Part shown: piece after piece, positions 1 to 51,303 of the stretch
How positions within the stretch are numbered: position 1 is the stretch's first letter
Layout: every line of letters begins with the position of its first letter
NCBI GenBank assembly: GCA_945897085.1
Contig: CAMDEU010000005.1
Span: forward strand, 1-51,303
Direction of reading: 5' to 3'
DNA length: 51,303 bases
From: Spirosoma fluviale
Lineage (GTDB): Bacteria; Bacteroidota; Bacteroidia; Cytophagales; Cyclobacteriaceae
Translations under genes and position numbers: made by a program
Notes under the pieces: model-generated
Told to the model about the DNA's origin: nothing
Seen by the model: the letters and a program-made list of their open reading frames with translations, nothing else
Databases searched by the model: none

Positions 1-1677
1 CACCAATATGCTCCCATTTTGCCCAAAAAGGACGAATGGCCTGTGGTTAAGCTCGCTCGAGAGCGAAAGGAATTTGTAAAAAAGGTAGCAGAGCTCTCCG
101 AAGAACGGATATTAAATTTAATTGGGAAGAACCCCGAAATTTTAAAGGAGGAGCTTGAAACCACGCTCTACCGAGAAAAACTTCGTATCAAGCAAAACCC
201 TTGGGATGTAGATCCCGATGATGAAGGGCCCTTCTGGGGGGAAGTAAAAAACAGCTTACTTCAAATTCATTCGGAGGGTACGCCATCTAAAGCAAAGAAG
301 CTAGAAGAATACAAGGCTGTATTGCAAAAAATCACTAGTCGCTATTCCGAAGAAATTGCCTCCAATTTTAAAGCTACACACTACAAATTTACGCGTCGTG
401 TGGTAACCTATGGGTTTTCTCGCCTACTCAATGCCGCACGAGTGAAGGGCTTTGGATCCTTATTTAGCAACCAATTTTCCCTTCAGGATAAAATTCAAAT
501 TACGGGGCAGACTGCTCAAATTCGTGAACTGGCAACCAAGGGAACCATTATCATGGTTCCAACCCATTTTTCGAACCTTGATAGTGTCTTGATAGGCTGG
601 ATAATTTCAGTGTTGGGAATGCCGCCCTTTATTTATGGGGCGGGTCTCAACCTCTTCAATATCTCCATCTTCGCGTATTTTATGAATGCCCTTGGAGCAT
701 ACAAGGTAGATCGTAGGAAGAAAAACCTGATGTACCTGGAGACCCTCAAGACCTACTCCAAAGAAGCCATTCAATTTGGATGTCATAGCTTATTTTTTCC
801 TGGTGGCACCCGCTCCAGAAGTGGAATCATCGAATCTAAATTGAAGTTAGGGCTACTGAGCACCGCTATAGAAGCGCAGCGGGCGAACTTTAAACAAGGC
901 ATTTCTGATGTTTCTGGAAAGATTTTCATCGTTCCTGTTACCATCAATTATCACTTTGTCTTAGAGGCCCCCAGCCTGATTCAAGATCACCTGAGCCAGA
1001 CAGGTCAGGAACGCTATTACAAGGAGAATGACGAGTTTTCTAACTCCTACAAGATCTCCAAATTCCTTTTCAAGTTCTTCACCAAAGGCTCCGACATCTC
1101 TGTTTCCATTGGTCATGCCATGGATGTGATGGGTAACTATGTCGATGAGGAGGGCAATAGCAGAGACAAATGGGGTAGGGAAGTGAATACCGAGGAGTAT
1201 TTTATCTCCAACGGCAAAGTGACTGTTGATGCGCAGCGGGAAGAAGAATACACCCAAATGCTCGGTAAACGAATTGTGGAGGAATTTCATAAAATCAACC
1301 GGGTATTTAGCTCCCATCTGGTTGCCTTTGTAGCATTTGAATTGATTCAAGCAAAGAATGATAAAATGGATTTGTTTGACCTCATTCGTCTCCCTCACGA
1401 GGATTTGGTGGTAGCTTACGAAGAATTTAAAACCGCCTGTCAACGGGTATTGGATCAGATTTTTGAGTTAAAAGCCCAAGGAAAAATTGATTCTGCACCC
1501 CACCTCTACCGATCTATGGATGAAATTATCACCCATGGACTCGAAAATGTCGGGATGTACCACGCCAAACGTCCCCTGATCAAAAACAAGAATGGCAATC
1601 TAGAGACCGAGGACATGAGTTTGCTTTATTTTTACCACAACAGATTACATGGGTATGGCTTTGAAAAACTCTTCTAA
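1..1677 (+). CDS. PlsB/PlsC-type glycerolipid acyltransferase, 5' end outside window
   Basis: Acyltransferase transferring a fatty acyl group to glycerol phosphate or lysophosphatidic acid in membrane phospholipid synthesis. The reading frame is open to the first base of the window, and the first internal start-like codon is a TTG at 19, so the true start probably lies a few codons upstream. The catalytic HX4D motif appears as HFSNLD at nt 565-582, and the second conserved block as FPGGTRSRSG near nt 796-825. At more than 550 residues it is much longer than a simple PlsC (about 240), with N- and C-terminal extensions as in PlsB-like enzymes. Its 3' end overlaps gpsA, whose product makes glycerol-3-phosphate, which favours a role at the first or second acylation. 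Which acceptor it uses cannot be decided from sequence. Confidence 0.85.
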   Translation, partial: HQYAPILPKKDEWPVVKLARERKEFVKKVAELSEERILNLIGKNPEILKEELETTLYREKLRIKQNPWDVDPDDEGPFWGEVKNSLLQIHSEGTPSKAKKLEEYKAVLQKITSRYSEEIASNFKATHYKFTRRVVTYGFSRLLNAARVKGFGSLFSNQFSLQDKIQITGQTAQIRELATKGTIIMVPTHFSNLDSVLIGWIISVLGMPPFIYGAGLNLFNISIFAYFMNALGAYKVDRRKKNLMYLETLKTYSKEAIQFGCHSLFFPGGTRSRSGIIESKLKLGLLSTAIEAQRANFKQGISDVSGKIFIVPVTINYHFVLEAPSLIQDHLSQTGQERYYKENDEFSNSYKISKFLFKFFTKGSDISVSIGHAMDVMGNYVDEEGNSRDKWGREVNTEEYFISNGKVTVDAQREEEYTQMLGKRIVEEFHKINRVFSSHLVAFVAFELIQAKNDKMDLFDLIRLPHEDLVVAYEEFKTACQRVLDQIFELKAQGKIDSAPHLYRSMDEIITHGLENVGMYHAKRPLIKNKNGNLETEDMSLLYFYHNRLHGYGFEKLF

Positions 1678-2713
1678 ACCGCGCCCCATAGGTGTGATCG
1701 GAGTGGGAAGCTTCGGTACTGCGATTGCCAATATGCTCGCAGAAAAAAACGAGGTGATGGTCTATGCTCGTAAACAGGAAGTAGTAGATGAAATCAATTC
1801 GCAGCATAGCGCTTCTGGGAAATTGCTGAATCCAAAGATTCGTGCTACTTTTTCTCCTGAAGAACTCTGTGACTCTTGCGGGGTCCTATTTTTAATGATT
1901 CCCTCTGCGGGATTCTTGGAGGTAACACGTACGTTCGCTCCTTTTTTACATCCTTACCACCTCGTCATCCATGGTACCAAAGGCTTGACTGTTCAGCTAC
2001 CTGAGGATGAGCAATGGGATACCGTCAAAAAGCTCCGACGGAATCAGATCATGACCATGAGCGAAGTCATTATTCAAGAAACCCTTGCAGTACGGGTGGG
2101 CTGCTTGGCTGGACCTAACATTTCCAAAGAGCTTAGCAATGGTCAGCCTGCCGCCACCGTGATTGCCAGTAAATACAATGAGGTGATTCAAGAAGGACAG
2201 CGGCTTCTTCGTTCCGAAAAATTCCAGGTATATGGCAACTTTGATATCATTGGGGTAGAGCTCAGTGGAGTGCTCAAGAATATCATTGCCATTGCGGCAG
2301 GAGCTTTAGCTGGCTTGGGATTGGGGGAAAATGCAAAAGGGTTGCTGATTTCACGGGGGATGGTAGAAATGGCGCATTTGAGCAAAGCCTTGGGAGGCAC
2401 AGTCAGTTCCGTAATGGGGCTAGCAGGGATCGGTGATTTAGTGACCACATGTAATTCCCCTGATTCTAGAAATTTTACGGTAGGATATCGCCTAGCAAAA
2501 GGAGAGACGCTAGATCAAATCCTAGAAACCATGGAAGAAGTTGCCGAAGGGGTAAATACGGTACGTATTGTGGATGCCTTTTTGAAAACAGCAGGCATCC
2601 GAGCCCCAATAACCGAAAATCTACATCGGGTATTGTTTGAGGACCTATCCATCGAAGAAGCACTTCAATTTCTAATGAAGTACCCCTTCAGTGTGGATGT
2701 GGATTTTGCTTAA
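1649..2713 (+). CDS. gpsA: NAD(P)-dependent glycerol-3-phosphate dehydrogenase
   Basis: Cytosolic enzyme reducing dihydroxyacetone phosphate to sn-glycerol-3-phosphate for phospholipid synthesis. The N-terminal Rossmann motif GVGSFGTA is at residues about 18-25. The catalytic-lysine block of the family, ELSGVLKNIIAIAAG, sits mid-protein, followed by the helical C-terminal domain with GIGDLVTTCNS. Length of 354 residues is normal. The start at 1649 gives a 29-base overlap with the acyltransferase; an ATG two codons later (1655) is equally possible. The overlap suggests translational coupling of the substrate maker with the acyltransferase that uses it. Confidence 0.95.
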   Translation: MGMALKNSSKPRPIGVIGVGSFGTAIANMLAEKNEVMVYARKQEVVDEINSQHSASGKLLNPKIRATFSPEELCDSCGVLFLMIPSAGFLEVTRTFAPFLHPYHLVIHGTKGLTVQLPEDEQWDTVKKLRRNQIMTMSEVIIQETLAVRVGCLAGPNISKELSNGQPAATVIASKYNEVIQEGQRLLRSEKFQVYGNFDIIGVELSGVLKNIIAIAAGALAGLGLGENAKGLLISRGMVEMAHLSKALGGTVSSVMGLAGIGDLVTTCNSPDSRNFTVGYRLAKGETLDQILETMEEVAEGVNTVRIVDAFLKTAGIRAPITENLHRVLFEDLSIEEALQFLMKYPFSVDVDFA

Positions 2714-2716
2714 TTT

Positions 2717-2970
2717 GATTATCCGCAATCCTATCCAAAGATAAATAGGAGTTAATTGCTGCGGATAATTGCCAACGGTCAACTGACGACAGCCGATTCG
2801 TTGCGTGACTGGGTTTAGATTCTAAAGTTTCTTACGTTTTTAGTAGCAGACCACTAATAACTGTGGTCCGTGGGCAGTTAGCGGTGGACAATTTTCAGTC
2901 CACGGTTCACAGCTCACTTTCTTGAACTTCAAATCTTGTATTTTTATGAACTGATGACAAAGCGGATAGT
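2717..2970 (-). repeat. Inverted-repeat-ended intergenic element, copy A (about 254 bp)
   Basis: This element fills almost all of the gap between gpsA and the convergent sugar dehydrogenase gene. It runs from GATTATCCGC (2717-2726) to GCGGATAGT (2962-2970), so its ends are inverted copies. A further GCGGATAAT at 2761-2769 sits about 45 bp inside one end. Read on the minus strand it shares a block of the form GATTTGAAGTTCAA...AAGTGAGCTG with copies at 21229-21407 and 30617-30706. The middle holds short hairpins such as GTGGAC/GTCCAC. It contains no reading frame. I see no gene in 2714-3011. Confidence 0.7.
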
Positions 2971-3011
2971 AATTTTGTCTAGGTAGGTTCAGGAGTAGCT
3001 ATTGATGAGCC

Positions 3012-4169
3012 TTAGTTGGAAGGTACAATTTTGATCAATAGGCCTGTTCCTTCCGTGATGGCATACAAATAACCATCTGGACTCAGGGATACCTGTCTGA
3101 CACGTCCTATTCCTGGAAGTAATTTTTCTTCCCCCACAGGTTTCGTTCCATCCATTTCTACTCGAGCAATGTGTGTACCTGCTAGTGCAGCTACCATAAA
3201 GTTTCCTTTCCAGGCAGGATAGCGATCAGAGCTCACTAGGGTCATCCCACAAGTAGCGATGGAGGGGACCCAGTATTTTACGGGTTGTTCCATTCCCTCT
3301 TTTTCGGTGATGTCTGTAATGGGGGTGCCATTGTAGTTGATGCCATAGGTGATTACCGGCCAACCGTAATTTTTTCCTTTTTCGAGCAGATTCAGTTCAT
3401 CACCCCCACGAGGGCCGTGCTCCACTTCCCAAAGGCGGTTGCTAGCTTTGTCAAAAAATAGCCCCTGAGGATTTCGGTTTCCATAGGTCCAGATAGAAGG
3501 GATAGCTCCTGAAGTAGCGACAAAGGGGTTGTCTGTAGGAATGCGTCCATCGTCATGAATGCGATGGATTTTCCCATGCGAATTTTTTAGGTTCTGCGCA
3601 TTGTCTTGAGTGCCGCGCTCCCCATTGCTGAAGTAGAGGTAATTTTGGTTGTCAAAGACGATTCTGCTGCCGTAATGCGTCCCCCCTTTCCATTCAGGGC
3701 TGGTAACGATAAGTTCTTCAAATGAAGCAACAGCTGTTCCTGACAATTTAAATCGAGCAATTGCAGTCGCTCCACCATCGCCTACAGGTTTGCCAAAGGC
3801 AATATATATCCAGCCATTCTGAGCATAATTTGGATGGACAGCAATATCCAGCAATCCTGCTTGGCCAGTGGTATAAAATGCAGGGAGTCCTGTGATTTTT
3901 TGTCCCGTGAATTTGTCTTTTTTGAATAAGAGTAATTCACCTTTCTTTTCAGTGATCAAGAGAGTTTCCGCATTGATCCAGGTCATGCCCCAAGGGTTTT
4001 GAAAGCCGGTGTGTAGGGTATCTACTTTAATGACCATCTTCTCTGTTTTCGTAGTGAATTTTTGAGAAGTTAAAGAATCAGGAATAGGATCGCCTTCCTT
4101 AGCTTGGCATGAAAAAAGAGGTGAAATCAAAGCTAGAAGGACTGAAAGATAGGTTGCAAGGATTTTCAT
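3012..4169 (-). CDS. PQQ-dependent sugar dehydrogenase (GSDH family) lipoprotein, paralogue 1
   Basis: Soluble glucose/sorbosone dehydrogenase-type six-bladed beta-propeller, expected to oxidise an aldose or related sugar outside the inner membrane using PQQ. The start is placed at the ATG at 4169; the longer frame opens with TTG at 4184. The signal peptide ends in a lipobox-like LFSC (Cys21), so it is probably a lipoprotein. Family blocks are visible: HPNYAQNGWIYIAFG, YGNRNPQG, WEVEHGPRGGDELN and NYGWPVITYG. The 385-residue length fits the family. It is the downstream member of a tandem pair with the gene at 4341-5492, to which it is closely similar throughout. The sugar substrate is unknown. 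Confidence 0.87.
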   Translation of the reverse strand: MKILATYLSVLLALISPLFSCQAKEGDPIPDSLTSQKFTTKTEKMVIKVDTLHTGFQNPWGMTWINAETLLITEKKGELLLFKKDKFTGQKITGLPAFYTTGQAGLLDIAVHPNYAQNGWIYIAFGKPVGDGGATAIARFKLSGTAVASFEELIVTSPEWKGGTHYGSRIVFDNQNYLYFSNGERGTQDNAQNLKNSHGKIHRIHDDGRIPTDNPFVATSGAIPSIWTYGNRNPQGLFFDKASNRLWEVEHGPRGGDELNLLEKGKNYGWPVITYGINYNGTPITDITEKEGMEQPVKYWVPSIATCGMTLVSSDRYPAWKGNFMVAALAGTHIARVEMDGTKPVGEEKLLPGIGRVRQVSLSPDGYLYAITEGTGLLIKIVPSN

Positions 4170-4291
4170 AGTGTTAAGGATCAAGGATATATAGGATTAA
4201 CGCTCAAACAATGGTAAGAGTTTTTGGATTGGAAAATTAACTTTTTTTGATTTCAATTAAAGAATTAGCCAACACACTTTTTTCTAAAACC

Positions 4292-4321
4292 AAAAAAGGC
4301 CTTTCGATCGAAAGGCCTTTT
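4292..4321 (-). terminator. Rho-independent terminator of the upstream GSDH gene
   Basis: A 28-bp perfect palindrome (4294-4321, core GGCCTTTCGATCGAAAGGCC) begins 19 bases after the stop of the 4341-5492 gene on the minus strand and runs into six T residues. It separates the two tandem dehydrogenase genes, so the second copy may need its own promoter or rely on read-through. Confidence 0.85.
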
Positions 4322-4340
4322 GGAATATTTTTAGCAATGC

Positions 4341-5492
4341 TTATCGGATAGGAAGCAATTTGACCAATAGACCTGTTGCTTCCGTAATCGCATAGATGTA
4401 GCCTTCTGGGCTTTCAGCTACTTGACGTACACGTCCCAAGTCTTGAAGCAGTTTCTCCTCCTTCACAAAAGAGGTACCATTCATCTCCACGCGTGCAATG
4501 TGCTGCTTTGCAAGGGCCGCTACGAGGATATTGCCTTTCCATGCGGGGTATTTGTCAGACGTGACCACGGCCACCCCACAAGTAGCGATAGAGGGTACCC
4601 AGTAATGCTTGGGCTGCTCCATGCCCTCTTTCTCTGTGATTTCTGTGATGGGTGTGCCATCGTAGTTGATGCCGTAAGTGATCACCGGCCACCCGTAATT
4701 CTTTCCTTTTTCGATCAGGTTGAGTTCGTCTCCGCCCATTGGACCATGCTCTACTTCCCAGATTCTATCGTTGGCTTTGTCGTAAATTAGACCCTGAGGG
4801 TTTCTATTGCCGTAGGTCCAGATTGAGCTGGTGATGCCCAAGGAATCTTTGAACGGATTGTCTGCAGGGATGCCGCCGTCGTCCTTAATGCGGTGAATTT
4901 TGCCATGGGCATTGTTCAAGTTTTGAGCATTCATTGGGATATTGCCCTTGTCTCCGTTGGAGAAGTACAGGTAGCCTGCCTTGTCAAATACGATGCGGCT
5001 ACCAAAGTGGCGGCCACCTTTCCAAGCGGGACCAGCTACGATGAGCTCCTCCTGATTCACCGCGGTATTTCCATCCAACTTGAATCGAAGAATGGTGGTA
5101 GCGGCGGTGCTGTCAGCAAAGTTTTGTGCATAAGAAATGTAAATCCAGCCATTTTCTGCATAGTTAGGATGCACAGCAACGTCCAAGAGACCTGCTTGAT
5201 TTACGTTGTGAACTGCAGGTAAACCTTGGATTTTTTCGCCTGTAAATTTATCCTCCTTGAAAACCAGGATTTCCCCTTTTCTTTCGGTGACGAGCATGGT
5301 GCCATCTGGAAGCCAAGTCATGCCCCAAGGGTTTTCCAAACCGGTATGGAGTGTATCGACTTTAATCAGCAACTTTTCTGTTTGAGTTGCGAAGGTTTCG
5401 TCGATAACGGGTGTTTTCGGGCCACAAGAGGTCCAAGTGATGGCTGCCATTGTCAAAATAGCTAGCGAGAGGTACAGGGAGCGTAATGTCAT
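4341..5492 (-). CDS. PQQ-dependent sugar dehydrogenase (GSDH family) lipoprotein, paralogue 2
   Basis: Second soluble PQQ-type sugar dehydrogenase, 383 residues, same fold and blocks as its neighbour (HPNYAENGWIYISY, YGNRNPQG, EHGPMGGDELN, NYGWPVITYG). The start is the ATG at 5492; the longer frame adds eleven residues unlike a signal peptide. The N-terminus is a short charged stretch, a hydrophobic helix and then TSC (Cys23), a plausible lipoprotein signal although Trp-Thr-Ser before Cys is not the classic lipobox. A promoter-like TACATTTG lies 21 bases upstream. The pair looks like a tandem duplication followed by divergence; whether they differ in substrate cannot be told. Confidence 0.87.
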   Translation of the reverse strand: MTLRSLYLSLAILTMAAITWTSCGPKTPVIDETFATQTEKLLIKVDTLHTGLENPWGMTWLPDGTMLVTERKGEILVFKEDKFTGEKIQGLPAVHNVNQAGLLDVAVHPNYAENGWIYISYAQNFADSTAATTILRFKLDGNTAVNQEELIVAGPAWKGGRHFGSRIVFDKAGYLYFSNGDKGNIPMNAQNLNNAHGKIHRIKDDGGIPADNPFKDSLGITSSIWTYGNRNPQGLIYDKANDRIWEVEHGPMGGDELNLIEKGKNYGWPVITYGINYDGTPITEITEKEGMEQPKHYWVPSIATCGVAVVTSDKYPAWKGNILVAALAKQHIARVEMNGTSFVKEEKLLQDLGRVRQVAESPEGYIYAITEATGLLVKLLPIR

Positions 5493-5512
5493 GATTTTTA
5501 CAGTTAGAACAG

Positions 5513-5520
5513 CAAATGTA
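5513..5520 (-). promoter_or_regulatory. Bacteroidota -7 element upstream of GSDH paralogue 2
   Basis: TACATTTG on the minus strand matches TAnnTTTG exactly and lies 21 bases before the chosen ATG. No clear -33 TTTG is seen at the expected spacing. The position supports the ATG at 5492 rather than the longer frame. Confidence 0.5.
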
Positions 5521-5671
5521 AACATCTCCTTCTAAATCTTTGTCAATTTTTGAATAGTGGTGATTGGAGAGGATTAGCGTGCAGGCATTTCGCCTTGGAT
5601 CCGGAGTTTTAGGTGGATCATTCATCTTTGCGTAACTTCGCAGCAAGGAATTTTGGTACTCCTTTTTGCCT

Positions 5672-6943
5672 ATGAACAGGACTTTGCAAGTGTACAAATT
5701 TGGTGGGGCTTCCGTAAAAGATGCGGCTGCACTCCTTAATCTCCATACTATACTCCATTCCCGGCTTCAGACCAACAAGCTCATCGTAGTTTCTGCCATG
5801 GGAAAGACAACCAATGCCCTGGAAGCAGTATTGGCTAAAAAGTTGGGACAAGAAGATTTTTCGAACGAATGGAAGCAGATCAAAGACTACCATCTAGGAG
5901 TTTGCGAGGAACTTTTCCCAACCTCTCATCCGGTAGTTGAGAAAATAGAGCAGTTGATGGATACCGCGCAACCCATCTTGGACTTGCCTATTTCTAAAAG
6001 CAATTACGATGAGGTATATGATCAGCTGATTTGTTACGGGGAATTGCTTTCTTCCCTTGTCGTCTCTGAATACCTAATTTTTAAAGGATTATCCCTTTCT
6101 TGGCAGGATGCACGAACCGTCATCCATACGGACTCGGACTTTAGATTTGCAAAAATAGATTGGGAAAAGACCCGTACCGCTTGCCAGAATCAATGGGCTG
6201 ATCTATTGAAGCACAGTACGATCTTGACCCAAGGATTTATTGGGAAAGACCCTCAGGGCCGAACAACCACCTTGGGAAGGGAGGGATCTGATTTTACAGC
6301 GGCGATTCTTGCCAGCAGCTTGGATGCGGAGTCGGTCACCATTTGGAAAGATGTCCCTGGTGTGCTCAATGCAGATCCCAAACTGTTTCCAAACACCCAA
6401 AAATTTGAAGAACTCAGGTATCGCGAGGCAGCAGAGATGACCTACTTTGGAGCTTCTGTCATCCACCCCAAAACGATCAAGCCACTAGCAAATACGGGGA
6501 TTCCGCTTTTTGTCAAGTCATTTTTAAATCCAGAGGCTTCGGGCACCAAAATCCACGAGCATGCAGCTGCACACGAGGTGCCTACCTTGGTGCTGAAAAA
6601 GAATCAAGTCCTGGTCAGCTTTAAGGTCACTGACTTTACTTTTATCGAGGAAAAACACATTCACGCCATTTACGAGAAGCTGAAGGAACTGAAGCTGCGG
6701 GCCAACATGCTGCAACTTTCTGCGATCACCGTTTCTCTGGTGGTGGATACCCAACTTTTTAAGCTGGAGCAACTGGTGGAGAGTCTCAAATCCACATTTG
6801 AGATCCGATACAACGAGGAGTTGGAGCTCTTGACTATCCTCAAGCCCCGGGCAGAAGACATTCCGGCCTTGATGGAAGGGTATGAGGTGCTTTTGGAACA
6901 GACCACCCGAACCTCTTATCAGGCCGTTCGAAGAAAAAAATAG
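5672..6943 (+). CDS. Aspartate kinase (monofunctional)
   Basis: Phosphorylates L-aspartate, the first step towards lysine, threonine, methionine and diaminopimelate. The start is the ATG at 5672; the frame also opens with TTG at 5666. The N-terminal KFGGASV substrate-binding motif is at residues about 9-15, and GREGSDFTAA and IWKDVPGVLNADP lie mid-protein, as in aspartokinases. The C-terminal 130 residues look like ACT-type regulatory domains. At 423 residues it is monofunctional: there is no homoserine dehydrogenase domain after it. It stands alone, divergent from the dehydrogenase pair. The isozyme cannot be named. Confidence 0.93.
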   Translation: MNRTLQVYKFGGASVKDAAALLNLHTILHSRLQTNKLIVVSAMGKTTNALEAVLAKKLGQEDFSNEWKQIKDYHLGVCEELFPTSHPVVEKIEQLMDTAQPILDLPISKSNYDEVYDQLICYGELLSSLVVSEYLIFKGLSLSWQDARTVIHTDSDFRFAKIDWEKTRTACQNQWADLLKHSTILTQGFIGKDPQGRTTTLGREGSDFTAAILASSLDAESVTIWKDVPGVLNADPKLFPNTQKFEELRYREAAEMTYFGASVIHPKTIKPLANTGIPLFVKSFLNPEASGTKIHEHAAAHEVPTLVLKKNQVLVSFKVTDFTFIEEKHIHAIYEKLKELKLRANMLQLSAITVSLVVDTQLFKLEQLVESLKSTFEIRYNEELELLTILKPRAEDIPALMEGYEVLLEQTTRTSYQAVRRKK

Positions 6944-7003
6944 GATTAGGGAGTACTTGCAGCTGGGTTTTGCTAACTTAATTCAAATAAACTCCTGATC
7001 TAC

Positions 7004-8104
7004 ATGTCCACACGCCGACAATTTCTCCAAAAAGCGGGCCTTTCAACGCTCGCGCTCAGCCTACCTTTTTCAGATAGCATTGCCCAAGCCTTGGGTCAGC
7101 AAGAGCCCAAAGTTTTGCGTGTCGCGATCATGGGGCTTGGAAGCTACGGCTCTCGGGTCGCCGAAGCGATGAAAGATTGTTCCAGAGCCAAGCTGGTAGG
7201 TGTAATTAGCGGTACTCCTTCCAAAATAGCCCAGTGGCAGGAAAAGTATTCGATTCCTGCTCAGAATTGCTATTCCTACGAAACTGTGGACCAAATCAAA
7301 AACAACAAAGACATCGATGCAGTCTACGTGATTACCCCCAATGCCTTGCACAAAGAACACACCCTTGCACTTGCCAAGGCGGGCAAGCATGTCATCTGCG
7401 AAAAACCCATGGCTATCAACGCCCAAGAGGGGCAGGAGATGATCGCAGCATGTAAGGCGGCTGGGGTTCAGCTTTTGATAGGCTACCGCATGCACTTTGA
7501 AGCCAACACCCTCGATATTGTCAAACGACAGCGGGCAGGGGAATTTGGCAAAACGCTGTTTTTCCAAGGGCTTAGTGGGTTTGTTATTGGCGACCCTTCC
7601 CAGTGGAGACTAAATAAGGCCCTCTCAGGAGGAGGAGCGATGATGGATATTGGAATCTACTCCATCAATGGGGCTCGCTACTTATTAGGGGAAGACCCAA
7701 TTTGGGTGACTGCGCAGGAAACGAAAACTGATTTAATCAAATTTAAAGAAGGTGTAGATGAAACCATCACTTTTCAGATGGGCTTCCCTTCAGGTGCAAC
7801 TGCCTCCTGTTTGTCTACCTACTCACTCAACTATTTGGACAAATTTTTTCTGTCTGGCACCAAAGGCTTTGCCGAAATGCAACCCTCCACAGGATATGGC
7901 CCCATCAAGGCTAAGACTAATTCCGGTCCACTCGAGCATACCCATGTCACCCATCAAACCACCCAAATGGATGAAATGGCGGCAATTATCTTGGATGGCA
8001 AGCAACCGCTAATCCCAGTAGATGGAGAAGAAGGATTGAAGGACATGCGTATCGTGGATGCCATCTACCAAGCGGTGAAAACAGGCAAAAAAGTAAGTAT
8101 TTAA
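7004..8104 (+). CDS. Tat-exported Gfo/Idh/MocA family oxidoreductase
   Basis: NAD(P)-dependent oxidoreductase of the Gfo/Idh/MocA family, which act on sugars, inositols and their derivatives. The first residues carry a twin-arginine signal (TRRQFLQKA followed by a hydrophobic run ending in SIAQA), so the protein is probably exported folded with bound cofactor. The Rossmann motif is GLGSYGS, the family catalytic/cofactor block is CEKPMAIN, and SGGGAMMDIGIY in the C-terminal domain is typical. Length 366. The substrate is unknown. Two small hairpins (8121-8135 and 8140-8161) follow the stop codon. Confidence 0.9.
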   Translation: MSTRRQFLQKAGLSTLALSLPFSDSIAQALGQQEPKVLRVAIMGLGSYGSRVAEAMKDCSRAKLVGVISGTPSKIAQWQEKYSIPAQNCYSYETVDQIKNNKDIDAVYVITPNALHKEHTLALAKAGKHVICEKPMAINAQEGQEMIAACKAAGVQLLIGYRMHFEANTLDIVKRQRAGEFGKTLFFQGLSGFVIGDPSQWRLNKALSGGGAMMDIGIYSINGARYLLGEDPIWVTAQETKTDLIKFKEGVDETITFQMGFPSGATASCLSTYSLNYLDKFFLSGTKGFAEMQPSTGYGPIKAKTNSGPLEHTHVTHQTTQMDEMAAIILDGKQPLIPVDGEEGLKDMRIVDAIYQAVKTGKKVSI

Positions 8105-8139
8105 GCATCATTTGGCTTCGTTAGGTCGTACCTAAATCT

Positions 8140-8161
8140 GTTAGGAAGTTGTCTTCCTAAC
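8140..8161. other. Perfect hairpin downstream of the Gfo/Idh/MocA gene
   Basis: GTTAGGAAG and CTTCCTAAC form a 9-bp stem with a 4-base loop. A smaller one (TTAGGT/ACCTAA, 8121-8135) precedes it. Neither has a T-run, so a rho-independent terminator is not supported, but the pair could protect or define the mRNA 3' end. Confidence 0.4.
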
Positions 8162-8169
8162 TATAAACC

Positions 8170-8311
8170 CTATCCTTCAAAAATCCGGGGATGCACTGTT
8201 CTAAAATGGCTGATCAATCCATCTAGTGCAGCATCCAAAATTGGCACACCTTCTCGAAGTCTTCTTCCCCTCCGTAGTAGAGAGATCAGGTAGGTTGAGA
8301 CCCGCGTATTC
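8170..8311 (-). pseudogene. Decayed 3' fragment of a low-molecular-weight phosphotyrosine phosphatase gene
   Basis: On the minus strand this stretch decodes to the C-terminal end of a protein like the one at 21416-21907. Recognisable parts are GLNLPD, then GGEEDFEKV and, after a one-base deletion, DAALDGLISHF...HPRIFEG and a TAG stop at 8170-8172. The intact gene reads GLAVPDPYYGGEEDFEEVYQ, then ILDAALDEF...HPLVFQN. The two DNA stretches align without gaps over the last 50 bases. At least two frameshifts break the frame and the first two thirds, including the catalytic P-loop, are missing. It is a gene remnant, not a functional protein. Confidence 0.75.
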
Positions 8312-8643
8312 CATTCAACTTTTTTAAACGAATATTAACTTCTAGTTATTTAATTTTTTTTTGCCGGATTGGGATGGAAAAGTCTTCTTAGTTAACTAAA
8401 GATTGTAAACCCCTGATCTGCCGAACTTAGATTGCCAAACAAGGAGTAGTAGCGTAACTAAGAATTATTAAGGCAGTATTATGCAGGATGGTTCAAATTC
8501 GTTTGAAATCACTTTTCAAATTACCTATTTAACGAGCATCCTTATTTTTTTGGTAAAAGGGCTTTAATATTCAAGCAATATACTTGAGATAATTTTGAAG
8601 AGAATTAAATCAAAAAATTCCAGTCCCAAACTACTACTCAATT
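8312..8643. other. AT-rich leader region upstream of the SusC gene
   Basis: About 330 bases without a coding frame, rich in A and T, between the phosphatase remnant and the SusC start. A TAATTTTG at 8590-8597 matches the Bacteroidota -7 element. I see no inverted repeats strong enough to call an operator, no riboswitch I recognise and no ECF-type regulator gene. Confidence 0.5.
8590..8597 (+). promoter_or_regulatory. Candidate -7 element of the SusC gene
   Basis: TAATTTTG matches TAnnTTTG and lies 46 bases before the ATG at 8644. The expected -33 TTTG is not clear; the nearest partial match is TTTA at about 8563. The region is AT-rich, so a chance match is possible. Confidence 0.35.
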
Positions 8644-11600
8644 ATGATTGCTCAAAAAAGCATTTGGAGGTGTTTAATGACGGCATGTTTGCTGCTTACC
8701 CTCAACTTTACTTTTGCCCAACAAACTCAAGTGACGGGTAAAGTTAGCGACAGCAAAAATGAACCTCTTCCTGGCGCAACCGTGTTGGTCAAAGGTACCA
8801 GCCGTGGAACGGTAACTGATATAGACGGATCCTACGCGATTCAGGCAGCCACTGGCGAAGTGTTGGTTTTTTCATTTGTAGGATTTGAATCCAAAGAAGC
8901 ACAAGTTGGGACATCTTCTAAGTTAGATATCTCACTTTCAGAAGGTTTGGCATTAAATGAAGTTGTTGTTACAGCTCTTGGTGTAGAAAGACAAACAAAA
9001 GCGTTAGGCTATTCCATTCAAGCAGTAGACGGAAGCCAGTTCACAGAAGCTAGAGAGACAAACGTAATTAACTCACTTAGCGGCCGCGTAGCAGGTGTTC
9101 AAATCACCAACAGTTCTACAGGCATTGGAGGATCAACTCGTGTCACTATTCGAGGAGAATCTTCCCTAAATATCAACGCAAACCAGCCACTTTTTGTAGT
9201 GGACGGTGTTCCTATTTCAAACAACGTTGTGGGATCTTCTGGTCGTTCCAATCAGGAAGCTGATTATGGAAACGCAGCAGGTGAAATCAATCCAGATGAT
9301 GTGGCCTCTATGACGGTACTTAAAGGTCCTGCAGCCGCGGCATTGTATGGTTCTAGAGCAGCAAACGGCGCGATCCTAATCACTACAAAATCTGCCAAAG
9401 GCAAAAAAGGAATGGGTGTAACCATCAATTCCAACATCACGTTTGACGAAACGCTAAGAATGCCACAGTGGCAAGACAAATACGGTCAAGGTAACAACGG
9501 TACATTTGCCTTCAGAAATGGAGCAGGAGCCGGTGTTTCCGATGGTGTTGACGAAAGCTGGGGTCCTGAGTTGGATAAGGGTTATGCTACCACTCAATTT
9601 GACTCTCCAAGATCAGAATCTGGATTTAGAGGTGGTGATTTAAATGCACCTGCCTCCAGCACAATTTCCTTGACTCCTTGGGTTTCTCGTCCCAACAATA
9701 TCGATGAGTTCTTCCAAACAGGAATAACCCGCTCAAATAACTTTTCGATCGAAGGATCAAACGAAAAATCGAATATTAGACTTTCTTGGACCAACTTGGA
9801 CCAAACGGGAATTATTCCAAACACGGATTTGAAAAGAAATACCTTATCCATGAATGGGGGTATTAACGTGACCGATAAGTTGACTGTGAATTCCACATTT
9901 AACTACCAAAATACTGATAGCGGGAACAGACCTAATATTTCCTATGGTACAGAAAGCTTAATGTACCTATGGATTTGGTACGGTCGACAGGTAGATACGC
10001 GAAACCTAAGAGATTATTGGATGCCAGGATTAGAAGGTGTTCAACAGTTTAACTACAACTACAACTACCACGATAACCCGTACTTCAACGTGTATGAAAA
10101 TACAAACGGACAATCAAAAGGCAGAGTTTTTGGAAATGTAAGTGCTACATACAAGTTTACTCCGAAGTTGAGCTTAATGGTAAGATCTGGTCTAGATACT
10201 TACAATGAACTTCGTGATCGGAAGAGAGCGTTTAGTACGCAGCGATTCCCTAAGGGTAGCTACAGAGAGGATAATATCTTTTTCTCTGAGCAAAACTCAG
10301 ACTTCTTGCTTTCTTACTCCGAGACCACAAAATCTACTTGGTCTTACAGCTTAGCGGTAGGTGGTAACGCCATGCGTCAAAACAATCGCTACCTAGAAAC
10401 AGTAGCTCCACAATTGCTTATTCCTGGAATCTACAATTTCACCAATACAGCCGTTAACCTTCAGATCAGCCAGGCTAACTCAGAGAAGAGAATCAACTCC
10501 ATCTATGGTTTTGGACAAATAGGATTTAAGAATGTCCTGTTCCTTGATGTTACTGGACGAAATGACTGGTCAAGTACCTTGCCTGTCAACAATAACAGCT
10601 ACTTCTACCCTTCTGCTACACTCAGTGCCGTAGTGTCAGACATGATCACGCTTCCTTCTGCAATCTCTTTCTTTAAACTAAGAGGCGCGTACGCTGAGGT
10701 AGGTAACGATACAGATCCTTATGCGTTGGCAAACGTGTACAACTCAGCAACTGCTTGGGGTAGTATCCAGGCAAAATCTGAGTCAAATAGATTGGCAAAT
10801 GCTAACCTTTTACCAGAGCGTACTTCTTCCGTTGAAGCAGGTTTCGATGCACGGTTTTTGAATGGAAGATTAGGACTTGACTTTACCTACTTTAACAACG
10901 AGACTAAAAATCAAATTATTCCAATTGAATTGGATATCGCAACGGGCTACGCGTCAAGAATCATCAATGCAGGAAGTATACAGAACAAAGGGATTGAAAT
11001 AATATTGAATGGTACGCCAATCAAATCAGCGTCAGGCGTAACGTGGAATTTCTTTGCAAACTTCACTCGTACGAGAGGAAAAGTACTCGAGTTGACTGAC
11101 GAATTGACCACCTATTCCATGACAGGAAAAAATGGTGCAAATATTCAAGCTAGAGTTGGCGAGCGTATGGGCAACATTTATGGAGCTGGTTTTGCGCGTG
11201 TTGCTGATCCAGCATCTCCTTACTTCAACCAAATCATCCACACTGCTTCTGGTACTCCCACTGTTAATCCTACCTTGAAGCTTCAAGGTAATTATAATCC
11301 AGATTGGATGCTTGGCTTACAAAATAATGTGAGCTACAAAGGACTTTCCTTAGGCTTCCTTTTTGACTACAGACATGGGGGAATCGTAGTTTCTCGAACT
11401 AAGACCATTGGATCTACATCCGGTCAATTGGAAGAGACCTTGTATGGTCGTGAGAATGGCTATGATATTACACTTCCTGGGAATGGTATAATTTCTGAAG
11501 GGGTTATTAAAAATGCGGATGGTTCGTTTACACCAAATACCATCAAAATCACTTCTAGAAACTGGCACAACCGTTACTACGAGCGAAACAACGTGGAAGC

Positions 11601-11859
11601 AGCCAAATATGACGCTACCTTCCTTAAGCTTCGCGAAGTGACCATTGGATATACCATTCCTAAAAAATTGCTAACCAGAATTCCAGTTCAAGATATAAAA
11701 ATCTCATTGGTAGGTAGAAACTTGGCGCTTTGGACGGAGAACCCGCACATTGATCCAGAGACAATGTCTATGAGTGGTGGCACCTTGATTCCAGGTGTGG
11801 AAGACATGGCTATCCCATCTACAAGAAACATTGGATTTAATCTGAATATCAAATTCTAA
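8644..11859 (+). CDS. SusC/RagA family TonB-linked outer membrane transporter
   Basis: Outer-membrane 22-strand barrel that, with the SusD lipoprotein, imports nutrients using TonB energy. The signal peptide ends near residue 25 (TFAQ). A carboxypeptidase-regulatory-like domain spans about residues 29-105 (VTGKVSD...PLPGATVLVKGT). The plug domain follows (about 115-230, with LNEVVVTALG, RVAGVQI, PLFVVDGVP and GPAAAALYGSRAANGAI). The barrel ends in GFNLNIKF with a terminal Phe. At 1071 residues it is of normal size. There is no N-terminal anti-sigma-interacting domain. The gene stands immediately before SusD and a set of phosphohydrolase and phosphonate genes, so its cargo is probably a phosphorus-containing compound (inference) rather than a plain glycan. 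Confidence 0.95.
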   Translation: MIAQKSIWRCLMTACLLLTLNFTFAQQTQVTGKVSDSKNEPLPGATVLVKGTSRGTVTDIDGSYAIQAATGEVLVFSFVGFESKEAQVGTSSKLDISLSEGLALNEVVVTALGVERQTKALGYSIQAVDGSQFTEARETNVINSLSGRVAGVQITNSSTGIGGSTRVTIRGESSLNINANQPLFVVDGVPISNNVVGSSGRSNQEADYGNAAGEINPDDVASMTVLKGPAAAALYGSRAANGAILITTKSAKGKKGMGVTINSNITFDETLRMPQWQDKYGQGNNGTFAFRNGAGAGVSDGVDESWGPELDKGYATTQFDSPRSESGFRGGDLNAPASSTISLTPWVSRPNNIDEFFQTGITRSNNFSIEGSNEKSNIRLSWTNLDQTGIIPNTDLKRNTLSMNGGINVTDKLTVNSTFNYQNTDSGNRPNISYGTESLMYLWIWYGRQVDTRNLRDYWMPGLEGVQQFNYNYNYHDNPYFNVYENTNGQSKGRVFGNVSATYKFTPKLSLMVRSGLDTYNELRDRKRAFSTQRFPKGSYREDNIFFSEQNSDFLLSYSETTKSTWSYSLAVGGNAMRQNNRYLETVAPQLLIPGIYNFTNTAVNLQISQANSEKRINSIYGFGQIGFKNVLFLDVTGRNDWSSTLPVNNNSYFYPSATLSAVVSDMITLPSAISFFKLRGAYAEVGNDTDPYALANVYNSATAWGSIQAKSESNRLANANLLPERTSSVEAGFDARFLNGRLGLDFTYFNNETKNQIIPIELDIATGYASRIINAGSIQNKGIEIILNGTPIKSASGVTWNFFANFTRTRGKVLELTDELTTYSMTGKNGANIQARVGERMGNIYGAGFARVADPASPYFNQIIHTASGTPTVNPTLKLQGNYNPDWMLGLQNNVSYKGLSLGFLFDYRHGGIVVSRTKTIGSTSGQLEETLYGRENGYDITLPGNGIISEGVIKNADGSFTPNTIKITSRNWHNRYYERNNVEAAKYDATFLKLREVTIGYTIPKKLLTRIPVQDIKISLVGRNLALWTENPHIDPETMSMSGGTLIPGVEDMAIPSTRNIGFNLNIKF

Positions 11860-11896
11860 GCAGTTGGTAATTCGACAACATTAAAAAATAGAACTT

Positions 11897-13447
11897 ATGA
11901 AATTAAATAAAACATACTTTTCCGGCTTAGCAATTGCCCTTATGCTGGGTGTGAGCAGCTGCGATAAAGATTTCGAAAAAGTAAACACCAACCCAAATAG
12001 CCCTGAGAAAGTATCTTCCGCGCTACTTTTACCAAACGTCATTCGAAATACAACGAATGAAATTGCAGGTAATTCTTGGGGATATGGCAACATTGTTATG
12101 CAATACACTGCTAAGATCCAGTTTACCAATGAGGATAGATACAACTGGGGCCCTCAAAGTAGCCCTTACAGCTCCTTTTACAATGCGCTTCGTGATATTA
12201 ACAACATCATTGAAATCTCTGGCGCTTCGAAGCAGCAAAATTATGTAGGTATTGCCAAGGTGATGCGCGCACATTTGTTTGCATACATGAGTGATGCGTA
12301 TGGCGAGATTCCTTACTCCGAATCGTTGCAGGCAAAGGGTGAACTAAACTATCCAAAATTTGACACCCAGGAAGTCATCTTTGCAGGTGTGTTGAAGGAA
12401 TTGGAAGATGCAAATGCGCTATTAGGAACTACTACGGAAAAAGTTGAAGGAGATATCTTATTCAATGGAAATGTTACGCTCTGGAAAAAATTCGCCAATT
12501 CACTTCGCCTTCGTATTTTGATGCGTCTTTCTGATCGAAAGGATCCATCTCAAGCCATGCAGGCTATTTTGAGCAATCCTACTCAGTCTCCAATTTTTAG
12601 CACTCCAACTGAGCAAGCTGCTTTTCAATACCTTCAGGATGTGCCAAACCAACAGCCTTTATATACTACCCGTTCTGGTTCTTTCGACGAAGTACGTTTA
12701 AGCGAGCGTCTCGAAAGCGAGTTGAAAGGGTTAAATGATCCAAGATTGTTCGCGTATGCCCAACCAACCACAAGTTCTGCAGCAGGCGTTTTAGGTGCAG
12801 TTACCGCTTATGAAGGGGTACCTAACGGATTAGGTGATGAGGAAGCGCTAAAATATTCTCCATCGGGTGATGCTACGAAGGGCGGTTCAAACTTCATTTC
12901 TAGAGTTGGTCTTCTTTGGGCTTGTTCAGCTTGTACTACACAAGCAAGTCCAGTAGGGGCTCAGTCTATCTTGATGAGTTATGTTGAAGTTCAATTTATT
13001 CTTGCTGAAGCCAGAGAGCGCGGATTTATTACCACAGGAACGGCTGAAGATTATTACAAAAAAGGAATCCAAGCTTCAGTAGACTATTACAAAGCAAGAT
13101 ATACGGTAATCAGTCAGCCAACAATTGCTGCGAAGCTTGTCTTAGATGATGCCTACTTCGCTCAGACTAAAGTTGCCTATTCAGGTACAACTCAAGAGAA
13201 ATTAGCAAAAATTGGTACGCAGAAATGGATTGCTCTTTTCTTCAGCGGCATGGAGTCTTGGCACGATTGGAAGCGAACAGGCTATCCAAGCATTAAACCA
13301 GGACCTGCGGCCTTCATTGCAACCGTACCTGTTCGATTCATGTATCCAAGTAGTGTACAGTCGTTGAATGGAGATAATTACAAAGCAGCTCTTGGCCGCC
13401 AAGGCGTGGATGCAATCTCCACACGCGTGTGGTGGGATGTGAAATAG
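11897..13447 (+). CDS. SusD/RagB family nutrient-binding lipoprotein
   Basis: Surface lipoprotein that caps the SusC barrel and binds the incoming substrate. The signal peptide ends in a VSSC lipobox (Cys22), followed by DKDFEKVNTNPNSPEKV, which is characteristic of the SusD-like_2 subgroup. The rest is helical with TPR-like stretches and a C-terminal ending typical of the family (GVDAISTRVWWD). Length 516. It begins 37 bases after SusC and is followed by a strong terminator hairpin at 13474-13507. Binding specificity cannot be read from the sequence; the neighbours suggest a phosphorus compound. Confidence 0.93.
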   Translation: MKLNKTYFSGLAIALMLGVSSCDKDFEKVNTNPNSPEKVSSALLLPNVIRNTTNEIAGNSWGYGNIVMQYTAKIQFTNEDRYNWGPQSSPYSSFYNALRDINNIIEISGASKQQNYVGIAKVMRAHLFAYMSDAYGEIPYSESLQAKGELNYPKFDTQEVIFAGVLKELEDANALLGTTTEKVEGDILFNGNVTLWKKFANSLRLRILMRLSDRKDPSQAMQAILSNPTQSPIFSTPTEQAAFQYLQDVPNQQPLYTTRSGSFDEVRLSERLESELKGLNDPRLFAYAQPTTSSAAGVLGAVTAYEGVPNGLGDEEALKYSPSGDATKGGSNFISRVGLLWACSACTTQASPVGAQSILMSYVEVQFILAEARERGFITTGTAEDYYKKGIQASVDYYKARYTVISQPTIAAKLVLDDAYFAQTKVAYSGTTQEKLAKIGTQKWIALFFSGMESWHDWKRTGYPSIKPGPAAFIATVPVRFMYPSSVQSLNGDNYKAALGRQGVDAISTRVWWDVK

Positions 13448-13473
13448 TGACCTAAAATTTGATTAGCTACCCT

Positions 13474-13507
13474 AAAATCTGCCAGCGGTACAGCTGGCAG
13501 ATTTTTT
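13474..13507 (+). terminator. Terminator or attenuator between SusD and the downstream hydrolase genes
   Basis: A 13-bp perfect stem (13474-13486 with 13493-13505, loop GGTACA) rich in GC at its core (CTGCCAGC) runs into a T6 tract. It stands only 15 bases before the next start codon and on the same strand. It would let SusCD be made in excess over the downstream enzymes by partial read-through. Confidence 0.85.
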
Positions 13508-13521
13508 AAATTTGAACAATT

Positions 13522-14613
13522 ATGAAAGCAAAATTTCTTACCCTCTTACTTCTCGCCAGTTTAAGTTTTGGAGCTCATGCCCAATCAAAAAAAACGGCCA
13601 CTGAAAATATTATCTTGGTCACCTTTGATGGATTAAGATGGCAGGAGCTTTTTAAAGGCGCTGATTCACTCTTGATCGATGATACAGGATTGATCGACCA
13701 AGCAGGTTCCTTGCTTTCCACTTATTGGGATGAAGATCCGATCAAGCGTCGTGAAATGCTTTTTCCTTTTTTCTGGAGCACCATTGCGAAAGAAGGCCAG
13801 CTCTATGGCAACCGGGCTTATGGGAATATGGCGGACAATACCAACAAAATGTGGTTTTCCTACCCTGGATACAATGAGTTTTTAAGTGGATTTGCGGACG
13901 ATTCTCGCATCAATTCCAACAATAAATTTTACAACCCAAATGTGACTTTACTTGAGTACCTCAACCAAATGCCAGCCTTTAAAGGAAAGGTAATGGCATT
14001 TGCGAGTTGGGATGTTTTCCCATTCATCATCAACACGGAGCGGAGTGGGATTCCAGTAAATGCTGGTTTTGACATTGCAAAAGGCACTGATCTGACGGAT
14101 GTTGAAAAAACAGTCAACAGGTTGCAACAAGAAATTCGTGGTCCTTGGGGAGGGGTTCGTTTGGATGCATTTACACAAGCCTATGCATTGGAAGCAATCA
14201 AAAAATACAAGCCGAAGGTGCTATATGTTGCGTATGGAGAAACGGATGACTGGGCTCATGATGGAAAATACGATCAGTACCTACTTTCAGCTACCCAGAC
14301 CGATAAATACATCCAAGAGCTTTGGAATACCCTTCAAGCGGATCCTCAGTACAAAGACAAGACTACCCTGCTAATTAGCGTGGATCATGGTCGTGGAATC
14401 ACCAAAGAGAGCTGGAAGAGTCATGGAGCTCGGGTACCTGAGGGGGGTGAAATTTGGCTTATGGCTATAGGTCCAGATACTCCTGCTGGCGGAGAAATGA
14501 AAATGAAGGGCCAATGGTCTTCTGCGATGGTGGCACGTACTGTATATGAATTACTTGGCCTTAGCTATCCAGATCCAAAGGCTGCTCCAGCGGTAAAGGA
14601 GATGATTAAATGA
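13522..14613 (+). CDS. Secreted alkaline-phosphatase-superfamily hydrolase
   Basis: Exported metal-dependent hydrolase of the alkaline phosphatase/sulfatase/NPP superfamily. The signal peptide ends near residue 21 (AHAQ). Metal-site blocks of the superfamily are visible: LVTFDGLRWQELF near the N-terminus, a likely nucleophile region in WFSYPGYNEFLSG, YGETDDWAHDG, and SVDHGRG...SHGARVPEGG. Length 363. The gene overlaps the next one by four bases (ATGA), so the two are coupled. It could release phosphate, a phosphonate or sulfate from an organic ester; the phosphonate genes downstream favour phosphorus, but this is inference. An outer-membrane or periplasmic location is likely. Confidence 0.85.
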   Translation: MKAKFLTLLLLASLSFGAHAQSKKTATENIILVTFDGLRWQELFKGADSLLIDDTGLIDQAGSLLSTYWDEDPIKRREMLFPFFWSTIAKEGQLYGNRAYGNMADNTNKMWFSYPGYNEFLSGFADDSRINSNNKFYNPNVTLLEYLNQMPAFKGKVMAFASWDVFPFIINTERSGIPVNAGFDIAKGTDLTDVEKTVNRLQQEIRGPWGGVRLDAFTQAYALEAIKKYKPKVLYVAYGETDDWAHDGKYDQYLLSATQTDKYIQELWNTLQADPQYKDKTTLLISVDHGRGITKESWKSHGARVPEGGEIWLMAIGPDTPAGGEMKMKGQWSSAMVARTVYELLGLSYPDPKAAPAVKEMIK

Positions 14614-16298
14614 AAAATTGGTCGTTAGGAATTGGGATTTCTTTAATTTTTCTACTTCAATCCTGTGCCGTACATTCTACTAAAAATACCTCTCCAACCT
14701 TTCGGGAGGCATTTTTTGCGGATGAAGAGGCTATTGCAGACTTTTTAAATAAGGGGATGCCCCAACCTTCCCTTGTATTAAACGAGGGGTGGATTTTTTT
14801 GGGTAAGGATTCGTTGCCTGGGATTTCAAGAAGCTTTTCTACGGATGTTCAAGGTGAATCTATTCAACTTCCACATCGAATTACCTTTGCGAATCATTCG
14901 TTTTGGTACCATAAAACCGTTGATCTCCAAGAAGGGATCTTAATTTTGGAGGGAGATGATGGGGTTCAACTTTGGATTGATGGAGAACAAATTCGAAGGA
15001 TGGAAGGAGGGGATTTTTTTCAAGTTGCTGCAAAAAAGGAGGCAAGTATAACCCTTCGTGTGGTGAACAATGCCATGGCTGGAGGATTGCAAAAAATGGG
15101 ATGGATGTCAACTCAGGAATTTTTGAGTTGGAAAAATCTGCGAAGTAGCGAAAGAGCTAAAGCGCTACAACTTCGAAAAGTGCAACTTCTCACGGATGAC
15201 CAACAGCAGCAACCTATTTCAAGCACATCCCAGGAGAATGAGCTAGCCCAGCTTCCTATGTTGATGACATCGCCTGTGCTAGTATTGGGAAGTGACCAGT
15301 CCTATTTTTTGCGTTGGGTAAGTGAAAAAGCTGGGGAAGCTACCCTTACTTTTAGCGGAGGCAAGGAGGTCAAGCTCAGCTCAGCGACAGGAATTTTTAC
15401 GCTACCTATCGATGGAGATGTGGAATTTGAGTTATGGCAGGAAAAGGCCTATCAAGGGAAGTTTACTTTTTCACTTCCCCGATGGGGTAAAAAAATTAAA
15501 CTTGCGATTTGGGCGGATTCACAAGGTGGATGGAAGCGTTTTGATCGCTTCACAAAGCTGATTCATGAGAATCAGGTTGACCTGAGTATTGGGGCAGGTG
15601 ATTTGGTGAATAACGGTTCGGAAGAAGATGCTTATCCGCGGTTTTTGCAAAAATTGAGTCAAATGAATTCGGCACAATTGCTGGTTCCTGGAAACCACGA
15701 TTACGACGGGTATTACGATGATTTAAATCCAGAGCAGCTTCAACAGTATTTGTTTCGGGAGAATGAGCCCCGGTATGGTTTTCAGCAACTCGGTCCTGTT
15801 GGGGTATTGACGCTTGATCCCAGTGAGAATTTTCCAGTAGCTATTGCTGAAACTAGTGAACAAGGGAAATTTCTCCATTCGGTTTTGAATTCGGAATCTT
15901 GGCTAAGTTCAAGTTGGAAAATGGTCGTTCTACACCAGCCACCTTACTCTCAAGGATGGCCAGGATACCATGGAGAAGAAAGTATTCGGGCCGTGTTGGA
16001 GCCCTATTTCCATGCGGGAAAAATTGATCTTGTTATTGCAGGCCACACCCATGATTACGAGCGGCTGACGAAAGAATTTTCTGGCAACCAAGTTCATTTT
16101 TTTATTGTGGGAGGCGCTGGAGGTGGGATGGAGCCAGAAGGAAGGATGTCCGATTACCCAATAATGGACCGCTTGATTAAGAAACATCATGTGGCTATCG
16201 CGGAGGTATCCGCATCTGTATTTGCTATTCGAATTTTGGGAAGTAATGCCGAACTCTTGGATCAACTTACCCTCACAAAAAAGGGAAATAAGAAATAG
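14610..16298 (+). CDS. Metallophosphoesterase lipoprotein with long N-terminal region
   Basis: Calcineurin/purple-acid-phosphatase-like metallophosphoesterase. The signal ends in LLQSC (Cys19), so it is probably a lipoprotein. The two-metal catalytic motifs appear in order: WADSQGG near residue 300, GAGDLVNNG near 327, GNHDYDG near 361, VVLHQPPYS, and GHTHDYERL near 478. The first metal block has Asp-Ser-Gln where many members have Asp-X-His. Residues about 20-290 precede the catalytic domain and look beta-rich, possibly a carbohydrate- or substrate-binding module; I do not recognise a named family. The ATG overlaps the preceding stop. It would hydrolyse a phosphomonoester or diester outside the inner membrane. 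Confidence 0.87.
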   Translation: MKNWSLGIGISLIFLLQSCAVHSTKNTSPTFREAFFADEEAIADFLNKGMPQPSLVLNEGWIFLGKDSLPGISRSFSTDVQGESIQLPHRITFANHSFWYHKTVDLQEGILILEGDDGVQLWIDGEQIRRMEGGDFFQVAAKKEASITLRVVNNAMAGGLQKMGWMSTQEFLSWKNLRSSERAKALQLRKVQLLTDDQQQQPISSTSQENELAQLPMLMTSPVLVLGSDQSYFLRWVSEKAGEATLTFSGGKEVKLSSATGIFTLPIDGDVEFELWQEKAYQGKFTFSLPRWGKKIKLAIWADSQGGWKRFDRFTKLIHENQVDLSIGAGDLVNNGSEEDAYPRFLQKLSQMNSAQLLVPGNHDYDGYYDDLNPEQLQQYLFRENEPRYGFQQLGPVGVLTLDPSENFPVAIAETSEQGKFLHSVLNSESWLSSSWKMVVLHQPPYSQGWPGYHGEESIRAVLEPYFHAGKIDLVIAGHTHDYERLTKEFSGNQVHFFIVGGAGGGMEPEGRMSDYPIMDRLIKKHHVAIAEVSASVFAIRILGSNAELLDQLTLTKKGNKK

Positions 16299-16422
16299 TA
16301 CCTTTGAAAACGCAAAAAAAGAGCTCCCAGAGCTAAGTTGGCTTTCATCCCCAGCTTTTCACATGATTTGTTATCAAATCATTATATAAACATCACCGTC
16401 CAATTAGGAATTTTTGAATTCT

Positions 16423-16430
16423 TAGATTTG
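16423..16430 (+). promoter_or_regulatory. Candidate -7 element of the phosphonate operon
   Basis: TAGATTTG matches TAnnTTTG exactly, 17 bases before the GTG start at 16448, within a 149-base gap that is the largest break inside the locus. Transcription from here would begin close to an out-of-frame ATG at 16437. The -33 element is not evident. Confidence 0.45.
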
Positions 16431-16447
16431 AAAAAAATGGTAAGCCT

Positions 16448-17497
16448 GTGCCCAAGTTTGCAAGCTTTTTAGACAGTAAAGAAAAATTCACCATTCAATT
16501 TCATCCCCTACCGGATTTGCAAGCCGGGGAGATTTTGGTTAGAAATCTAGCGGTCTCTATCTGTAGAAGTGATATCCATACCTATACCGGGAAAAGGACC
16601 GAAAAATCACCCGTTTTGTTGGGACACGAAGTCGTGGGTAGAGTGGAGTCGCTTGGGTCAACAGGAGTAATGCTAGATGTCCACGGGAAAAATGTTCAGA
16701 TTGGAGATAAAGTAACTTGGGCGATTTTTGCAAGCCCTCCTCTCGATCGGTATTCTCAACAAGGAATCCCCCAGAAGGCGGTCAACCTTTTTAAATATGG
16801 GCATGAAAAAATTGAAGACGGACATCATTTTCATGGGGGTCTTAGTGAGTACACTGTGTTACGAAAAGACACGCCCATTGCAATTTTAAGTCAGGAGCTA
16901 CCGAATCATATTGCCTCGCTTATTAATTGTACGGTAGCTACAGTCTCTGGAGCAGTTCGATTAGCCGGGGGAGTGAAGAATAAATCAGTGGCAATTTATG
17001 GAGCAGGAATGCTAGGGGTAGTCGCCTGTGCTATGGCTACTAGCTTTGGAGCAAAGAAGGTTGTAACAATTGATTTGAATAGCGAAAGAGGAGAGACTTC
17101 CAAAAATTTTGGTGCTGCGCAGTATTTTTTACCAGATGACCTTATCCAAGAAAAATTTGAGGTAGTCTTTGAGTTTACTGGTGCCGCTAAAGCCATGGAG
17201 CATTCGGTAAGGTTATTGGATATCGGAGGTGTCACAGTTTGGGTAGGTGCTGTATTCAAACAGGAAGATGTTCAGCTTAACGGTGAGTACCTACTAAGAA
17301 ACATGCTAACCATTAAGGGGCTCCACAATTACAATGTGGAGGACTTTGCCAATGCAGTTAATTTCATAGAAAATGAGTACAAGAATTTTGATTTTCTTCC
17401 CCTTATTATCGGTGGGTTTTTATTAGACGAGGTGGATGCGGCTTTTCTTTTCGCTATTCAACAAAATCCTTATCGAGTATCTTTACAATTGGAATAA
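16448..17497 (+). CDS. HpnZ-like (TIGR03366-type) alcohol dehydrogenase of phosphonate catabolism
   Basis: Medium-chain dehydrogenase resembling the family proposed to act in phosphonate catabolism operons. The start is GTG at 16448. Catalytic-zinc residues are in CRSDIHTYTGKR and GHEVVGRVE; the NAD-binding motif is YGAGMLGVVA. The family signature GIPQKAVNLFKYGHE is recognisable. The four structural-zinc cysteines that normally precede it (C-x2-C-x2-C-x7-C) are all missing: the stretch reads ASPPLDRYSQQGIPQKA. Its stop codon directly abuts the next ATG. A likely reaction is interconversion of a phosphonate alcohol and aldehyde, e.g. 2-hydroxyethylphosphonate and phosphonoacetaldehyde (inference). 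Confidence 0.78.
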   Translation: MPKFASFLDSKEKFTIQFHPLPDLQAGEILVRNLAVSICRSDIHTYTGKRTEKSPVLLGHEVVGRVESLGSTGVMLDVHGKNVQIGDKVTWAIFASPPLDRYSQQGIPQKAVNLFKYGHEKIEDGHHFHGGLSEYTVLRKDTPIAILSQELPNHIASLINCTVATVSGAVRLAGGVKNKSVAIYGAGMLGVVACAMATSFGAKKVVTIDLNSERGETSKNFGAAQYFLPDDLIQEKFEVVFEFTGAAKAMEHSVRLLDIGGVTVWVGAVFKQEDVQLNGEYLLRNMLTIKGLHNYNVEDFANAVNFIENEYKNFDFLPLIIGGFLLDEVDAAFLFAIQQNPYRVSLQLE

Positions 17498-18760
17498 ATG
17501 AAATTTATCAAATCTAATTCAGAGGCTTCATTCGTGATAAAAGCTGCAGCGGCAGTATTTATTACCTACCTGAGTATGTACGCCTTCCGGAAGCCATTTA
17601 CTTCAGCCCAATATGCGGATTACATCCTGTGGGGGATTGACTACAAGATCATCTTAATCATTGCGCAATTAGTAGGCTATACGCTTTCCAAATATTTTGG
17701 TATAAAAATCATCTCTGAACTTTCGGCGAGCAAGCGTACCATTACCTTAATTTTTCTAATGGCATTCTCCTGGCTTGCCTTGCTATTTTTTGGTATTGTT
17801 CCCGCCCCTTATAATTTACCTTTTATGTTTTTGAATGGCTTGCCTTTGGGGATGATTTGGGGGGTGGTGTTTAGTTACATCGAAGGCCGTAGGCATACAG
17901 AGCTTTTAGGGGTAGCGATGGCCTCAAGTTTTATTATTTCCTCCGGCATTGTCAAGGGAGTAGGAAGTTACCTGCTTATTAATCTACAAGTTTCAGAAAT
18001 GTGGATGCCGTTTTTTACGGGGCTACTGTTTTTACCGATTTTATTTTTAGGCATTTATCTTTTGCACTCCTTGGGCAATCCAGACGAAGGCGATGTGCTC
18101 GCTAGGACAGAGCGGAAGCCAATGGATGCGGCAGAGCGAAAAGCTTTTTTTAAACGTTTCGCCCCTGGAATCATTTTCTCAATTATCATTTATGTGTGCC
18201 TCACCATATTTAGAGACTTGAGAGACAATTTTGCGGTCGAGTTTTGGAAAAGTTTTGGGATTGAAAATATACCTAGCCTATTGGTATTGTCTGAACTACC
18301 CATTGCCTTATTCGTCATTCTGATCATTGGTTCGATGATATTTATAAAGAATAATAAGCAGGCATTTTTTTTCAATTTCTATATTCTACTTTTTGGAGGA
18401 GTTTTACTCCTACTCTCCACGATTTTGTTTTCCAATGACCTACTTTCTCCCACCGTTTGGATGATCCTCGTCGGGTTTTCGATGTATTTGCCCTACATCG
18501 CCTTTCATGCCCTATTTTTCGAACGGTGGATTGCCTATTTTAAGATAAAAAGTAACATTGGGTATTTAATGTATATCGTGGATGCTGCCGGCTACCTCGG
18601 AAGTACGCTGGTACTATTATTCAAAAACTTCAGCAATGTGGATTACAGTTGGGTAGCTTTTTTTATTGTGACGGCATTTGTCACCTCCATACTGATCATC
18701 CTACTCACTATTGCAAATTATTTCTATTTCAAAAATCAAGATAAATTGATCCTAACATGA
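17498..18760 (+). CDS. DUF5690-type MFS-like membrane protein, candidate phosphonate carrier
   Basis: Polytopic inner-membrane protein of 420 residues with about 10-12 hydrophobic segments and a charged central loop (residues about 200-225), as in major facilitator proteins. I recall this as the uncharacterised DUF5690 group. The first helix carries YAFRKPFTSA (Arg31, Lys32). This resembles the YYLVRKNF block of the GlpT/UhpT organophosphate antiporters, whose Arg binds phosphate. A helix in the second half has IFRDLRDNF (Arg239, Arg242), where GlpT has its second phosphate-binding Arg. It starts on the base after the dehydrogenase stop and overlaps the next gene by four bases. Transport of a phosphonate is inference. 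Confidence 0.7.
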   Translation: MKFIKSNSEASFVIKAAAAVFITYLSMYAFRKPFTSAQYADYILWGIDYKIILIIAQLVGYTLSKYFGIKIISELSASKRTITLIFLMAFSWLALLFFGIVPAPYNLPFMFLNGLPLGMIWGVVFSYIEGRRHTELLGVAMASSFIISSGIVKGVGSYLLINLQVSEMWMPFFTGLLFLPILFLGIYLLHSLGNPDEGDVLARTERKPMDAAERKAFFKRFAPGIIFSIIIYVCLTIFRDLRDNFAVEFWKSFGIENIPSLLVLSELPIALFVILIIGSMIFIKNNKQAFFFNFYILLFGGVLLLLSTILFSNDLLSPTVWMILVGFSMYLPYIAFHALFFERWIAYFKIKSNIGYLMYIVDAAGYLGSTLVLLFKNFSNVDYSWVAFFIVTAFVTSILIILLTIANYFYFKNQDKLILT

Positions 18761-19884
18761 AAAACAAATCAGCCATCGTTGTAGGAGCGGGAATTTTAGG
18801 ACTTGCCACAGCGCGAGCATTGGCAGCCAAAGGGTACGCAGTCACAGTCATTGAAAAAAGTCAATTTTCCCTTGGCGCAAGTGTGCGAAATTTTGGCATG
18901 CTTTGGCCTGTAGGTCAGCCCGAGGGAAAATTGTACAACAGGGCTTTACGAACCAAGGAAATTTGGTTGGACTACCTAACCGCCTCCAAAACCCCCTACA
19001 ATGCTTGTGGAAGCCTACACTTGGCCTATTCCAAAGAGGAAATGGATGTAGTGGAAGAAATTGGCGAACTTTTCCATGCCAACAAAAGACCGGTGTCTGT
19101 GATTTCAAAAGATTCGGTCCTAGAAAAATACAATGGGATCAATTCAGAAGGCTTATTGGGCGCACTAAGAAGTGAAGATGAGGTAATTATTGATCCAAGA
19201 GAGGCCATCAAAAACCTTCCCCAATTTCTCACCGAAAGATTCCAAATCAACTTCATTTGGGGTAAAGCCATCACACGAGTAGAACCAACTGTCGCTTACG
19301 CAGGTTCAACTTCCTACTCAGCGGACCTCATTTGCATCTGTTCAGGAGCTGATTTTGAAACCTTATATCCAGCGCTATTTAAGCAGCAACCGATCCAAAA
19401 AACCAAGCTGCAAATGATGCGATTCAGACATAAAGATCCTAGTTTTCAGATCAACGCGTCTGTTTGTGGAGGTTTGTCTTTGCTTCACTACAAAAGTTTT
19501 GCTGCATCTACGGCACAAGAAAAGTTGAGGATAAAGGTAGAGGCTGAACTGCCTGAGTACTTGAAAAATGGCATTCATGTCATGGTATCTCAGAACAACG
19601 CGGGAGAGCTTACCGTTGGAGATTCCCATGAATACGGACTTGATTTTGATCCATTTGACAGAATGGAAATTAATACCTTGATTTTGGACTACTTAAAGAA
19701 ATTCATGCACATCGACCAATGGGAAATGATTCAATCTTGGAACGGTGTTTATCCCATTATGATGAATGGTGCTAGTGATTTGTATTTAAATCCTGAACCA
19801 GGCATCCACATTTTAAATGGAATTGGTGGGCATGGAATGACCATGTCCTTTGGTTTTGCAGAAGAGATTATTGATACCCTTTAA
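18757..19884 (+). CDS. TIGR03364-type FAD-dependent oxidoreductase of phosphonate catabolism
   Basis: FAD amine oxidase/dehydrogenase of the glycine oxidase-like (DAO) fold. The dinucleotide-binding motif GAGILGLATARAL is at residues about 11-23. Family-typical blocks follow: SVRNFGMLWPVGQPEG, IDPREAI and, near the C-terminus, GIGGHGMTMSFG. The family is repeatedly found beside PhnX-like and PhnZ-like genes and was proposed to be phosphonate-linked; work on related enzymes points to oxidation of 2-aminoethylphosphonate or its N-alkyl derivatives to phosphonoacetaldehyde. Length 375. It overlaps the carrier gene upstream by four bases, and the HD gene begins 11 bases downstream. The exact amine used is not known. 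Confidence 0.82.
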   Translation: MKNKSAIVVGAGILGLATARALAAKGYAVTVIEKSQFSLGASVRNFGMLWPVGQPEGKLYNRALRTKEIWLDYLTASKTPYNACGSLHLAYSKEEMDVVEEIGELFHANKRPVSVISKDSVLEKYNGINSEGLLGALRSEDEVIIDPREAIKNLPQFLTERFQINFIWGKAITRVEPTVAYAGSTSYSADLICICSGADFETLYPALFKQQPIQKTKLQMMRFRHKDPSFQINASVCGGLSLLHYKSFAASTAQEKLRIKVEAELPEYLKNGIHVMVSQNNAGELTVGDSHEYGLDFDPFDRMEINTLILDYLKKFMHIDQWEMIQSWNGVYPIMMNGASDLYLNPEPGIHILNGIGGHGMTMSFGFAEEIIDTL

Positions 19885-19894
19885 TTCCTTGGTT

Positions 19895-20443
19895 ATGTTA
19901 AATCCCATTACCCAACAGATTTTAAATCTATTTGATCAAAATGGTTCCTCCATGTATGGAGGTGAAGCGGTTACCCAATTGGAGCATGCCTTGCAATGCG
20001 CTGAATTGGCTCGAAAGAATGGTGCTTCAGATGAATTGATCACCGCTTCCTTATTGCATGATGTAGGACATTTACTTCATGATTTGCCTGACGATGCGAG
20101 TGACAAAGGCATTGATGATTTGCATGAACTTTTGGGAGAGAAGTTTTTGGTACAGTATTTTAAATTAGCAGCTGTTCAGCCGGTCAAATTGCATGTTCAA
20201 GCAAAACGATACTTGTGCGCTACTGAAGAGGGGTATTATGAGGCCTTATCGAATTCTTCAAAAGTAAGTTTAGAGTTCCAAGGAGGAATCATGTCTCCTT
20301 CAGAAATGGAATTATTTGAAAAAAATGAATTTTATAAAGAAGCTGTAGCTCTGAGGAGATGGGATGATCTAGCAAAAGATCCAAACTTGGTGAGCCCTCC
20401 GATTTCTATTTTTGTCCCTTCAATTGAATTAGCATTAAAGTAA
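19895..20443 (+). CDS. PhnZ-like HD-domain phosphonate oxygenase
   Basis: Small di-iron HD protein of the phosphonate-operon HD family (TIGR03276-like), whose member PhnZ cleaves 2-amino-1-hydroxyethylphosphonate to glycine and phosphate. The start is the ATG at 19895; a longer frame inside the previous gene is a shadow. The diagnostic block YGGEAVTQLEHALQ gives Tyr21, Glu24 and His31, matching the Tyr/Glu lid pair and first iron ligand of PhnZ. LLHDVGHLLHD is the HD motif, and LHVQAKRYLC supplies the later histidine and the conserved Lys-Arg. Length 182. No PhnY-type 2-oxoglutarate oxygenase, which would make the hydroxylated substrate, lies in this window. Confidence 0.85.
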   Translation: MLNPITQQILNLFDQNGSSMYGGEAVTQLEHALQCAELARKNGASDELITASLLHDVGHLLHDLPDDASDKGIDDLHELLGEKFLVQYFKLAAVQPVKLHVQAKRYLCATEEGYYEALSNSSKVSLEFQGGIMSPSEMELFEKNEFYKEAVALRRWDDLAKDPNLVSPPISIFVPSIELALK

Positions 20444-20447
20444 GTAT

Positions 20448-21140
20448 ATGAAAGTAAAAATGGTTGTGTTCGATATGGCCGGTACCACGGTCGATGAGGG
20501 GAATGTGGTGTACCGAACCTTGCACCAGGCAATTGAAAAAAAAGCGCCTCATATTCGCTTTGAAGATGTATTGAAGTCAGGTGCGGGAAAGGAAAAACTA
20601 CAAGCTATCCGCGATACCTTGCTGGATAGGGCTACTGTATTGACCAAGGAAGAAGTAGATTCCATTTTCCAGGATTTTCTAGAAAGCCTTGACCTTGCCT
20701 ACAAGGAGTTGGTTGTAACTCCGACTAAAAACACCGAGAAATTAGTTAAGGAGCTTCGAGAATTAGATATTTTAGTGGTTTTAAATACCGGGTACAATAG
20801 AGTTACCGCTACTTCACTGATCCAAAAATTAAATTGGGAACAGGGGGTTCATTATGATTTGCTTGTGACCGCATCGGATGTAAAAAATAATCGCCCAAAG
20901 CCAGATATGATTTTGTATGCAATGGATCAATTTGCTATTCAAGATGCATTTACAGTGGTCAAGGTTGGGGATTCTACAGTTGATATAGAAGAAGGAAAAA
21001 ATGCGGGTTGTTTATTCACCATAGGCGTCACCACCGGAGCACACACCAAGGCCGAACTACTGACCGCAAATCCAGACTATATATTGGACGATATTTACGA
21101 TCTCAAAAAGGTGATTTTAAGTTTGAACCCAACTAGCTAA
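20448..21140 (+). CDS. PhnX-like HAD hydrolase (TIGR03351-type phosphonatase-like)
   Basis: HAD-superfamily enzyme closest to phosphonoacetaldehyde hydrolase, which splits phosphonoacetaldehyde into acetaldehyde and phosphate. The first motif is DMAGTTVDEG (Asp9, Ala11): the DxAGT form peculiar to phosphonatases, not the DxDxT of other HADs. NRPKPDM and VGDSTVDIEEGKNAG are motifs III and IV. The cap region carries GAGKEKLQAIRD (Lys48, Lys50), where PhnX has its Schiff-base lysine; whether either is equivalent is unclear. Length 230. It begins four bases after the HD gene and ends the five-gene run. C-P bond cleavage is the likely activity. Confidence 0.83.
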   Translation: MKVKMVVFDMAGTTVDEGNVVYRTLHQAIEKKAPHIRFEDVLKSGAGKEKLQAIRDTLLDRATVLTKEEVDSIFQDFLESLDLAYKELVVTPTKNTEKLVKELRELDILVVLNTGYNRVTATSLIQKLNWEQGVHYDLLVTASDVKNNRPKPDMILYAMDQFAIQDAFTVVKVGDSTVDIEEGKNAGCLFTIGVTTGAHTKAELLTANPDYILDDIYDLKKVILSLNPTS

Positions 21141-21228
21141 TTGGCGAGCTTTCAACCTATAAAACTCAATCTCTAATCCCTGTTGCAGACCTTCGGAATG
21201 TGCTGATTAGGGGAAAGGAGTAATTAAA

Positions 21229-21407
21229 AAATATGATTATCCGCTTTTCCACCACAAACCAAAGAAAATTAGGTTTGAGGTTCAATTAAGTGACCTGTGG
21301 ACTGTTGAAAGCCTTGTAGGCCGTGGCCTATGGTCTGTGAACGATGATTATCCGCAGAGGTAAACATCTCTATTGAGGCACTGGCATAATTGCGGATAAT
21401 CATATTT
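21229..21407 (+). repeat. Inverted-repeat-ended intergenic element, copy B (179 bp)
   Basis: The ends are a perfect 16-bp inverted repeat: AAATATGATTATCCGC at 21229-21244 and its complement at 21392-21407. A third GATTATCCGC (21346-21355) lies about 45 bp inside the right end, as in copy A. Inside are the shared block GGTTTGAGGTTCAATTAAG and a TAGGCC/GGCCTA hairpin (21317-21330). It has no reading frame. It fills the gap between the phosphonate operon and the convergent phosphatase gene and stops 9 bases short of the latter. No clear target-site duplication can be named because the flanks are A/T runs. Confidence 0.75.
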
Positions 21408-21415
21408 AAAATCTC

Positions 21416-21907
21416 CTAATTTTGAAAAACAAGGGGATGGGCTTCCTTAAGTTGGTTTAGGAATTCATCTAGCGCAGCATCCAAAATTTGGTACACCTCC
21501 TCGAAGTCTTCTTCCCCTCCATAGTAAGGATCGGGGACAGCAAGGCCTGTTTCTCCTGCAGCAAAGTTTCGCATCAAAAAAATTTCTTTGTTTGGAAAGC
21601 GAGACTGAAGTTTGAGTTGCTGTAAATTTTCTAGGTTGTTGCTATCCATGGCAATGATATAGGCAAAATCCCTAAAATCTGACAGCTGCAACTGTCGCCC
21701 GCGGTGCTTGATTTCCACCCCATGTCTTTGAGCACAGCTTAGAGTACGCTCATCAGGGAGCTCCCCAATATGGTAGTCAGAAGTTCCCGCACTATCCGAT
21801 TGAATGGCCTTTTCTAATCCTAAGTCCTTGATTTTGGCATTGAAAATACCCTCGGCCATGGGAGACCGACAAATATTGCCCAAACACACAAACAAAACTT
21901 TAATCAT
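21416..21907 (-). CDS. Low-molecular-weight protein-tyrosine phosphatase
   Basis: Cytosolic LMW-PTP-type phosphatase removing phosphate from tyrosine (or, in related enzymes, arginine) residues. The start is the ATG at 21907; the longer frame adds eight residues ahead of the usual IKVLFVCLGN. The P-loop CLGNICRSP (CX5RS) is at residues about 7-15, and the catalytic Asp is in VPDPYYGG near residue 127. Length 163 is typical. It is convergent with the phosphonate operon and unlinked to exopolysaccharide kinases. A broken copy of its 3' end lies at 8170-8311. Confidence 0.93.
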   Translation of the reverse strand: MIKVLFVCLGNICRSPMAEGIFNAKIKDLGLEKAIQSDSAGTSDYHIGELPDERTLSCAQRHGVEIKHRGRQLQLSDFRDFAYIIAMDSNNLENLQQLKLQSRFPNKEIFLMRNFAAGETGLAVPDPYYGGEEDFEEVYQILDAALDEFLNQLKEAHPLVFQN

Positions 21908-22030
21908 TTGATTTTCATAAAAATCAATCACAAACTAGTCCTTATCAAGGGATTACAGTATAAAAAAAGTAAGCTAAACTTTTTCATCCAAGCAAAAGCT
22001 AAAAAAAATATAGAAATCTATTGGATTGCC

Positions 22031-22038
22031 TACTTTTG
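22031..22038 (+). promoter_or_regulatory. -7 element giving a leaderless or near-leaderless kdtA mRNA
   Basis: TACTTTTG matches TAnnTTTG exactly and ends five bases before the ATG at 22043. Transcription would start at or within a few bases of the start codon. No -33 TTTG is seen at the expected spacing. Confidence 0.5.
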
Positions 22039-22042
22039 ATAG

Positions 22043-23290
22043 ATGAATGTCGTGTACTGGCTACTTCTGGAGTTAAGCACGAGGATTTTGCCAGTCCTCG
22101 GAATTTTTGTGCCAAAAATCAGGCATTTTCTGGATCAAAGAACTGGATTGTTTTCAACGCTTACCGAATTTCGAACTACCCACCCAGGGCCTTTGACCTG
22201 GTTTCATGTAGCCTCCCTAGGAGAGTACGAACAGGCAAAACCGGTCATTGCTGCACTTAAAGCCAAGGAACCTCAAACCTGGATTGCGGTTAGCTTTTTT
22301 AGTCCCTCCGGCTATGAGCCTGCCTCAAAGAAGCCGCAGCCAGGGGTGGATTTGATTACCTATCTGCCGCTTGACCGCAAGGCTTGGGCGGAACGATTTG
22401 TGGAAATCCTTCAACCCACCCGAAGCATTTTTGTGAAGTACGACCTCTGGCACCACCACCTGCAAGCTTTAAAGAGAAACCATATTCCCACCTACCTCAT
22501 CGCAGCCTCCTTTCGCCCCGATCAATCCTATTTCTCTTGGTATGGGAGCTTTTTTTGCAGGATGCTTTTGCAAATGGATTGGATCTTTACCCAAAACGAA
22601 GCAAGCATTCAGCTTTTAGCTTCCCTAAAAATTACGAATGCAATTCATTCTGGAGACACTAGATTTGATCGAGTAGCGGGGACGGCAGCGCAGCCGATGG
22701 ACTTTCCAGCGATTCGTAACTGGATCAAGGGTCGACCTACCGTGGTGATCGGATCTGCTTGGGAGGAAGACATGCGACTACTCATTCCCTTGATTCAATC
22801 CAAATCGGATTATTTATGGATCATTGCCCCCCATGCCCTTGATTCGCTAGCGATGGACCGATGGGCATCGGCGCTAGGGGTTCCAACCCAAAAATATTCC
22901 CAGTGGAAGGAAGGGCAAGACCCTCAAATCTTATTGATCGACAACATTGGTATGCTATCTTCCCTGTACCAATTTGCGCATTTTGCCTATGTTGGTGGGG
23001 GATTTGGCAAGGGGCTGCACAATATTTTAGAGCCGCTAGGTTTTGGAATTCCTGTAATCTTTGGGAATCCAAGGTCTGCATCCAAGTTCCCAGAGGCTGC
23101 ACAAAGTCAGGTTGAAGGCTGTGGTTTTGCAGTGACAGACTACGCTGAACTTCAGGAATGGGTGGATAAGTTGACGCAAGCTGGATTTTATGCAATCTCC
23201 GTAGCTTCTGCCAAACGATGGGTGAAAGCAAACTTGGGTGCAGCAGACCGCATTCTAGCTCATCTAACTACTTTAATTCCAACGAAATGA
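22043..23290 (+). CDS. kdtA: 3-deoxy-D-manno-octulosonic acid (Kdo) transferase
   Basis: Glycosyltransferase (GT30) adding Kdo to lipid A precursors at the inner membrane during lipopolysaccharide synthesis. The N-terminus is one hydrophobic anchor helix. The acceptor-side block is FHVASLGEYEQAKPVI with the conserved catalytic Glu. The donor-side C-terminal half has VIGSAWEED and YVGGGFGKGLHNILEPLGFGIPVIFG, a near-invariant family stretch. Length 415 is normal. The start is the ATG at 22043, just after a -7 promoter element. The stop overlaps the rsgA ATG (ATGA), so the two are co-translated. Confidence 0.93.
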   Translation: MNVVYWLLLELSTRILPVLGIFVPKIRHFLDQRTGLFSTLTEFRTTHPGPLTWFHVASLGEYEQAKPVIAALKAKEPQTWIAVSFFSPSGYEPASKKPQPGVDLITYLPLDRKAWAERFVEILQPTRSIFVKYDLWHHHLQALKRNHIPTYLIAASFRPDQSYFSWYGSFFCRMLLQMDWIFTQNEASIQLLASLKITNAIHSGDTRFDRVAGTAAQPMDFPAIRNWIKGRPTVVIGSAWEEDMRLLIPLIQSKSDYLWIIAPHALDSLAMDRWASALGVPTQKYSQWKEGQDPQILLIDNIGMLSSLYQFAHFAYVGGGFGKGLHNILEPLGFGIPVIFGNPRSASKFPEAAQSQVEGCGFAVTDYAELQEWVDKLTQAGFYAISVASAKRWVKANLGAADRILAHLTTLIPTK

Positions 23291-24210
23291 AAGGAAGAGT
23301 CATCAAGTCTACTGGGAGTTGGTACCTAGTCCACACAGACCAAGGGATTCTTTCTGCGCGATTGAAGGGGAAGTTTAAGCAAGATGAACTCAAACTCACC
23401 AACCCCATTGCAGTAGGCGATTGGGTAGCATTGGAAAAGGAGGAGGGACAGGATTCGGCGATTATTCACGAGATTTTTCCAAGGGACAACTATGTCATCC
23501 GTAAGTCTACGCGGAAGCAGCACTTTTCACACATGATCGCCAGTAATGTGGACCAAGCAATCTTGGTGATTACCATGAAAAAGCCACGAACCTCTCTAGG
23601 CTTCATTGATCGCTTCTTAGTAGCTACAGAAAGCTATGGAATTCCTACATTATTGGTTGTAAACAAGATGGATCAACTGGAAGGGGAGGATGAACGAGAT
23701 TGGCTTCAGGATATTCATGAGATCTATGTGCCCCTCGGCTATGCGGTAGTAGAAGTGTCTGCACTGAAGGATACGGATCTTGAAACCAAACTTCTACCCA
23801 AAATTCAAGGAAAATCTAACTTGATTTCTGGGCATTCTGGAGTAGGAAAAAGTACCTTGCTCAATGCGCTTTTGCCTGATGCAAGGCAGGAAACCAAAGC
23901 AATATCTGATTATAGCGCAAAAGGAGTCCACACAACTACCTTTGCAGAGCTATTTTTCTTGCCAGGATCAGGAGATCTTATTGATACACCAGGCATCAAA
24001 GAATTTGGTATTTTGGATGTGGCCGAGGAGGAACTTTCGCATTTTTTTCCAGAAATGCGAAAGTACCTTGGGCAGTGCAAATACAACAATTGCACCCATG
24101 TGAATGAGCCTGGATGTATGGTACTCCATAAATTAAACGAGGGGTATATCCACCCGTATAGGTACCAGAGTTACTTGAATATCCTAAATGAGGAGGATAG
24201 TCATCGATAA
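23287..24210 (+). CDS. rsgA: Ribosome small-subunit-dependent GTPase A
   Basis: Late 30S ribosome maturation factor with a circularly permuted GTPase domain. The start is the ATG at 23287, overlapping the kdtA stop; the longer frame adds 23 residues unlike the family. Order of parts: an OB-fold (residues about 1-75), then NKMD (G4), SGHSGVGKST (G1), DTPGIKEFG (G3), and a zinc-binding C-terminus with C-KYNN-CTH-VNEPGC. The permuted G4-G1-G3 order is diagnostic. Length 307. Confidence 0.95.
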   Translation: MKGRVIKSTGSWYLVHTDQGILSARLKGKFKQDELKLTNPIAVGDWVALEKEEGQDSAIIHEIFPRDNYVIRKSTRKQHFSHMIASNVDQAILVITMKKPRTSLGFIDRFLVATESYGIPTLLVVNKMDQLEGEDERDWLQDIHEIYVPLGYAVVEVSALKDTDLETKLLPKIQGKSNLISGHSGVGKSTLLNALLPDARQETKAISDYSAKGVHTTTFAELFFLPGSGDLIDTPGIKEFGILDVAEEELSHFFPEMRKYLGQCKYNNCTHVNEPGCMVLHKLNEGYIHPYRYQSYLNILNEEDSHR

Positions 24211-24265
24211 AGTGTTTTGAATCTAGGGCAAATTGGTCTAATTTTCACTTTCTAAAAATCATCCC

Positions 24266-24760
24266 ATGACCGAAGTATTGAACCATAAGCAAGTAGGGCA
24301 AAAGATCACCCGAATGGCTTTTGAAATTTATGAGCGGAATCTCCACGCTTCTGGCGGAATGGTAGTCGCAGGGATTACCGGTATGGGTACTATTTTAGGC
24401 CACCTTCTGGCTACGGAGCTACGGAGAATCTCTCCTCTTCAAGTGGAGGAAGTGGAGGTACTATTGGATAAGCAGGCAGTAACAGCTACCGAGGTACAGC
24501 TTTCTAGCCCTACTGCTTTAAAAGGAAAAACGATAATTCTAGTCGATGACGTGCTCAACACGGGCAAAACTCTCGTTTATGCCTTGAAACCATTTTTAGA
24601 GCATGAAGTCGAAAAAATAGAAATAGCAGTGCTCGTCAATAGAAGTCATGGTTTATTTCCAGTCAAGCCAGATTACACGGGTTTTGAGTTGGCCACTACC
24701 TTTAATGAGCATATCCGAGTTGATTTTTCTGGTAACAACTATTCTGTTCACCTTCTCTAA
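24266..24760 (+). CDS. PyrR-like phosphoribosyltransferase family protein
   Basis: Type I phosphoribosyltransferase. The PRPP-binding loop is ILVDDVLNTGKTL near residues 91-103, and the hood region PDYTGFELATTFNEHIRV resembles PyrR, the uracil PRTase/attenuator protein. Length 164. Upstream is rsgA (55-base gap) and downstream, after six bases, panB. No pyrimidine gene is adjacent, so an RNA-binding regulatory role is uncertain; it could be another purine/pyrimidine PRTase. Activity is probable, substrate unknown. Confidence 0.8.
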   Translation: MTEVLNHKQVGQKITRMAFEIYERNLHASGGMVVAGITGMGTILGHLLATELRRISPLQVEEVEVLLDKQAVTATEVQLSSPTALKGKTIILVDDVLNTGKTLVYALKPFLEHEVEKIEIAVLVNRSHGLFPVKPDYTGFELATTFNEHIRVDFSGNNYSVHLL

Positions 24761-24766
24761 GTTTGC

Positions 24767-25588
24767 ATGTCTATTCATTCTTCTGCTTCTGTGAAGCGCA
24801 TCACCACGCACACGCTTCAAGAAATGAAGCTTCGAGGCGAAAAAATATCCATGTTGACTGCCTATGATTTTTCAATGGCCAAGATTGTGGATGCAGCAGG
24901 AATGGACATCATTCTTGTGGGGGATTCGGCTTCCAATGTCATGGCCGGTCACGAAACAACCCTTCCTATTACGCTAGATCAAATGATCTACCATGCCTCG
25001 GCAGTTGTGCGGGCAGTGAAGAGATCCTTTGTGGTGGTGGATATTCCCTTTGGTAACTACCAAGGCAATAGTTCGGAGGCACTTCGCTCAGCCATTCGCA
25101 TCATGAAGGAGTCTGGAGCTCATGCCGTCAAGGTGGAGGGGGGTGCTGAAATCAAGGAATCTGTTGCGCGAATTTTAAGTGCGGGAGTACCGGTCATGGG
25201 GCATCTAGGATTGACCCCGCAGTCTATTTACAAGTTTGGAACCTATGCCGTACGAGCCAAGGAGGAGGAGGAAGCCGAAAAGCTGGTAGAGGATGCCAAG
25301 CTATTGGAAGCTTGCGGATGCTTTGCGCTAGTTTTGGAAAAAATTCCTGCAGCTTTGGCAAAGCGAGTAGCTGAAGCCCTTACCATTCCTGTGATTGGAA
25401 TAGGAGCAGGTGGAGAAGTAGATGGTCAGGTATTGGTGATGCACGACATGCTTGGTATTACCCAGGAGTTTAAGCCACGATTTTTGCGGGCTTATGCCGA
25501 CCTCAATCAAATCATGACCCAAGCATTCCAGCAATACATTTCGGATGTAAAAACGAAGGATTTCCCCAATTCTTCAGAGAGCTACTGA
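24767..25588 (+). CDS. panB: 3-methyl-2-oxobutanoate hydroxymethyltransferase
   Basis: Transfers a hydroxymethyl group from methylene-tetrahydrofolate to 2-oxoisovalerate, giving ketopantoate for pantothenate and CoA. Family blocks are clear: [56 protein letters not shown], and [21 protein letters not shown]. Metal-binding Asp and Glu residues fall inside these blocks. Length 273. It starts six bases after the PRTase gene and ends convergent with the glucan operon. Confidence 0.96.
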
Positions 25589-25652
25589 GTTATTTCTGGT
25601 TTCCTGGATTGCTTTTTGGAGCTAAACAGGCATACTAAGCCCCTCCTATTTT

Positions 25653-26849
25653 TTACTTGGAGGGAGCAGCTTCCACTCGCAAAATGAAGTCACTCAAGAC
25701 ATTCATGTAGTTGATGAAAGCATCGTATGGGGTATCATAGGGGCTGAAATACTCGTGCACCGATCCATCTGAGAAGAATTTAGTGCAGATGTAATAAAAG
25801 TGATCGGAAGTCTGCAGGTATTCCCAATCGCGGAGCAAAGCAGGGTCTTTAATTTTCCTTATTTTCTTTTCCAGTTCATACAAGCGATCAAAAGCTTCGT
25901 CCTGCATGTCGTTACCAAGCCATGCGGTAAGATCGCGTTCCTCATCGGCCCAGGAAATCGGAGTAGGTACATGAATGTTGCTCACGGGAGAAAGGGCTGC
26001 TACCACCTCCAAAGGGGTAGAGAAGGTAAAGTTTGACTGCGTAAAAATCGCCTCTGGAAGGTGGCGCATGAAGTCAAAAATCCCAGTTTCTGCCCACTGG
26101 TGTTCACCGAATGTTTCGTAGTCCATAAATAAGTTGACCACTGGCTCTTCTTTAGGTAATGCATTGAGCCAATTCACAAACTTGTCTGTGGTCAGTGGAT
26201 AATCTCCCCAAGTATTGTCTCCAAATCGGAAGGCAATGTCATCCGAAAGGCGGAAATTTTTGAGTAGTATTTTGAGTTTTGGGTTCTTCGCATTGGAATA
26301 GACATAATTGGGGCTTTTCCATCCCAGAATATGTTTTGCACCTTCGGTAAGCATCCCTTGGTAACCTAGCTCAGCTACCATTGCTCCAATATCATCTGAG
26401 TAGATCAATTCGGTATTTCGGAATACTCTTGGGCTATATCCGTTGAAAAGCTCCTTGATTCTGTCCTGGTGTTTGTGAACCAAGGCAAAAAATTCATCCT
26501 TGCTTTTGAGCGCCGCTAGGGAGTGGGAGTAGGTTTCATTCAGTAGCTCCACATGGCCTGTAGCCACCAATCGTTGAAAGCTTTCCAGCACATCAGGAGC
26601 ATAAGCTTCCATCTGGTCCAAGAAGGTACCTGAAATAGAAAATGCCACTTTGAATCTACCCTGGTAGCGTTGAATAAGCTCCAACAAAAGGGAGTTCATC
26701 GGGAGGTAGCATTTCTGCGCTGCTTTTTGAATGACATTCCGGTTGAGGTAGTCATTCCAATAGTAGTGATCTTCCCCAATATCAAAAAATCGGTAGGGCT
26801 TCAGCCTATAGGGTTGATGGACTTGAAAATAAAAGCAGACAGTTCTCAT
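25653..26849 (-). CDS. Glycoside hydrolase family 57 (alpha-amylase/4-alpha-glucanotransferase type)
   Basis: Cytoplasmic alpha-glucan-acting enzyme of GH57. The start is the ATG at 26849; the longer frame runs back into the upstream gene. The conserved regions appear in order: FQVHQPYR at the N-terminus, ISGTFLDQ, FRNTELIYSDDIG (region containing the nucleophile Glu), and MDYETFGEHQW (region with the acid Asp). Length 398 is at the short end for the family. Its ATG overlaps the stop of the GT4 gene, and it is last in a three-gene operon with debranching enzyme. Hydrolase versus transferase activity cannot be separated. Confidence 0.9.
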   Translation of the reverse strand: MRTVCFYFQVHQPYRLKPYRFFDIGEDHYYWNDYLNRNVIQKAAQKCYLPMNSLLLELIQRYQGRFKVAFSISGTFLDQMEAYAPDVLESFQRLVATGHVELLNETYSHSLAALKSKDEFFALVHKHQDRIKELFNGYSPRVFRNTELIYSDDIGAMVAELGYQGMLTEGAKHILGWKSPNYVYSNAKNPKLKILLKNFRLSDDIAFRFGDNTWGDYPLTTDKFVNWLNALPKEEPVVNLFMDYETFGEHQWAETGIFDFMRHLPEAIFTQSNFTFSTPLEVVAALSPVSNIHVPTPISWADEERDLTAWLGNDMQDEAFDRLYELEKKIRKIKDPALLRDWEYLQTSDHFYYICTKFFSDGSVHEYFSPYDTPYDAFINYMNVLSDFILRVEAAPSK

Positions 26850-28135
26850 GCGCGTTGAGCTAAAGTTTTTTCGTAAACAGTCACTAGTTTGGCAGCAACA
26901 TGCTCCCACTTCAATTTTTTCAATTCATCTGCTCCTAATTCGGTAAACATTCGAGCGATGCCTTGGTAGTGTAAAAGTCCAAAAATGGCATCTGCCATGG
27001 CATCCACATCCCAAAAATCAATTTTGATGGCATTGTTCAGCACCTCAGCTACTCCAGATTGCTTGGAGATGATGACAGGGGTATTATGCCGTACCGCTTC
27101 TAGGGGGGCGATTCCGAAGGGTTCAGATACAGATGGCATCACGTATACATCGCTGATGGCATACATGTGATCTACATCGTCTCCTTTCAAGAATCCAGTG
27201 AAGTGAAACTTGGTACCCATTCGAAGTTCTGCCACACGATCCACCATTTTATTGAGCAAATCCCCCGATCCTGCCATGACAAACCGCACATTTGGGTCTC
27301 GATCAATTACTTTTTTGGCAGCTTCCACAAAGTATTCAGGACCCTTTTGGTAGGTAATTCGACCGAGGAAGGTTACGATTTTCTCCGGCACCTTTTTCTG
27401 ATAGGTTGAGGTAATGATGCTTGCATCCAGTACAGCGTTGTGCAGCACAGTTACTTTTTCGGGAGGGATGCCGTATTTCCGCACGCAAATGTTTTTGGTG
27501 AGCTGACTTACCGCTACCACATGATCTGCGGCATGCATGCCAGCACGTTCAATCTCAAATACAGGAAAATTGACCGACTCCCCAGATCGATCGTACTCGG
27601 TGGCATGTACATGGACGACTAGGGGCTTGCCGCTCATTTCCTTGGCAGCAATTCCCGCAGGGTAGGCAAGCCAATCGTGGGCATGGATGATGTCAAAATC
27701 ACTTCGGTCGCGGGCGATCTGTGCTCCGACCAGGGCATAGCGAGATACTTCCTCCATGAGGTTTTTACCATATTTGCCGCTAAACTGGTAGTTGGTGGAA
27801 AATACACTCTCATCCACATCGGTCCGGTCGTGAATGGCATAATCCGTATATTTTTTGAATGCTTTGGGACCCAAATAGGGTACCAAAAAGCTATTGACTT
27901 CGAGGTAAGTCAGGTTTTTCCAGAGCTTTTTAAATCGGCGCTCCCGGTAATCAACCGTCACTCCGCTGGCATTGACAAAGTCTGCCACAGGCTCCTCATC
28001 TCCCCAGAGTTTGGGAACCACAAAAATCACTTCTTGCTTGTGGATATTCATTCCTTGAATCAATCCATAGCAAGCCGTGCCTAGTCCTCCAGAGATATGT
28101 GGTGGAAATTCCCACCCAAACATGAGTACTTTCAT
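26846..28135 (-). CDS. GT4/GT5-type glycosyltransferase (glycogen/starch synthase-like)
   Basis: GT-B fold glycosyltransferase. The N-terminus FGWEFPPHISGGLG resembles the glycine-rich donor loop of glycogen synthases, HAHDWLAYPAG is typical of that group, and EPFGIAPLEAVRHNTPVI is the C-terminal EX7E donor-binding motif. Length 429, shorter than GlgA. It starts 10 bases after the debranching enzyme and overlaps GH57 by four bases. In context it likely elongates or recycles alpha-1,4-glucan, but the sugar donor is not proven. Confidence 0.88.
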   Translation of the reverse strand: MKVLMFGWEFPPHISGGLGTACYGLIQGMNIHKQEVIFVVPKLWGDEEPVADFVNASGVTVDYRERRFKKLWKNLTYLEVNSFLVPYLGPKAFKKYTDYAIHDRTDVDESVFSTNYQFSGKYGKNLMEEVSRYALVGAQIARDRSDFDIIHAHDWLAYPAGIAAKEMSGKPLVVHVHATEYDRSGESVNFPVFEIERAGMHAADHVVAVSQLTKNICVRKYGIPPEKVTVLHNAVLDASIITSTYQKKVPEKIVTFLGRITYQKGPEYFVEAAKKVIDRDPNVRFVMAGSGDLLNKMVDRVAELRMGTKFHFTGFLKGDDVDHMYAISDVYVMPSVSEPFGIAPLEAVRHNTPVIISKQSGVAEVLNNAIKIDFWDVDAMADAIFGLLHYQGIARMFTELGADELKKLKWEHVAAKLVTVYEKTLAQRA

Positions 28136-28145
28136 AGGGAATCCA

Positions 28146-30065
28146 TTAAACCTGTTTGACTAAGTCCATCATGCGGAGAAGCTCTGCAATGCTCCATGCT
28201 TGCGATACAGCCCCCTTGGGACGGTGTGGGGCATCCCCATCGTATATCTCAGCCACCGTTCCTACTCCATATTGAGTCATGACCCCATCAAAGCCTTTGA
28301 TGATTTTTTCCACAAAAATTTTGGCCGCTTTTCCATGTAAGCGGAGATAGCCCTCCGCAAAATGTCCCAAAAGCCAGGCCCAGACCGTTCCGTTGTGGTA
28401 GGCTAGGTCTCTACTGATTTGATTTCCAAAATAGTAGCCTTTGTATCCCGGATCATCTGGGGATAGCGAACGAAGTCCTCTTGGGGTGAGTAGTTTGGAT
28501 TTGACAATTTCCAATACTTTATCGCATTTTTCTTCTTCCAAAATCCGATAGGGCAGGGAAGTTGCAAGCACCATGTTGGGCCGAATAGACCAATCTTTTT
28601 CTTCTTCATCGACTACATCCGCTAGGTAGCCATAGTCCCAGGACCAGAATTCCCGATCAAAAGATTCTTTCACTTTCGCAGCCAAGCTAAGGTATTCTTC
28701 TTCCCCACTAAGTTCATGGTAGAAGCACAAGGCATTGTACCATAGGGCTTGAACTTCAACAGGGCAGCCTATTCTCGGCGTAACGGGACCATCTGGAGTG
28801 ATAGCATCCATCCAGGTGAGCGCAATGCCCTCCTGCCCTCCCCAGAGTAGGCCTGAAGGGAGCATGTGGATGTGATAGTCTGTGCCTTCCTTGAATCCTT
28901 CGATTATTCCACGGAGTTTGGCTAGGTAACGATCCTTCACAGTCTTTTTATCTCCAGTGTACTGAATGTAGTTTTGTAAAGACCAAAAAAACCAGAGCGG
29001 AGCGTCTATGGAGGTCATGTTGGTGTAATCTCCACTCCCAATATTGGGAAAAAGGGCTCCTTTCAGATCTTTGGACATCGTGTCCATTATCTCTAAAAAG
29101 GTTTCAGGTTCACCTGTTGCCAATGTTAAACCCGGAGCAGCGATGAAGGTGTCTCTGCCCCACCATCCAAACCAAGGGTAGCCTGCGATGACGCGCACTT
29201 CCCCATCTCGCTTTCGGATAAACTGTCCAGCAGAATTTTTTAAGCAATTTTCAAAGTTGTTTCTCGGGATTCGACGTGCGATTTCTTTGCTAAATGCATT
29301 TGTTCGGGTTTCTGGATCTGCATCGGTTAGGCCTGCAGAAAAAATGACTGACTCGCCTTTACTGATTTCAAATTCAAGGTATCCCGGTACAAACAAGTCT
29401 TCTTGGTAGTCGTAGCCTCGCTCCCGTTCTTGAATATACTCCAGGTTGTGGTACCAGTCCGGTTGGGAATGGAAAGTTGCCTCCTTGGACAGTTGAAGGT
29501 AAAGCGGATCGTAGTTGGGATACAATTGAAACTTTACTCCATTTGCAACTAACTCGTAGTCTCGATTGAGGCTATCGTTGGCTTTCATGAGCTGGTGGTA
29601 GCCACGAAAAGCGAGAAAAGGCTGGATGCGTAACGTGGTGGGTGAATGGGCCTCCAGTAAGGTGTATCGAATCATAACTCGGTCTCGGTTGGAGTCTAGG
29701 ATCAGCTCCTTCTGAAGAAGAACACCCCCTACACGGTAGGTCAACTTTGGAATAGGTTCCGAATCGAAATCCTCCAAATACTTATGCCCTCTAGGGGAAT
29801 AATTTCCAGGAAATTTGGCAATGCCTAAGTTGAAGTTCGCCCCATGCTGAATGACCGTCTCATGTAAGGTTGAGAGTAACACGTGATTTTGTGAATCGAT
29901 TTGGGGTTGCGGCACCACTAGTAGGCCATGATATTTCCTAGTATTGCAGCCAATAATGGTGGTGCTTGTGTAGGCTCCAGATCGATTGGTACGAATGATT
30001 TCCCGCTCTAGGGAATAATTTAGATTGATTAGTTGGGATTTATCAAAATGGATATAGCTACTCAT
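28146..30065 (-). CDS. Glycogen debranching enzyme (amylo-alpha-1,6-glucosidase type)
   Basis: Cytoplasmic enzyme cutting alpha-1,6 branch points in glycogen. An N-terminal beta-sandwich domain (residues about 1-270, with NRSGAYTSTTIIGCNTRKYHGLLV) precedes an (alpha/alpha)6 catalytic domain. That domain carries GYPWFGWWGRDTF, SIDAPLWFFW, LLWGGQEGIALTWMDA and SPDDPGYKG, all hallmarks of the bacterial debranching family. Length 639. It is first in the operon with the GT4 and GH57 genes, giving a compact glucan-remodelling set. Confidence 0.92.
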   Translation of the reverse strand: MSSYIHFDKSQLINLNYSLEREIIRTNRSGAYTSTTIIGCNTRKYHGLLVVPQPQIDSQNHVLLSTLHETVIQHGANFNLGIAKFPGNYSPRGHKYLEDFDSEPIPKLTYRVGGVLLQKELILDSNRDRVMIRYTLLEAHSPTTLRIQPFLAFRGYHQLMKANDSLNRDYELVANGVKFQLYPNYDPLYLQLSKEATFHSQPDWYHNLEYIQERERGYDYQEDLFVPGYLEFEISKGESVIFSAGLTDADPETRTNAFSKEIARRIPRNNFENCLKNSAGQFIRKRDGEVRVIAGYPWFGWWGRDTFIAAPGLTLATGEPETFLEIMDTMSKDLKGALFPNIGSGDYTNMTSIDAPLWFFWSLQNYIQYTGDKKTVKDRYLAKLRGIIEGFKEGTDYHIHMLPSGLLWGGQEGIALTWMDAITPDGPVTPRIGCPVEVQALWYNALCFYHELSGEEEYLSLAAKVKESFDREFWSWDYGYLADVVDEEEKDWSIRPNMVLATSLPYRILEEEKCDKVLEIVKSKLLTPRGLRSLSPDDPGYKGYYFGNQISRDLAYHNGTVWAWLLGHFAEGYLRLHGKAAKIFVEKIIKGFDGVMTQYGVGTVAEIYDGDAPHRPKGAVSQAWSIAELLRMMDLVKQV

Positions 30066-30125
30066 CGGGGAAAATTGAATTCAACTAAAAATAAGCTATT
30101 GCAGGGATAAGAAAAATTAAAGTTC

Positions 30126-30156
30126 AAAAAATAAAGGTTATGGAGACATAACCTTT
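30126..30156 (-). terminator. Rho-independent terminator downstream of the 53-residue ORF
   Basis: A perfect 10-bp stem AAAGGTTATG/CATAACCTTT (30133-30156) with a 4-base loop is followed on the minus strand by A and T6 (30126-30132). It begins 15 bases after the stop codon of the small ORF and ends 60 bases before the debranching gene. Confidence 0.8.
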
Positions 30157-30171
30157 AGCTATTCTTGTGTT

Positions 30172-30333
30172 TCAGGAATGAACCGCTTCCTTTTGCAGTT
30201 CCTCGCAGGTTTTGATGGACTCTTCAAACTTGCTGAGGTAGTTTTTAATCTGCAGGATATTTACTGGTTTCACTACCGGAAATTTCGGAGATGATTTAAA
30301 CAGAGTAAACATAACTGTTGGTTTAGTTTTCAT
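30172..30333 (-). CDS. Small hypothetical protein, 53 residues
   Basis: A short frame from ATG at 30333 encoding a lysine-rich, soluble-looking protein (MKTKPTVMFTLFKSSPKF to KEAVHS) with no signal peptide or membrane segment. I do not recognise a family. A longer version of the frame runs back through the tRNA and is not credible. In favour of a real gene: it is bracketed by two minus-strand terminators, one just upstream ending the tRNA transcript and one just downstream ending its own. Against: no clear -7 element upstream; the nearest is AACATTTG with one mismatch. Confidence 0.5.
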   Translation of the reverse strand: MKTKPTVMFTLFKSSPKFPVVKPVNILQIKNYLSKFEESIKTCEELQKEAVHS

Positions 30334-30375
30334 TTTAGTTTGCAAATGTTGTGCCAAAATGAAGAGATTGATAAC

Positions 30376-30397
30376 AAAAAACCCCTCTTGGGAGGGG
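30376..30397 (-). terminator. Terminator of tRNA-His
   Basis: CCCCTC/GAGGGG stem with a 4-base loop followed on the minus strand by T6, starting 6 bases after the mature 3' end of the tRNA. Confidence 0.85.
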
Positions 30398-30402
30398 CTT
30401 TG

Positions 30403-30477
30403 GGTGAAAGACCGGGCTCGAACCGGCGACCTCTGGATCCACAAACCAGCGCTCTAACCAACTGAGCTACAATCACC
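30403..30477 (-). tRNA. tRNA-His (GTG anticodon)
   Basis: The minus strand folds as a cloverleaf. It has D-arm GCTC...GAGC, anticodon loop TTGTGGA (GTG, His), variable AGGTC and T-arm GCCGG TTCGAGC CCGGT. An extra G at 30477 is in place for the histidine-specific G-1. The acceptor stem GTGATTG/CTTTCAC holds two T-T mismatches (5:68 and 6:67), and the anticodon stem has T-T at 31:39. CCA is not encoded in full. A promoter-like TACTTTTG lies 41 bases upstream and a terminator follows. Confidence 0.85.
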
Positions 30478-30517
30478 ATGTGGGATTCCAACTCTCAGCT
30501 TACCTTGAATTGGTTTG

Positions 30518-30525
30518 CAAAAGTA
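30518..30525 (-). promoter_or_regulatory. -7 element of the tRNA-His gene
   Basis: TACTTTTG on the minus strand matches TAnnTTTG. A near-match CTTG for the -33 TTTG occurs at 30546-30549, 20 bases further upstream. Confidence 0.6.
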
Positions 30526-30616
30526 AGGACTGTCTTCCTTTGGAGCAAGACAGAGGCAATTTATTTGTTTGAAAAATACACATGGGCCTAATTTATAAGG
30601 CTAGTAATTTTAATCT

Positions 30617-30706
30617 GATTATTCTCTTTTTTACTGGCAACTAAAGAAAGTAAGATTTGGAGTTCAATTAAGTGAGCTGTTGACCATGGTATGATTGCGG
30701 ATAATC
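30617..30706 (+). repeat. Inverted-repeat-ended intergenic element, copy C (about 90 bp, deleted form)
   Basis: Starts with GATTATTCTC (an eroded GATTATCCGC), carries the shared block GATTTGGAGTTCAATTAAG and TGAGCTGTTGACC, and ends in ATTGCGGATAATC. Compared with copy B the left 65 bases align well and the centre is missing. The remainder of the 30526-30874 gap has no reading frame; apart from this element and a promoter-like motif at 30815 I see nothing in it. Confidence 0.65.
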
Positions 30707-30814
30707 CTAATTTTTAATCTGCTTCTAGCTGGTTCAACTCATTTCTGCACCTGAGGGCAGCGAAGCAGGGCAGAGCCTCCCGCCTTTTCACGAAGTATTC
30801 CGCGCTTGATTGCC

Positions 30815-30822
30815 TATATTTG
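30815..30822 (+). promoter_or_regulatory. -7 element of the DEAD-box helicase gene
   Basis: TATATTTG matches TAnnTTTG, 52 bases before the ATG at 30875. No clear -33 TTTG. Confidence 0.5.
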
Positions 30823-30874
30823 TGTTTCTGAACCAATCTAGGTTCCTATTTTCTAACTATTCCCTCGCTACCTA

Positions 30875-32245
30875 ATGAGCAACGAACCGATAGGATTTGA
30901 TGCCTTCAAGCTAAACAAACAATTGCTCGATGCTGTAGCCGAATCTGGTTATACCGTTCCTACTCCAATCCAAGAACAAACTATTCCACTTGCTCTTGCG
31001 GGGCATGATGTTTTGGGAATAGCACAGACAGGTACAGGTAAAACTGCTGCCTACCTATTGCCCTTGCTCATGAAAATAAAGTATGCACAGGGCATGCACC
31101 CAAGGGGGGTGGTGTTGGCACCTACGCGAGAACTGGTCATGCAAATTGAAGAAGTGGCCCAGCACTTGGCAAAATACACAGGTCTTCGAATCGCTAGTCT
31201 TTATGGAGGCCTTGGCCCCAAAACGCAAATTGAGCGCGTAGCAGCAGGAGTTGACCTCCTCATCTCCACGCCAGGAAGGTTTATGGACCTCTACAGAAAA
31301 GGAGCTATTTATACCAAAGACTTAAAAACCATGGTATTGGATGAGGCTGATAAAATGATGGACATGGGATTTATGCCTCAAATCCGAGCGATTCTAGAGG
31401 TAATTCCATCCAAGCGCCAAAACTTGCTCTTCTCCGCTACCTTTTCCGGAAGGATAGACCACTTGGCAGCGGAATTTTTGGAGTTCCCTGAGCGCGTTGA
31501 AGTAGCTCCTTCTGCCACTACGGCAGAGACGATCGCCCAAGTTATCTACAACGTTCCCAATATTAAAACCAAGATCAACTTGCTTGCCCATTTGCTCGAG
31601 AATGAAGAAATCAACCGGGCCATGATTTTTACGCGAAGCAGAAAAAATGCGGAGTCGGTTTATTCCTTTTTGGATCGCAAGCATTTTGGAGAGATTCGAG
31701 TAATCCATGCCAACAAAGGGCAAAACACGCGGATCAACTCTATGGAAGACTTTAAGGCAGGCGATGTTCGAATCTTGGTAGCTACGGATGTAGCCTCTCG
31801 AGGATTGGATGTGACCTTGGTATCGCATGTGATCAATTTTGATGTTCCCTTGATCTATGAAGATTATGTGCATCGTATCGGTCGAACGGGTAGAGCTGAG
31901 AATGAAGGAAAAGCCATCACTTTTGTCAACCCAGCTGAGTCCTACCATTTCGAAAAAATCGAAGGCCTTATCCGCATGAAGGTTGATGAGTTGCCCATTC
32001 CGGATGAGGTAGATGTACCTGCTACGCCTTTTGAAGAAAAGCAAGGCTATGAAAGGGAGTTGGACCGGCTCAAGCAGCGGGACAACCCCGACTACAAAGG
32101 AGCTTTCCATGAAAAGAAGGAGCGCCCCAAAGAAAACATTGGTAAGGGTGCAAAAGTAAAGGCTAAGAAGAAGCAGAAAAAGCCAAACCGAAATCAGCTA
32201 AAAACGAAAAACCAAAAAAATAGAGGAAAACACGGAGAGGGGTAA
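30875..32245 (+). CDS. DEAD-box RNA helicase (RhlE-like)
   Basis: ATP-dependent RNA helicase involved in RNA remodelling such as ribosome assembly or decay. Motifs in order: FDAFKLNKQL with the Q motif PTPIQEQTIP, AQTGTGKTAA (I), PTRELVMQ (Ia), STPGRFMD (Ib), DEAD (II, within MVLDEADKMMD), FSATFS (III), FTRSRKNAES (IV), ATDVASRGLDV (V) and HRIGRTGRA (VI). The last 60 residues are very Lys-rich and likely unfolded, as in RhlE-type proteins. Length 456. It stands alone and is convergent with the M28 peptidase. Confidence 0.94.
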   Translation: MSNEPIGFDAFKLNKQLLDAVAESGYTVPTPIQEQTIPLALAGHDVLGIAQTGTGKTAAYLLPLLMKIKYAQGMHPRGVVLAPTRELVMQIEEVAQHLAKYTGLRIASLYGGLGPKTQIERVAAGVDLLISTPGRFMDLYRKGAIYTKDLKTMVLDEADKMMDMGFMPQIRAILEVIPSKRQNLLFSATFSGRIDHLAAEFLEFPERVEVAPSATTAETIAQVIYNVPNIKTKINLLAHLLENEEINRAMIFTRSRKNAESVYSFLDRKHFGEIRVIHANKGQNTRINSMEDFKAGDVRILVATDVASRGLDVTLVSHVINFDVPLIYEDYVHRIGRTGRAENEGKAITFVNPAESYHFEKIEGLIRMKVDELPIPDEVDVPATPFEEKQGYERELDRLKQRDNPDYKGAFHEKKERPKENIGKGAKVKAKKKQKKPNRNQLKTKNQKNRGKHGEG

Positions 32246-32310
32246 TTCCTTGAACTTATGGGTTGCTCTCAACAAGAATGCGAGCAACACCTTTGTAGAT
32301 CAAAGTAGGT

Positions 32311-32340
32311 AAAAAAAGAAGGGGCCAATTGGCCCCTTCT
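32311..32340 (-). terminator. Terminator of the M28 peptidase gene
   Basis: A 24-bp perfect palindrome (32317-32340, core GGGGCCAATTGGCCCC) followed on the minus strand by a T7-type run, 3 bases after the stop codon at 32344. No T-run follows on the plus strand, so the helicase may need another terminator. Confidence 0.85.
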
Positions 32341-32343
32341 CTG

Positions 32344-33840
32344 TTATCGGTCTGTTCTGGTATTGGTTCCATCCACAGGAGTCCGCTGCTCTCTATTGGC
32401 AAGGTCCCAGGCGGTATGGAAGATCAATTGAGCGCGCTTGGTCATCAAAGGAAATTCAATTTTGTCCACCGTATCGGTTACCTGATGGTAGTCGTCATGT
32501 ACCCCGTTGAAGAAAAAGATCACTGGGATATTGAACTTGGCAAAATTGTAATGGTCAGAACGGTAGTAAAAACGATTTGGATCGTCCGCTGCATCGTATC
32601 TGTAATCTAGGATAAGGTTGGTGTAAGTAATGTTGTTGTACTCATTGATTTTTTTCAATTGAGTGGAAAGCATCTCCGAGCCAATGACATACACATAGTC
32701 CTTGTTCGCTTCTTTCTGGTATTCGTAGTCAATTCTACCCACCATGTCAATGTTGATGTTATTGACCGTGTTGGCAATTGGGAATACAGGGTTTTCCGCA
32801 TAGTATTCAGATCCTAAAAGACCTTTTTCTTCGCCTGTAACATTCAGAAATAAAAGGCTTCTTCTAGGCTTCACTCCTTCTTTGGCTGCTTTTGCAAAAG
32901 CTTCCGCAATTTCCATGACAGATACAGTTCCTGAACCATCATCATCGGCACCATTGAAAGCATCGCCAGTGGAGCTCACACCCACGTGGTCGTAGTGTGA
33001 GGAGATCACTAATACTTCTTCTTTCTTATCCGTTCCTTCCAAAAAGCCCATTACATTGACCGCATCCACTGGAGTTTTAGTCTTTACGATCTGGTAGCTT
33101 GCTTTTTGCGATGCAATGGTTTCAGGATTGGTTTTTGCTGCTTCCTTCAATGTCTCTACAGATGCACCAAACAATTGCGCCATCTTGTCTGAACTCACCA
33201 TAAACACCGGACGTTGCTTGATTTCCTGATCAAAGCCAATTCGGCCAGTGCCAGCCATGGACTTGTAGCGATTGGCGATGCGGTCAAAATTAGCTTGTCC
33301 TTCCATGGTAACAATCACGATTCCAGCAGCTCCAGCATCCATCACTTTTGCGACCAAGTCATTGCTTCTTACTCCCACAGCCCACAGCCCTACGAGTTTG
33401 CCCTTTACATCCACTTTGGCAAGGTTTTCATCGCTCACCAGGCCTAAGAACACTAGGTCTGTTTTCACTGCTTTCGATAGATTGCCGTCTCCAGTAAATA
33501 CAAAGTCTGTGTTTTCCACCAACTTGGTTTTTCCGATTTGAAGACTCACTTGTGTGAAGAGGGAACTTACCAAAGGAACGTTTTGAAAGTAGCTGCCTCC
33601 ATTAGGAGCAGTTAAGCCTAGGCCTTTGTAAAAATCAGCAAGGTAGTTGGCAGCAATTTTTCCTTCTGGAGAACCTGTATCACGGCCTTTCATCTCATCT
33701 GATGCCAGATAGGTTAGGTGCTTGGTAAGATCCTCTACCGTAATGGTGTTGGCATATTTTACTTGAACAGGGTTTTGAGCCCAGGCTGTCGTGAGGGTTG
33801 CAAACCCTAACACAACACTCAATAGGTATTTATTTTTCAT
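32344..33840 (-). CDS. Secreted M28 family zinc aminopeptidase
   Basis: Exported di-zinc peptidase. The signal peptide ends at about residue 21 (TAWAQ). A protease-associated (PA) insert occupies roughly residues 125-255. The M28 catalytic core has SSHYDHVG (His and Asp), NGADDDGSGTVSVMEIA (bridging Asp), NVTGEEKGLLGSEYYAENP (Glu-Glu), NIDMVGR and, near the C-terminus, YRSDHYNFAKFNIPVIFFF with the final His. Length 498. It would release amino acids from peptides in the periplasm or outside. Confidence 0.93.
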   Translation of the reverse strand: MKNKYLLSVVLGFATLTTAWAQNPVQVKYANTITVEDLTKHLTYLASDEMKGRDTGSPEGKIAANYLADFYKGLGLTAPNGGSYFQNVPLVSSLFTQVSLQIGKTKLVENTDFVFTGDGNLSKAVKTDLVFLGLVSDENLAKVDVKGKLVGLWAVGVRSNDLVAKVMDAGAAGIVIVTMEGQANFDRIANRYKSMAGTGRIGFDQEIKQRPVFMVSSDKMAQLFGASVETLKEAAKTNPETIASQKASYQIVKTKTPVDAVNVMGFLEGTDKKEEVLVISSHYDHVGVSSTGDAFNGADDDGSGTVSVMEIAEAFAKAAKEGVKPRRSLLFLNVTGEEKGLLGSEYYAENPVFPIANTVNNINIDMVGRIDYEYQKEANKDYVYVIGSEMLSTQLKKINEYNNITYTNLILDYRYDAADDPNRFYYRSDHYNFAKFNIPVIFFFNGVHDDYHQVTDTVDKIEFPLMTKRAQLIFHTAWDLANREQRTPVDGTNTRTDR

Positions 33841-33961
33841 TTTTTTTCATTTAAGACCCTAAGCTAGCTAATTTTTTTGCCCTCAAAAAAACCACTTATC
33901 ATTTCTGCGTGTTATAGGATAAATTTTAAACTTGTGCCTCGGCAATTTCTTACGGAAAGTA

Positions 33962-33969
33962 TACCTTTG
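33962..33969 (+). promoter_or_regulatory. -7 element of gcvP
   Basis: TACCTTTG matches TAnnTTTG and lies 58 bases before the ATG at 34028. It falls inside the longer open frame beginning at 33932, which argues for the later start. Confidence 0.5.
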
Positions 33970-34027
33970 TACACGTAAAATCGGAAAGAATTCACACCCA
34001 AATAGTTCATACGTTCAACCCTTACTT

Positions 34028-36907
34028 ATGCAGATCAATCTTAACACTGCTGTCAAATTTGAAAGCAGACACAATGGCCCGACAGAGGCAGAAGTTGCAG
34101 CGATGTTGGAAAAAATCGGAGCCTCAAGCTTGACCGAACTCATCAACCAAACTGTACCCCAATCCATTCAATTGGAGCGGCCACTTCAGCTTCCAGCAGC
34201 CCAGCTAGAGTCTGATTTTTTAAAGAGTTTCAAAAAATTGGCTTCCAAGAATAAGGTATTTTCTTCTTTTATTGGTTTAGGGTATTACGATACACTAGTA
34301 CCAGGAGTAGTCCTTCGCAATGTATTGGAAAATCCAGGATGGTATACTGCCTACACCCCTTATCAAGCTGAAATTGCACAGGGAAGATCAGAGGCCTTGA
34401 TCAACTTCCAGACTGTAGTGATTGAGTTGACAGGCATGGAACTATCTAATGCATCCTTACTTGACGAGGGAACTGCTGCCGCGGAAGCTATGACCATGCT
34501 TCATGCTGTGAAGCCTCGGGAGAAGAAAAATGCGAACACCTATTTTGTAGATGAAAAGGTATTTCCACAAACTAAGGCTCTGCTAGTTACACGAGCGGAG
34601 CCTGTAGGAATCAACTTGGTATTTGGTCCTTTGTCCTCTCTTGACCTTACGGATCCGGAATTGTATGGAGCCATGTTTCAGTATCCAAATGTGGATGGTG
34701 AAGTATTGGACTACACGGCCTTGGTGGCAGCAGCGAAAGAAAATAAGGTATTGACAGCCTTCGCTTCTGACCTATTGGCCTTAACGCTTTTGACTCCTCC
34801 AGGTGAAATGGGAGCAGACGTGGTGGTGGGTTCCGCCCAGCGTTTTGGCGTTCCTATGGGCTATGGTGGGCCACATTCTGCATTTTTTGCAACCAAAGAA
34901 GAATTCAAGCGACAGATTCCTGGTCGTATCATTGGTGTTTCCATTGATCGAGCTGGAAATAAGGCCTACCGTATGGCTCTCCAAACTCGTGAGCAGCACA
35001 TCAAACGTGAAAAGGCAACTTCCAATATTTGTACTGCACAGGTATTGCTTGCAGTGATGTCAAGCTTTTATGCGGTCTATCACGGACCAACAGGTCTAAA
35101 AAATATAGCGCTTCGTACGCATGGCCTTGCCAAATTGACTGCTAAAGGATTAGAGAAGCTGGGCTTTACTTTAGGTTCAAAATCCTATTTTGATACCTTG
35201 ATGGTGCAGGTAGATGCAGCGACGCAATTTAAGTTGAAAGCACTAGCAACAGCGGCTCAAGTGAACTTTAGATATCAGGAAGGTGCAGTTTTCATTGCAT
35301 TTGACGAGGCCAAAACCATCGCAGATGCCCAACAAGTAATCGCAATTTTTGCAGGTGCCAAGGGGCTAAGCTCTCCTTTCAACCCCGAGATGGCAGATTC
35401 CCTTCAATTGGAATGGGCAGCCGCGCTAGTGCGAACTTCTGCTTATTTGACTCATCCGGTATTTAATAGTTACCACAGCGAGCACGAAATGCTACGCTAC
35501 ATCAAAAAGCTAGAATCTAAAGATCTTTCCTTGGTGCATTCCATGATTGCCTTGGGTTCCTGCACCATGAAGTTGAATGCTACTGCCGAAATGATCCCGG
35601 TAACCTGGCCAGAATTTGGCCAAATCCACCCTTTTGCGCCAATTGATCAGACAGAAGGTTATCAGGAGTTGTTTACCAACCTAAGAACTTGGTTAACCGA
35701 GATCACTGGTTTTGCAGATACCTCCTTGCAACCGAATTCTGGAGCGCAAGGCGAGTATGCAGGATTAATGGTGATTCGTGCCTATCACCTCAACAGAGGA
35801 GAAGGACATCGAAATATAGCATTGATTCCAACCTCAGCGCATGGTACCAACCCAGCATCTGCTGTGATGGCAGGCATGAAAGTGGTATTGGTCAATTGCG
35901 ATGACAAGGGGAACATTGATGTAGAAGATCTAAAAGCTAGAGCTGAAGAGCATGCAGGCGAACTTTCCTGCTTGATGGTGACTTATCCTTCAACCCATGG
36001 CGTATTTGAAGAGGCAATTCAAGAAATATGTGCGACCATCCATTCTTATGGTGGTCAAGTGTATATGGATGGTGCCAACATGAATGCTCAGGTTGGGGTA
36101 ACTTCTCCAGGGCGAATTGGTGCGGATGTTTGTCATCTCAACTTACACAAGACTTTCTGTATTCCTCACGGTGGAGGAGGTCCTGGCATGGGTCCGATTT
36201 GCGTAGCTGCACACCTGGCTCCATTTCTTCCAAGTAACCCTTTGGTAAAAACCGGGGGTGAGCATGCAATAACTTCGATTTCTTCCGCTCCTTACGGCAG
36301 TGCAAGTATTCTTCCGATCTCTTATGCCTACATCTCCATGATGGGAGGCGATGGACTTACTCGGGCTACACAGATTGCTATCTTGAATGCAAACTACATT
36401 AAAGAGCGGTTGAGTGGAAATTACCCATTGCTCTACACGGGTTCAAAGGGTCGGGCAGCTCACGAAATGATTGTGGATTGCCGTTCCTTCAAAGAAGTAG
36501 GAGTAGAAGTAGAAGATATCGCCAAGCGCTTGATGGATTATGGATTCCATGCGCCTACGGTATCCTTCCCTGTGGCAGGTACCTTGATGATTGAGCCTAC
36601 CGAATCAGAGACGAAAGCGGAGTTGGATAAATTCTGCGATGCGATGCTTGCCATTCGTGAAGAAATTAGAGAAATCGAAGATGGAAGAGCCGATAAGGTA
36701 GAAAACGTGCTTAAAAATGCACCGCATACTGCCACAATGGTCTTGACTGGAACTTGGGAGATGCCATATTCAAGAGAGAAGGCAGTATTCCCTGCTCCTT
36801 TCGTCAAAGAGAACAAATTCTGGCCTTCAGTACGAAGAATTGATTCGGCTTATGGAGATCGTAATTTGATCTGTAGCTGTATTCCTGTAGAGGAATATGC
36901 AAGCTAA
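34028..36907 (+). CDS. gcvP: Glycine dehydrogenase (decarboxylating), P-protein
   Basis: PLP enzyme of the glycine cleavage system: decarboxylates glycine and hands the aminomethyl group to lipoyl-H-protein. The start is the ATG at 34028, giving [19 protein letters not shown]; the longer frame adds 32 unlikely residues. The N-terminal half has [12 protein letters not shown] and [23 protein letters not shown]. The C-terminal half has [21 protein letters not shown] and the PLP-lysine block [18 protein letters not shown]. The 959-residue fused form is the single-polypeptide type. It faces lipA, which makes the lipoyl cofactor the system needs. Confidence 0.97.
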
Positions 36908-36924
36908 TTCATTAGCTAAATGAA

Positions 36925-36960
36925 ACAGAAAAGGCCCCGCGTGTACGGGGCCTTTTCTGT
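36925..36960. terminator. Bidirectional terminator between gcvP and lipA
   Basis: A 15-bp perfect stem (36925-36939 with 36946-36960, core AAAAGGCCCCG/CGGGGCCTTTT) with a 6-base loop, lying between the stop codons of two convergent genes. Both strands give a T-rich 3' arm. Confidence 0.85.
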
Positions 36961-36966
36961 TTCTAT

Positions 36967-37845
36967 TCAAACATGAACATGTCGTTCTGCATGGTAGGAG
37001 GATCGGACAAGGGGTCCTGATTCCACGTATTTAAGTCCTCTTCGCAGTCCTTCTTCCTTGTACATGGCAAAGGTGTCGGGATGGATAAATTCCGCTACTT
37101 CGATGTGCATTTTTGTGGGTTGCAGGTATTGGCCTAGCGTTAGGATATCACAGCCATTTGTTGCCAAGTCATCTATCGCTTGGTATACCTCCTCCATGGT
37201 TTCTCCAAGGCCTAGCATGATTCCAGTTTTTGTTCGTTTACCTGCTTCTTTGATTCGCTTAATTTGTTCTAAGGAGCGCTCGTATTTTGCTTGTGGGCGC
37301 ACCATTCTATAAAGCCTGCCCACAGTCTCCATGTTGTGTGACACTACTTCTTGACCACCTTCAATCATTCGATGGAGTGCATCCCAATTGCTTTTTACAT
37401 CTGGAATGAGTGTTTCAATGGTGGTGGATGGAGAGAGTTCTTTTGTCTGGATTACCGTTTGATACCAAATTTCTGCACCTCGATCTTTGAGCTCATCTCT
37501 ATTCACTGAAGTGATGACCGCATGTTTTACGCCCATCAATTGAATTGCTTCAGCCACACGTCTTGGTTCGTCGGTATCGTACTCGTTTGGCTTTCCTGTA
37601 GCTACCGCACAAAAAGAACAAGATCGGGTACAAACATTTCCCAAGATCATGAATGTTGCCGTGCCTGCACCCCAGCATTCGCCCATGTTGGGGCAATTGC
37701 CGCTTTCGCAGATGGTATGTAATTTATGCTGATCTACCAGTTTTCTAACTTTAGCATATTCGGTCCCTACGGGTAGCTTTACTCGAAGCCAATCGGGTTT
37801 TTTACGTCTGGTGGCTTCTTCAGAGATAACTGGTAATTCAATCAT
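36967..37845 (-). CDS. lipA: Lipoyl synthase
   Basis: Radical-SAM enzyme inserting two sulfurs into protein-bound octanoate. The auxiliary cluster cysteines are in [13 protein letters not shown], the SAM cluster CXXXCXXC is in CTRSCSFC, and the C-terminal substrate segment ends [12 protein letters not shown], containing the RSSY motif. Length 292. A -7 element lies upstream at 37863. Confidence 0.96.
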
Positions 37846-37862
37846 GGGATTAAAATTTGTTG

Positions 37863-37870
37863 CAAAGGTA
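37863..37870 (-). promoter_or_regulatory. -7 element of lipA
   Basis: TACCTTTG on the minus strand matches TAnnTTTG, 18 bases before the ATG. The -33 element is not clear. Confidence 0.5.
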
Positions 37871-37902
37871 ATTTAGGACTGACAAAAACTCGCTTTTTTG
37901 AA

Positions 37903-38637
37903 TTACTTTCTAAAGCCAAAGAATAAAGTAAAGTAGGCGGACTGAAAAAGTTGTTTGTTTTCAGCAGTCTGGATAAGCGGAATTTTTTTCTGAAATCCTT
38001 CCAGCTGGTAGCCTACTTCTAGGCCAGTGGCATTGCTTTTAAAAACCCCAAATTCAAAATGGAGTGCTGCTTTTGCCATTCCACCAATTGCTAGTTTGGA
38101 CTGTCCTACGCCTTCCAAAAGCTGGCCCGTTCCTAGGATATTAAACCTGCTTTGATGAATGGCGGGATCATAAGGTTCCACCACCGTTTCTACTCGATTC
38201 AATGCATACTCAATAAAGTAAGGTGCAATAAGACCAATTGAAGGGCCTACAGCCGCTAGAGCTGAAACCTGAACCCCCTGATTAGGAGCTTTCTTAAAAA
38301 GAATTATTTCCCTTCCGTAGTGAGGGCGTATGGCATAGAGGTAATTAGATTTTCCAAAGATGTAATTGTTTCCTGTAACGGTAGTATACCGTACTTCTTT
38401 GGGATGCTTTACATTGGCGAGCTCAAGCCCAAAGTAGGCAAACTGTGAATCGTCGATCCGGCTTCCTACCTTCAGGGCAAAACCACCGATCATCCCTCCA
38501 TTGGTATTCTTATTAATTCCCAATAGGTATTCTCTATCGTATTCGTAATTGCCCACATCTTCTCGCTGTGCTAATGCAGGAATAGCCAGGAGGAAGAAAA
38601 ATAACGGAATCAGGAAATTCAGCTTGCTCATTCGCAT
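37903..38637 (-). CDS. Exported outer-membrane-type hypothetical protein
   Basis: A 244-residue protein with a signal peptide ending in ALAQ (residue about 23). Alternating aromatic/hydrophobic strands follow, finishing in YFTLFFGFRK, suggesting a small beta-barrel in the outer membrane. I recognise no named family. The start is ATG at 38637 or two codons later at 38631. It lies 57 bases upstream of lipA on the same strand and is divergent from the OsmC gene. Similar barrels are common in Bacteroidota and mostly uncharacterised. Confidence 0.75.
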   Translation of the reverse strand: MRMSKLNFLIPLFFFLLAIPALAQREDVGNYEYDREYLLGINKNTNGGMIGGFALKVGSRIDDSQFAYFGLELANVKHPKEVRYTTVTGNNYIFGKSNYLYAIRPHYGREIILFKKAPNQGVQVSALAAVGPSIGLIAPYFIEYALNRVETVVEPYDPAIHQSRFNILGTGQLLEGVGQSKLAIGGMAKAALHFEFGVFKSNATGLEVGYQLEGFQKKIPLIQTAENKQLFQSAYFTLFFGFRK

Positions 38638-38702
38638 TGGTCGAAAATAATGTCCAATTTTGGTTTGATATCTATATAACTGAATTTTAAAAGTAAGAGT
38701 TT

Positions 38703-39107
38703 ATGCCCACTATAAAAAGTTCGTACCTAGGGAACTTGAGAACCCAAGCGACACATGTTCTTTCGGGAAATGCACTGTTGACAGATGCACCCTTAGATAA
38801 CAATGGAAAAGGCGAAGCTTTTTCGCCTACGGATTTGGTTGCTGCTGCCTTGGGAAGCTGTATGGTGACTATTATGGCCATAATTGCGGAGCGGGAAGGA
38901 GTTTCCTTGGAGAGCCTTTCTTGGGAAATCACAAAGATCATGCAAAGCGAACCAAGAAAAATTCAAGAGATCCAAGTGAATTTTTCTTGGTCTGGTCCCA
39001 CTTTCACTCCTGCATTGAGTCAAAAATTAAAAAATGCTGCCCGCACTTGTCCTGTTGCCTTGAGCCTGGACCCATCAATAATCCAAACGATCACCTTTGA
39101 CTTTTAA
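38703..39107 (+). CDS. OsmC family peroxiredoxin-like protein
   Basis: Small cytosolic thiol peroxidase of the OsmC/Ohr superfamily acting on organic peroxides. The two redox cysteines are in LGSCMVT and ARTCPVALSL, with the expected spacing of about 70 residues. DLVAAALGSC is the usual approach to the peroxidatic Cys. Length 134. The gene is 52 bases upstream of serine dehydratase and may be cotranscribed with it. Confidence 0.9.
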   Translation: MPTIKSSYLGNLRTQATHVLSGNALLTDAPLDNNGKGEAFSPTDLVAAALGSCMVTIMAIIAEREGVSLESLSWEITKIMQSEPRKIQEIQVNFSWSGPTFTPALSQKLKNAARTCPVALSLDPSIIQTITFDF

Positions 39108-39159
39108 ACTCATAGCGCGTTTTTAACACATTCTTCGAAAGAAATAAACCCAAAAAATT

Positions 39160-40068
39160 ATGTCTTTTTTATTTGAAAGCTTTAGTGGATGGAAAAAATA
39201 CTGCGAGGAGCAGTCTTTGTCCTTAGTTGATGTGGTGCTCGAATACGAGGTTACCCAAAAAGGGGCAACTTCAGAACAGGTTCGGCAGGGGCTCCAAAAG
39301 GCCTATCAGGTAATGAAAGATGCTGTAAAGACAGGTTTGGAGGAGGAGATGAATTCTCGCTCAGGTATGATTAGGAGTGGCGCCAAGAAAGTGTATAATC
39401 ATCCCTTAACTGTCCTTTCACCAGAATTTCAGCGTTTGATTTCCAGAGCTTTGGCAGCCAAGGAGGTTAATTCCTGTATGGGTAGGGTAGTGGCTGCTCC
39501 CACTGCGGGGGCTTCGGGAATCCTGCCGGGCACTTTGGTGACCTTACAAGAAATTCATGGCCTTTCAGATGCCAAGATTTGTGAAGGCTTACTAATTGGT
39601 GCTGGGATAGCCTTAATTATTGAACAAAAAGCAAGTTTGGCCGGCGCAGTCGGTGGTTGCCAAGCAGAAACTGGTTCGGCCGCTGCGATGGCTGCAGGAG
39701 CAATAGTCTATTGTTTGGAAGGTACGACGGACCAACTTTTTAATGCAGTAGCGATCACGATTCAGTGCATGTTGGGACTTGTATGTGATCCTGTAGCAGG
39801 CTTGGTGGAAGTTCCTTGTGTTGTTCGAAATGCCAGTGCTGCAGCGATTGCGTTTAGTTCGGCACAAATAGCGTTAGCCAATGTAAGTGCCGTGATTCCT
39901 GTTGATGAATGCATAGAAGCAATGGGAGAGGTCGGCGCATCAATGGAAAGCCGCTACAAAGAAACGGCTATGGGAGGGCTTGCAGCAACCTTGACCGGCC
40001 AAGAAATAGCCAAACGCGTGTTGATTCAAGATATTGAGATGCTTCCGGATGAGGAATTACCGAAGTAA
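39160..40068 (+). CDS. sdaAA: L-serine ammonia-lyase, iron-sulfur-dependent, alpha subunit/domain
   Basis: Oxygen-sensitive [4Fe-4S] enzyme deaminating serine to pyruvate. The SdaA alpha domain carries NSCMGRVVAAPTAGASGI, GGCQAETGSAAAMAAG and GLVCDPVAGLVEVPC, with the cysteines that hold the cluster. Length 302 corresponds to the alpha part only; no beta-subunit gene is adjacent, so the partner, if needed, is encoded elsewhere. The last 12 bases overlap the convergent membrane-protein gene. Confidence 0.9.
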   Translation: MSFLFESFSGWKKYCEEQSLSLVDVVLEYEVTQKGATSEQVRQGLQKAYQVMKDAVKTGLEEEMNSRSGMIRSGAKKVYNHPLTVLSPEFQRLISRALAAKEVNSCMGRVVAAPTAGASGILPGTLVTLQEIHGLSDAKICEGLLIGAGIALIIEQKASLAGAVGGCQAETGSAAAMAAGAIVYCLEGTTDQLFNAVAITIQCMLGLVCDPVAGLVEVPCVVRNASAAAIAFSSAQIALANVSAVIPVDECIEAMGEVGASMESRYKETAMGGLAATLTGQEIAKRVLIQDIEMLPDEELPK

Positions 40069-40515
40069 GGCGCTAATTGGGGGAAATAGCAATAACCATT
40101 CGATGGAGAAACTGAAGATTACCCCCCAGATGAGCCCACTTAGTAGCATGTAGCCTAAGATTTTCTTTTTGTCTGATCCGAAGGACACCAGGATTAAGGT
40201 GCCTCCAATAGGGGTGAGTAAAATAGGTGTCAGTGCAGCAATCCCTATTTCCCCATAGGAACTCCAGATTCGAACAATTCGTCGATTTTTTTTGGTAAAC
40301 ACTTTCTTTTTCTTGCTACTTCGCGCTTGAAGGTACTGCTTGACGCGTGTGCCTAGAAAGGTAAAAAAGGTGACACTTGTCATCATCCCCAAAACGCTGA
40401 CTCCAATAATCTCCCAGGGACTATAACCTGCTGCAGCGCCCAGTATGGGGCCAGCAAAAAACTTGATTAGGCAAAGCAAGTAAATTCCAAAAAAGGTAAA
40501 AAAGGCTTCGCTCAT
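40057..40515 (-). CDS. Small integral membrane protein of unknown function
   Basis: A 152-residue protein with about four hydrophobic segments, separated by a strongly basic loop (SSKKKKVFTKKNRR, residues about 66-80). Conserved-looking GPILGAAAGYSPWE and LLTPIGGTLILV suggest re-entrant or packed helices, somewhat like small-multidrug-export or SNARE-associated membrane proteins, but I cannot place it. It overlaps the end of sdaAA tail-to-tail by 12 bases. The frame is intact and ends normally. Confidence 0.7.
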   Translation of the reverse strand: MSEAFFTFFGIYLLCLIKFFAGPILGAAAGYSPWEIIGVSVLGMMTSVTFFTFLGTRVKQYLQARSSKKKKVFTKKNRRIVRIWSSYGEIGIAALTPILLTPIGGTLILVSFGSDKKKILGYMLLSGLIWGVIFSFSIEWLLLFPPISALLR

Positions 40516-40697
40516 CTTGTAAAAGTAATTTGTATAGAGTGAATGTTCGGAGTTTCTTTGCTACGGATTATTGCAAAACAAGGCTTAAAGGTAAGGGGAA
40601 TAGATTTCACTTTGTTTCTTTTCCGTGCGGGAAAAGCTTTCTAATTACGGGCAATTGGCAAACAATTCAAGTGTCGATAGCAATTATGAATTAGTAA

Positions 40698-41339
40698 TTA
40701 TAGCTTCTCGCCAAAGGCTAGATCTCCTGCATCTCCAAGGCCAGGTACGATGTAGGACTTCGCATTGAGTTTCTCATCAAGGGTTCCTAGCCACAACGAA
40801 TAGGGAACCTTAAGGTGGTTAGCCAGGTGTTGTACCCCTTCGGGTGCTGCAAATGCTGCTGCCAAGTGGATGGCTTTTGGCGTTCCGTATTGCAAAAGGG
40901 TCTCCAAAGCTGCTACGCAGGACTGCCCAGTGGCGAGCATGGGATCTACGAGAATCAATACTTTGTTGTCTAGATTTGGGCTGGCATGGTAACCCAGCTG
41001 TACTTCTATTTTCTCATCACTCTCCTCGCGGAATACACCAATAAATCCACTTTCTGCCTGGTCAAAAAAAGTTAAAAATCCTTGGTGAAAAGGCAGTGCG
41101 GCACGTAAGACAGCGACCAATACCACCTGATCTGCAGGAACCGACGTCTGGGTGCTTTCCAAAGGGGTCTTTACTATGATGCTTTGGTAGGCTAAGGTTT
41201 TTGACACCTCGTACGCGAGCAATTGACCCAAGCGCTCCAAATTTTTCCGAAACCGCATCCGATCCTTTTGAATATGGACGTCTCGTAGTTCTGCCAAAAA
41301 CTGGGTAGCGATGGAAGGATGTTCTGAAAGAATAAACAT
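40698..41339 (-). CDS. upp: Uracil phosphoribosyltransferase
   Basis: Salvages uracil to UMP with PRPP. The PRPP loop is ILVDPMLATGQS and the uracil-binding C-terminal segment is YIVPGLGDAGDLAFGEKL, both diagnostic. Length 213. It is monocistronic. The 180-base gap before the next gene (40516-40697) holds no gene that I can see. Confidence 0.95.
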   Translation of the reverse strand: MFILSEHPSIATQFLAELRDVHIQKDRMRFRKNLERLGQLLAYEVSKTLAYQSIIVKTPLESTQTSVPADQVVLVAVLRAALPFHQGFLTFFDQAESGFIGVFREESDEKIEVQLGYHASPNLDNKVLILVDPMLATGQSCVAALETLLQYGTPKAIHLAAAFAAPEGVQHLANHLKVPYSLWLGTLDEKLNAKSYIVPGLGDAGDLAFGEKL

Positions 41340-41460
41340 GACTCAATCTACCTAAAAAGATTGAAAGAGTAGGTACAACGTACTTTGGAGGCAGTATATT
41401 TTTAAAAAGGAGTGCCAGAAGATGAAAAGGGAAAACAGAAAATCTTGGATCTATCTGACA

Positions 41461-41487
41461 AAAAAAGGCTGGATAAAATCCAGCCTT
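41461..41487 (-). terminator. Terminator of the OmpA-family gene
   Basis: A 10-bp perfect stem AAGGCTGGAT/ATCCAGCCTT (41465-41487) followed on the minus strand by a T-run, 23 bases after the stop codon at 41511. Confidence 0.85.
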
Positions 41488-41510
41488 CTTATATCTGTTA
41501 GAAGAGTTAA

Positions 41511-42806
41511 TTACTTCAATTCGAAGCTTGCTCTTCTTGATAGTTGTCTTGCATCTGCTGAAGCCTTGTCAACTGAGGTATCTTCGCCATAACCTTTGTA
41601 AGTTATTCTTGAAGCATCTACTCCAGAGGATATTAGCAATTCGTAACTTGATTTTGCTCTACGCTCAGCAAGTTTCATGTTGTAGTCTTCTGGGCCTAAC
41701 TCATCCGCGTAACCTTTAACTTCAATTTTCACACCTGGATTTCTCTTCAAGAAGTTGGAGATGTATTGAGCTGCGCTTACTGAATAAGCCAATGGCTTGT
41801 CGCTGTCGAATGCGAAATAAACGTTCACATAACCTTCATTTATTGCTTTTCTAGTGTAATCTATTTCGTCTCTTGTTACTTCAGTTGGGCAACCATTAGT
41901 TGCTGCAGCTCCTGGCTGAAATGGACACTTATCCAAGTGATCAGGTGTACCATCACCATCAGAGTCAAGAGTTGATCCAGAAGAACCTACTCTCGCTCCA
42001 GCAGGAGTATTAGGCTCTTTGTCGAGGTAATCAGGAACGCCGTCTGCATCAGAATCTTTAAGCATGTCTTTGATACCGCTGATTTGAGTAGCCAACTCTT
42101 CTTTAGTAGCATATTTGTTTGCTGCAATGAACCAGTCTGCATGTTGTGTCTGCTTACCGAGATAGATGTTAACTCCTAAAGTACCAGTCCACCAAGTACC
42201 ATTAGTGCCGTAATAGCCATTATTTGTAGATGGATTAGCCATTGTTGCAGCCAGAATTGCTGTTTTGCCGTCGAATGTTATTGTTTGGCGACCATTCAAA
42301 ATTGTAGAAATATCTCCTACCAGAGCAACCTTCTCTGTAAGTTTGATTTGAGGAGTAAAACCAAAAATCATATTGTAAACACGGTCATTGAAATAGTTGT
42401 AGGTATTCATTTCAGGATTCACTACACCAATACCTCCACCCATATGGAGTAACAACCCAAGTTTGTTGGAGAAAGACTCAAAATTCATGATGCGGCCAAC
42501 ATTGGCTACACCTTGAAGGTTCAATCGGAAGTACTTGGTGTCGAACTTCCCGATAGTTCCCTCAACTTCTTGGAAGGAACCAAAACCATAGTCTAGCTTT
42601 GCTCCAAACTTCTCATTGAACATGTAGCGTACCCCAAGGTCAGCATGTCCTAGATTGAGTGTTGGAGAAAGAAAACCCGCAGTTAGAGGGGCCATTGGCT
42701 TATTGAAGCCGGCAGTGGCTTCTAGAGACCACTTGTTAAACTCCTGTGCATTGGCGGCGATGGCCATTGAACCGGATAAAAGGACAGATAATATAAGTTT
42801 TTTCAT
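41511..42806 (-). CDS. OmpA family outer membrane protein with TSP3 repeats
   Basis: Abundant-type outer-membrane porin/anchor. Signal peptide to about residue 20 (AIAANA), an N-terminal beta-barrel (about 20-220), then calcium-binding thrombospondin type 3 repeats (DSDADGVPDYLDKEP and DSDGDGTPDHLDKCP). The C-terminal OmpA domain binds peptidoglycan (VYFAFDSDKPL...VKGYADELG...LAERRAKSSYELL). Length 431. It has the best promoter in the window and its own terminator, fitting a highly expressed single gene. Confidence 0.93.
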   Translation of the reverse strand: MKKLILSVLLSGSMAIAANAQEFNKWSLEATAGFNKPMAPLTAGFLSPTLNLGHADLGVRYMFNEKFGAKLDYGFGSFQEVEGTIGKFDTKYFRLNLQGVANVGRIMNFESFSNKLGLLLHMGGGIGVVNPEMNTYNYFNDRVYNMIFGFTPQIKLTEKVALVGDISTILNGRQTITFDGKTAILAATMANPSTNNGYYGTNGTWWTGTLGVNIYLGKQTQHADWFIAANKYATKEELATQISGIKDMLKDSDADGVPDYLDKEPNTPAGARVGSSGSTLDSDGDGTPDHLDKCPFQPGAAATNGCPTEVTRDEIDYTRKAINEGYVNVYFAFDSDKPLAYSVSAAQYISNFLKRNPGVKIEVKGYADELGPEDYNMKLAERRAKSSYELLISSGVDASRITYKGYGEDTSVDKASADARQLSRRASFELK

Positions 42807-42853
42807 GACAAAAAATTTTTGTTGCGAATGTTGAGGTTTGGTGAATCTGATAA

Positions 42854-42883
42854 CAAAGATATACGCTTTTTATTTACTGCAAA
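42854..42883 (-). promoter_or_regulatory. Full Bacteroidota promoter (-33 and -7) of the OmpA-family gene
   Basis: On the minus strand TTTG (42883-42880) and TATCTTTG (42861-42854) are separated by 18 bases, fitting the Bacteroidota sigma-ABfr consensus. The -7 element is about 48 bases before the ATG. Confidence 0.75.
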
Positions 42884-42971
42884 ATTAAACGATTTATTTA
42901 AATAACAAGGCATTAACAAATTTGTTTCCTATTAATTATGGCCTTATTTCGTGTTTCTTTTATCATATTCT

Positions 42972-43889
42972 ATGCCAATTAATGATTTTCTAAAAGAATT
43001 GCTTTTGATTCCCTCCGTTTCTGGGGATGAATCTGAGGTAGCATTAAGTCTTTTGAACTGTATAAATCAACGTAAAAGTAAATGGAAGGCTGTTCCTGAG
43101 ATTTTTCATGGGGACGAATTTCATGATTGCATTCTCTTGCGATTTGGGACACCGCGTACTGCTGTTTTTGCTCATGTAGACACAACAGGCTTTATGGTTC
43201 GCTATGCCAATCAATTGATTCCTGTGGGGGGTCCTGAGCTTATTCCAGGTACTCGGCTGGTTGGAAGGGATAGTTATGGGGAGATTTCTTGCAATTTGGT
43301 GGTGGAAGGGGAAGCCCTTTTTCATGATTTTCCTAGAAAAATAGATCGAGGAACTCGACTTTCATTTGCTCAGGAGATTCGAATTGATTCGGAATTTATT
43401 CAAGCAGCATACTTGGATAATCGGCTGGGTGTATTTTCCGCCTTGCAGCTCTGTGAAACGCTAGAAGACGGATGGGTGGTCTTTACTACTTACGAGGAGC
43501 ATGGAGGAGGGAGTATGCCTTTTTTACTTCAATTTATCCAAGTTACAGCCCCAGTCAAGCAAGCGCTGATCTCCGATATCACCTGGATTACGGATGGCGT
43601 TCACCACCACGAAGGAGTCGTGATTTCTATCCGAGATAAATTCATTCCCCGAAAAAAATTCATTGATCGAATTATTCAGCTGGTGCAGCAAAGCGGAATA
43701 CCATTTCAATTGGAAGTTGAAGCGTACGGGGGAAGTGATGGCAGGGAAATTCAATTTTCCCCCTATACCATCGATTGGTGTTTTATTGGTGCGCCCGAAG
43801 ATTTGGTACATAGTCCGGATGAAAAAGTTTCGCTCCGAGATTTGGAGTCAATGGTGAAAGTATATCGATACCTGTTGAAAGAACTTTAA
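42972..43889 (+). CDS. M42/M20-like metallopeptidase (aminopeptidase family)
   Basis: Cytosolic di-metal peptidase-like protein of 305 residues. The start is the ATG at 42972 (a GTG at 42951 is the alternative). Metal-site blocks are FAHVDTTGF (His-Val-Asp), AAYLDNRLGVFSAL (bridging Asp), TTYEEHGGGSMPF (Glu-Glu) and the C-terminal YGGSDGREIQFSP. These are in the order of M42/M28-clan aminopeptidases. It starts an apparent operon with hpt and adk. Substrate unknown. Confidence 0.83.
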   Translation: MPINDFLKELLLIPSVSGDESEVALSLLNCINQRKSKWKAVPEIFHGDEFHDCILLRFGTPRTAVFAHVDTTGFMVRYANQLIPVGGPELIPGTRLVGRDSYGEISCNLVVEGEALFHDFPRKIDRGTRLSFAQEIRIDSEFIQAAYLDNRLGVFSALQLCETLEDGWVVFTTYEEHGGGSMPFLLQFIQVTAPVKQALISDITWITDGVHHHEGVVISIRDKFIPRKKFIDRIIQLVQQSGIPFQLEVEAYGGSDGREIQFSPYTIDWCFIGAPEDLVHSPDEKVSLRDLESMVKVYRYLLKEL

Positions 43890-43897
43890 ACTAAATC

Positions 43898-44437
43898 ATG
43901 AAGAAGATTCAGATAAAGGATAAAACCTTTGAAACCTACCTCACGGAAGCTCAAATTAAACAGCGAATCAAAGAATTAGGGGTTCAAATAGGAGCTGATT
44001 TTAAAGGAGAAGAGCTGGTGCTTTTAGGTGTCCTCAATGGCTCCTTTGTGGTCATGGCAGACTTAGTTAGAGCAATCCCTATACCGCTTACCTGTGAGTT
44101 TATTAAAATTTCATCCTATTCTGGCATGGAATCAACGGGTAAGGTGATGGAAGTAATTGGAATCCCACCTTCAATTGCTTCGAAAAATGTGCTAGTTGTA
44201 GAGGATATTGTCGATACGGGCAACAGCATGGCCTATCTCATGAAGCAGTTAGCGGCATATGAGCCAAAGCGCATTGCAATTGTTACCTTGCTCTTCAAAA
44301 AAGAGGCTTTTTTGTTTAATTATCCTTTAGATTATGTTGGTTTTGAAATTCCGAATAAATTTGTGGTTGGATTTGGTCTCGATTACGACGGTGAGGGTCG
44401 TAACTTTCCAGATATTTATCAGCTAAGTATCCCCTAA
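43898..44437 (+). CDS. hpt: Hypoxanthine phosphoribosyltransferase
   Basis: Purine salvage enzyme turning hypoxanthine/guanine and PRPP into IMP/GMP. GVLNGSFVVMADL is the pyrophosphate-binding loop, KISSYSGMESTGKV the flexible loop, and VLVVEDIVDTGNSM the PRPP loop; the C-terminal FVVGFGLDYDGEGRN block is typical. Length 179. It lies 8 bases after the peptidase gene and 12 before adk. Confidence 0.95.
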   Translation: MKKIQIKDKTFETYLTEAQIKQRIKELGVQIGADFKGEELVLLGVLNGSFVVMADLVRAIPIPLTCEFIKISSYSGMESTGKVMEVIGIPPSIASKNVLVVEDIVDTGNSMAYLMKQLAAYEPKRIAIVTLLFKKEAFLFNYPLDYVGFEIPNKFVVGFGLDYDGEGRNFPDIYQLSIP

Positions 44438-44449
44438 ACTAGTTCCCCT

Positions 44450-45022
44450 ATGCTTAATCTTGTTTTGTTTGGACCTCCAGGTGCTGGCAAAGGTACTCAG
44501 AGTGAAAAAATTATTGATGCCTATGGATTGACTCACCTATCTACAGGGGATTTATTTCGAAAGCATCTTGGCGAAGGAACAGCACTTGGGACATTAGCAA
44601 AAGGGTATATGGATCAAGGTCATTTGGTTCCAGATGAGGTAGTCATTCAAATGGTGGAACAAAAGATTGAAAGTAACCAAGATAGCCAAGGTTTTATTTT
44701 TGATGGCTTCCCCAGGACGACTGCCCAGGCAGAGGCTTTGGATGCGATGCTACATAAAAATGGGATGCATATTTCAGGAATGATTGCCCTAGACGTCCCT
44801 AAAGCAATTTTAATGGCGCGAGTTCTTGAAAGAGGAAAAACTTCAGGCCGAGTGGACGATCAGGAAGAAACGAAAATAAATACCCGAATTCAGGTTTACT
44901 TAGACGAAACCTTACCAGTAGCGGCCTACTACGAAAAACAGGGAAAATTCCATCAAATCAATGGCGTAGGAAAGATTGAAGAAATCTTTAACCAGATTAC
45001 TGCCGTAATTGATGGGTACTGA
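44450..45022 (+). CDS. adk: Adenylate kinase
   Basis: Interconverts ATP + AMP and 2 ADP. The P-loop GPPGAGKGTQ is at residues about 7-16, FDGFPRTTAQAEAL is the NMP-binding signature, and RGKTSGRVDD marks a short lid without the zinc-finger insert. At 190 residues it is of the short type usual in Bacteroidota. Last gene of the peptidase-hpt-adk run. Confidence 0.96.
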   Translation: MLNLVLFGPPGAGKGTQSEKIIDAYGLTHLSTGDLFRKHLGEGTALGTLAKGYMDQGHLVPDEVVIQMVEQKIESNQDSQGFIFDGFPRTTAQAEALDAMLHKNGMHISGMIALDVPKAILMARVLERGKTSGRVDDQEETKINTRIQVYLDETLPVAAYYEKQGKFHQINGVGKIEEIFNQITAVIDGY

Positions 45023-45036
45023 TCTCTAGCATTTAT

Positions 45037-45044
45037 TAAATTTG
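45037..45044 (+). promoter_or_regulatory. Candidate -7 element of obgE
   Basis: TAAATTTG matches TAnnTTTG, 55 bases before the obgE ATG and upstream of the hairpin at 45059-45088. No -33 is obvious. Confidence 0.4.
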
Positions 45045-45058
45045 TATTTCCAAGACTT

Positions 45059-45088
45059 GGCTAGGCTCTAGGGCTTAGCCTTTTTTTC
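45059..45088 (+). terminator. Terminator-like hairpin in the adk-obgE gap
   Basis: GGCTA/TAGCC (45059-45063 with 45076-45080), or alternatively AGGCT/AGCCT, followed by T7 and a further T/C-rich run up to the obgE ATG. The stem is short, so termination may be partial. Confidence 0.55.
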
Positions 45089-45099
45089 TTTTTCTATCT

Positions 45100-46092
45100 A
45101 TGGCTGACTCTAATTTCATCGACTACGTAAAATTTTGTTCCAGATCTGGAGCAGGTGGTGCTGGCGCCATGCATTTCCGGAGGGAAAAGCATGTGCCTAA
45201 AGGGGGACCTGATGGCGGAGATGGCGGTCGTGGAGGACATATAATATTGAGGGGGACCACACAAGTTTGGACTCTCCTTCACCTCAAATACAAAAAGCAC
45301 GTGATTGCAGAACCTGGAAAAGGAGGAGATGGTGGCCGTAGAACAGGGGCAGATGGGAATGATATGATCTTGGAGGTTCCTCTTGGTACTGTGGCTAAGG
45401 ATGCAGAAACAGGAGAAAAGAGATTTGAAATCACCGCTGATGGGCAGGAAATAATTCTTACCAAAGGAGGGCGTGGAGGATTAGGAAACGACCATTTCAA
45501 ATCTTCCACCAATCAGGCGCCGCATTATGCGCAACCTGGGGAAGAAGGTATTGAGGAATGGATCATTCTCGAATTGAAATTGCTTGCTGATGTAGGTTTG
45601 GTAGGCTTCCCAAATGCAGGTAAATCCACACTGCTCTCTTCGATTTCTGCAGCTAAGCCTGAAATTGGAGACTATCCATTTACGACCCTTGTACCAAATT
45701 TGGGGGTTGTAAGCTATCGAGATGACAAATCTTTTGTGATGGCAGATATTCCTGGAATTATTGAAGGAGCAGCTGAAGGAAAGGGTTTAGGAATTCGATT
45801 TTTGAGACATATCGAGCGCAATTCCATCCTACTATTTTTAATTCCCGCCGATGCGAAGGATATCGGAGATCAGTATCGAATTCTGTTGGGAGAGCTACGT
45901 AAATACAATCCCGAACTTTTGGATAAAAAGCGCTTGCTTGCTATTTCTAAGGTAGATATGCTGGATGAGGGCCTGATGAAAGAAATGGAAAGAGAGATCC
46001 CTAAGGATCTTCCGTATGTGTTTATTTCCTCCATCAGCCAATACAACTTGGAAAAACTCAAGGATTTAATTTGGCAGGCCATTCACTCCTAA
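45100..46092 (+). CDS. obgE: Obg family GTPase
   Basis: Ribosome-associated GTPase needed for 50S assembly and growth control. The glycine-rich Obg fold fills residues 1-158 ([40 protein letters not shown]). The G domain follows: GFPNAGKST (G1), [12 protein letters not shown] (G2), [16 protein letters not shown] (G3) and SKVD (G4). Length 330. It lacks a C-terminal OCT domain. Confidence 0.96.
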
Positions 46093-46155
46093 ATCCGTCA
46101 CTTTGTCAGCATTGATGGTCTGGCAAAATCCTTGTTAGTTCAAAAAAAGCCAACT

Positions 46156-46731
46156 ATGATCGATATACCTATGGAAAATAAAAATCAAGAACAACAAGAA
46201 GCGGAATTGAAGCTCGATGAAACGCAATTGGAGGAGAATAGCGAAGAAGTAGGAGATTCTGCTGAAGAAAATGACCAAAGTCAGGAAGAAAAACTAATTG
46301 CTGAAGTAGCTGAACTAAAGGAGAAGTACCTTCGGCTCTATTCTGATTTTGAAAATTTTAGAAAAAGAACGGCTAAAGAGCGAATTGATTTGATTAAAAC
46401 AGCCTCAGAAGAGGTTTTGAAAGATCTTATTCCAGTGGTAGATGATTTTGAGCGTGCGACTAAAGCAGCTGAAAAGGAAGTAGATACACTAAAAATTCAA
46501 GAAGGAAACCAGCTAATTTTCCATAAACTGGTGAAAATTCTTGAATCCAAGGGTTTGAAACCCATGGAAGAATTGATTGGACAGCCGTTTAATCCTGACA
46601 CTCAGGAGGCGATTACTCAAATTCCGTCACCAAGCCCAGAGTTTAAAGGAGCAGTGGTAGACGTGGTTGAAAAAGGCTACTTCTTGGGCGAAAAGGTTGT
46701 TCGATTCGCCAAAGTAGTAATTGGAGCATAA
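46156..46731 (+). CDS. grpE: Nucleotide exchange factor GrpE
   Basis: Co-chaperone that releases ADP from DnaK. The start is the ATG at 46156 (an ATG at 46171 is possible; the longer frame opens with TTG). An acidic, Glu/Gln-rich N-terminal segment (about 60 residues) leads into a long coiled coil ([18 protein letters not shown]). A C-terminal beta domain with [14 protein letters not shown] and [23 protein letters not shown] follows. Length 191. The dnaJ ATG lies 7 bases after its stop; dnaK is not in the window. Confidence 0.95.
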
Positions 46732-46738
46732 CAGAATT

Positions 46739-47851
46739 ATGGCAAAAAGAGACTATTACGAGGTACTTGGAGTTTCTAAATCTGCTAGTGCAGACGAGAT
46801 CAAGAAAGCCTATCGCAAGCTTGCGATTCAGTACCACCCTGACAAAAACCCAGATAATCCTGAGGCTGAAGATAAGTTTAAGGAAGCAGCCGAAGCGTAT
46901 GAGGTGTTGAGCAATCCGGAAAAGAAGCAGCGTTACGACCAATTTGGCCATCAAGGCATGGGAGGAAACGGCGGCTATGGCGGCGGTGGGATGAATATGG
47001 AGGATATATTCTCCCAGTTTGGTGACATCTTCGGCGGTGGTGGCGGCGGCTTTGGTTCTTTCTTTGGCGGCGGCGGCGGCGGTAGACGTACCAAAAAAGG
47101 AACGAACCTACGAGTGAAGTTGAAGCTTACCCTTAGCGAAATTGCGAACGGTGTAGAAAAGAAAATTAAAGTTAAAAGGCAGGTGGTTGCCCCGGGAGTG
47201 ACCTTTAAAACCTGTTCTGCCTGTCAAGGAAATGGTCAAGTAAAGAAAGTTGTCAATACCATGTTGGGCCAAATGGTCTCTGCTAGTACCTGTGGGGTAT
47301 GTGGAGGATCAGGGCAGCTGGTAGACAAAAAACCTGAAGATGCAGATTCACGAGGCCTTCTACTGAAAGAAGAAGTAATTTCCATCACTATTCCAGGCGG
47401 AGTGGGTGAAGGCATGCAACTCAGCATGTCCAGCAAAGGAAACGAAATGCCTGGAGGGATACCGGGAGATTTATTGATTGTCATCGAAGAGGCTGAGGAT
47501 GGGATTTTCCAAAGGGAAGGCAACAATGTCATCTATGACTTACATATTTCTTTTATTGAAGCTGTCTTGGGCGATTCGGTAGAAGTGCCTACCCTCGATG
47601 GAAAAGTAAAAATCAAAATTGACCCAGGTACCCAAAGTGGAAAAATGCTTCGCCTCAAGGGCAAGGGAATTAAAGACATCAATGGATATGGGAGAGGTGA
47701 CCAATTGATTATGGTCAATATTTGGACGCCGACCTCACTTTCAAAAGAGGAAAGAACTGTTTTGGAAGGATTGAAGCAGTCCGAAAATTTCAAGCCCGAT
47801 CCTGGAAAGCAGGATAAATCCTTCTTTGATCGGATGAAAGAGTTTTTTTAA
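46739..47851 (+). CDS. dnaJ: Chaperone DnaJ with a single retained zinc centre
   Basis: Hsp40 co-chaperone stimulating DnaK. The start is the ATG at 46739. A J domain (residues 1-70, YHPDKNP) is followed by a glycine-rich run. The usual four CXXCXGXG repeats are reduced to two: CSACQGNG from Cys159 and CGVCGGSG from Cys185. Their spacing matches repeats II and III of E. coli DnaJ, so zinc centre II remains and centre I (repeats I and IV) is gone. The C-terminal substrate domain is complete ([21 protein letters not shown]). Length 370. Confidence 0.95.
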
Positions 47852-47858
47852 AAAAATG

Positions 47859-47888
47859 AAAAGCCAGAGTTAAGCTCTGGCTTTTTTT
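47859..47888 (+). terminator. Terminator of the grpE-dnaJ operon
   Basis: AGCCAGAG/CTCTGGCT stem extended by A-T pairs, followed by T7, beginning 8 bases after the dnaJ stop codon. Confidence 0.9.
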
Positions 47889-47933
47889 ATATTTTTAAAA
47901 AACCTTTTATGGTCTGCTCCGTACCCTAATGCT

Positions 47934-48818
47934 ATGCTTAAAAAATTGTGCCTTTTTCTTTTCCTTATACCCACTACAGGGGGTTGGGTATGTGCACAAT
48001 TTGTAAAGGAATACCGGGTGGCCGAAAAGGTTGGAATTGAAGAGGTGAGTTTGAATTTCAGTTCCTACAAAAGTGAAACTCAAGTGAAGCGGAGTGTTGG
48101 GATGGATCCTCTACTGATACATGGACACCTTTTGCAAGCAAATATTCTCCCCGATTTCCGATCCTCGACTTCAAATAATAGCGTAATAGCGAGCTTGGTT
48201 CATAAGAATATTGAATCGGATAACCTTGGCAAAAGCATCACTTCCAAATTATTCTCCACTTCCACGGGTTTTGATCACAGTTGGGATGTAGGACTCACCA
48301 GTAGCTATGTCTACGACCTTGATTTTAATCTCGGGATGGGTACTGCAGATTTTGATCTTGCGCAGCTGGCAGTCACAGCGCTAAAAATCAAAAGTGCGAG
48401 TACGGATGTGTTCATCCATTACAGCACAAACACACCAAACGCTGTCGTAATGGACACCTTGTTGGTTACCCTCAACATGGGAGCTGTTGACCTACATCAA
48501 GCCCAGTTGACACAAGCAAAAAAGGTGATCATCGAAGTAAATTATGGACAGATAAATTTGAATTATGGGCTGCCTCAGTCCATTAAAGGGCAAGTGATCG
48601 CAGCAGTTGGCGGTGGGACCATTTACTTAAAGCTTCCTCCTGAATCTAGTCCTGTCAAGATCCGAATGAAGACCACTCCGCTTTGTCGAACTTTTTTACC
48701 GGATTATTTAAGAGCTATTGGGGAAGATACTTTTGTAACCAAAGGCTATTCCGCCTCAGATCCTAGGCTCCTGGAGTTTGTTTTGGATGTAGGGGTAGGC
48801 TCTATTACCGTAGAGTAA
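47934..48818 (+). CDS. Exported beta-rich protein linked to an ABC transporter
   Basis: A 294-residue protein with a signal peptide ending near CAQF (residue about 22). The second half shows regularly spaced strands (FNLGMGTADFDLAQL, VTLNMGAVDLHQAQL, VNYGQINLNYGL, VGGGTIYLKLP, LDVGVGSITVE). These resemble the repeated ladder of LiaF/DUF4097-type toast-rack beta domains, but I cannot assign a family firmly. The stop is one base before the ABC ATPase ATG, implying co-translation and possibly an accessory or sensing role for the transporter. The start is the ATG at 47934. Confidence 0.7.
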   Translation: MLKKLCLFLFLIPTTGGWVCAQFVKEYRVAEKVGIEEVSLNFSSYKSETQVKRSVGMDPLLIHGHLLQANILPDFRSSTSNNSVIASLVHKNIESDNLGKSITSKLFSTSTGFDHSWDVGLTSSYVYDLDFNLGMGTADFDLAQLAVTALKIKSASTDVFIHYSTNTPNAVVMDTLLVTLNMGAVDLHQAQLTQAKKVIIEVNYGQINLNYGLPQSIKGQVIAAVGGGTIYLKLPPESSPVKIRMKTTPLCRTFLPDYLRAIGEDTFVTKGYSASDPRLLEFVLDVGVGSITVE

Positions 48819-48819
48819 T

Positions 48820-49716
48820 ATGTTAGAAATCCGCCAACTCAACAAAAATTATGGGAGCCACAGGGCACTAACGGACCTAGACTTAGTGGTTCCAGAAGCG
48901 GAAATTTTTGGTTTACTCGGGCCCAATGGCGCAGGTAAGACTACGCTTATTCGAATCATCAATCAGATCATTGAGCAGGATAGCGGGGAAGTGATCTTGG
49001 ATGGGCAACAGTTGTCGGGCGAGGCCATTCGCAAAATTGGATATCTCCCAGAGGAGCGAGGCCTATATAAAAAAATGGGGGTTTGGGATCAGCTGATTTA
49101 TTTTTCTAGGATTAAAGGGCTGAATGCAGCAGAAGCAAAGCTGCGGGTGAATTATTGGCTGGAGAAATTTGAAATCTCTTCCTGGAAAAACAAGAAAATT
49201 GAAGACCTGTCCAAGGGTATGGCTCAGAAAATTCAATTTATTGCGACAGTCATTCATTCCCCTCGAGTATTGATTTTGGATGAACCATTTTCCGGTTTTG
49301 ACCCAGTGAATGCCGCGATTCTAAAAAATGAAATCCTAGAACTAAAGCAAGGAGGCACTACCATTTTGCTAAGCACCCACCGAATGGAGTCTGTAGAGCT
49401 ACTTTGTGATCAAGTAGCGATGATCCATAAATCAAAGAAAATTTTGGATGGGAGCATCCGAGAGATAAAATCCAGGTTTAGGCCCATGGAAATCCGCGCT
49501 AGTCTTCAGCACCTCAACCAAGAGCTACCACCTACCTGGAAAATTGAGGCTTCGGAGGACGGGAAAGTAGATCTTTTGATTCCGCTAAACGGCCAATCTC
49601 CAAATCAATTGCTTCACGAATTGATGGCTTTTGGGGAGGTGATTTCTTTTCAGGAGCGTTTTCCGAGTATGGAAGAAATTTTTATCCAACAGGTAAATGC
49701 CAGTGCTCATGCATAA
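48820..49716 (+). CDS. ABC transporter ATP-binding protein (NatA-like)
   Basis: ATPase of an ABC-2-type exporter. Walker A is GPNGAGKTT (residues about 34-42), the signature is LSKGMAQKI, Walker B is VLILDEPFSGFDP, and the switch His is in STHRMES. A C-terminal extension of about 90 residues follows, as in NatA. Length 298. It overlaps the permease gene and follows the exported protein at once. Confidence 0.93.
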   Translation: MLEIRQLNKNYGSHRALTDLDLVVPEAEIFGLLGPNGAGKTTLIRIINQIIEQDSGEVILDGQQLSGEAIRKIGYLPEERGLYKKMGVWDQLIYFSRIKGLNAAEAKLRVNYWLEKFEISSWKNKKIEDLSKGMAQKIQFIATVIHSPRVLILDEPFSGFDPVNAAILKNEILELKQGGTTILLSTHRMESVELLCDQVAMIHKSKKILDGSIREIKSRFRPMEIRASLQHLNQELPPTWKIEASEDGKVDLLIPLNGQSPNQLLHELMAFGEVISFQERFPSMEEIFIQQVNASAHA

Positions 49717-51019
49717 GGTTTTCCTAGTGATCCAAAGAGAGTATTTGGCGAGGGTCAAGAAAAAATCCTTTCTAGTTGCCACCTTACTCACACCACTGAT
49801 TTTTCCTGCGATCATGGCGATTTTTGTATGGATAGCGGTGGAGGAAAAAGAAAACCAATCCCTACGAGTGATTGAAGTTGTGGACGAAACTGGGCTATTT
49901 TTTATGGAAAGTTCAAATCAATATGCTTTTAGCACCTCGGTAAAGAATTTGGAAGAGGCAAAAGCCTTGGTCAATAAGGGGGAGCGTTATGGAGCTTTGT
50001 ATATTCCCAAGATGGAGCTGTCGGCTCCGGAGGGCATTCAATTTTATGGTTTAGAAAATCCAAGCACTGCATTGGTTGGCTATTTGGAAGTTTCACTCAA
50101 ACGGAAAATTGAGGATCAGAAACTATATACTAAGGGAATAGATCCTAAGGTATTGAAGGAGATTCGGACTGAAGTAACCGTTCAGGCGCTTACGCTTGGG
50201 GATGCTGGGGAAGAAAAAGTGACAGATGCAACCGTGAATTATGCGCTTGGATTTTTGTCTGGGATCTTGATTTACCTCTTTATTTTTATCTATGGCAACC
50301 AGATTATGCAGGGGGTTATAGAGGAGAAATCCACACGGATTGTAGAGATTTTGGTTTCTTCACTGCGGCCATTTCAACTCATGATGGGAAAAATAGTGGG
50401 TATTGGAGCGGTGGGTCTAACCCAGTTTTTAATTTGGGTGCTTCTTGTTGGTACACTTTCTTCCCTCGTGATGGGTGTGTTGGGCATGCAAATGCCTCAG
50501 CAGCAGGCTATGGAGATGGCAAATCCGGAACTGATGGCAGCAACACCTGATACAGGGGAATTGGGGGCGATACTTCAGGTTATCGACGGGATTGATTTTG
50601 TGTCTTTGGTGGCTGCCTTTGTGTTTTATTTTTTGGGCGGGTATTTGTTATATGGGGCCCTATTTGCAGCAGTAGGCGCTGCAGTAGATTCGCCTTCAGA
50701 TGCCCAGCAATTTATGCTTCCTATTACTATTCCTTTATTGATTGGGTACATGGGCCTGTTTGTTTTTGTACTCCAAGATCCAAGTAGCAGCACTTCGTTC
50801 TGGCTTTCGATTATTCCGCTTACCTCACCGATTGCGATGATGGGTAGGATTAGCTATGGTGTTCCGTTTTGGGAATTAGCCTTATCGATGGGCTTGCTGG
50901 TGCTCGGCTTTTTCGGGACTACTTGGCTAGCAGCAAAAATTTATCGAATTGGCATTTTGATGCATGGAACCAAGCCTTCTTACAAGACTATTTGGAAATG
51001 GGTCAAGAGTACTAATTGA
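49709..51019 (+). CDS. ABC-2 type transporter permease (NatB-like)
   Basis: Membrane subunit of the exporter. One N-terminal helix (LVATLLTPLIFPAIMAIFVW), an extracytoplasmic domain of about 140 residues, then five or more helices. VIEEKSTRIVEILVSSLRPFQLMMGK is the cytoplasmic coupling segment (given here only as a landmark around residues 205-230). The start at 49709 overlaps the ATPase by 8 bases; an ATG at 49697 would add four residues. Length 436. The exported compound is unknown; NatAB exports sodium in Bacillus. Confidence 0.9.
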   Translation: MHKVFLVIQREYLARVKKKSFLVATLLTPLIFPAIMAIFVWIAVEEKENQSLRVIEVVDETGLFFMESSNQYAFSTSVKNLEEAKALVNKGERYGALYIPKMELSAPEGIQFYGLENPSTALVGYLEVSLKRKIEDQKLYTKGIDPKVLKEIRTEVTVQALTLGDAGEEKVTDATVNYALGFLSGILIYLFIFIYGNQIMQGVIEEKSTRIVEILVSSLRPFQLMMGKIVGIGAVGLTQFLIWVLLVGTLSSLVMGVLGMQMPQQQAMEMANPELMAATPDTGELGAILQVIDGIDFVSLVAAFVFYFLGGYLLYGALFAAVGAAVDSPSDAQQFMLPITIPLLIGYMGLFVFVLQDPSSSTSFWLSIIPLTSPIAMMGRISYGVPFWELALSMGLLVLGFFGTTWLAAKIYRIGILMHGTKPSYKTIWKWVKSTN

Positions 51020-51156
51020 TATTGCACCCTTAGGGTGTATGTTAGAATTATTCCGAAGGGAAGTAGTTGGTTCTCCAAGAAAGCCTTATTTTTCCTGAGC
51101 TAGAGATACTTTTATTTTCATTCTTTAGTTACTAGTATGATACACCAGCCTTGCGA

Positions 51157-51303
51157 ATGAAAAACCGTTTTCAGGATATAGCCTCAATTGACTTCTATCA
51201 AAACAAAAAGTTAGTGAAATGGCTGATTTTTTTAATCTCTCTTTTGCTGGGGCTGGGATCGATAGGATATACTCACCGACTTGTGGAGGAACTGCGAGAG
51301 CGT
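51157..51303 (+). CDS. N-terminus of a membrane protein, probably a sensor histidine kinase, cut by window edge
   Basis: Forty-nine in-frame codons from ATG at 51157 to the last base. A basic, amphipathic start (KNRFQDIASIDFY) leads to one transmembrane helix (LIFLISLLLGLGSIGYT) and then a charged segment (HRLVEELRER) that looks like a coiled-coil linker. This layout is common at the head of Bacteroidota sensor kinases. No catalytic motif is visible, so the identity is an inference. It lies 137 bases after the ABC permease on the same strand; the gap carries only a small CACCC/GGGTG hairpin (51025-51037). Confidence 0.5.
   Translation, partial: MKNRFQDIASIDFYQNKKLVKWLIFLISLLLGLGSIGYTHRLVEELRER

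Follow-up and report, generated by a model that had tools for sequence, protein, structure and literature searches.

What does an outer-membrane SusCD pair import when it stands beside enzymes of phosphonate breakdown? The question arises from a locus of Spirosoma fluviale (contig CAMDEU010000005.1) located in the window, that is, the whole 51,303-nucleotide stretch of DNA analyzed here. A first-pass annotation had described nine same-strand genes at 8644-21140, and all nine were found on the forward strand, with the families it had given (Table 1). The tight packing of the last five genes was likewise seen, the successive junctions being a gap of 0, an overlap of 4, a gap of 4-10 and a gap of 4 bases; the ORF of the HD oxygenase was listed from a TTG codon at 19850, and a start at 19889 or 19895 is more likely. 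We consider it likely that the locus is a phosphonate-type phosphate utilisation system (PUS) combining SusCD uptake, periplasmic trimming, transport by a DUF5690 protein and two branches of C-P cleavage. This reading is based on the gene content, conserved linkage, protein families, active-site residues and folds observed here, from which we infer the substrates, the direction of transport, a bound-phosphonate cargo, the role of HpnZ and the regulation.

Table 1. Genes and a hairpin of the Spirosoma fluviale locus (positions in the window)
Feature	Positions	Strand	Evidence
SusC/RagA TonB-dependent outer-membrane transporter	8644..11859	+	TIGR04056 635.5 bits; signal peptide by eye
SusD surface lipoprotein	11897..13447	+	PF12771 1.7e-99; lipobox-like VSSC by eye
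Terminator-like 13-bp hairpin with T-rich tail, SusD/ALP interval	13474..13505	+	
ALP, predicted secreted alkaline-phosphatase-superfamily phosphoesterase	13522..14613	+	Weak Pfam matches and predicted model
MPE, predicted secreted calcineurin-like, purple-acid-phosphatase-like metallophosphoesterase	14610..16298	+	PF00149 6.9e-18; lipobox-like LQSC by eye
HpnZ-like zinc alcohol dehydrogenase (TIGR03366-like)	16448..17497	+	279.7 bits, under cut-off of 328.1; best family
DUF5690 inner-membrane MFS carrier	17498..18760	+	PF18943 512.6 bits
PbfD/HpnW-type FAD amine oxidase (TIGR03364)	18757..19884	+	391.8 bits vs cut-off 285.1
PhnZ/TmpB-like HD di-iron oxygenase	19889..20443	+	TIGR03276 213.9 vs cut-off 214.6; best family
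PhnX-like HAD enzyme	20448..21140	+	TIGR03351 206.6 vs cut-off 218.9

Cytoplasmic enzymes form two candidate branches of C-P cleavage

Each of the four enzymes has as its best NCBIfam match the phosphonate family named at first inspection; three of the four score under the curated cut-offs (TIGR03366, TIGR03276 and TIGR03351), which is a point against the assignments. The FAD enzyme passes its cut-off and is predicted from its sequence to convert AEP or N-methyl-AEP to phosphonoacetaldehyde; a PbfD enzyme carries the same TIGR03364 annotation (PMC10590968). The HpnZ-like dehydrogenase recurs as a cassette member in L143, L145, L148-L152 and five of six Planctomycetota-type loci.

The HD oxygenase, which misses its cut-off by 0.7 bit, matches the structures of TmpB (6npa, 1.7e-33) and PhnZ (4mlm, 3.2e-30). 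The positions of the PhnZ/TmpB active site (Tyr/Glu, HD metal ligands and Lys) are invariant in nine HD sequences, and we take the conserved Tyr/Glu and Lys to be active-site residues and the HD residues to be metal ligands. The predicted reaction is cleavage of (R)-1-hydroxy-aminophosphonates. The PhnX-like enzyme also scores below the cut-off of the canonical phosphonatase family TIGR01422 (118.5 vs 220); its best structure matches are PDB phosphonatases (6.9e-16). Its D9, A11, G47 and K50 are the same in all 40 proteins of an alignment, two of which are canonical PhnX from Planctomycetota-type loci. Each of the 40 carries Ala where the second Asp would stand and a Lys that aligns with the catalytic Lys of PhnX, a residue that is Arg in 2ioh. 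Presumably, the Asp is the nucleophile, Ala replaces the second Asp and the Lys is the Schiff-base residue, and we predict that the enzyme is a phosphonoacetaldehyde hydrolase. Of the earlier notion of three distinct phosphonate enzymes, the affinity to phosphonate families holds; the enzymes are better described as two branches, one hydrolytic (FAD oxidase and phosphonatase) and one oxidative (HD).

The absence of PhnW and C-P lyase was confirmed over a wider sample: neither PhnW (TIGR02326, E<=1e-20) nor PhnJ (PF06007, E<=1e-10) was found in 14 genus genomes; these include the genome of the window itself (77% complete), and eight of the 14 are at least 90% complete. The HD di-iron oxygenase of the PhnZ/TmpB family is common to the locus and to the PhnY*-PhnZ and TmpA-TmpB pathways, but these have a PhnY*/TmpA hydroxylase, whereas a profile search of the nine ORFs found none of this type. 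As judged from the gene set, the HD oxygenase probably takes a pre-hydroxylated substrate. According to PMC8154272, phnZ accompanies phnWX in 15 of 1186 clusters and phnWAY in 24 of 75, and Acanthamoeba polysaccharides are a source of R-HAEP.

Outer-membrane pair and secreted phosphoesterases

The locus shows the gene arrangement of a PUS (PusCD), namely a SusC-SusD pair with phosphatase/phosphodiesterase genes (ALP-superfamily and MPE) downstream. The SusC is 85% identical to its G004 orthologue in L118. By sequence, the ALP fold has weak support, with Pfam matches near 2e-4 that do not reach the gathering threshold. Neither ALP nor DUF5690 matched a solved structure by sequence, so predicted models were used instead; the ALP model (pLDDT 79.7) matches YejM, LtaS, sulfatase and NPP structures in Foldseek. 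Residues D36, D242, H246, D288, H289 and H301, presumably metal ligands, are invariant in 16 ALP sequences. MPE matches PDB 1xzw (1.5e-8).

The two phosphoesterases differ in distribution. Of the 36 genus genomes, 28 have ALP; in all 15 ALP-bearing genomes that lack HD, it occurs in the fetched stretch without SusCD or MPE; standing apart in these 15 genomes, ALP was ruled out as a marker of the system. MPE is found at the locus in 12 of 13 HD-bearing genomes (the exception is G031, whose locus is L033) and in 0 of the 15 ALP-only stretches.

SusCD and the HD oxygenase co-occur within the genus

Of 36 genus genomes, 13 have a SusD orthologue (at least 68% identity), and these are precisely the 13 that encode the HD oxygenase (SusD in 13/13 with HD and 0/23 without); the chance of this co-occurrence is 4.3e-10 assuming independent genomes, which these are not. 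The distance between SusCD and HD reaches about 23 kb in G017; it is shorter in G025 and G029 (about 13-14 kb), and in G004 and G007, the two lie on different contigs. G025 and G029 combine SusCD, HD and DUF5690, and their HpnW and PhnX-like genes are confined to a separate site. HpnW was rejected as the best marker of the system because G013 encodes HpnW, HpnZ, PhnX-like and DUF5690 without HD or the SusD orthologue. The locus in the window is itself a hybrid: SusC, SusD and the phosphatase are native to the genus, and the closest counterparts of the catabolic half are those of Chitinophagaceae/Sediminibacterium.

These patterns bear on the quite unlikely alternative of general organic-phosphate scavenging, under which SusCD, ALP and MPE would take up and hydrolyse ordinary phosphodiesters and monoesters, as has been proposed for PUSI of Flavobacterium, and the phosphonate cassette would merely be a co-regulated neighbor. 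Such a reading agrees with the description of Flavobacterium PUSI and PUSII with phosphoesterases (PMC8115612) and with ALP often being free of the cassette; the strict pairing of SusD with HD, the presence of MPE at 12 of the 13 HD-bearing loci but in none of the 15 ALP-only stretches, and the recurrence of the SusCD-HD link in other families all speak against it.

Linkage across Bacteroidota and beyond

Of 395 phylum genomes, 17 encode the HD oxygenase. Both SusC and SusD lie no more than about 10 kb from it in the window, in L120 and in all of the 15 loci L126-L140 except L139, which makes 16 of 17. The controls were 20 stretches, each of 20 kb, taken from 15 carrier genomes, namely G039 and those behind L126-L140 with the exception of G445. 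SusD was found in one control and a SusC-like protein in five; the control SusD may be undercounted because the BLAST search for it relied on a small set of reference SusDs that came mostly from HD-linked loci, and the SusC-like figure is given for this reason. SusC had to be at least 250 aa long in case stretches, some of which run off the stretch, and at least 500 aa in controls. The difference is significant on either count (14/15 vs 1/20, p 9e-8; 14/15 vs 5/20, p 9e-5), and chance or artefact as the source of the linkage was rejected by these controls. Thus, the coupling of SusCD and HD is real and beyond chance; SusCD is conserved beside the oxygenase and its partner genes also outside the genus, contrary to what the first-pass annotation had said would refute its proposal.

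Among the 15 loci L126-L140, BLAST identified DUF5690 in 13, the TIGR03364-type gene in 14 and the PhnX-like gene in 11; the TIGR03364-type gene of L137 is doubtful (25% identical), forms an extreme branch in the HpnW tree and is probably not a true member. No recognised SusD was present in the scanned loci L156, L157, L158, L160, L162 and L172, many loci of that scan being too short for neighbors. The HD-linked SusDs do not form a single clade: the label needs four changes on the SusD tree, at least two of them forced by starred branches, compared with a shuffled mean of 19.0, in a test biased by unlinked rows that are mainly the closest matches within the order. That tree includes two short contigs too short to judge linkage (L122 and L242) and leaves out L131 and L139, which have no full SusD; the HpnW tree leaves out L128, which has no HpnW. 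One of the match lists covers 80 of 571 entries.

The cytoplasmic cassette also occurs in six Planctomycetota-type loci; two proteins from the PhnX slot were tested there, and both are canonical phosphonatases (318 and 336 bits, cut-off 220). The joint presence there of HpnZ, HpnW, HD and PhnX favors an alternative in which one linear pathway handles a phosphonate that is hydroxylated or N-methylated, HpnZ and HD acting in series. HpnW, for instance, would deaminate 1-hydroxy-AEP, a reaction suggested by the TIGR03364 description (quoted in PMC10590968). We regard a linear pathway as quite improbable: the PbfD enzymes measured in the same source take M1AEP/AEP, and HD is separate from HpnW/PhnX-like in several genomes. 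HD can thus work apart: G025 and G029 have HpnW/PhnX-like elsewhere, and L119 and L128, which combine SusCD with HD, have neither gene in the stretch.

Another alternative, which we consider unlikely, is that SusCD takes only free small aminophosphonates and no polymer or lipid. The cytoplasmic enzymes need only small substrates, and neither BLAST nor inspection by eye revealed a phosphoesterase of the listed kinds in 5 of the 17 phylum-drawn loci (L127, L129, L131, L134 and L138); against this, 12 of the 17 bear secreted phosphoesterases from several unrelated families, and Planctomycetota-type loci of 13-20 kb (L165, L168, L178 and L184) possess the cassette without SusCD.

The DUF5690 carrier

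DUF5690 is probably an inner-membrane importer of (amino)phosphonates, judging from its predicted model (pLDDT 90.5), for which human G6PT/SLC37A4 is the top fold match, with other MFS carriers within about 1-2 Z. In its MFS fold and its GlpT-like TM1 and TM2 motifs, it may resemble the AepP/GlpT organophosphate:phosphate antiporters, but there is no significant sequence match to that family: the TM1 motif is not significant, nor are the hhalign scores (GlpT 23.4, UhpC 21.5, MdfA 10.2). DUF5690 is also encoded outside phosphonate loci (L113-L115 and L117), and the open-licence literature yielded no paper on it.

Proposed mechanism and relation to known systems

In the phosphonate-type PUS that we favor, SusC and SusD, driven by TonB, would import aminophosphonates, most interestingly those bound to glycans, lipids or their fragments. 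In the periplasm, the ALP-superfamily enzyme and MPE could cut phosphono-esters or phosphate esters, and DUF5690, an MFS carrier with a possible likeness to organophosphate:phosphate antiporters, would move the freed aminophosphonate inward. In the hydrolytic branch, the PbfD-type enzyme would yield phosphonoacetaldehyde from AEP or N-methyl-AEP, and the PhnX-like enzyme would release phosphate from it by hydrolysis, leaving acetaldehyde. The oxidative branch would run alongside, with the HD oxygenase turning 1-hydroxylated aminophosphonates such as R-HAEP into phosphate and either glycine or an analogue. HpnZ may act on an alcohol or aldehyde of the pathway.

Part of the loci, and only part, supports a bound cargo. 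More tentatively, and with odds that we put somewhat below even, these could be phylum-wide phosphonoglycan/phosphonolipid loci, in which SusCD would import macromolecule-bound AEP, N-methyl-AEP and 1-hydroxy-AEP together, as they occur on the surfaces of amoebae, bacteria and invertebrates, periplasmic enzymes would release them from phosphoesters, DUF5690 would be a new carrier family, two C-P cleavages would run side by side, and outer and inner modules would be exchanged between lineages independently. AEP mostly decorates cell surfaces, and most of the bacterial capacity to make phosphonates is considered to serve glycans and lipids of the cell surface (PMC6697681). The inner-membrane phosphonate transporters PhnCDE, AepXVW, AepP, AepSTU and PhnSTUV handle free molecules (PMC10574752, PMC8316502).

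The suggestion that the combination is undescribed is unsupported because PMC8115612 and PMC10590968 report its PusCD and PbfD-PhnX parts. PusCD systems of Flavobacterium were reported with phosphatases, phosphodiesterases and "phosphonate-degrading enzymes" (Lidbury et al., PMC8115612), with a SusCD pair beside phosphomonoesterase/phosphodiesterase genes, as here; the main text of that paper uses no "phn" gene name, whereas here the cassette is defined, traced through the phylum and shown to be exchangeable. The PhnW-free route published in 2023 (PMC10590968), in which PbfD2 yields PAA from AEP and M1AEP, likewise pairs a TIGR03364/PbfD oxidase with PhnX in Mariniblastus fucicola; that PhnX is canonical, in contrast to the PhnX-like (TIGR03351-type) enzyme here, which is joined by the HD oxygenase, HpnZ, DUF5690 and SusCD. 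Relative to the open-licence literature, the parts are mostly known, and what is new is a defined, phylum-wide, modular unit and its proposed bound-phosphonate cargo. If correct, an outer-membrane route driven by TonB would point to the organisms that recycle bound phosphonates, extend SusCD cargo beyond glycans and peptides to reduced organic phosphorus, and provide testable functions for DUF5690 and the PhnX-like family.

Upstream and transcription signals

The hairpin between SusD and ALP could possibly mark a step-down in expression, a weak reading because 14 terminator-like sites were found vs 12.9 in shuffles. Promoter-like sites numbered 23 vs 27.9 in shuffles, so neither count exceeds that of shuffles. 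The idea that a Pho box or a specific operator precedes SusC was dropped. Alignment of six regions upstream of SusC revealed a conserved TTTTTTGGTAA element and a TANNTTTG-like motif.

Composition of the operon

The window corresponds to contig 5 of a 77% complete draft genome of 2.24 Mb. All nine open reading frames that the first-pass annotation had described were found. The phosphonate families it had named are indeed the best matches of the respective proteins; of the four enzyme models, TIGR03364 is the only one matched above its curated cut-off, with TIGR03276 falling 0.7 bit short, TIGR03351 12 bits and TIGR03366 48 bits. By eye, a signal or lipoprotein leader is visible on SusC, SusD, the alkaline-phosphatase-superfamily hydrolase (ALP) and the metallophosphoesterase (MPE), and on none of the products of the other five genes.

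Genes of the operon and other features of the window
Feature	Position	Strand	Best family or remark
Operon, nine genes	8644-21140	+	
Outer half (SusC to MPE)	8644-16298	+	
SusC		+	TIGR04056
SusD		+	PF12771
ALP		+	Alkaline-phosphatase-superfamily hydrolase
MPE		+	Calcineurin-like phosphoesterase, PF00149
Catabolic module (HpnZ to PhnX-like)	16448-21140	+	
HpnZ-like alcohol dehydrogenase		+	TIGR03366
DUF5690		+	PF18943
HpnW (FAD enzyme)		+	TIGR03364
Phosphonate HD oxygenase		+	TIGR03276
PhnX-like HAD protein		+	TIGR03351
Two tandem glucose/sorbosone dehydrogenase-like genes, upstream	3012-5525	-	PF07995
Conserved elements upstream of SusC	8547-8597		TTTTTTGGTAA element and TANNTTTG-like motif, conserved in six genus loci
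Glycine cleavage P-protein gene	33932-36907		Unlinked to the operon; common gene

A near-match to the palindrome TTTTGGTAAAATTTTTAACCAAAA is also present upstream of SusC in four of six genus loci, the window and genome G007 lacking it.

Linkage of SusCD and the HD oxygenase within the genus

Among 36 genomes of the genus, including the window's own, SusD orthologues (at least 68% identity; the remaining SusD matches reach at most 42%) were identified in 13 and the HD oxygenase in 13, and the two sets are identical. DUF5690 and phosphonatase-like genes are present in the same 13 genomes and in G013; HpnW at 46% identity or more was detected in 12 genomes, with G013 among them and G025 and G029 not. 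SusD and the HD gene are 13-14 kb apart in G025 and G029, about 23 kb apart in G017, and on separate contigs in G004 and G007. Twelve of the 13 genomes with the HD oxygenase, all but G031, also have an MPE gene at the locus. ALP is present in 28 of the 36 genomes, and in the stretches fetched from the 15 that encode ALP without the HD oxygenase (two shorter than 10 kb), no SusC, SusD or MPE was found near it. This separation from SusCD shows that ALP has a role outside phosphonate use.

These stand-alone ALP genes (L091-L095, L098-L107) mostly adjoin a gene for a protein of about 1440 aa, RND efflux pump-like by eye, and its partner of about 380 aa. The G029 and G025 loci (L096, L097) retain the HD and DUF5690 genes, lack HpnW and the PhnX-like gene, and contain, between MPE and HD-DUF5690, a sigma/anti-sigma-like pair and genes for secreted proteins (by eye). 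A second type of phosphonate locus in the genus (L029, L035, L036, L111, L112) encodes HpnZ and a PhnX-like protein but no HD oxygenase, with DUF5690 divergent from an XRE-cupin regulator; SusCD is missing from four of these five stretches, and L029 holds a distant SusCD.

Linkage across Bacteroidota

The association of SusCD with the other genes, proposed from the window alone, extends beyond the genus. The HD oxygenase is encoded in 17 of 395 genomes of the phylum (taken as Bacteroidota, to which named relatives of the cassette belong), and in 16 of the 17 SusC and SusD lie beside it (the window, locus L120 of G045, and 14 of the 15 other fetched loci); L139, viewed over 10 kb on each side, has no SusCD. 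In 20 control stretches of 20 kb, taken at round-number positions from 15 carrier genomes, SusD occurred once and a SusC-like protein five times (Fisher test: 14/15 versus 1/20, p = 9e-8; 14/15 versus 5/20, p = 9e-5). A scan of named-species genomes covered 80 of 571 candidate loci, and 17 of these 80 contain a recognised SusD; many of the remaining loci are short or come from other phyla. Cultured carriers include Daejeonella sp. H1SJ63 (L149) and Aquirufa beregesia 50C-KIRBA (L174). Among the matches listed, the window-type order SusC-SusD-(HpnZ)-DUF5690-HpnW-HD-PhnX recurs in Chitinophagaceae, Sediminibacterium and Daejeonella/Sphingobacteriaceae records, Aquirufa and Spirosoma-labelled records have a different order, and six Bacteroidota-labelled loci longer than 11 kb (L156, L157, L158, L160, L162, L172) lack a recognised SusD.

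Probable exchange of the catabolic module

Compared with their closest counterparts in the genus (G007 left out), SusC, SusD and ALP of the window show 85, 84 and 82% identity, against 51, 45 and 48% for loci outside the genus. The HD oxygenase, DUF5690, HpnW, HpnZ and PhnX-like proteins show 79, 78, 78, 61 and 71% identity to Chitinophagaceae-type loci, against ≤40, 47, 48, 42 and 52% to same-genus loci (G007 left out). The trees follow the same division: SusD of the window groups with its own genus (support 100/100), and HpnW of the window and G007 falls within a Chitinophagaceae/Sediminibacterium clade (SH-aLRT 99), separate from ten other HpnW proteins of the genus (support 100; the HpnW tree comes from a short search). 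The outer genes are thus genus-like and the catabolic genes Chitinophagaceae-like, which makes it probable that horizontal transfer replaced the catabolic module, the break lying between 16298 and 16448. Both alternative modules contain the same four kinds of genes, namely, HD, PhnX-like, DUF5690 and HpnW. HD-linked SusD belongs to at least two lineages of the SusD tree, in agreement with the polyphyly reported for PusD, the SusD of the Flavobacterium phosphate utilisation system (PMC8115612).

Predicted phosphonate routes

The closest solved-structure relatives of the window HAD protein are phosphonoacetaldehyde hydrolases, and Asp, Ala and Lys positions are invariant in all 40 aligned PhnX-type proteins, two of them canonical. 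The Asp corresponds to the nucleophile, the Ala occupies the position of the second Asp in other HAD phosphatases, and the Lys (K50 in the window protein) aligns with the catalytic Lys of PhnX. DUF5690, HD, HpnW and PhnX occur together again as a cassette at six other loci: the record titles of five name Planctomycetota genera or families, and that of L168 states no phylum. Five of the six also carry HpnZ; no SusCD is present in the four long enough to judge. In the two loci checked, L165 and L168, the PhnX slot is filled by a canonical phosphonatase (318 and 336 bits; cut-off, 220). Of all the evidence, this interchange at one slot speaks most strongly for the prediction that the PhnX-like protein does the job of canonical PhnX.

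The lack of PhnW noted in the locus holds more widely, as neither PhnW nor PhnJ was found in the 14 genus genomes searched. The TIGR03364 label is borne by a PbfD enzyme, and PbfD2 of Mariniblastus fucicola converts 2-aminoethylphosphonate (AEP) and N-methyl-AEP to phosphonoacetaldehyde, taking the place of PhnW; the PbfD-PhnX route has already been published (PMC10590968).

The HD protein is closest to TmpB and PhnZ and retains the active-site positions. PhnZ homologues have been described alongside phnWX (15 of 1186 clusters) or phnWAY (24 of 75) and interpreted as handling 1-hydroxy-AEP (R-HAEP) (PMC8154272). On this model, the HD oxygenase could handle R-HAEP next to the AEP route, with glycine as the expected product.

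In Flavobacterium, PusCD genes have been reported together with those for phosphatases, phosphodiesterases and phosphonate-degrading enzymes; the main text of that paper contains no ‘phn’ gene names (PMC8115612). A search of open-licence papers returned nothing on DUF5690 and no description of the combined locus seen here. Bound phosphonates as SusCD cargo would be a bold but testable corollary of the operon.

Additional genes at related loci

A recurrent secreted protein of 800-930 aa with a PF04185 phosphoesterase domain, and in several cases beta-propeller matches, is encoded near SusCD-HD in L120, L126, L128, L130, L135 and L142, and not in the window operon. Of the 15 HD loci, eight (L126, L128, L131, L133, L134, L136, L138, L139) encode a PuuR-like XRE-cupin regulator; there is none among the nine genes of the window. 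Similar small proteins near PhnX-like or DUF5690 genes (L123, 9931-10803; L131, 12977-13831; L138, 6730-7572) begin with an N/S-F/Y-H-T/S-H motif, appear PHP-phosphoesterase-like by eye, and are a possible further cytoplasmic member of the system. DUF5690 also occurs alone elsewhere in the order, in other families (L113, L114, L115, L117), with no recognised phosphonate genes around it, and the carrier family is therefore broader than phosphonates.
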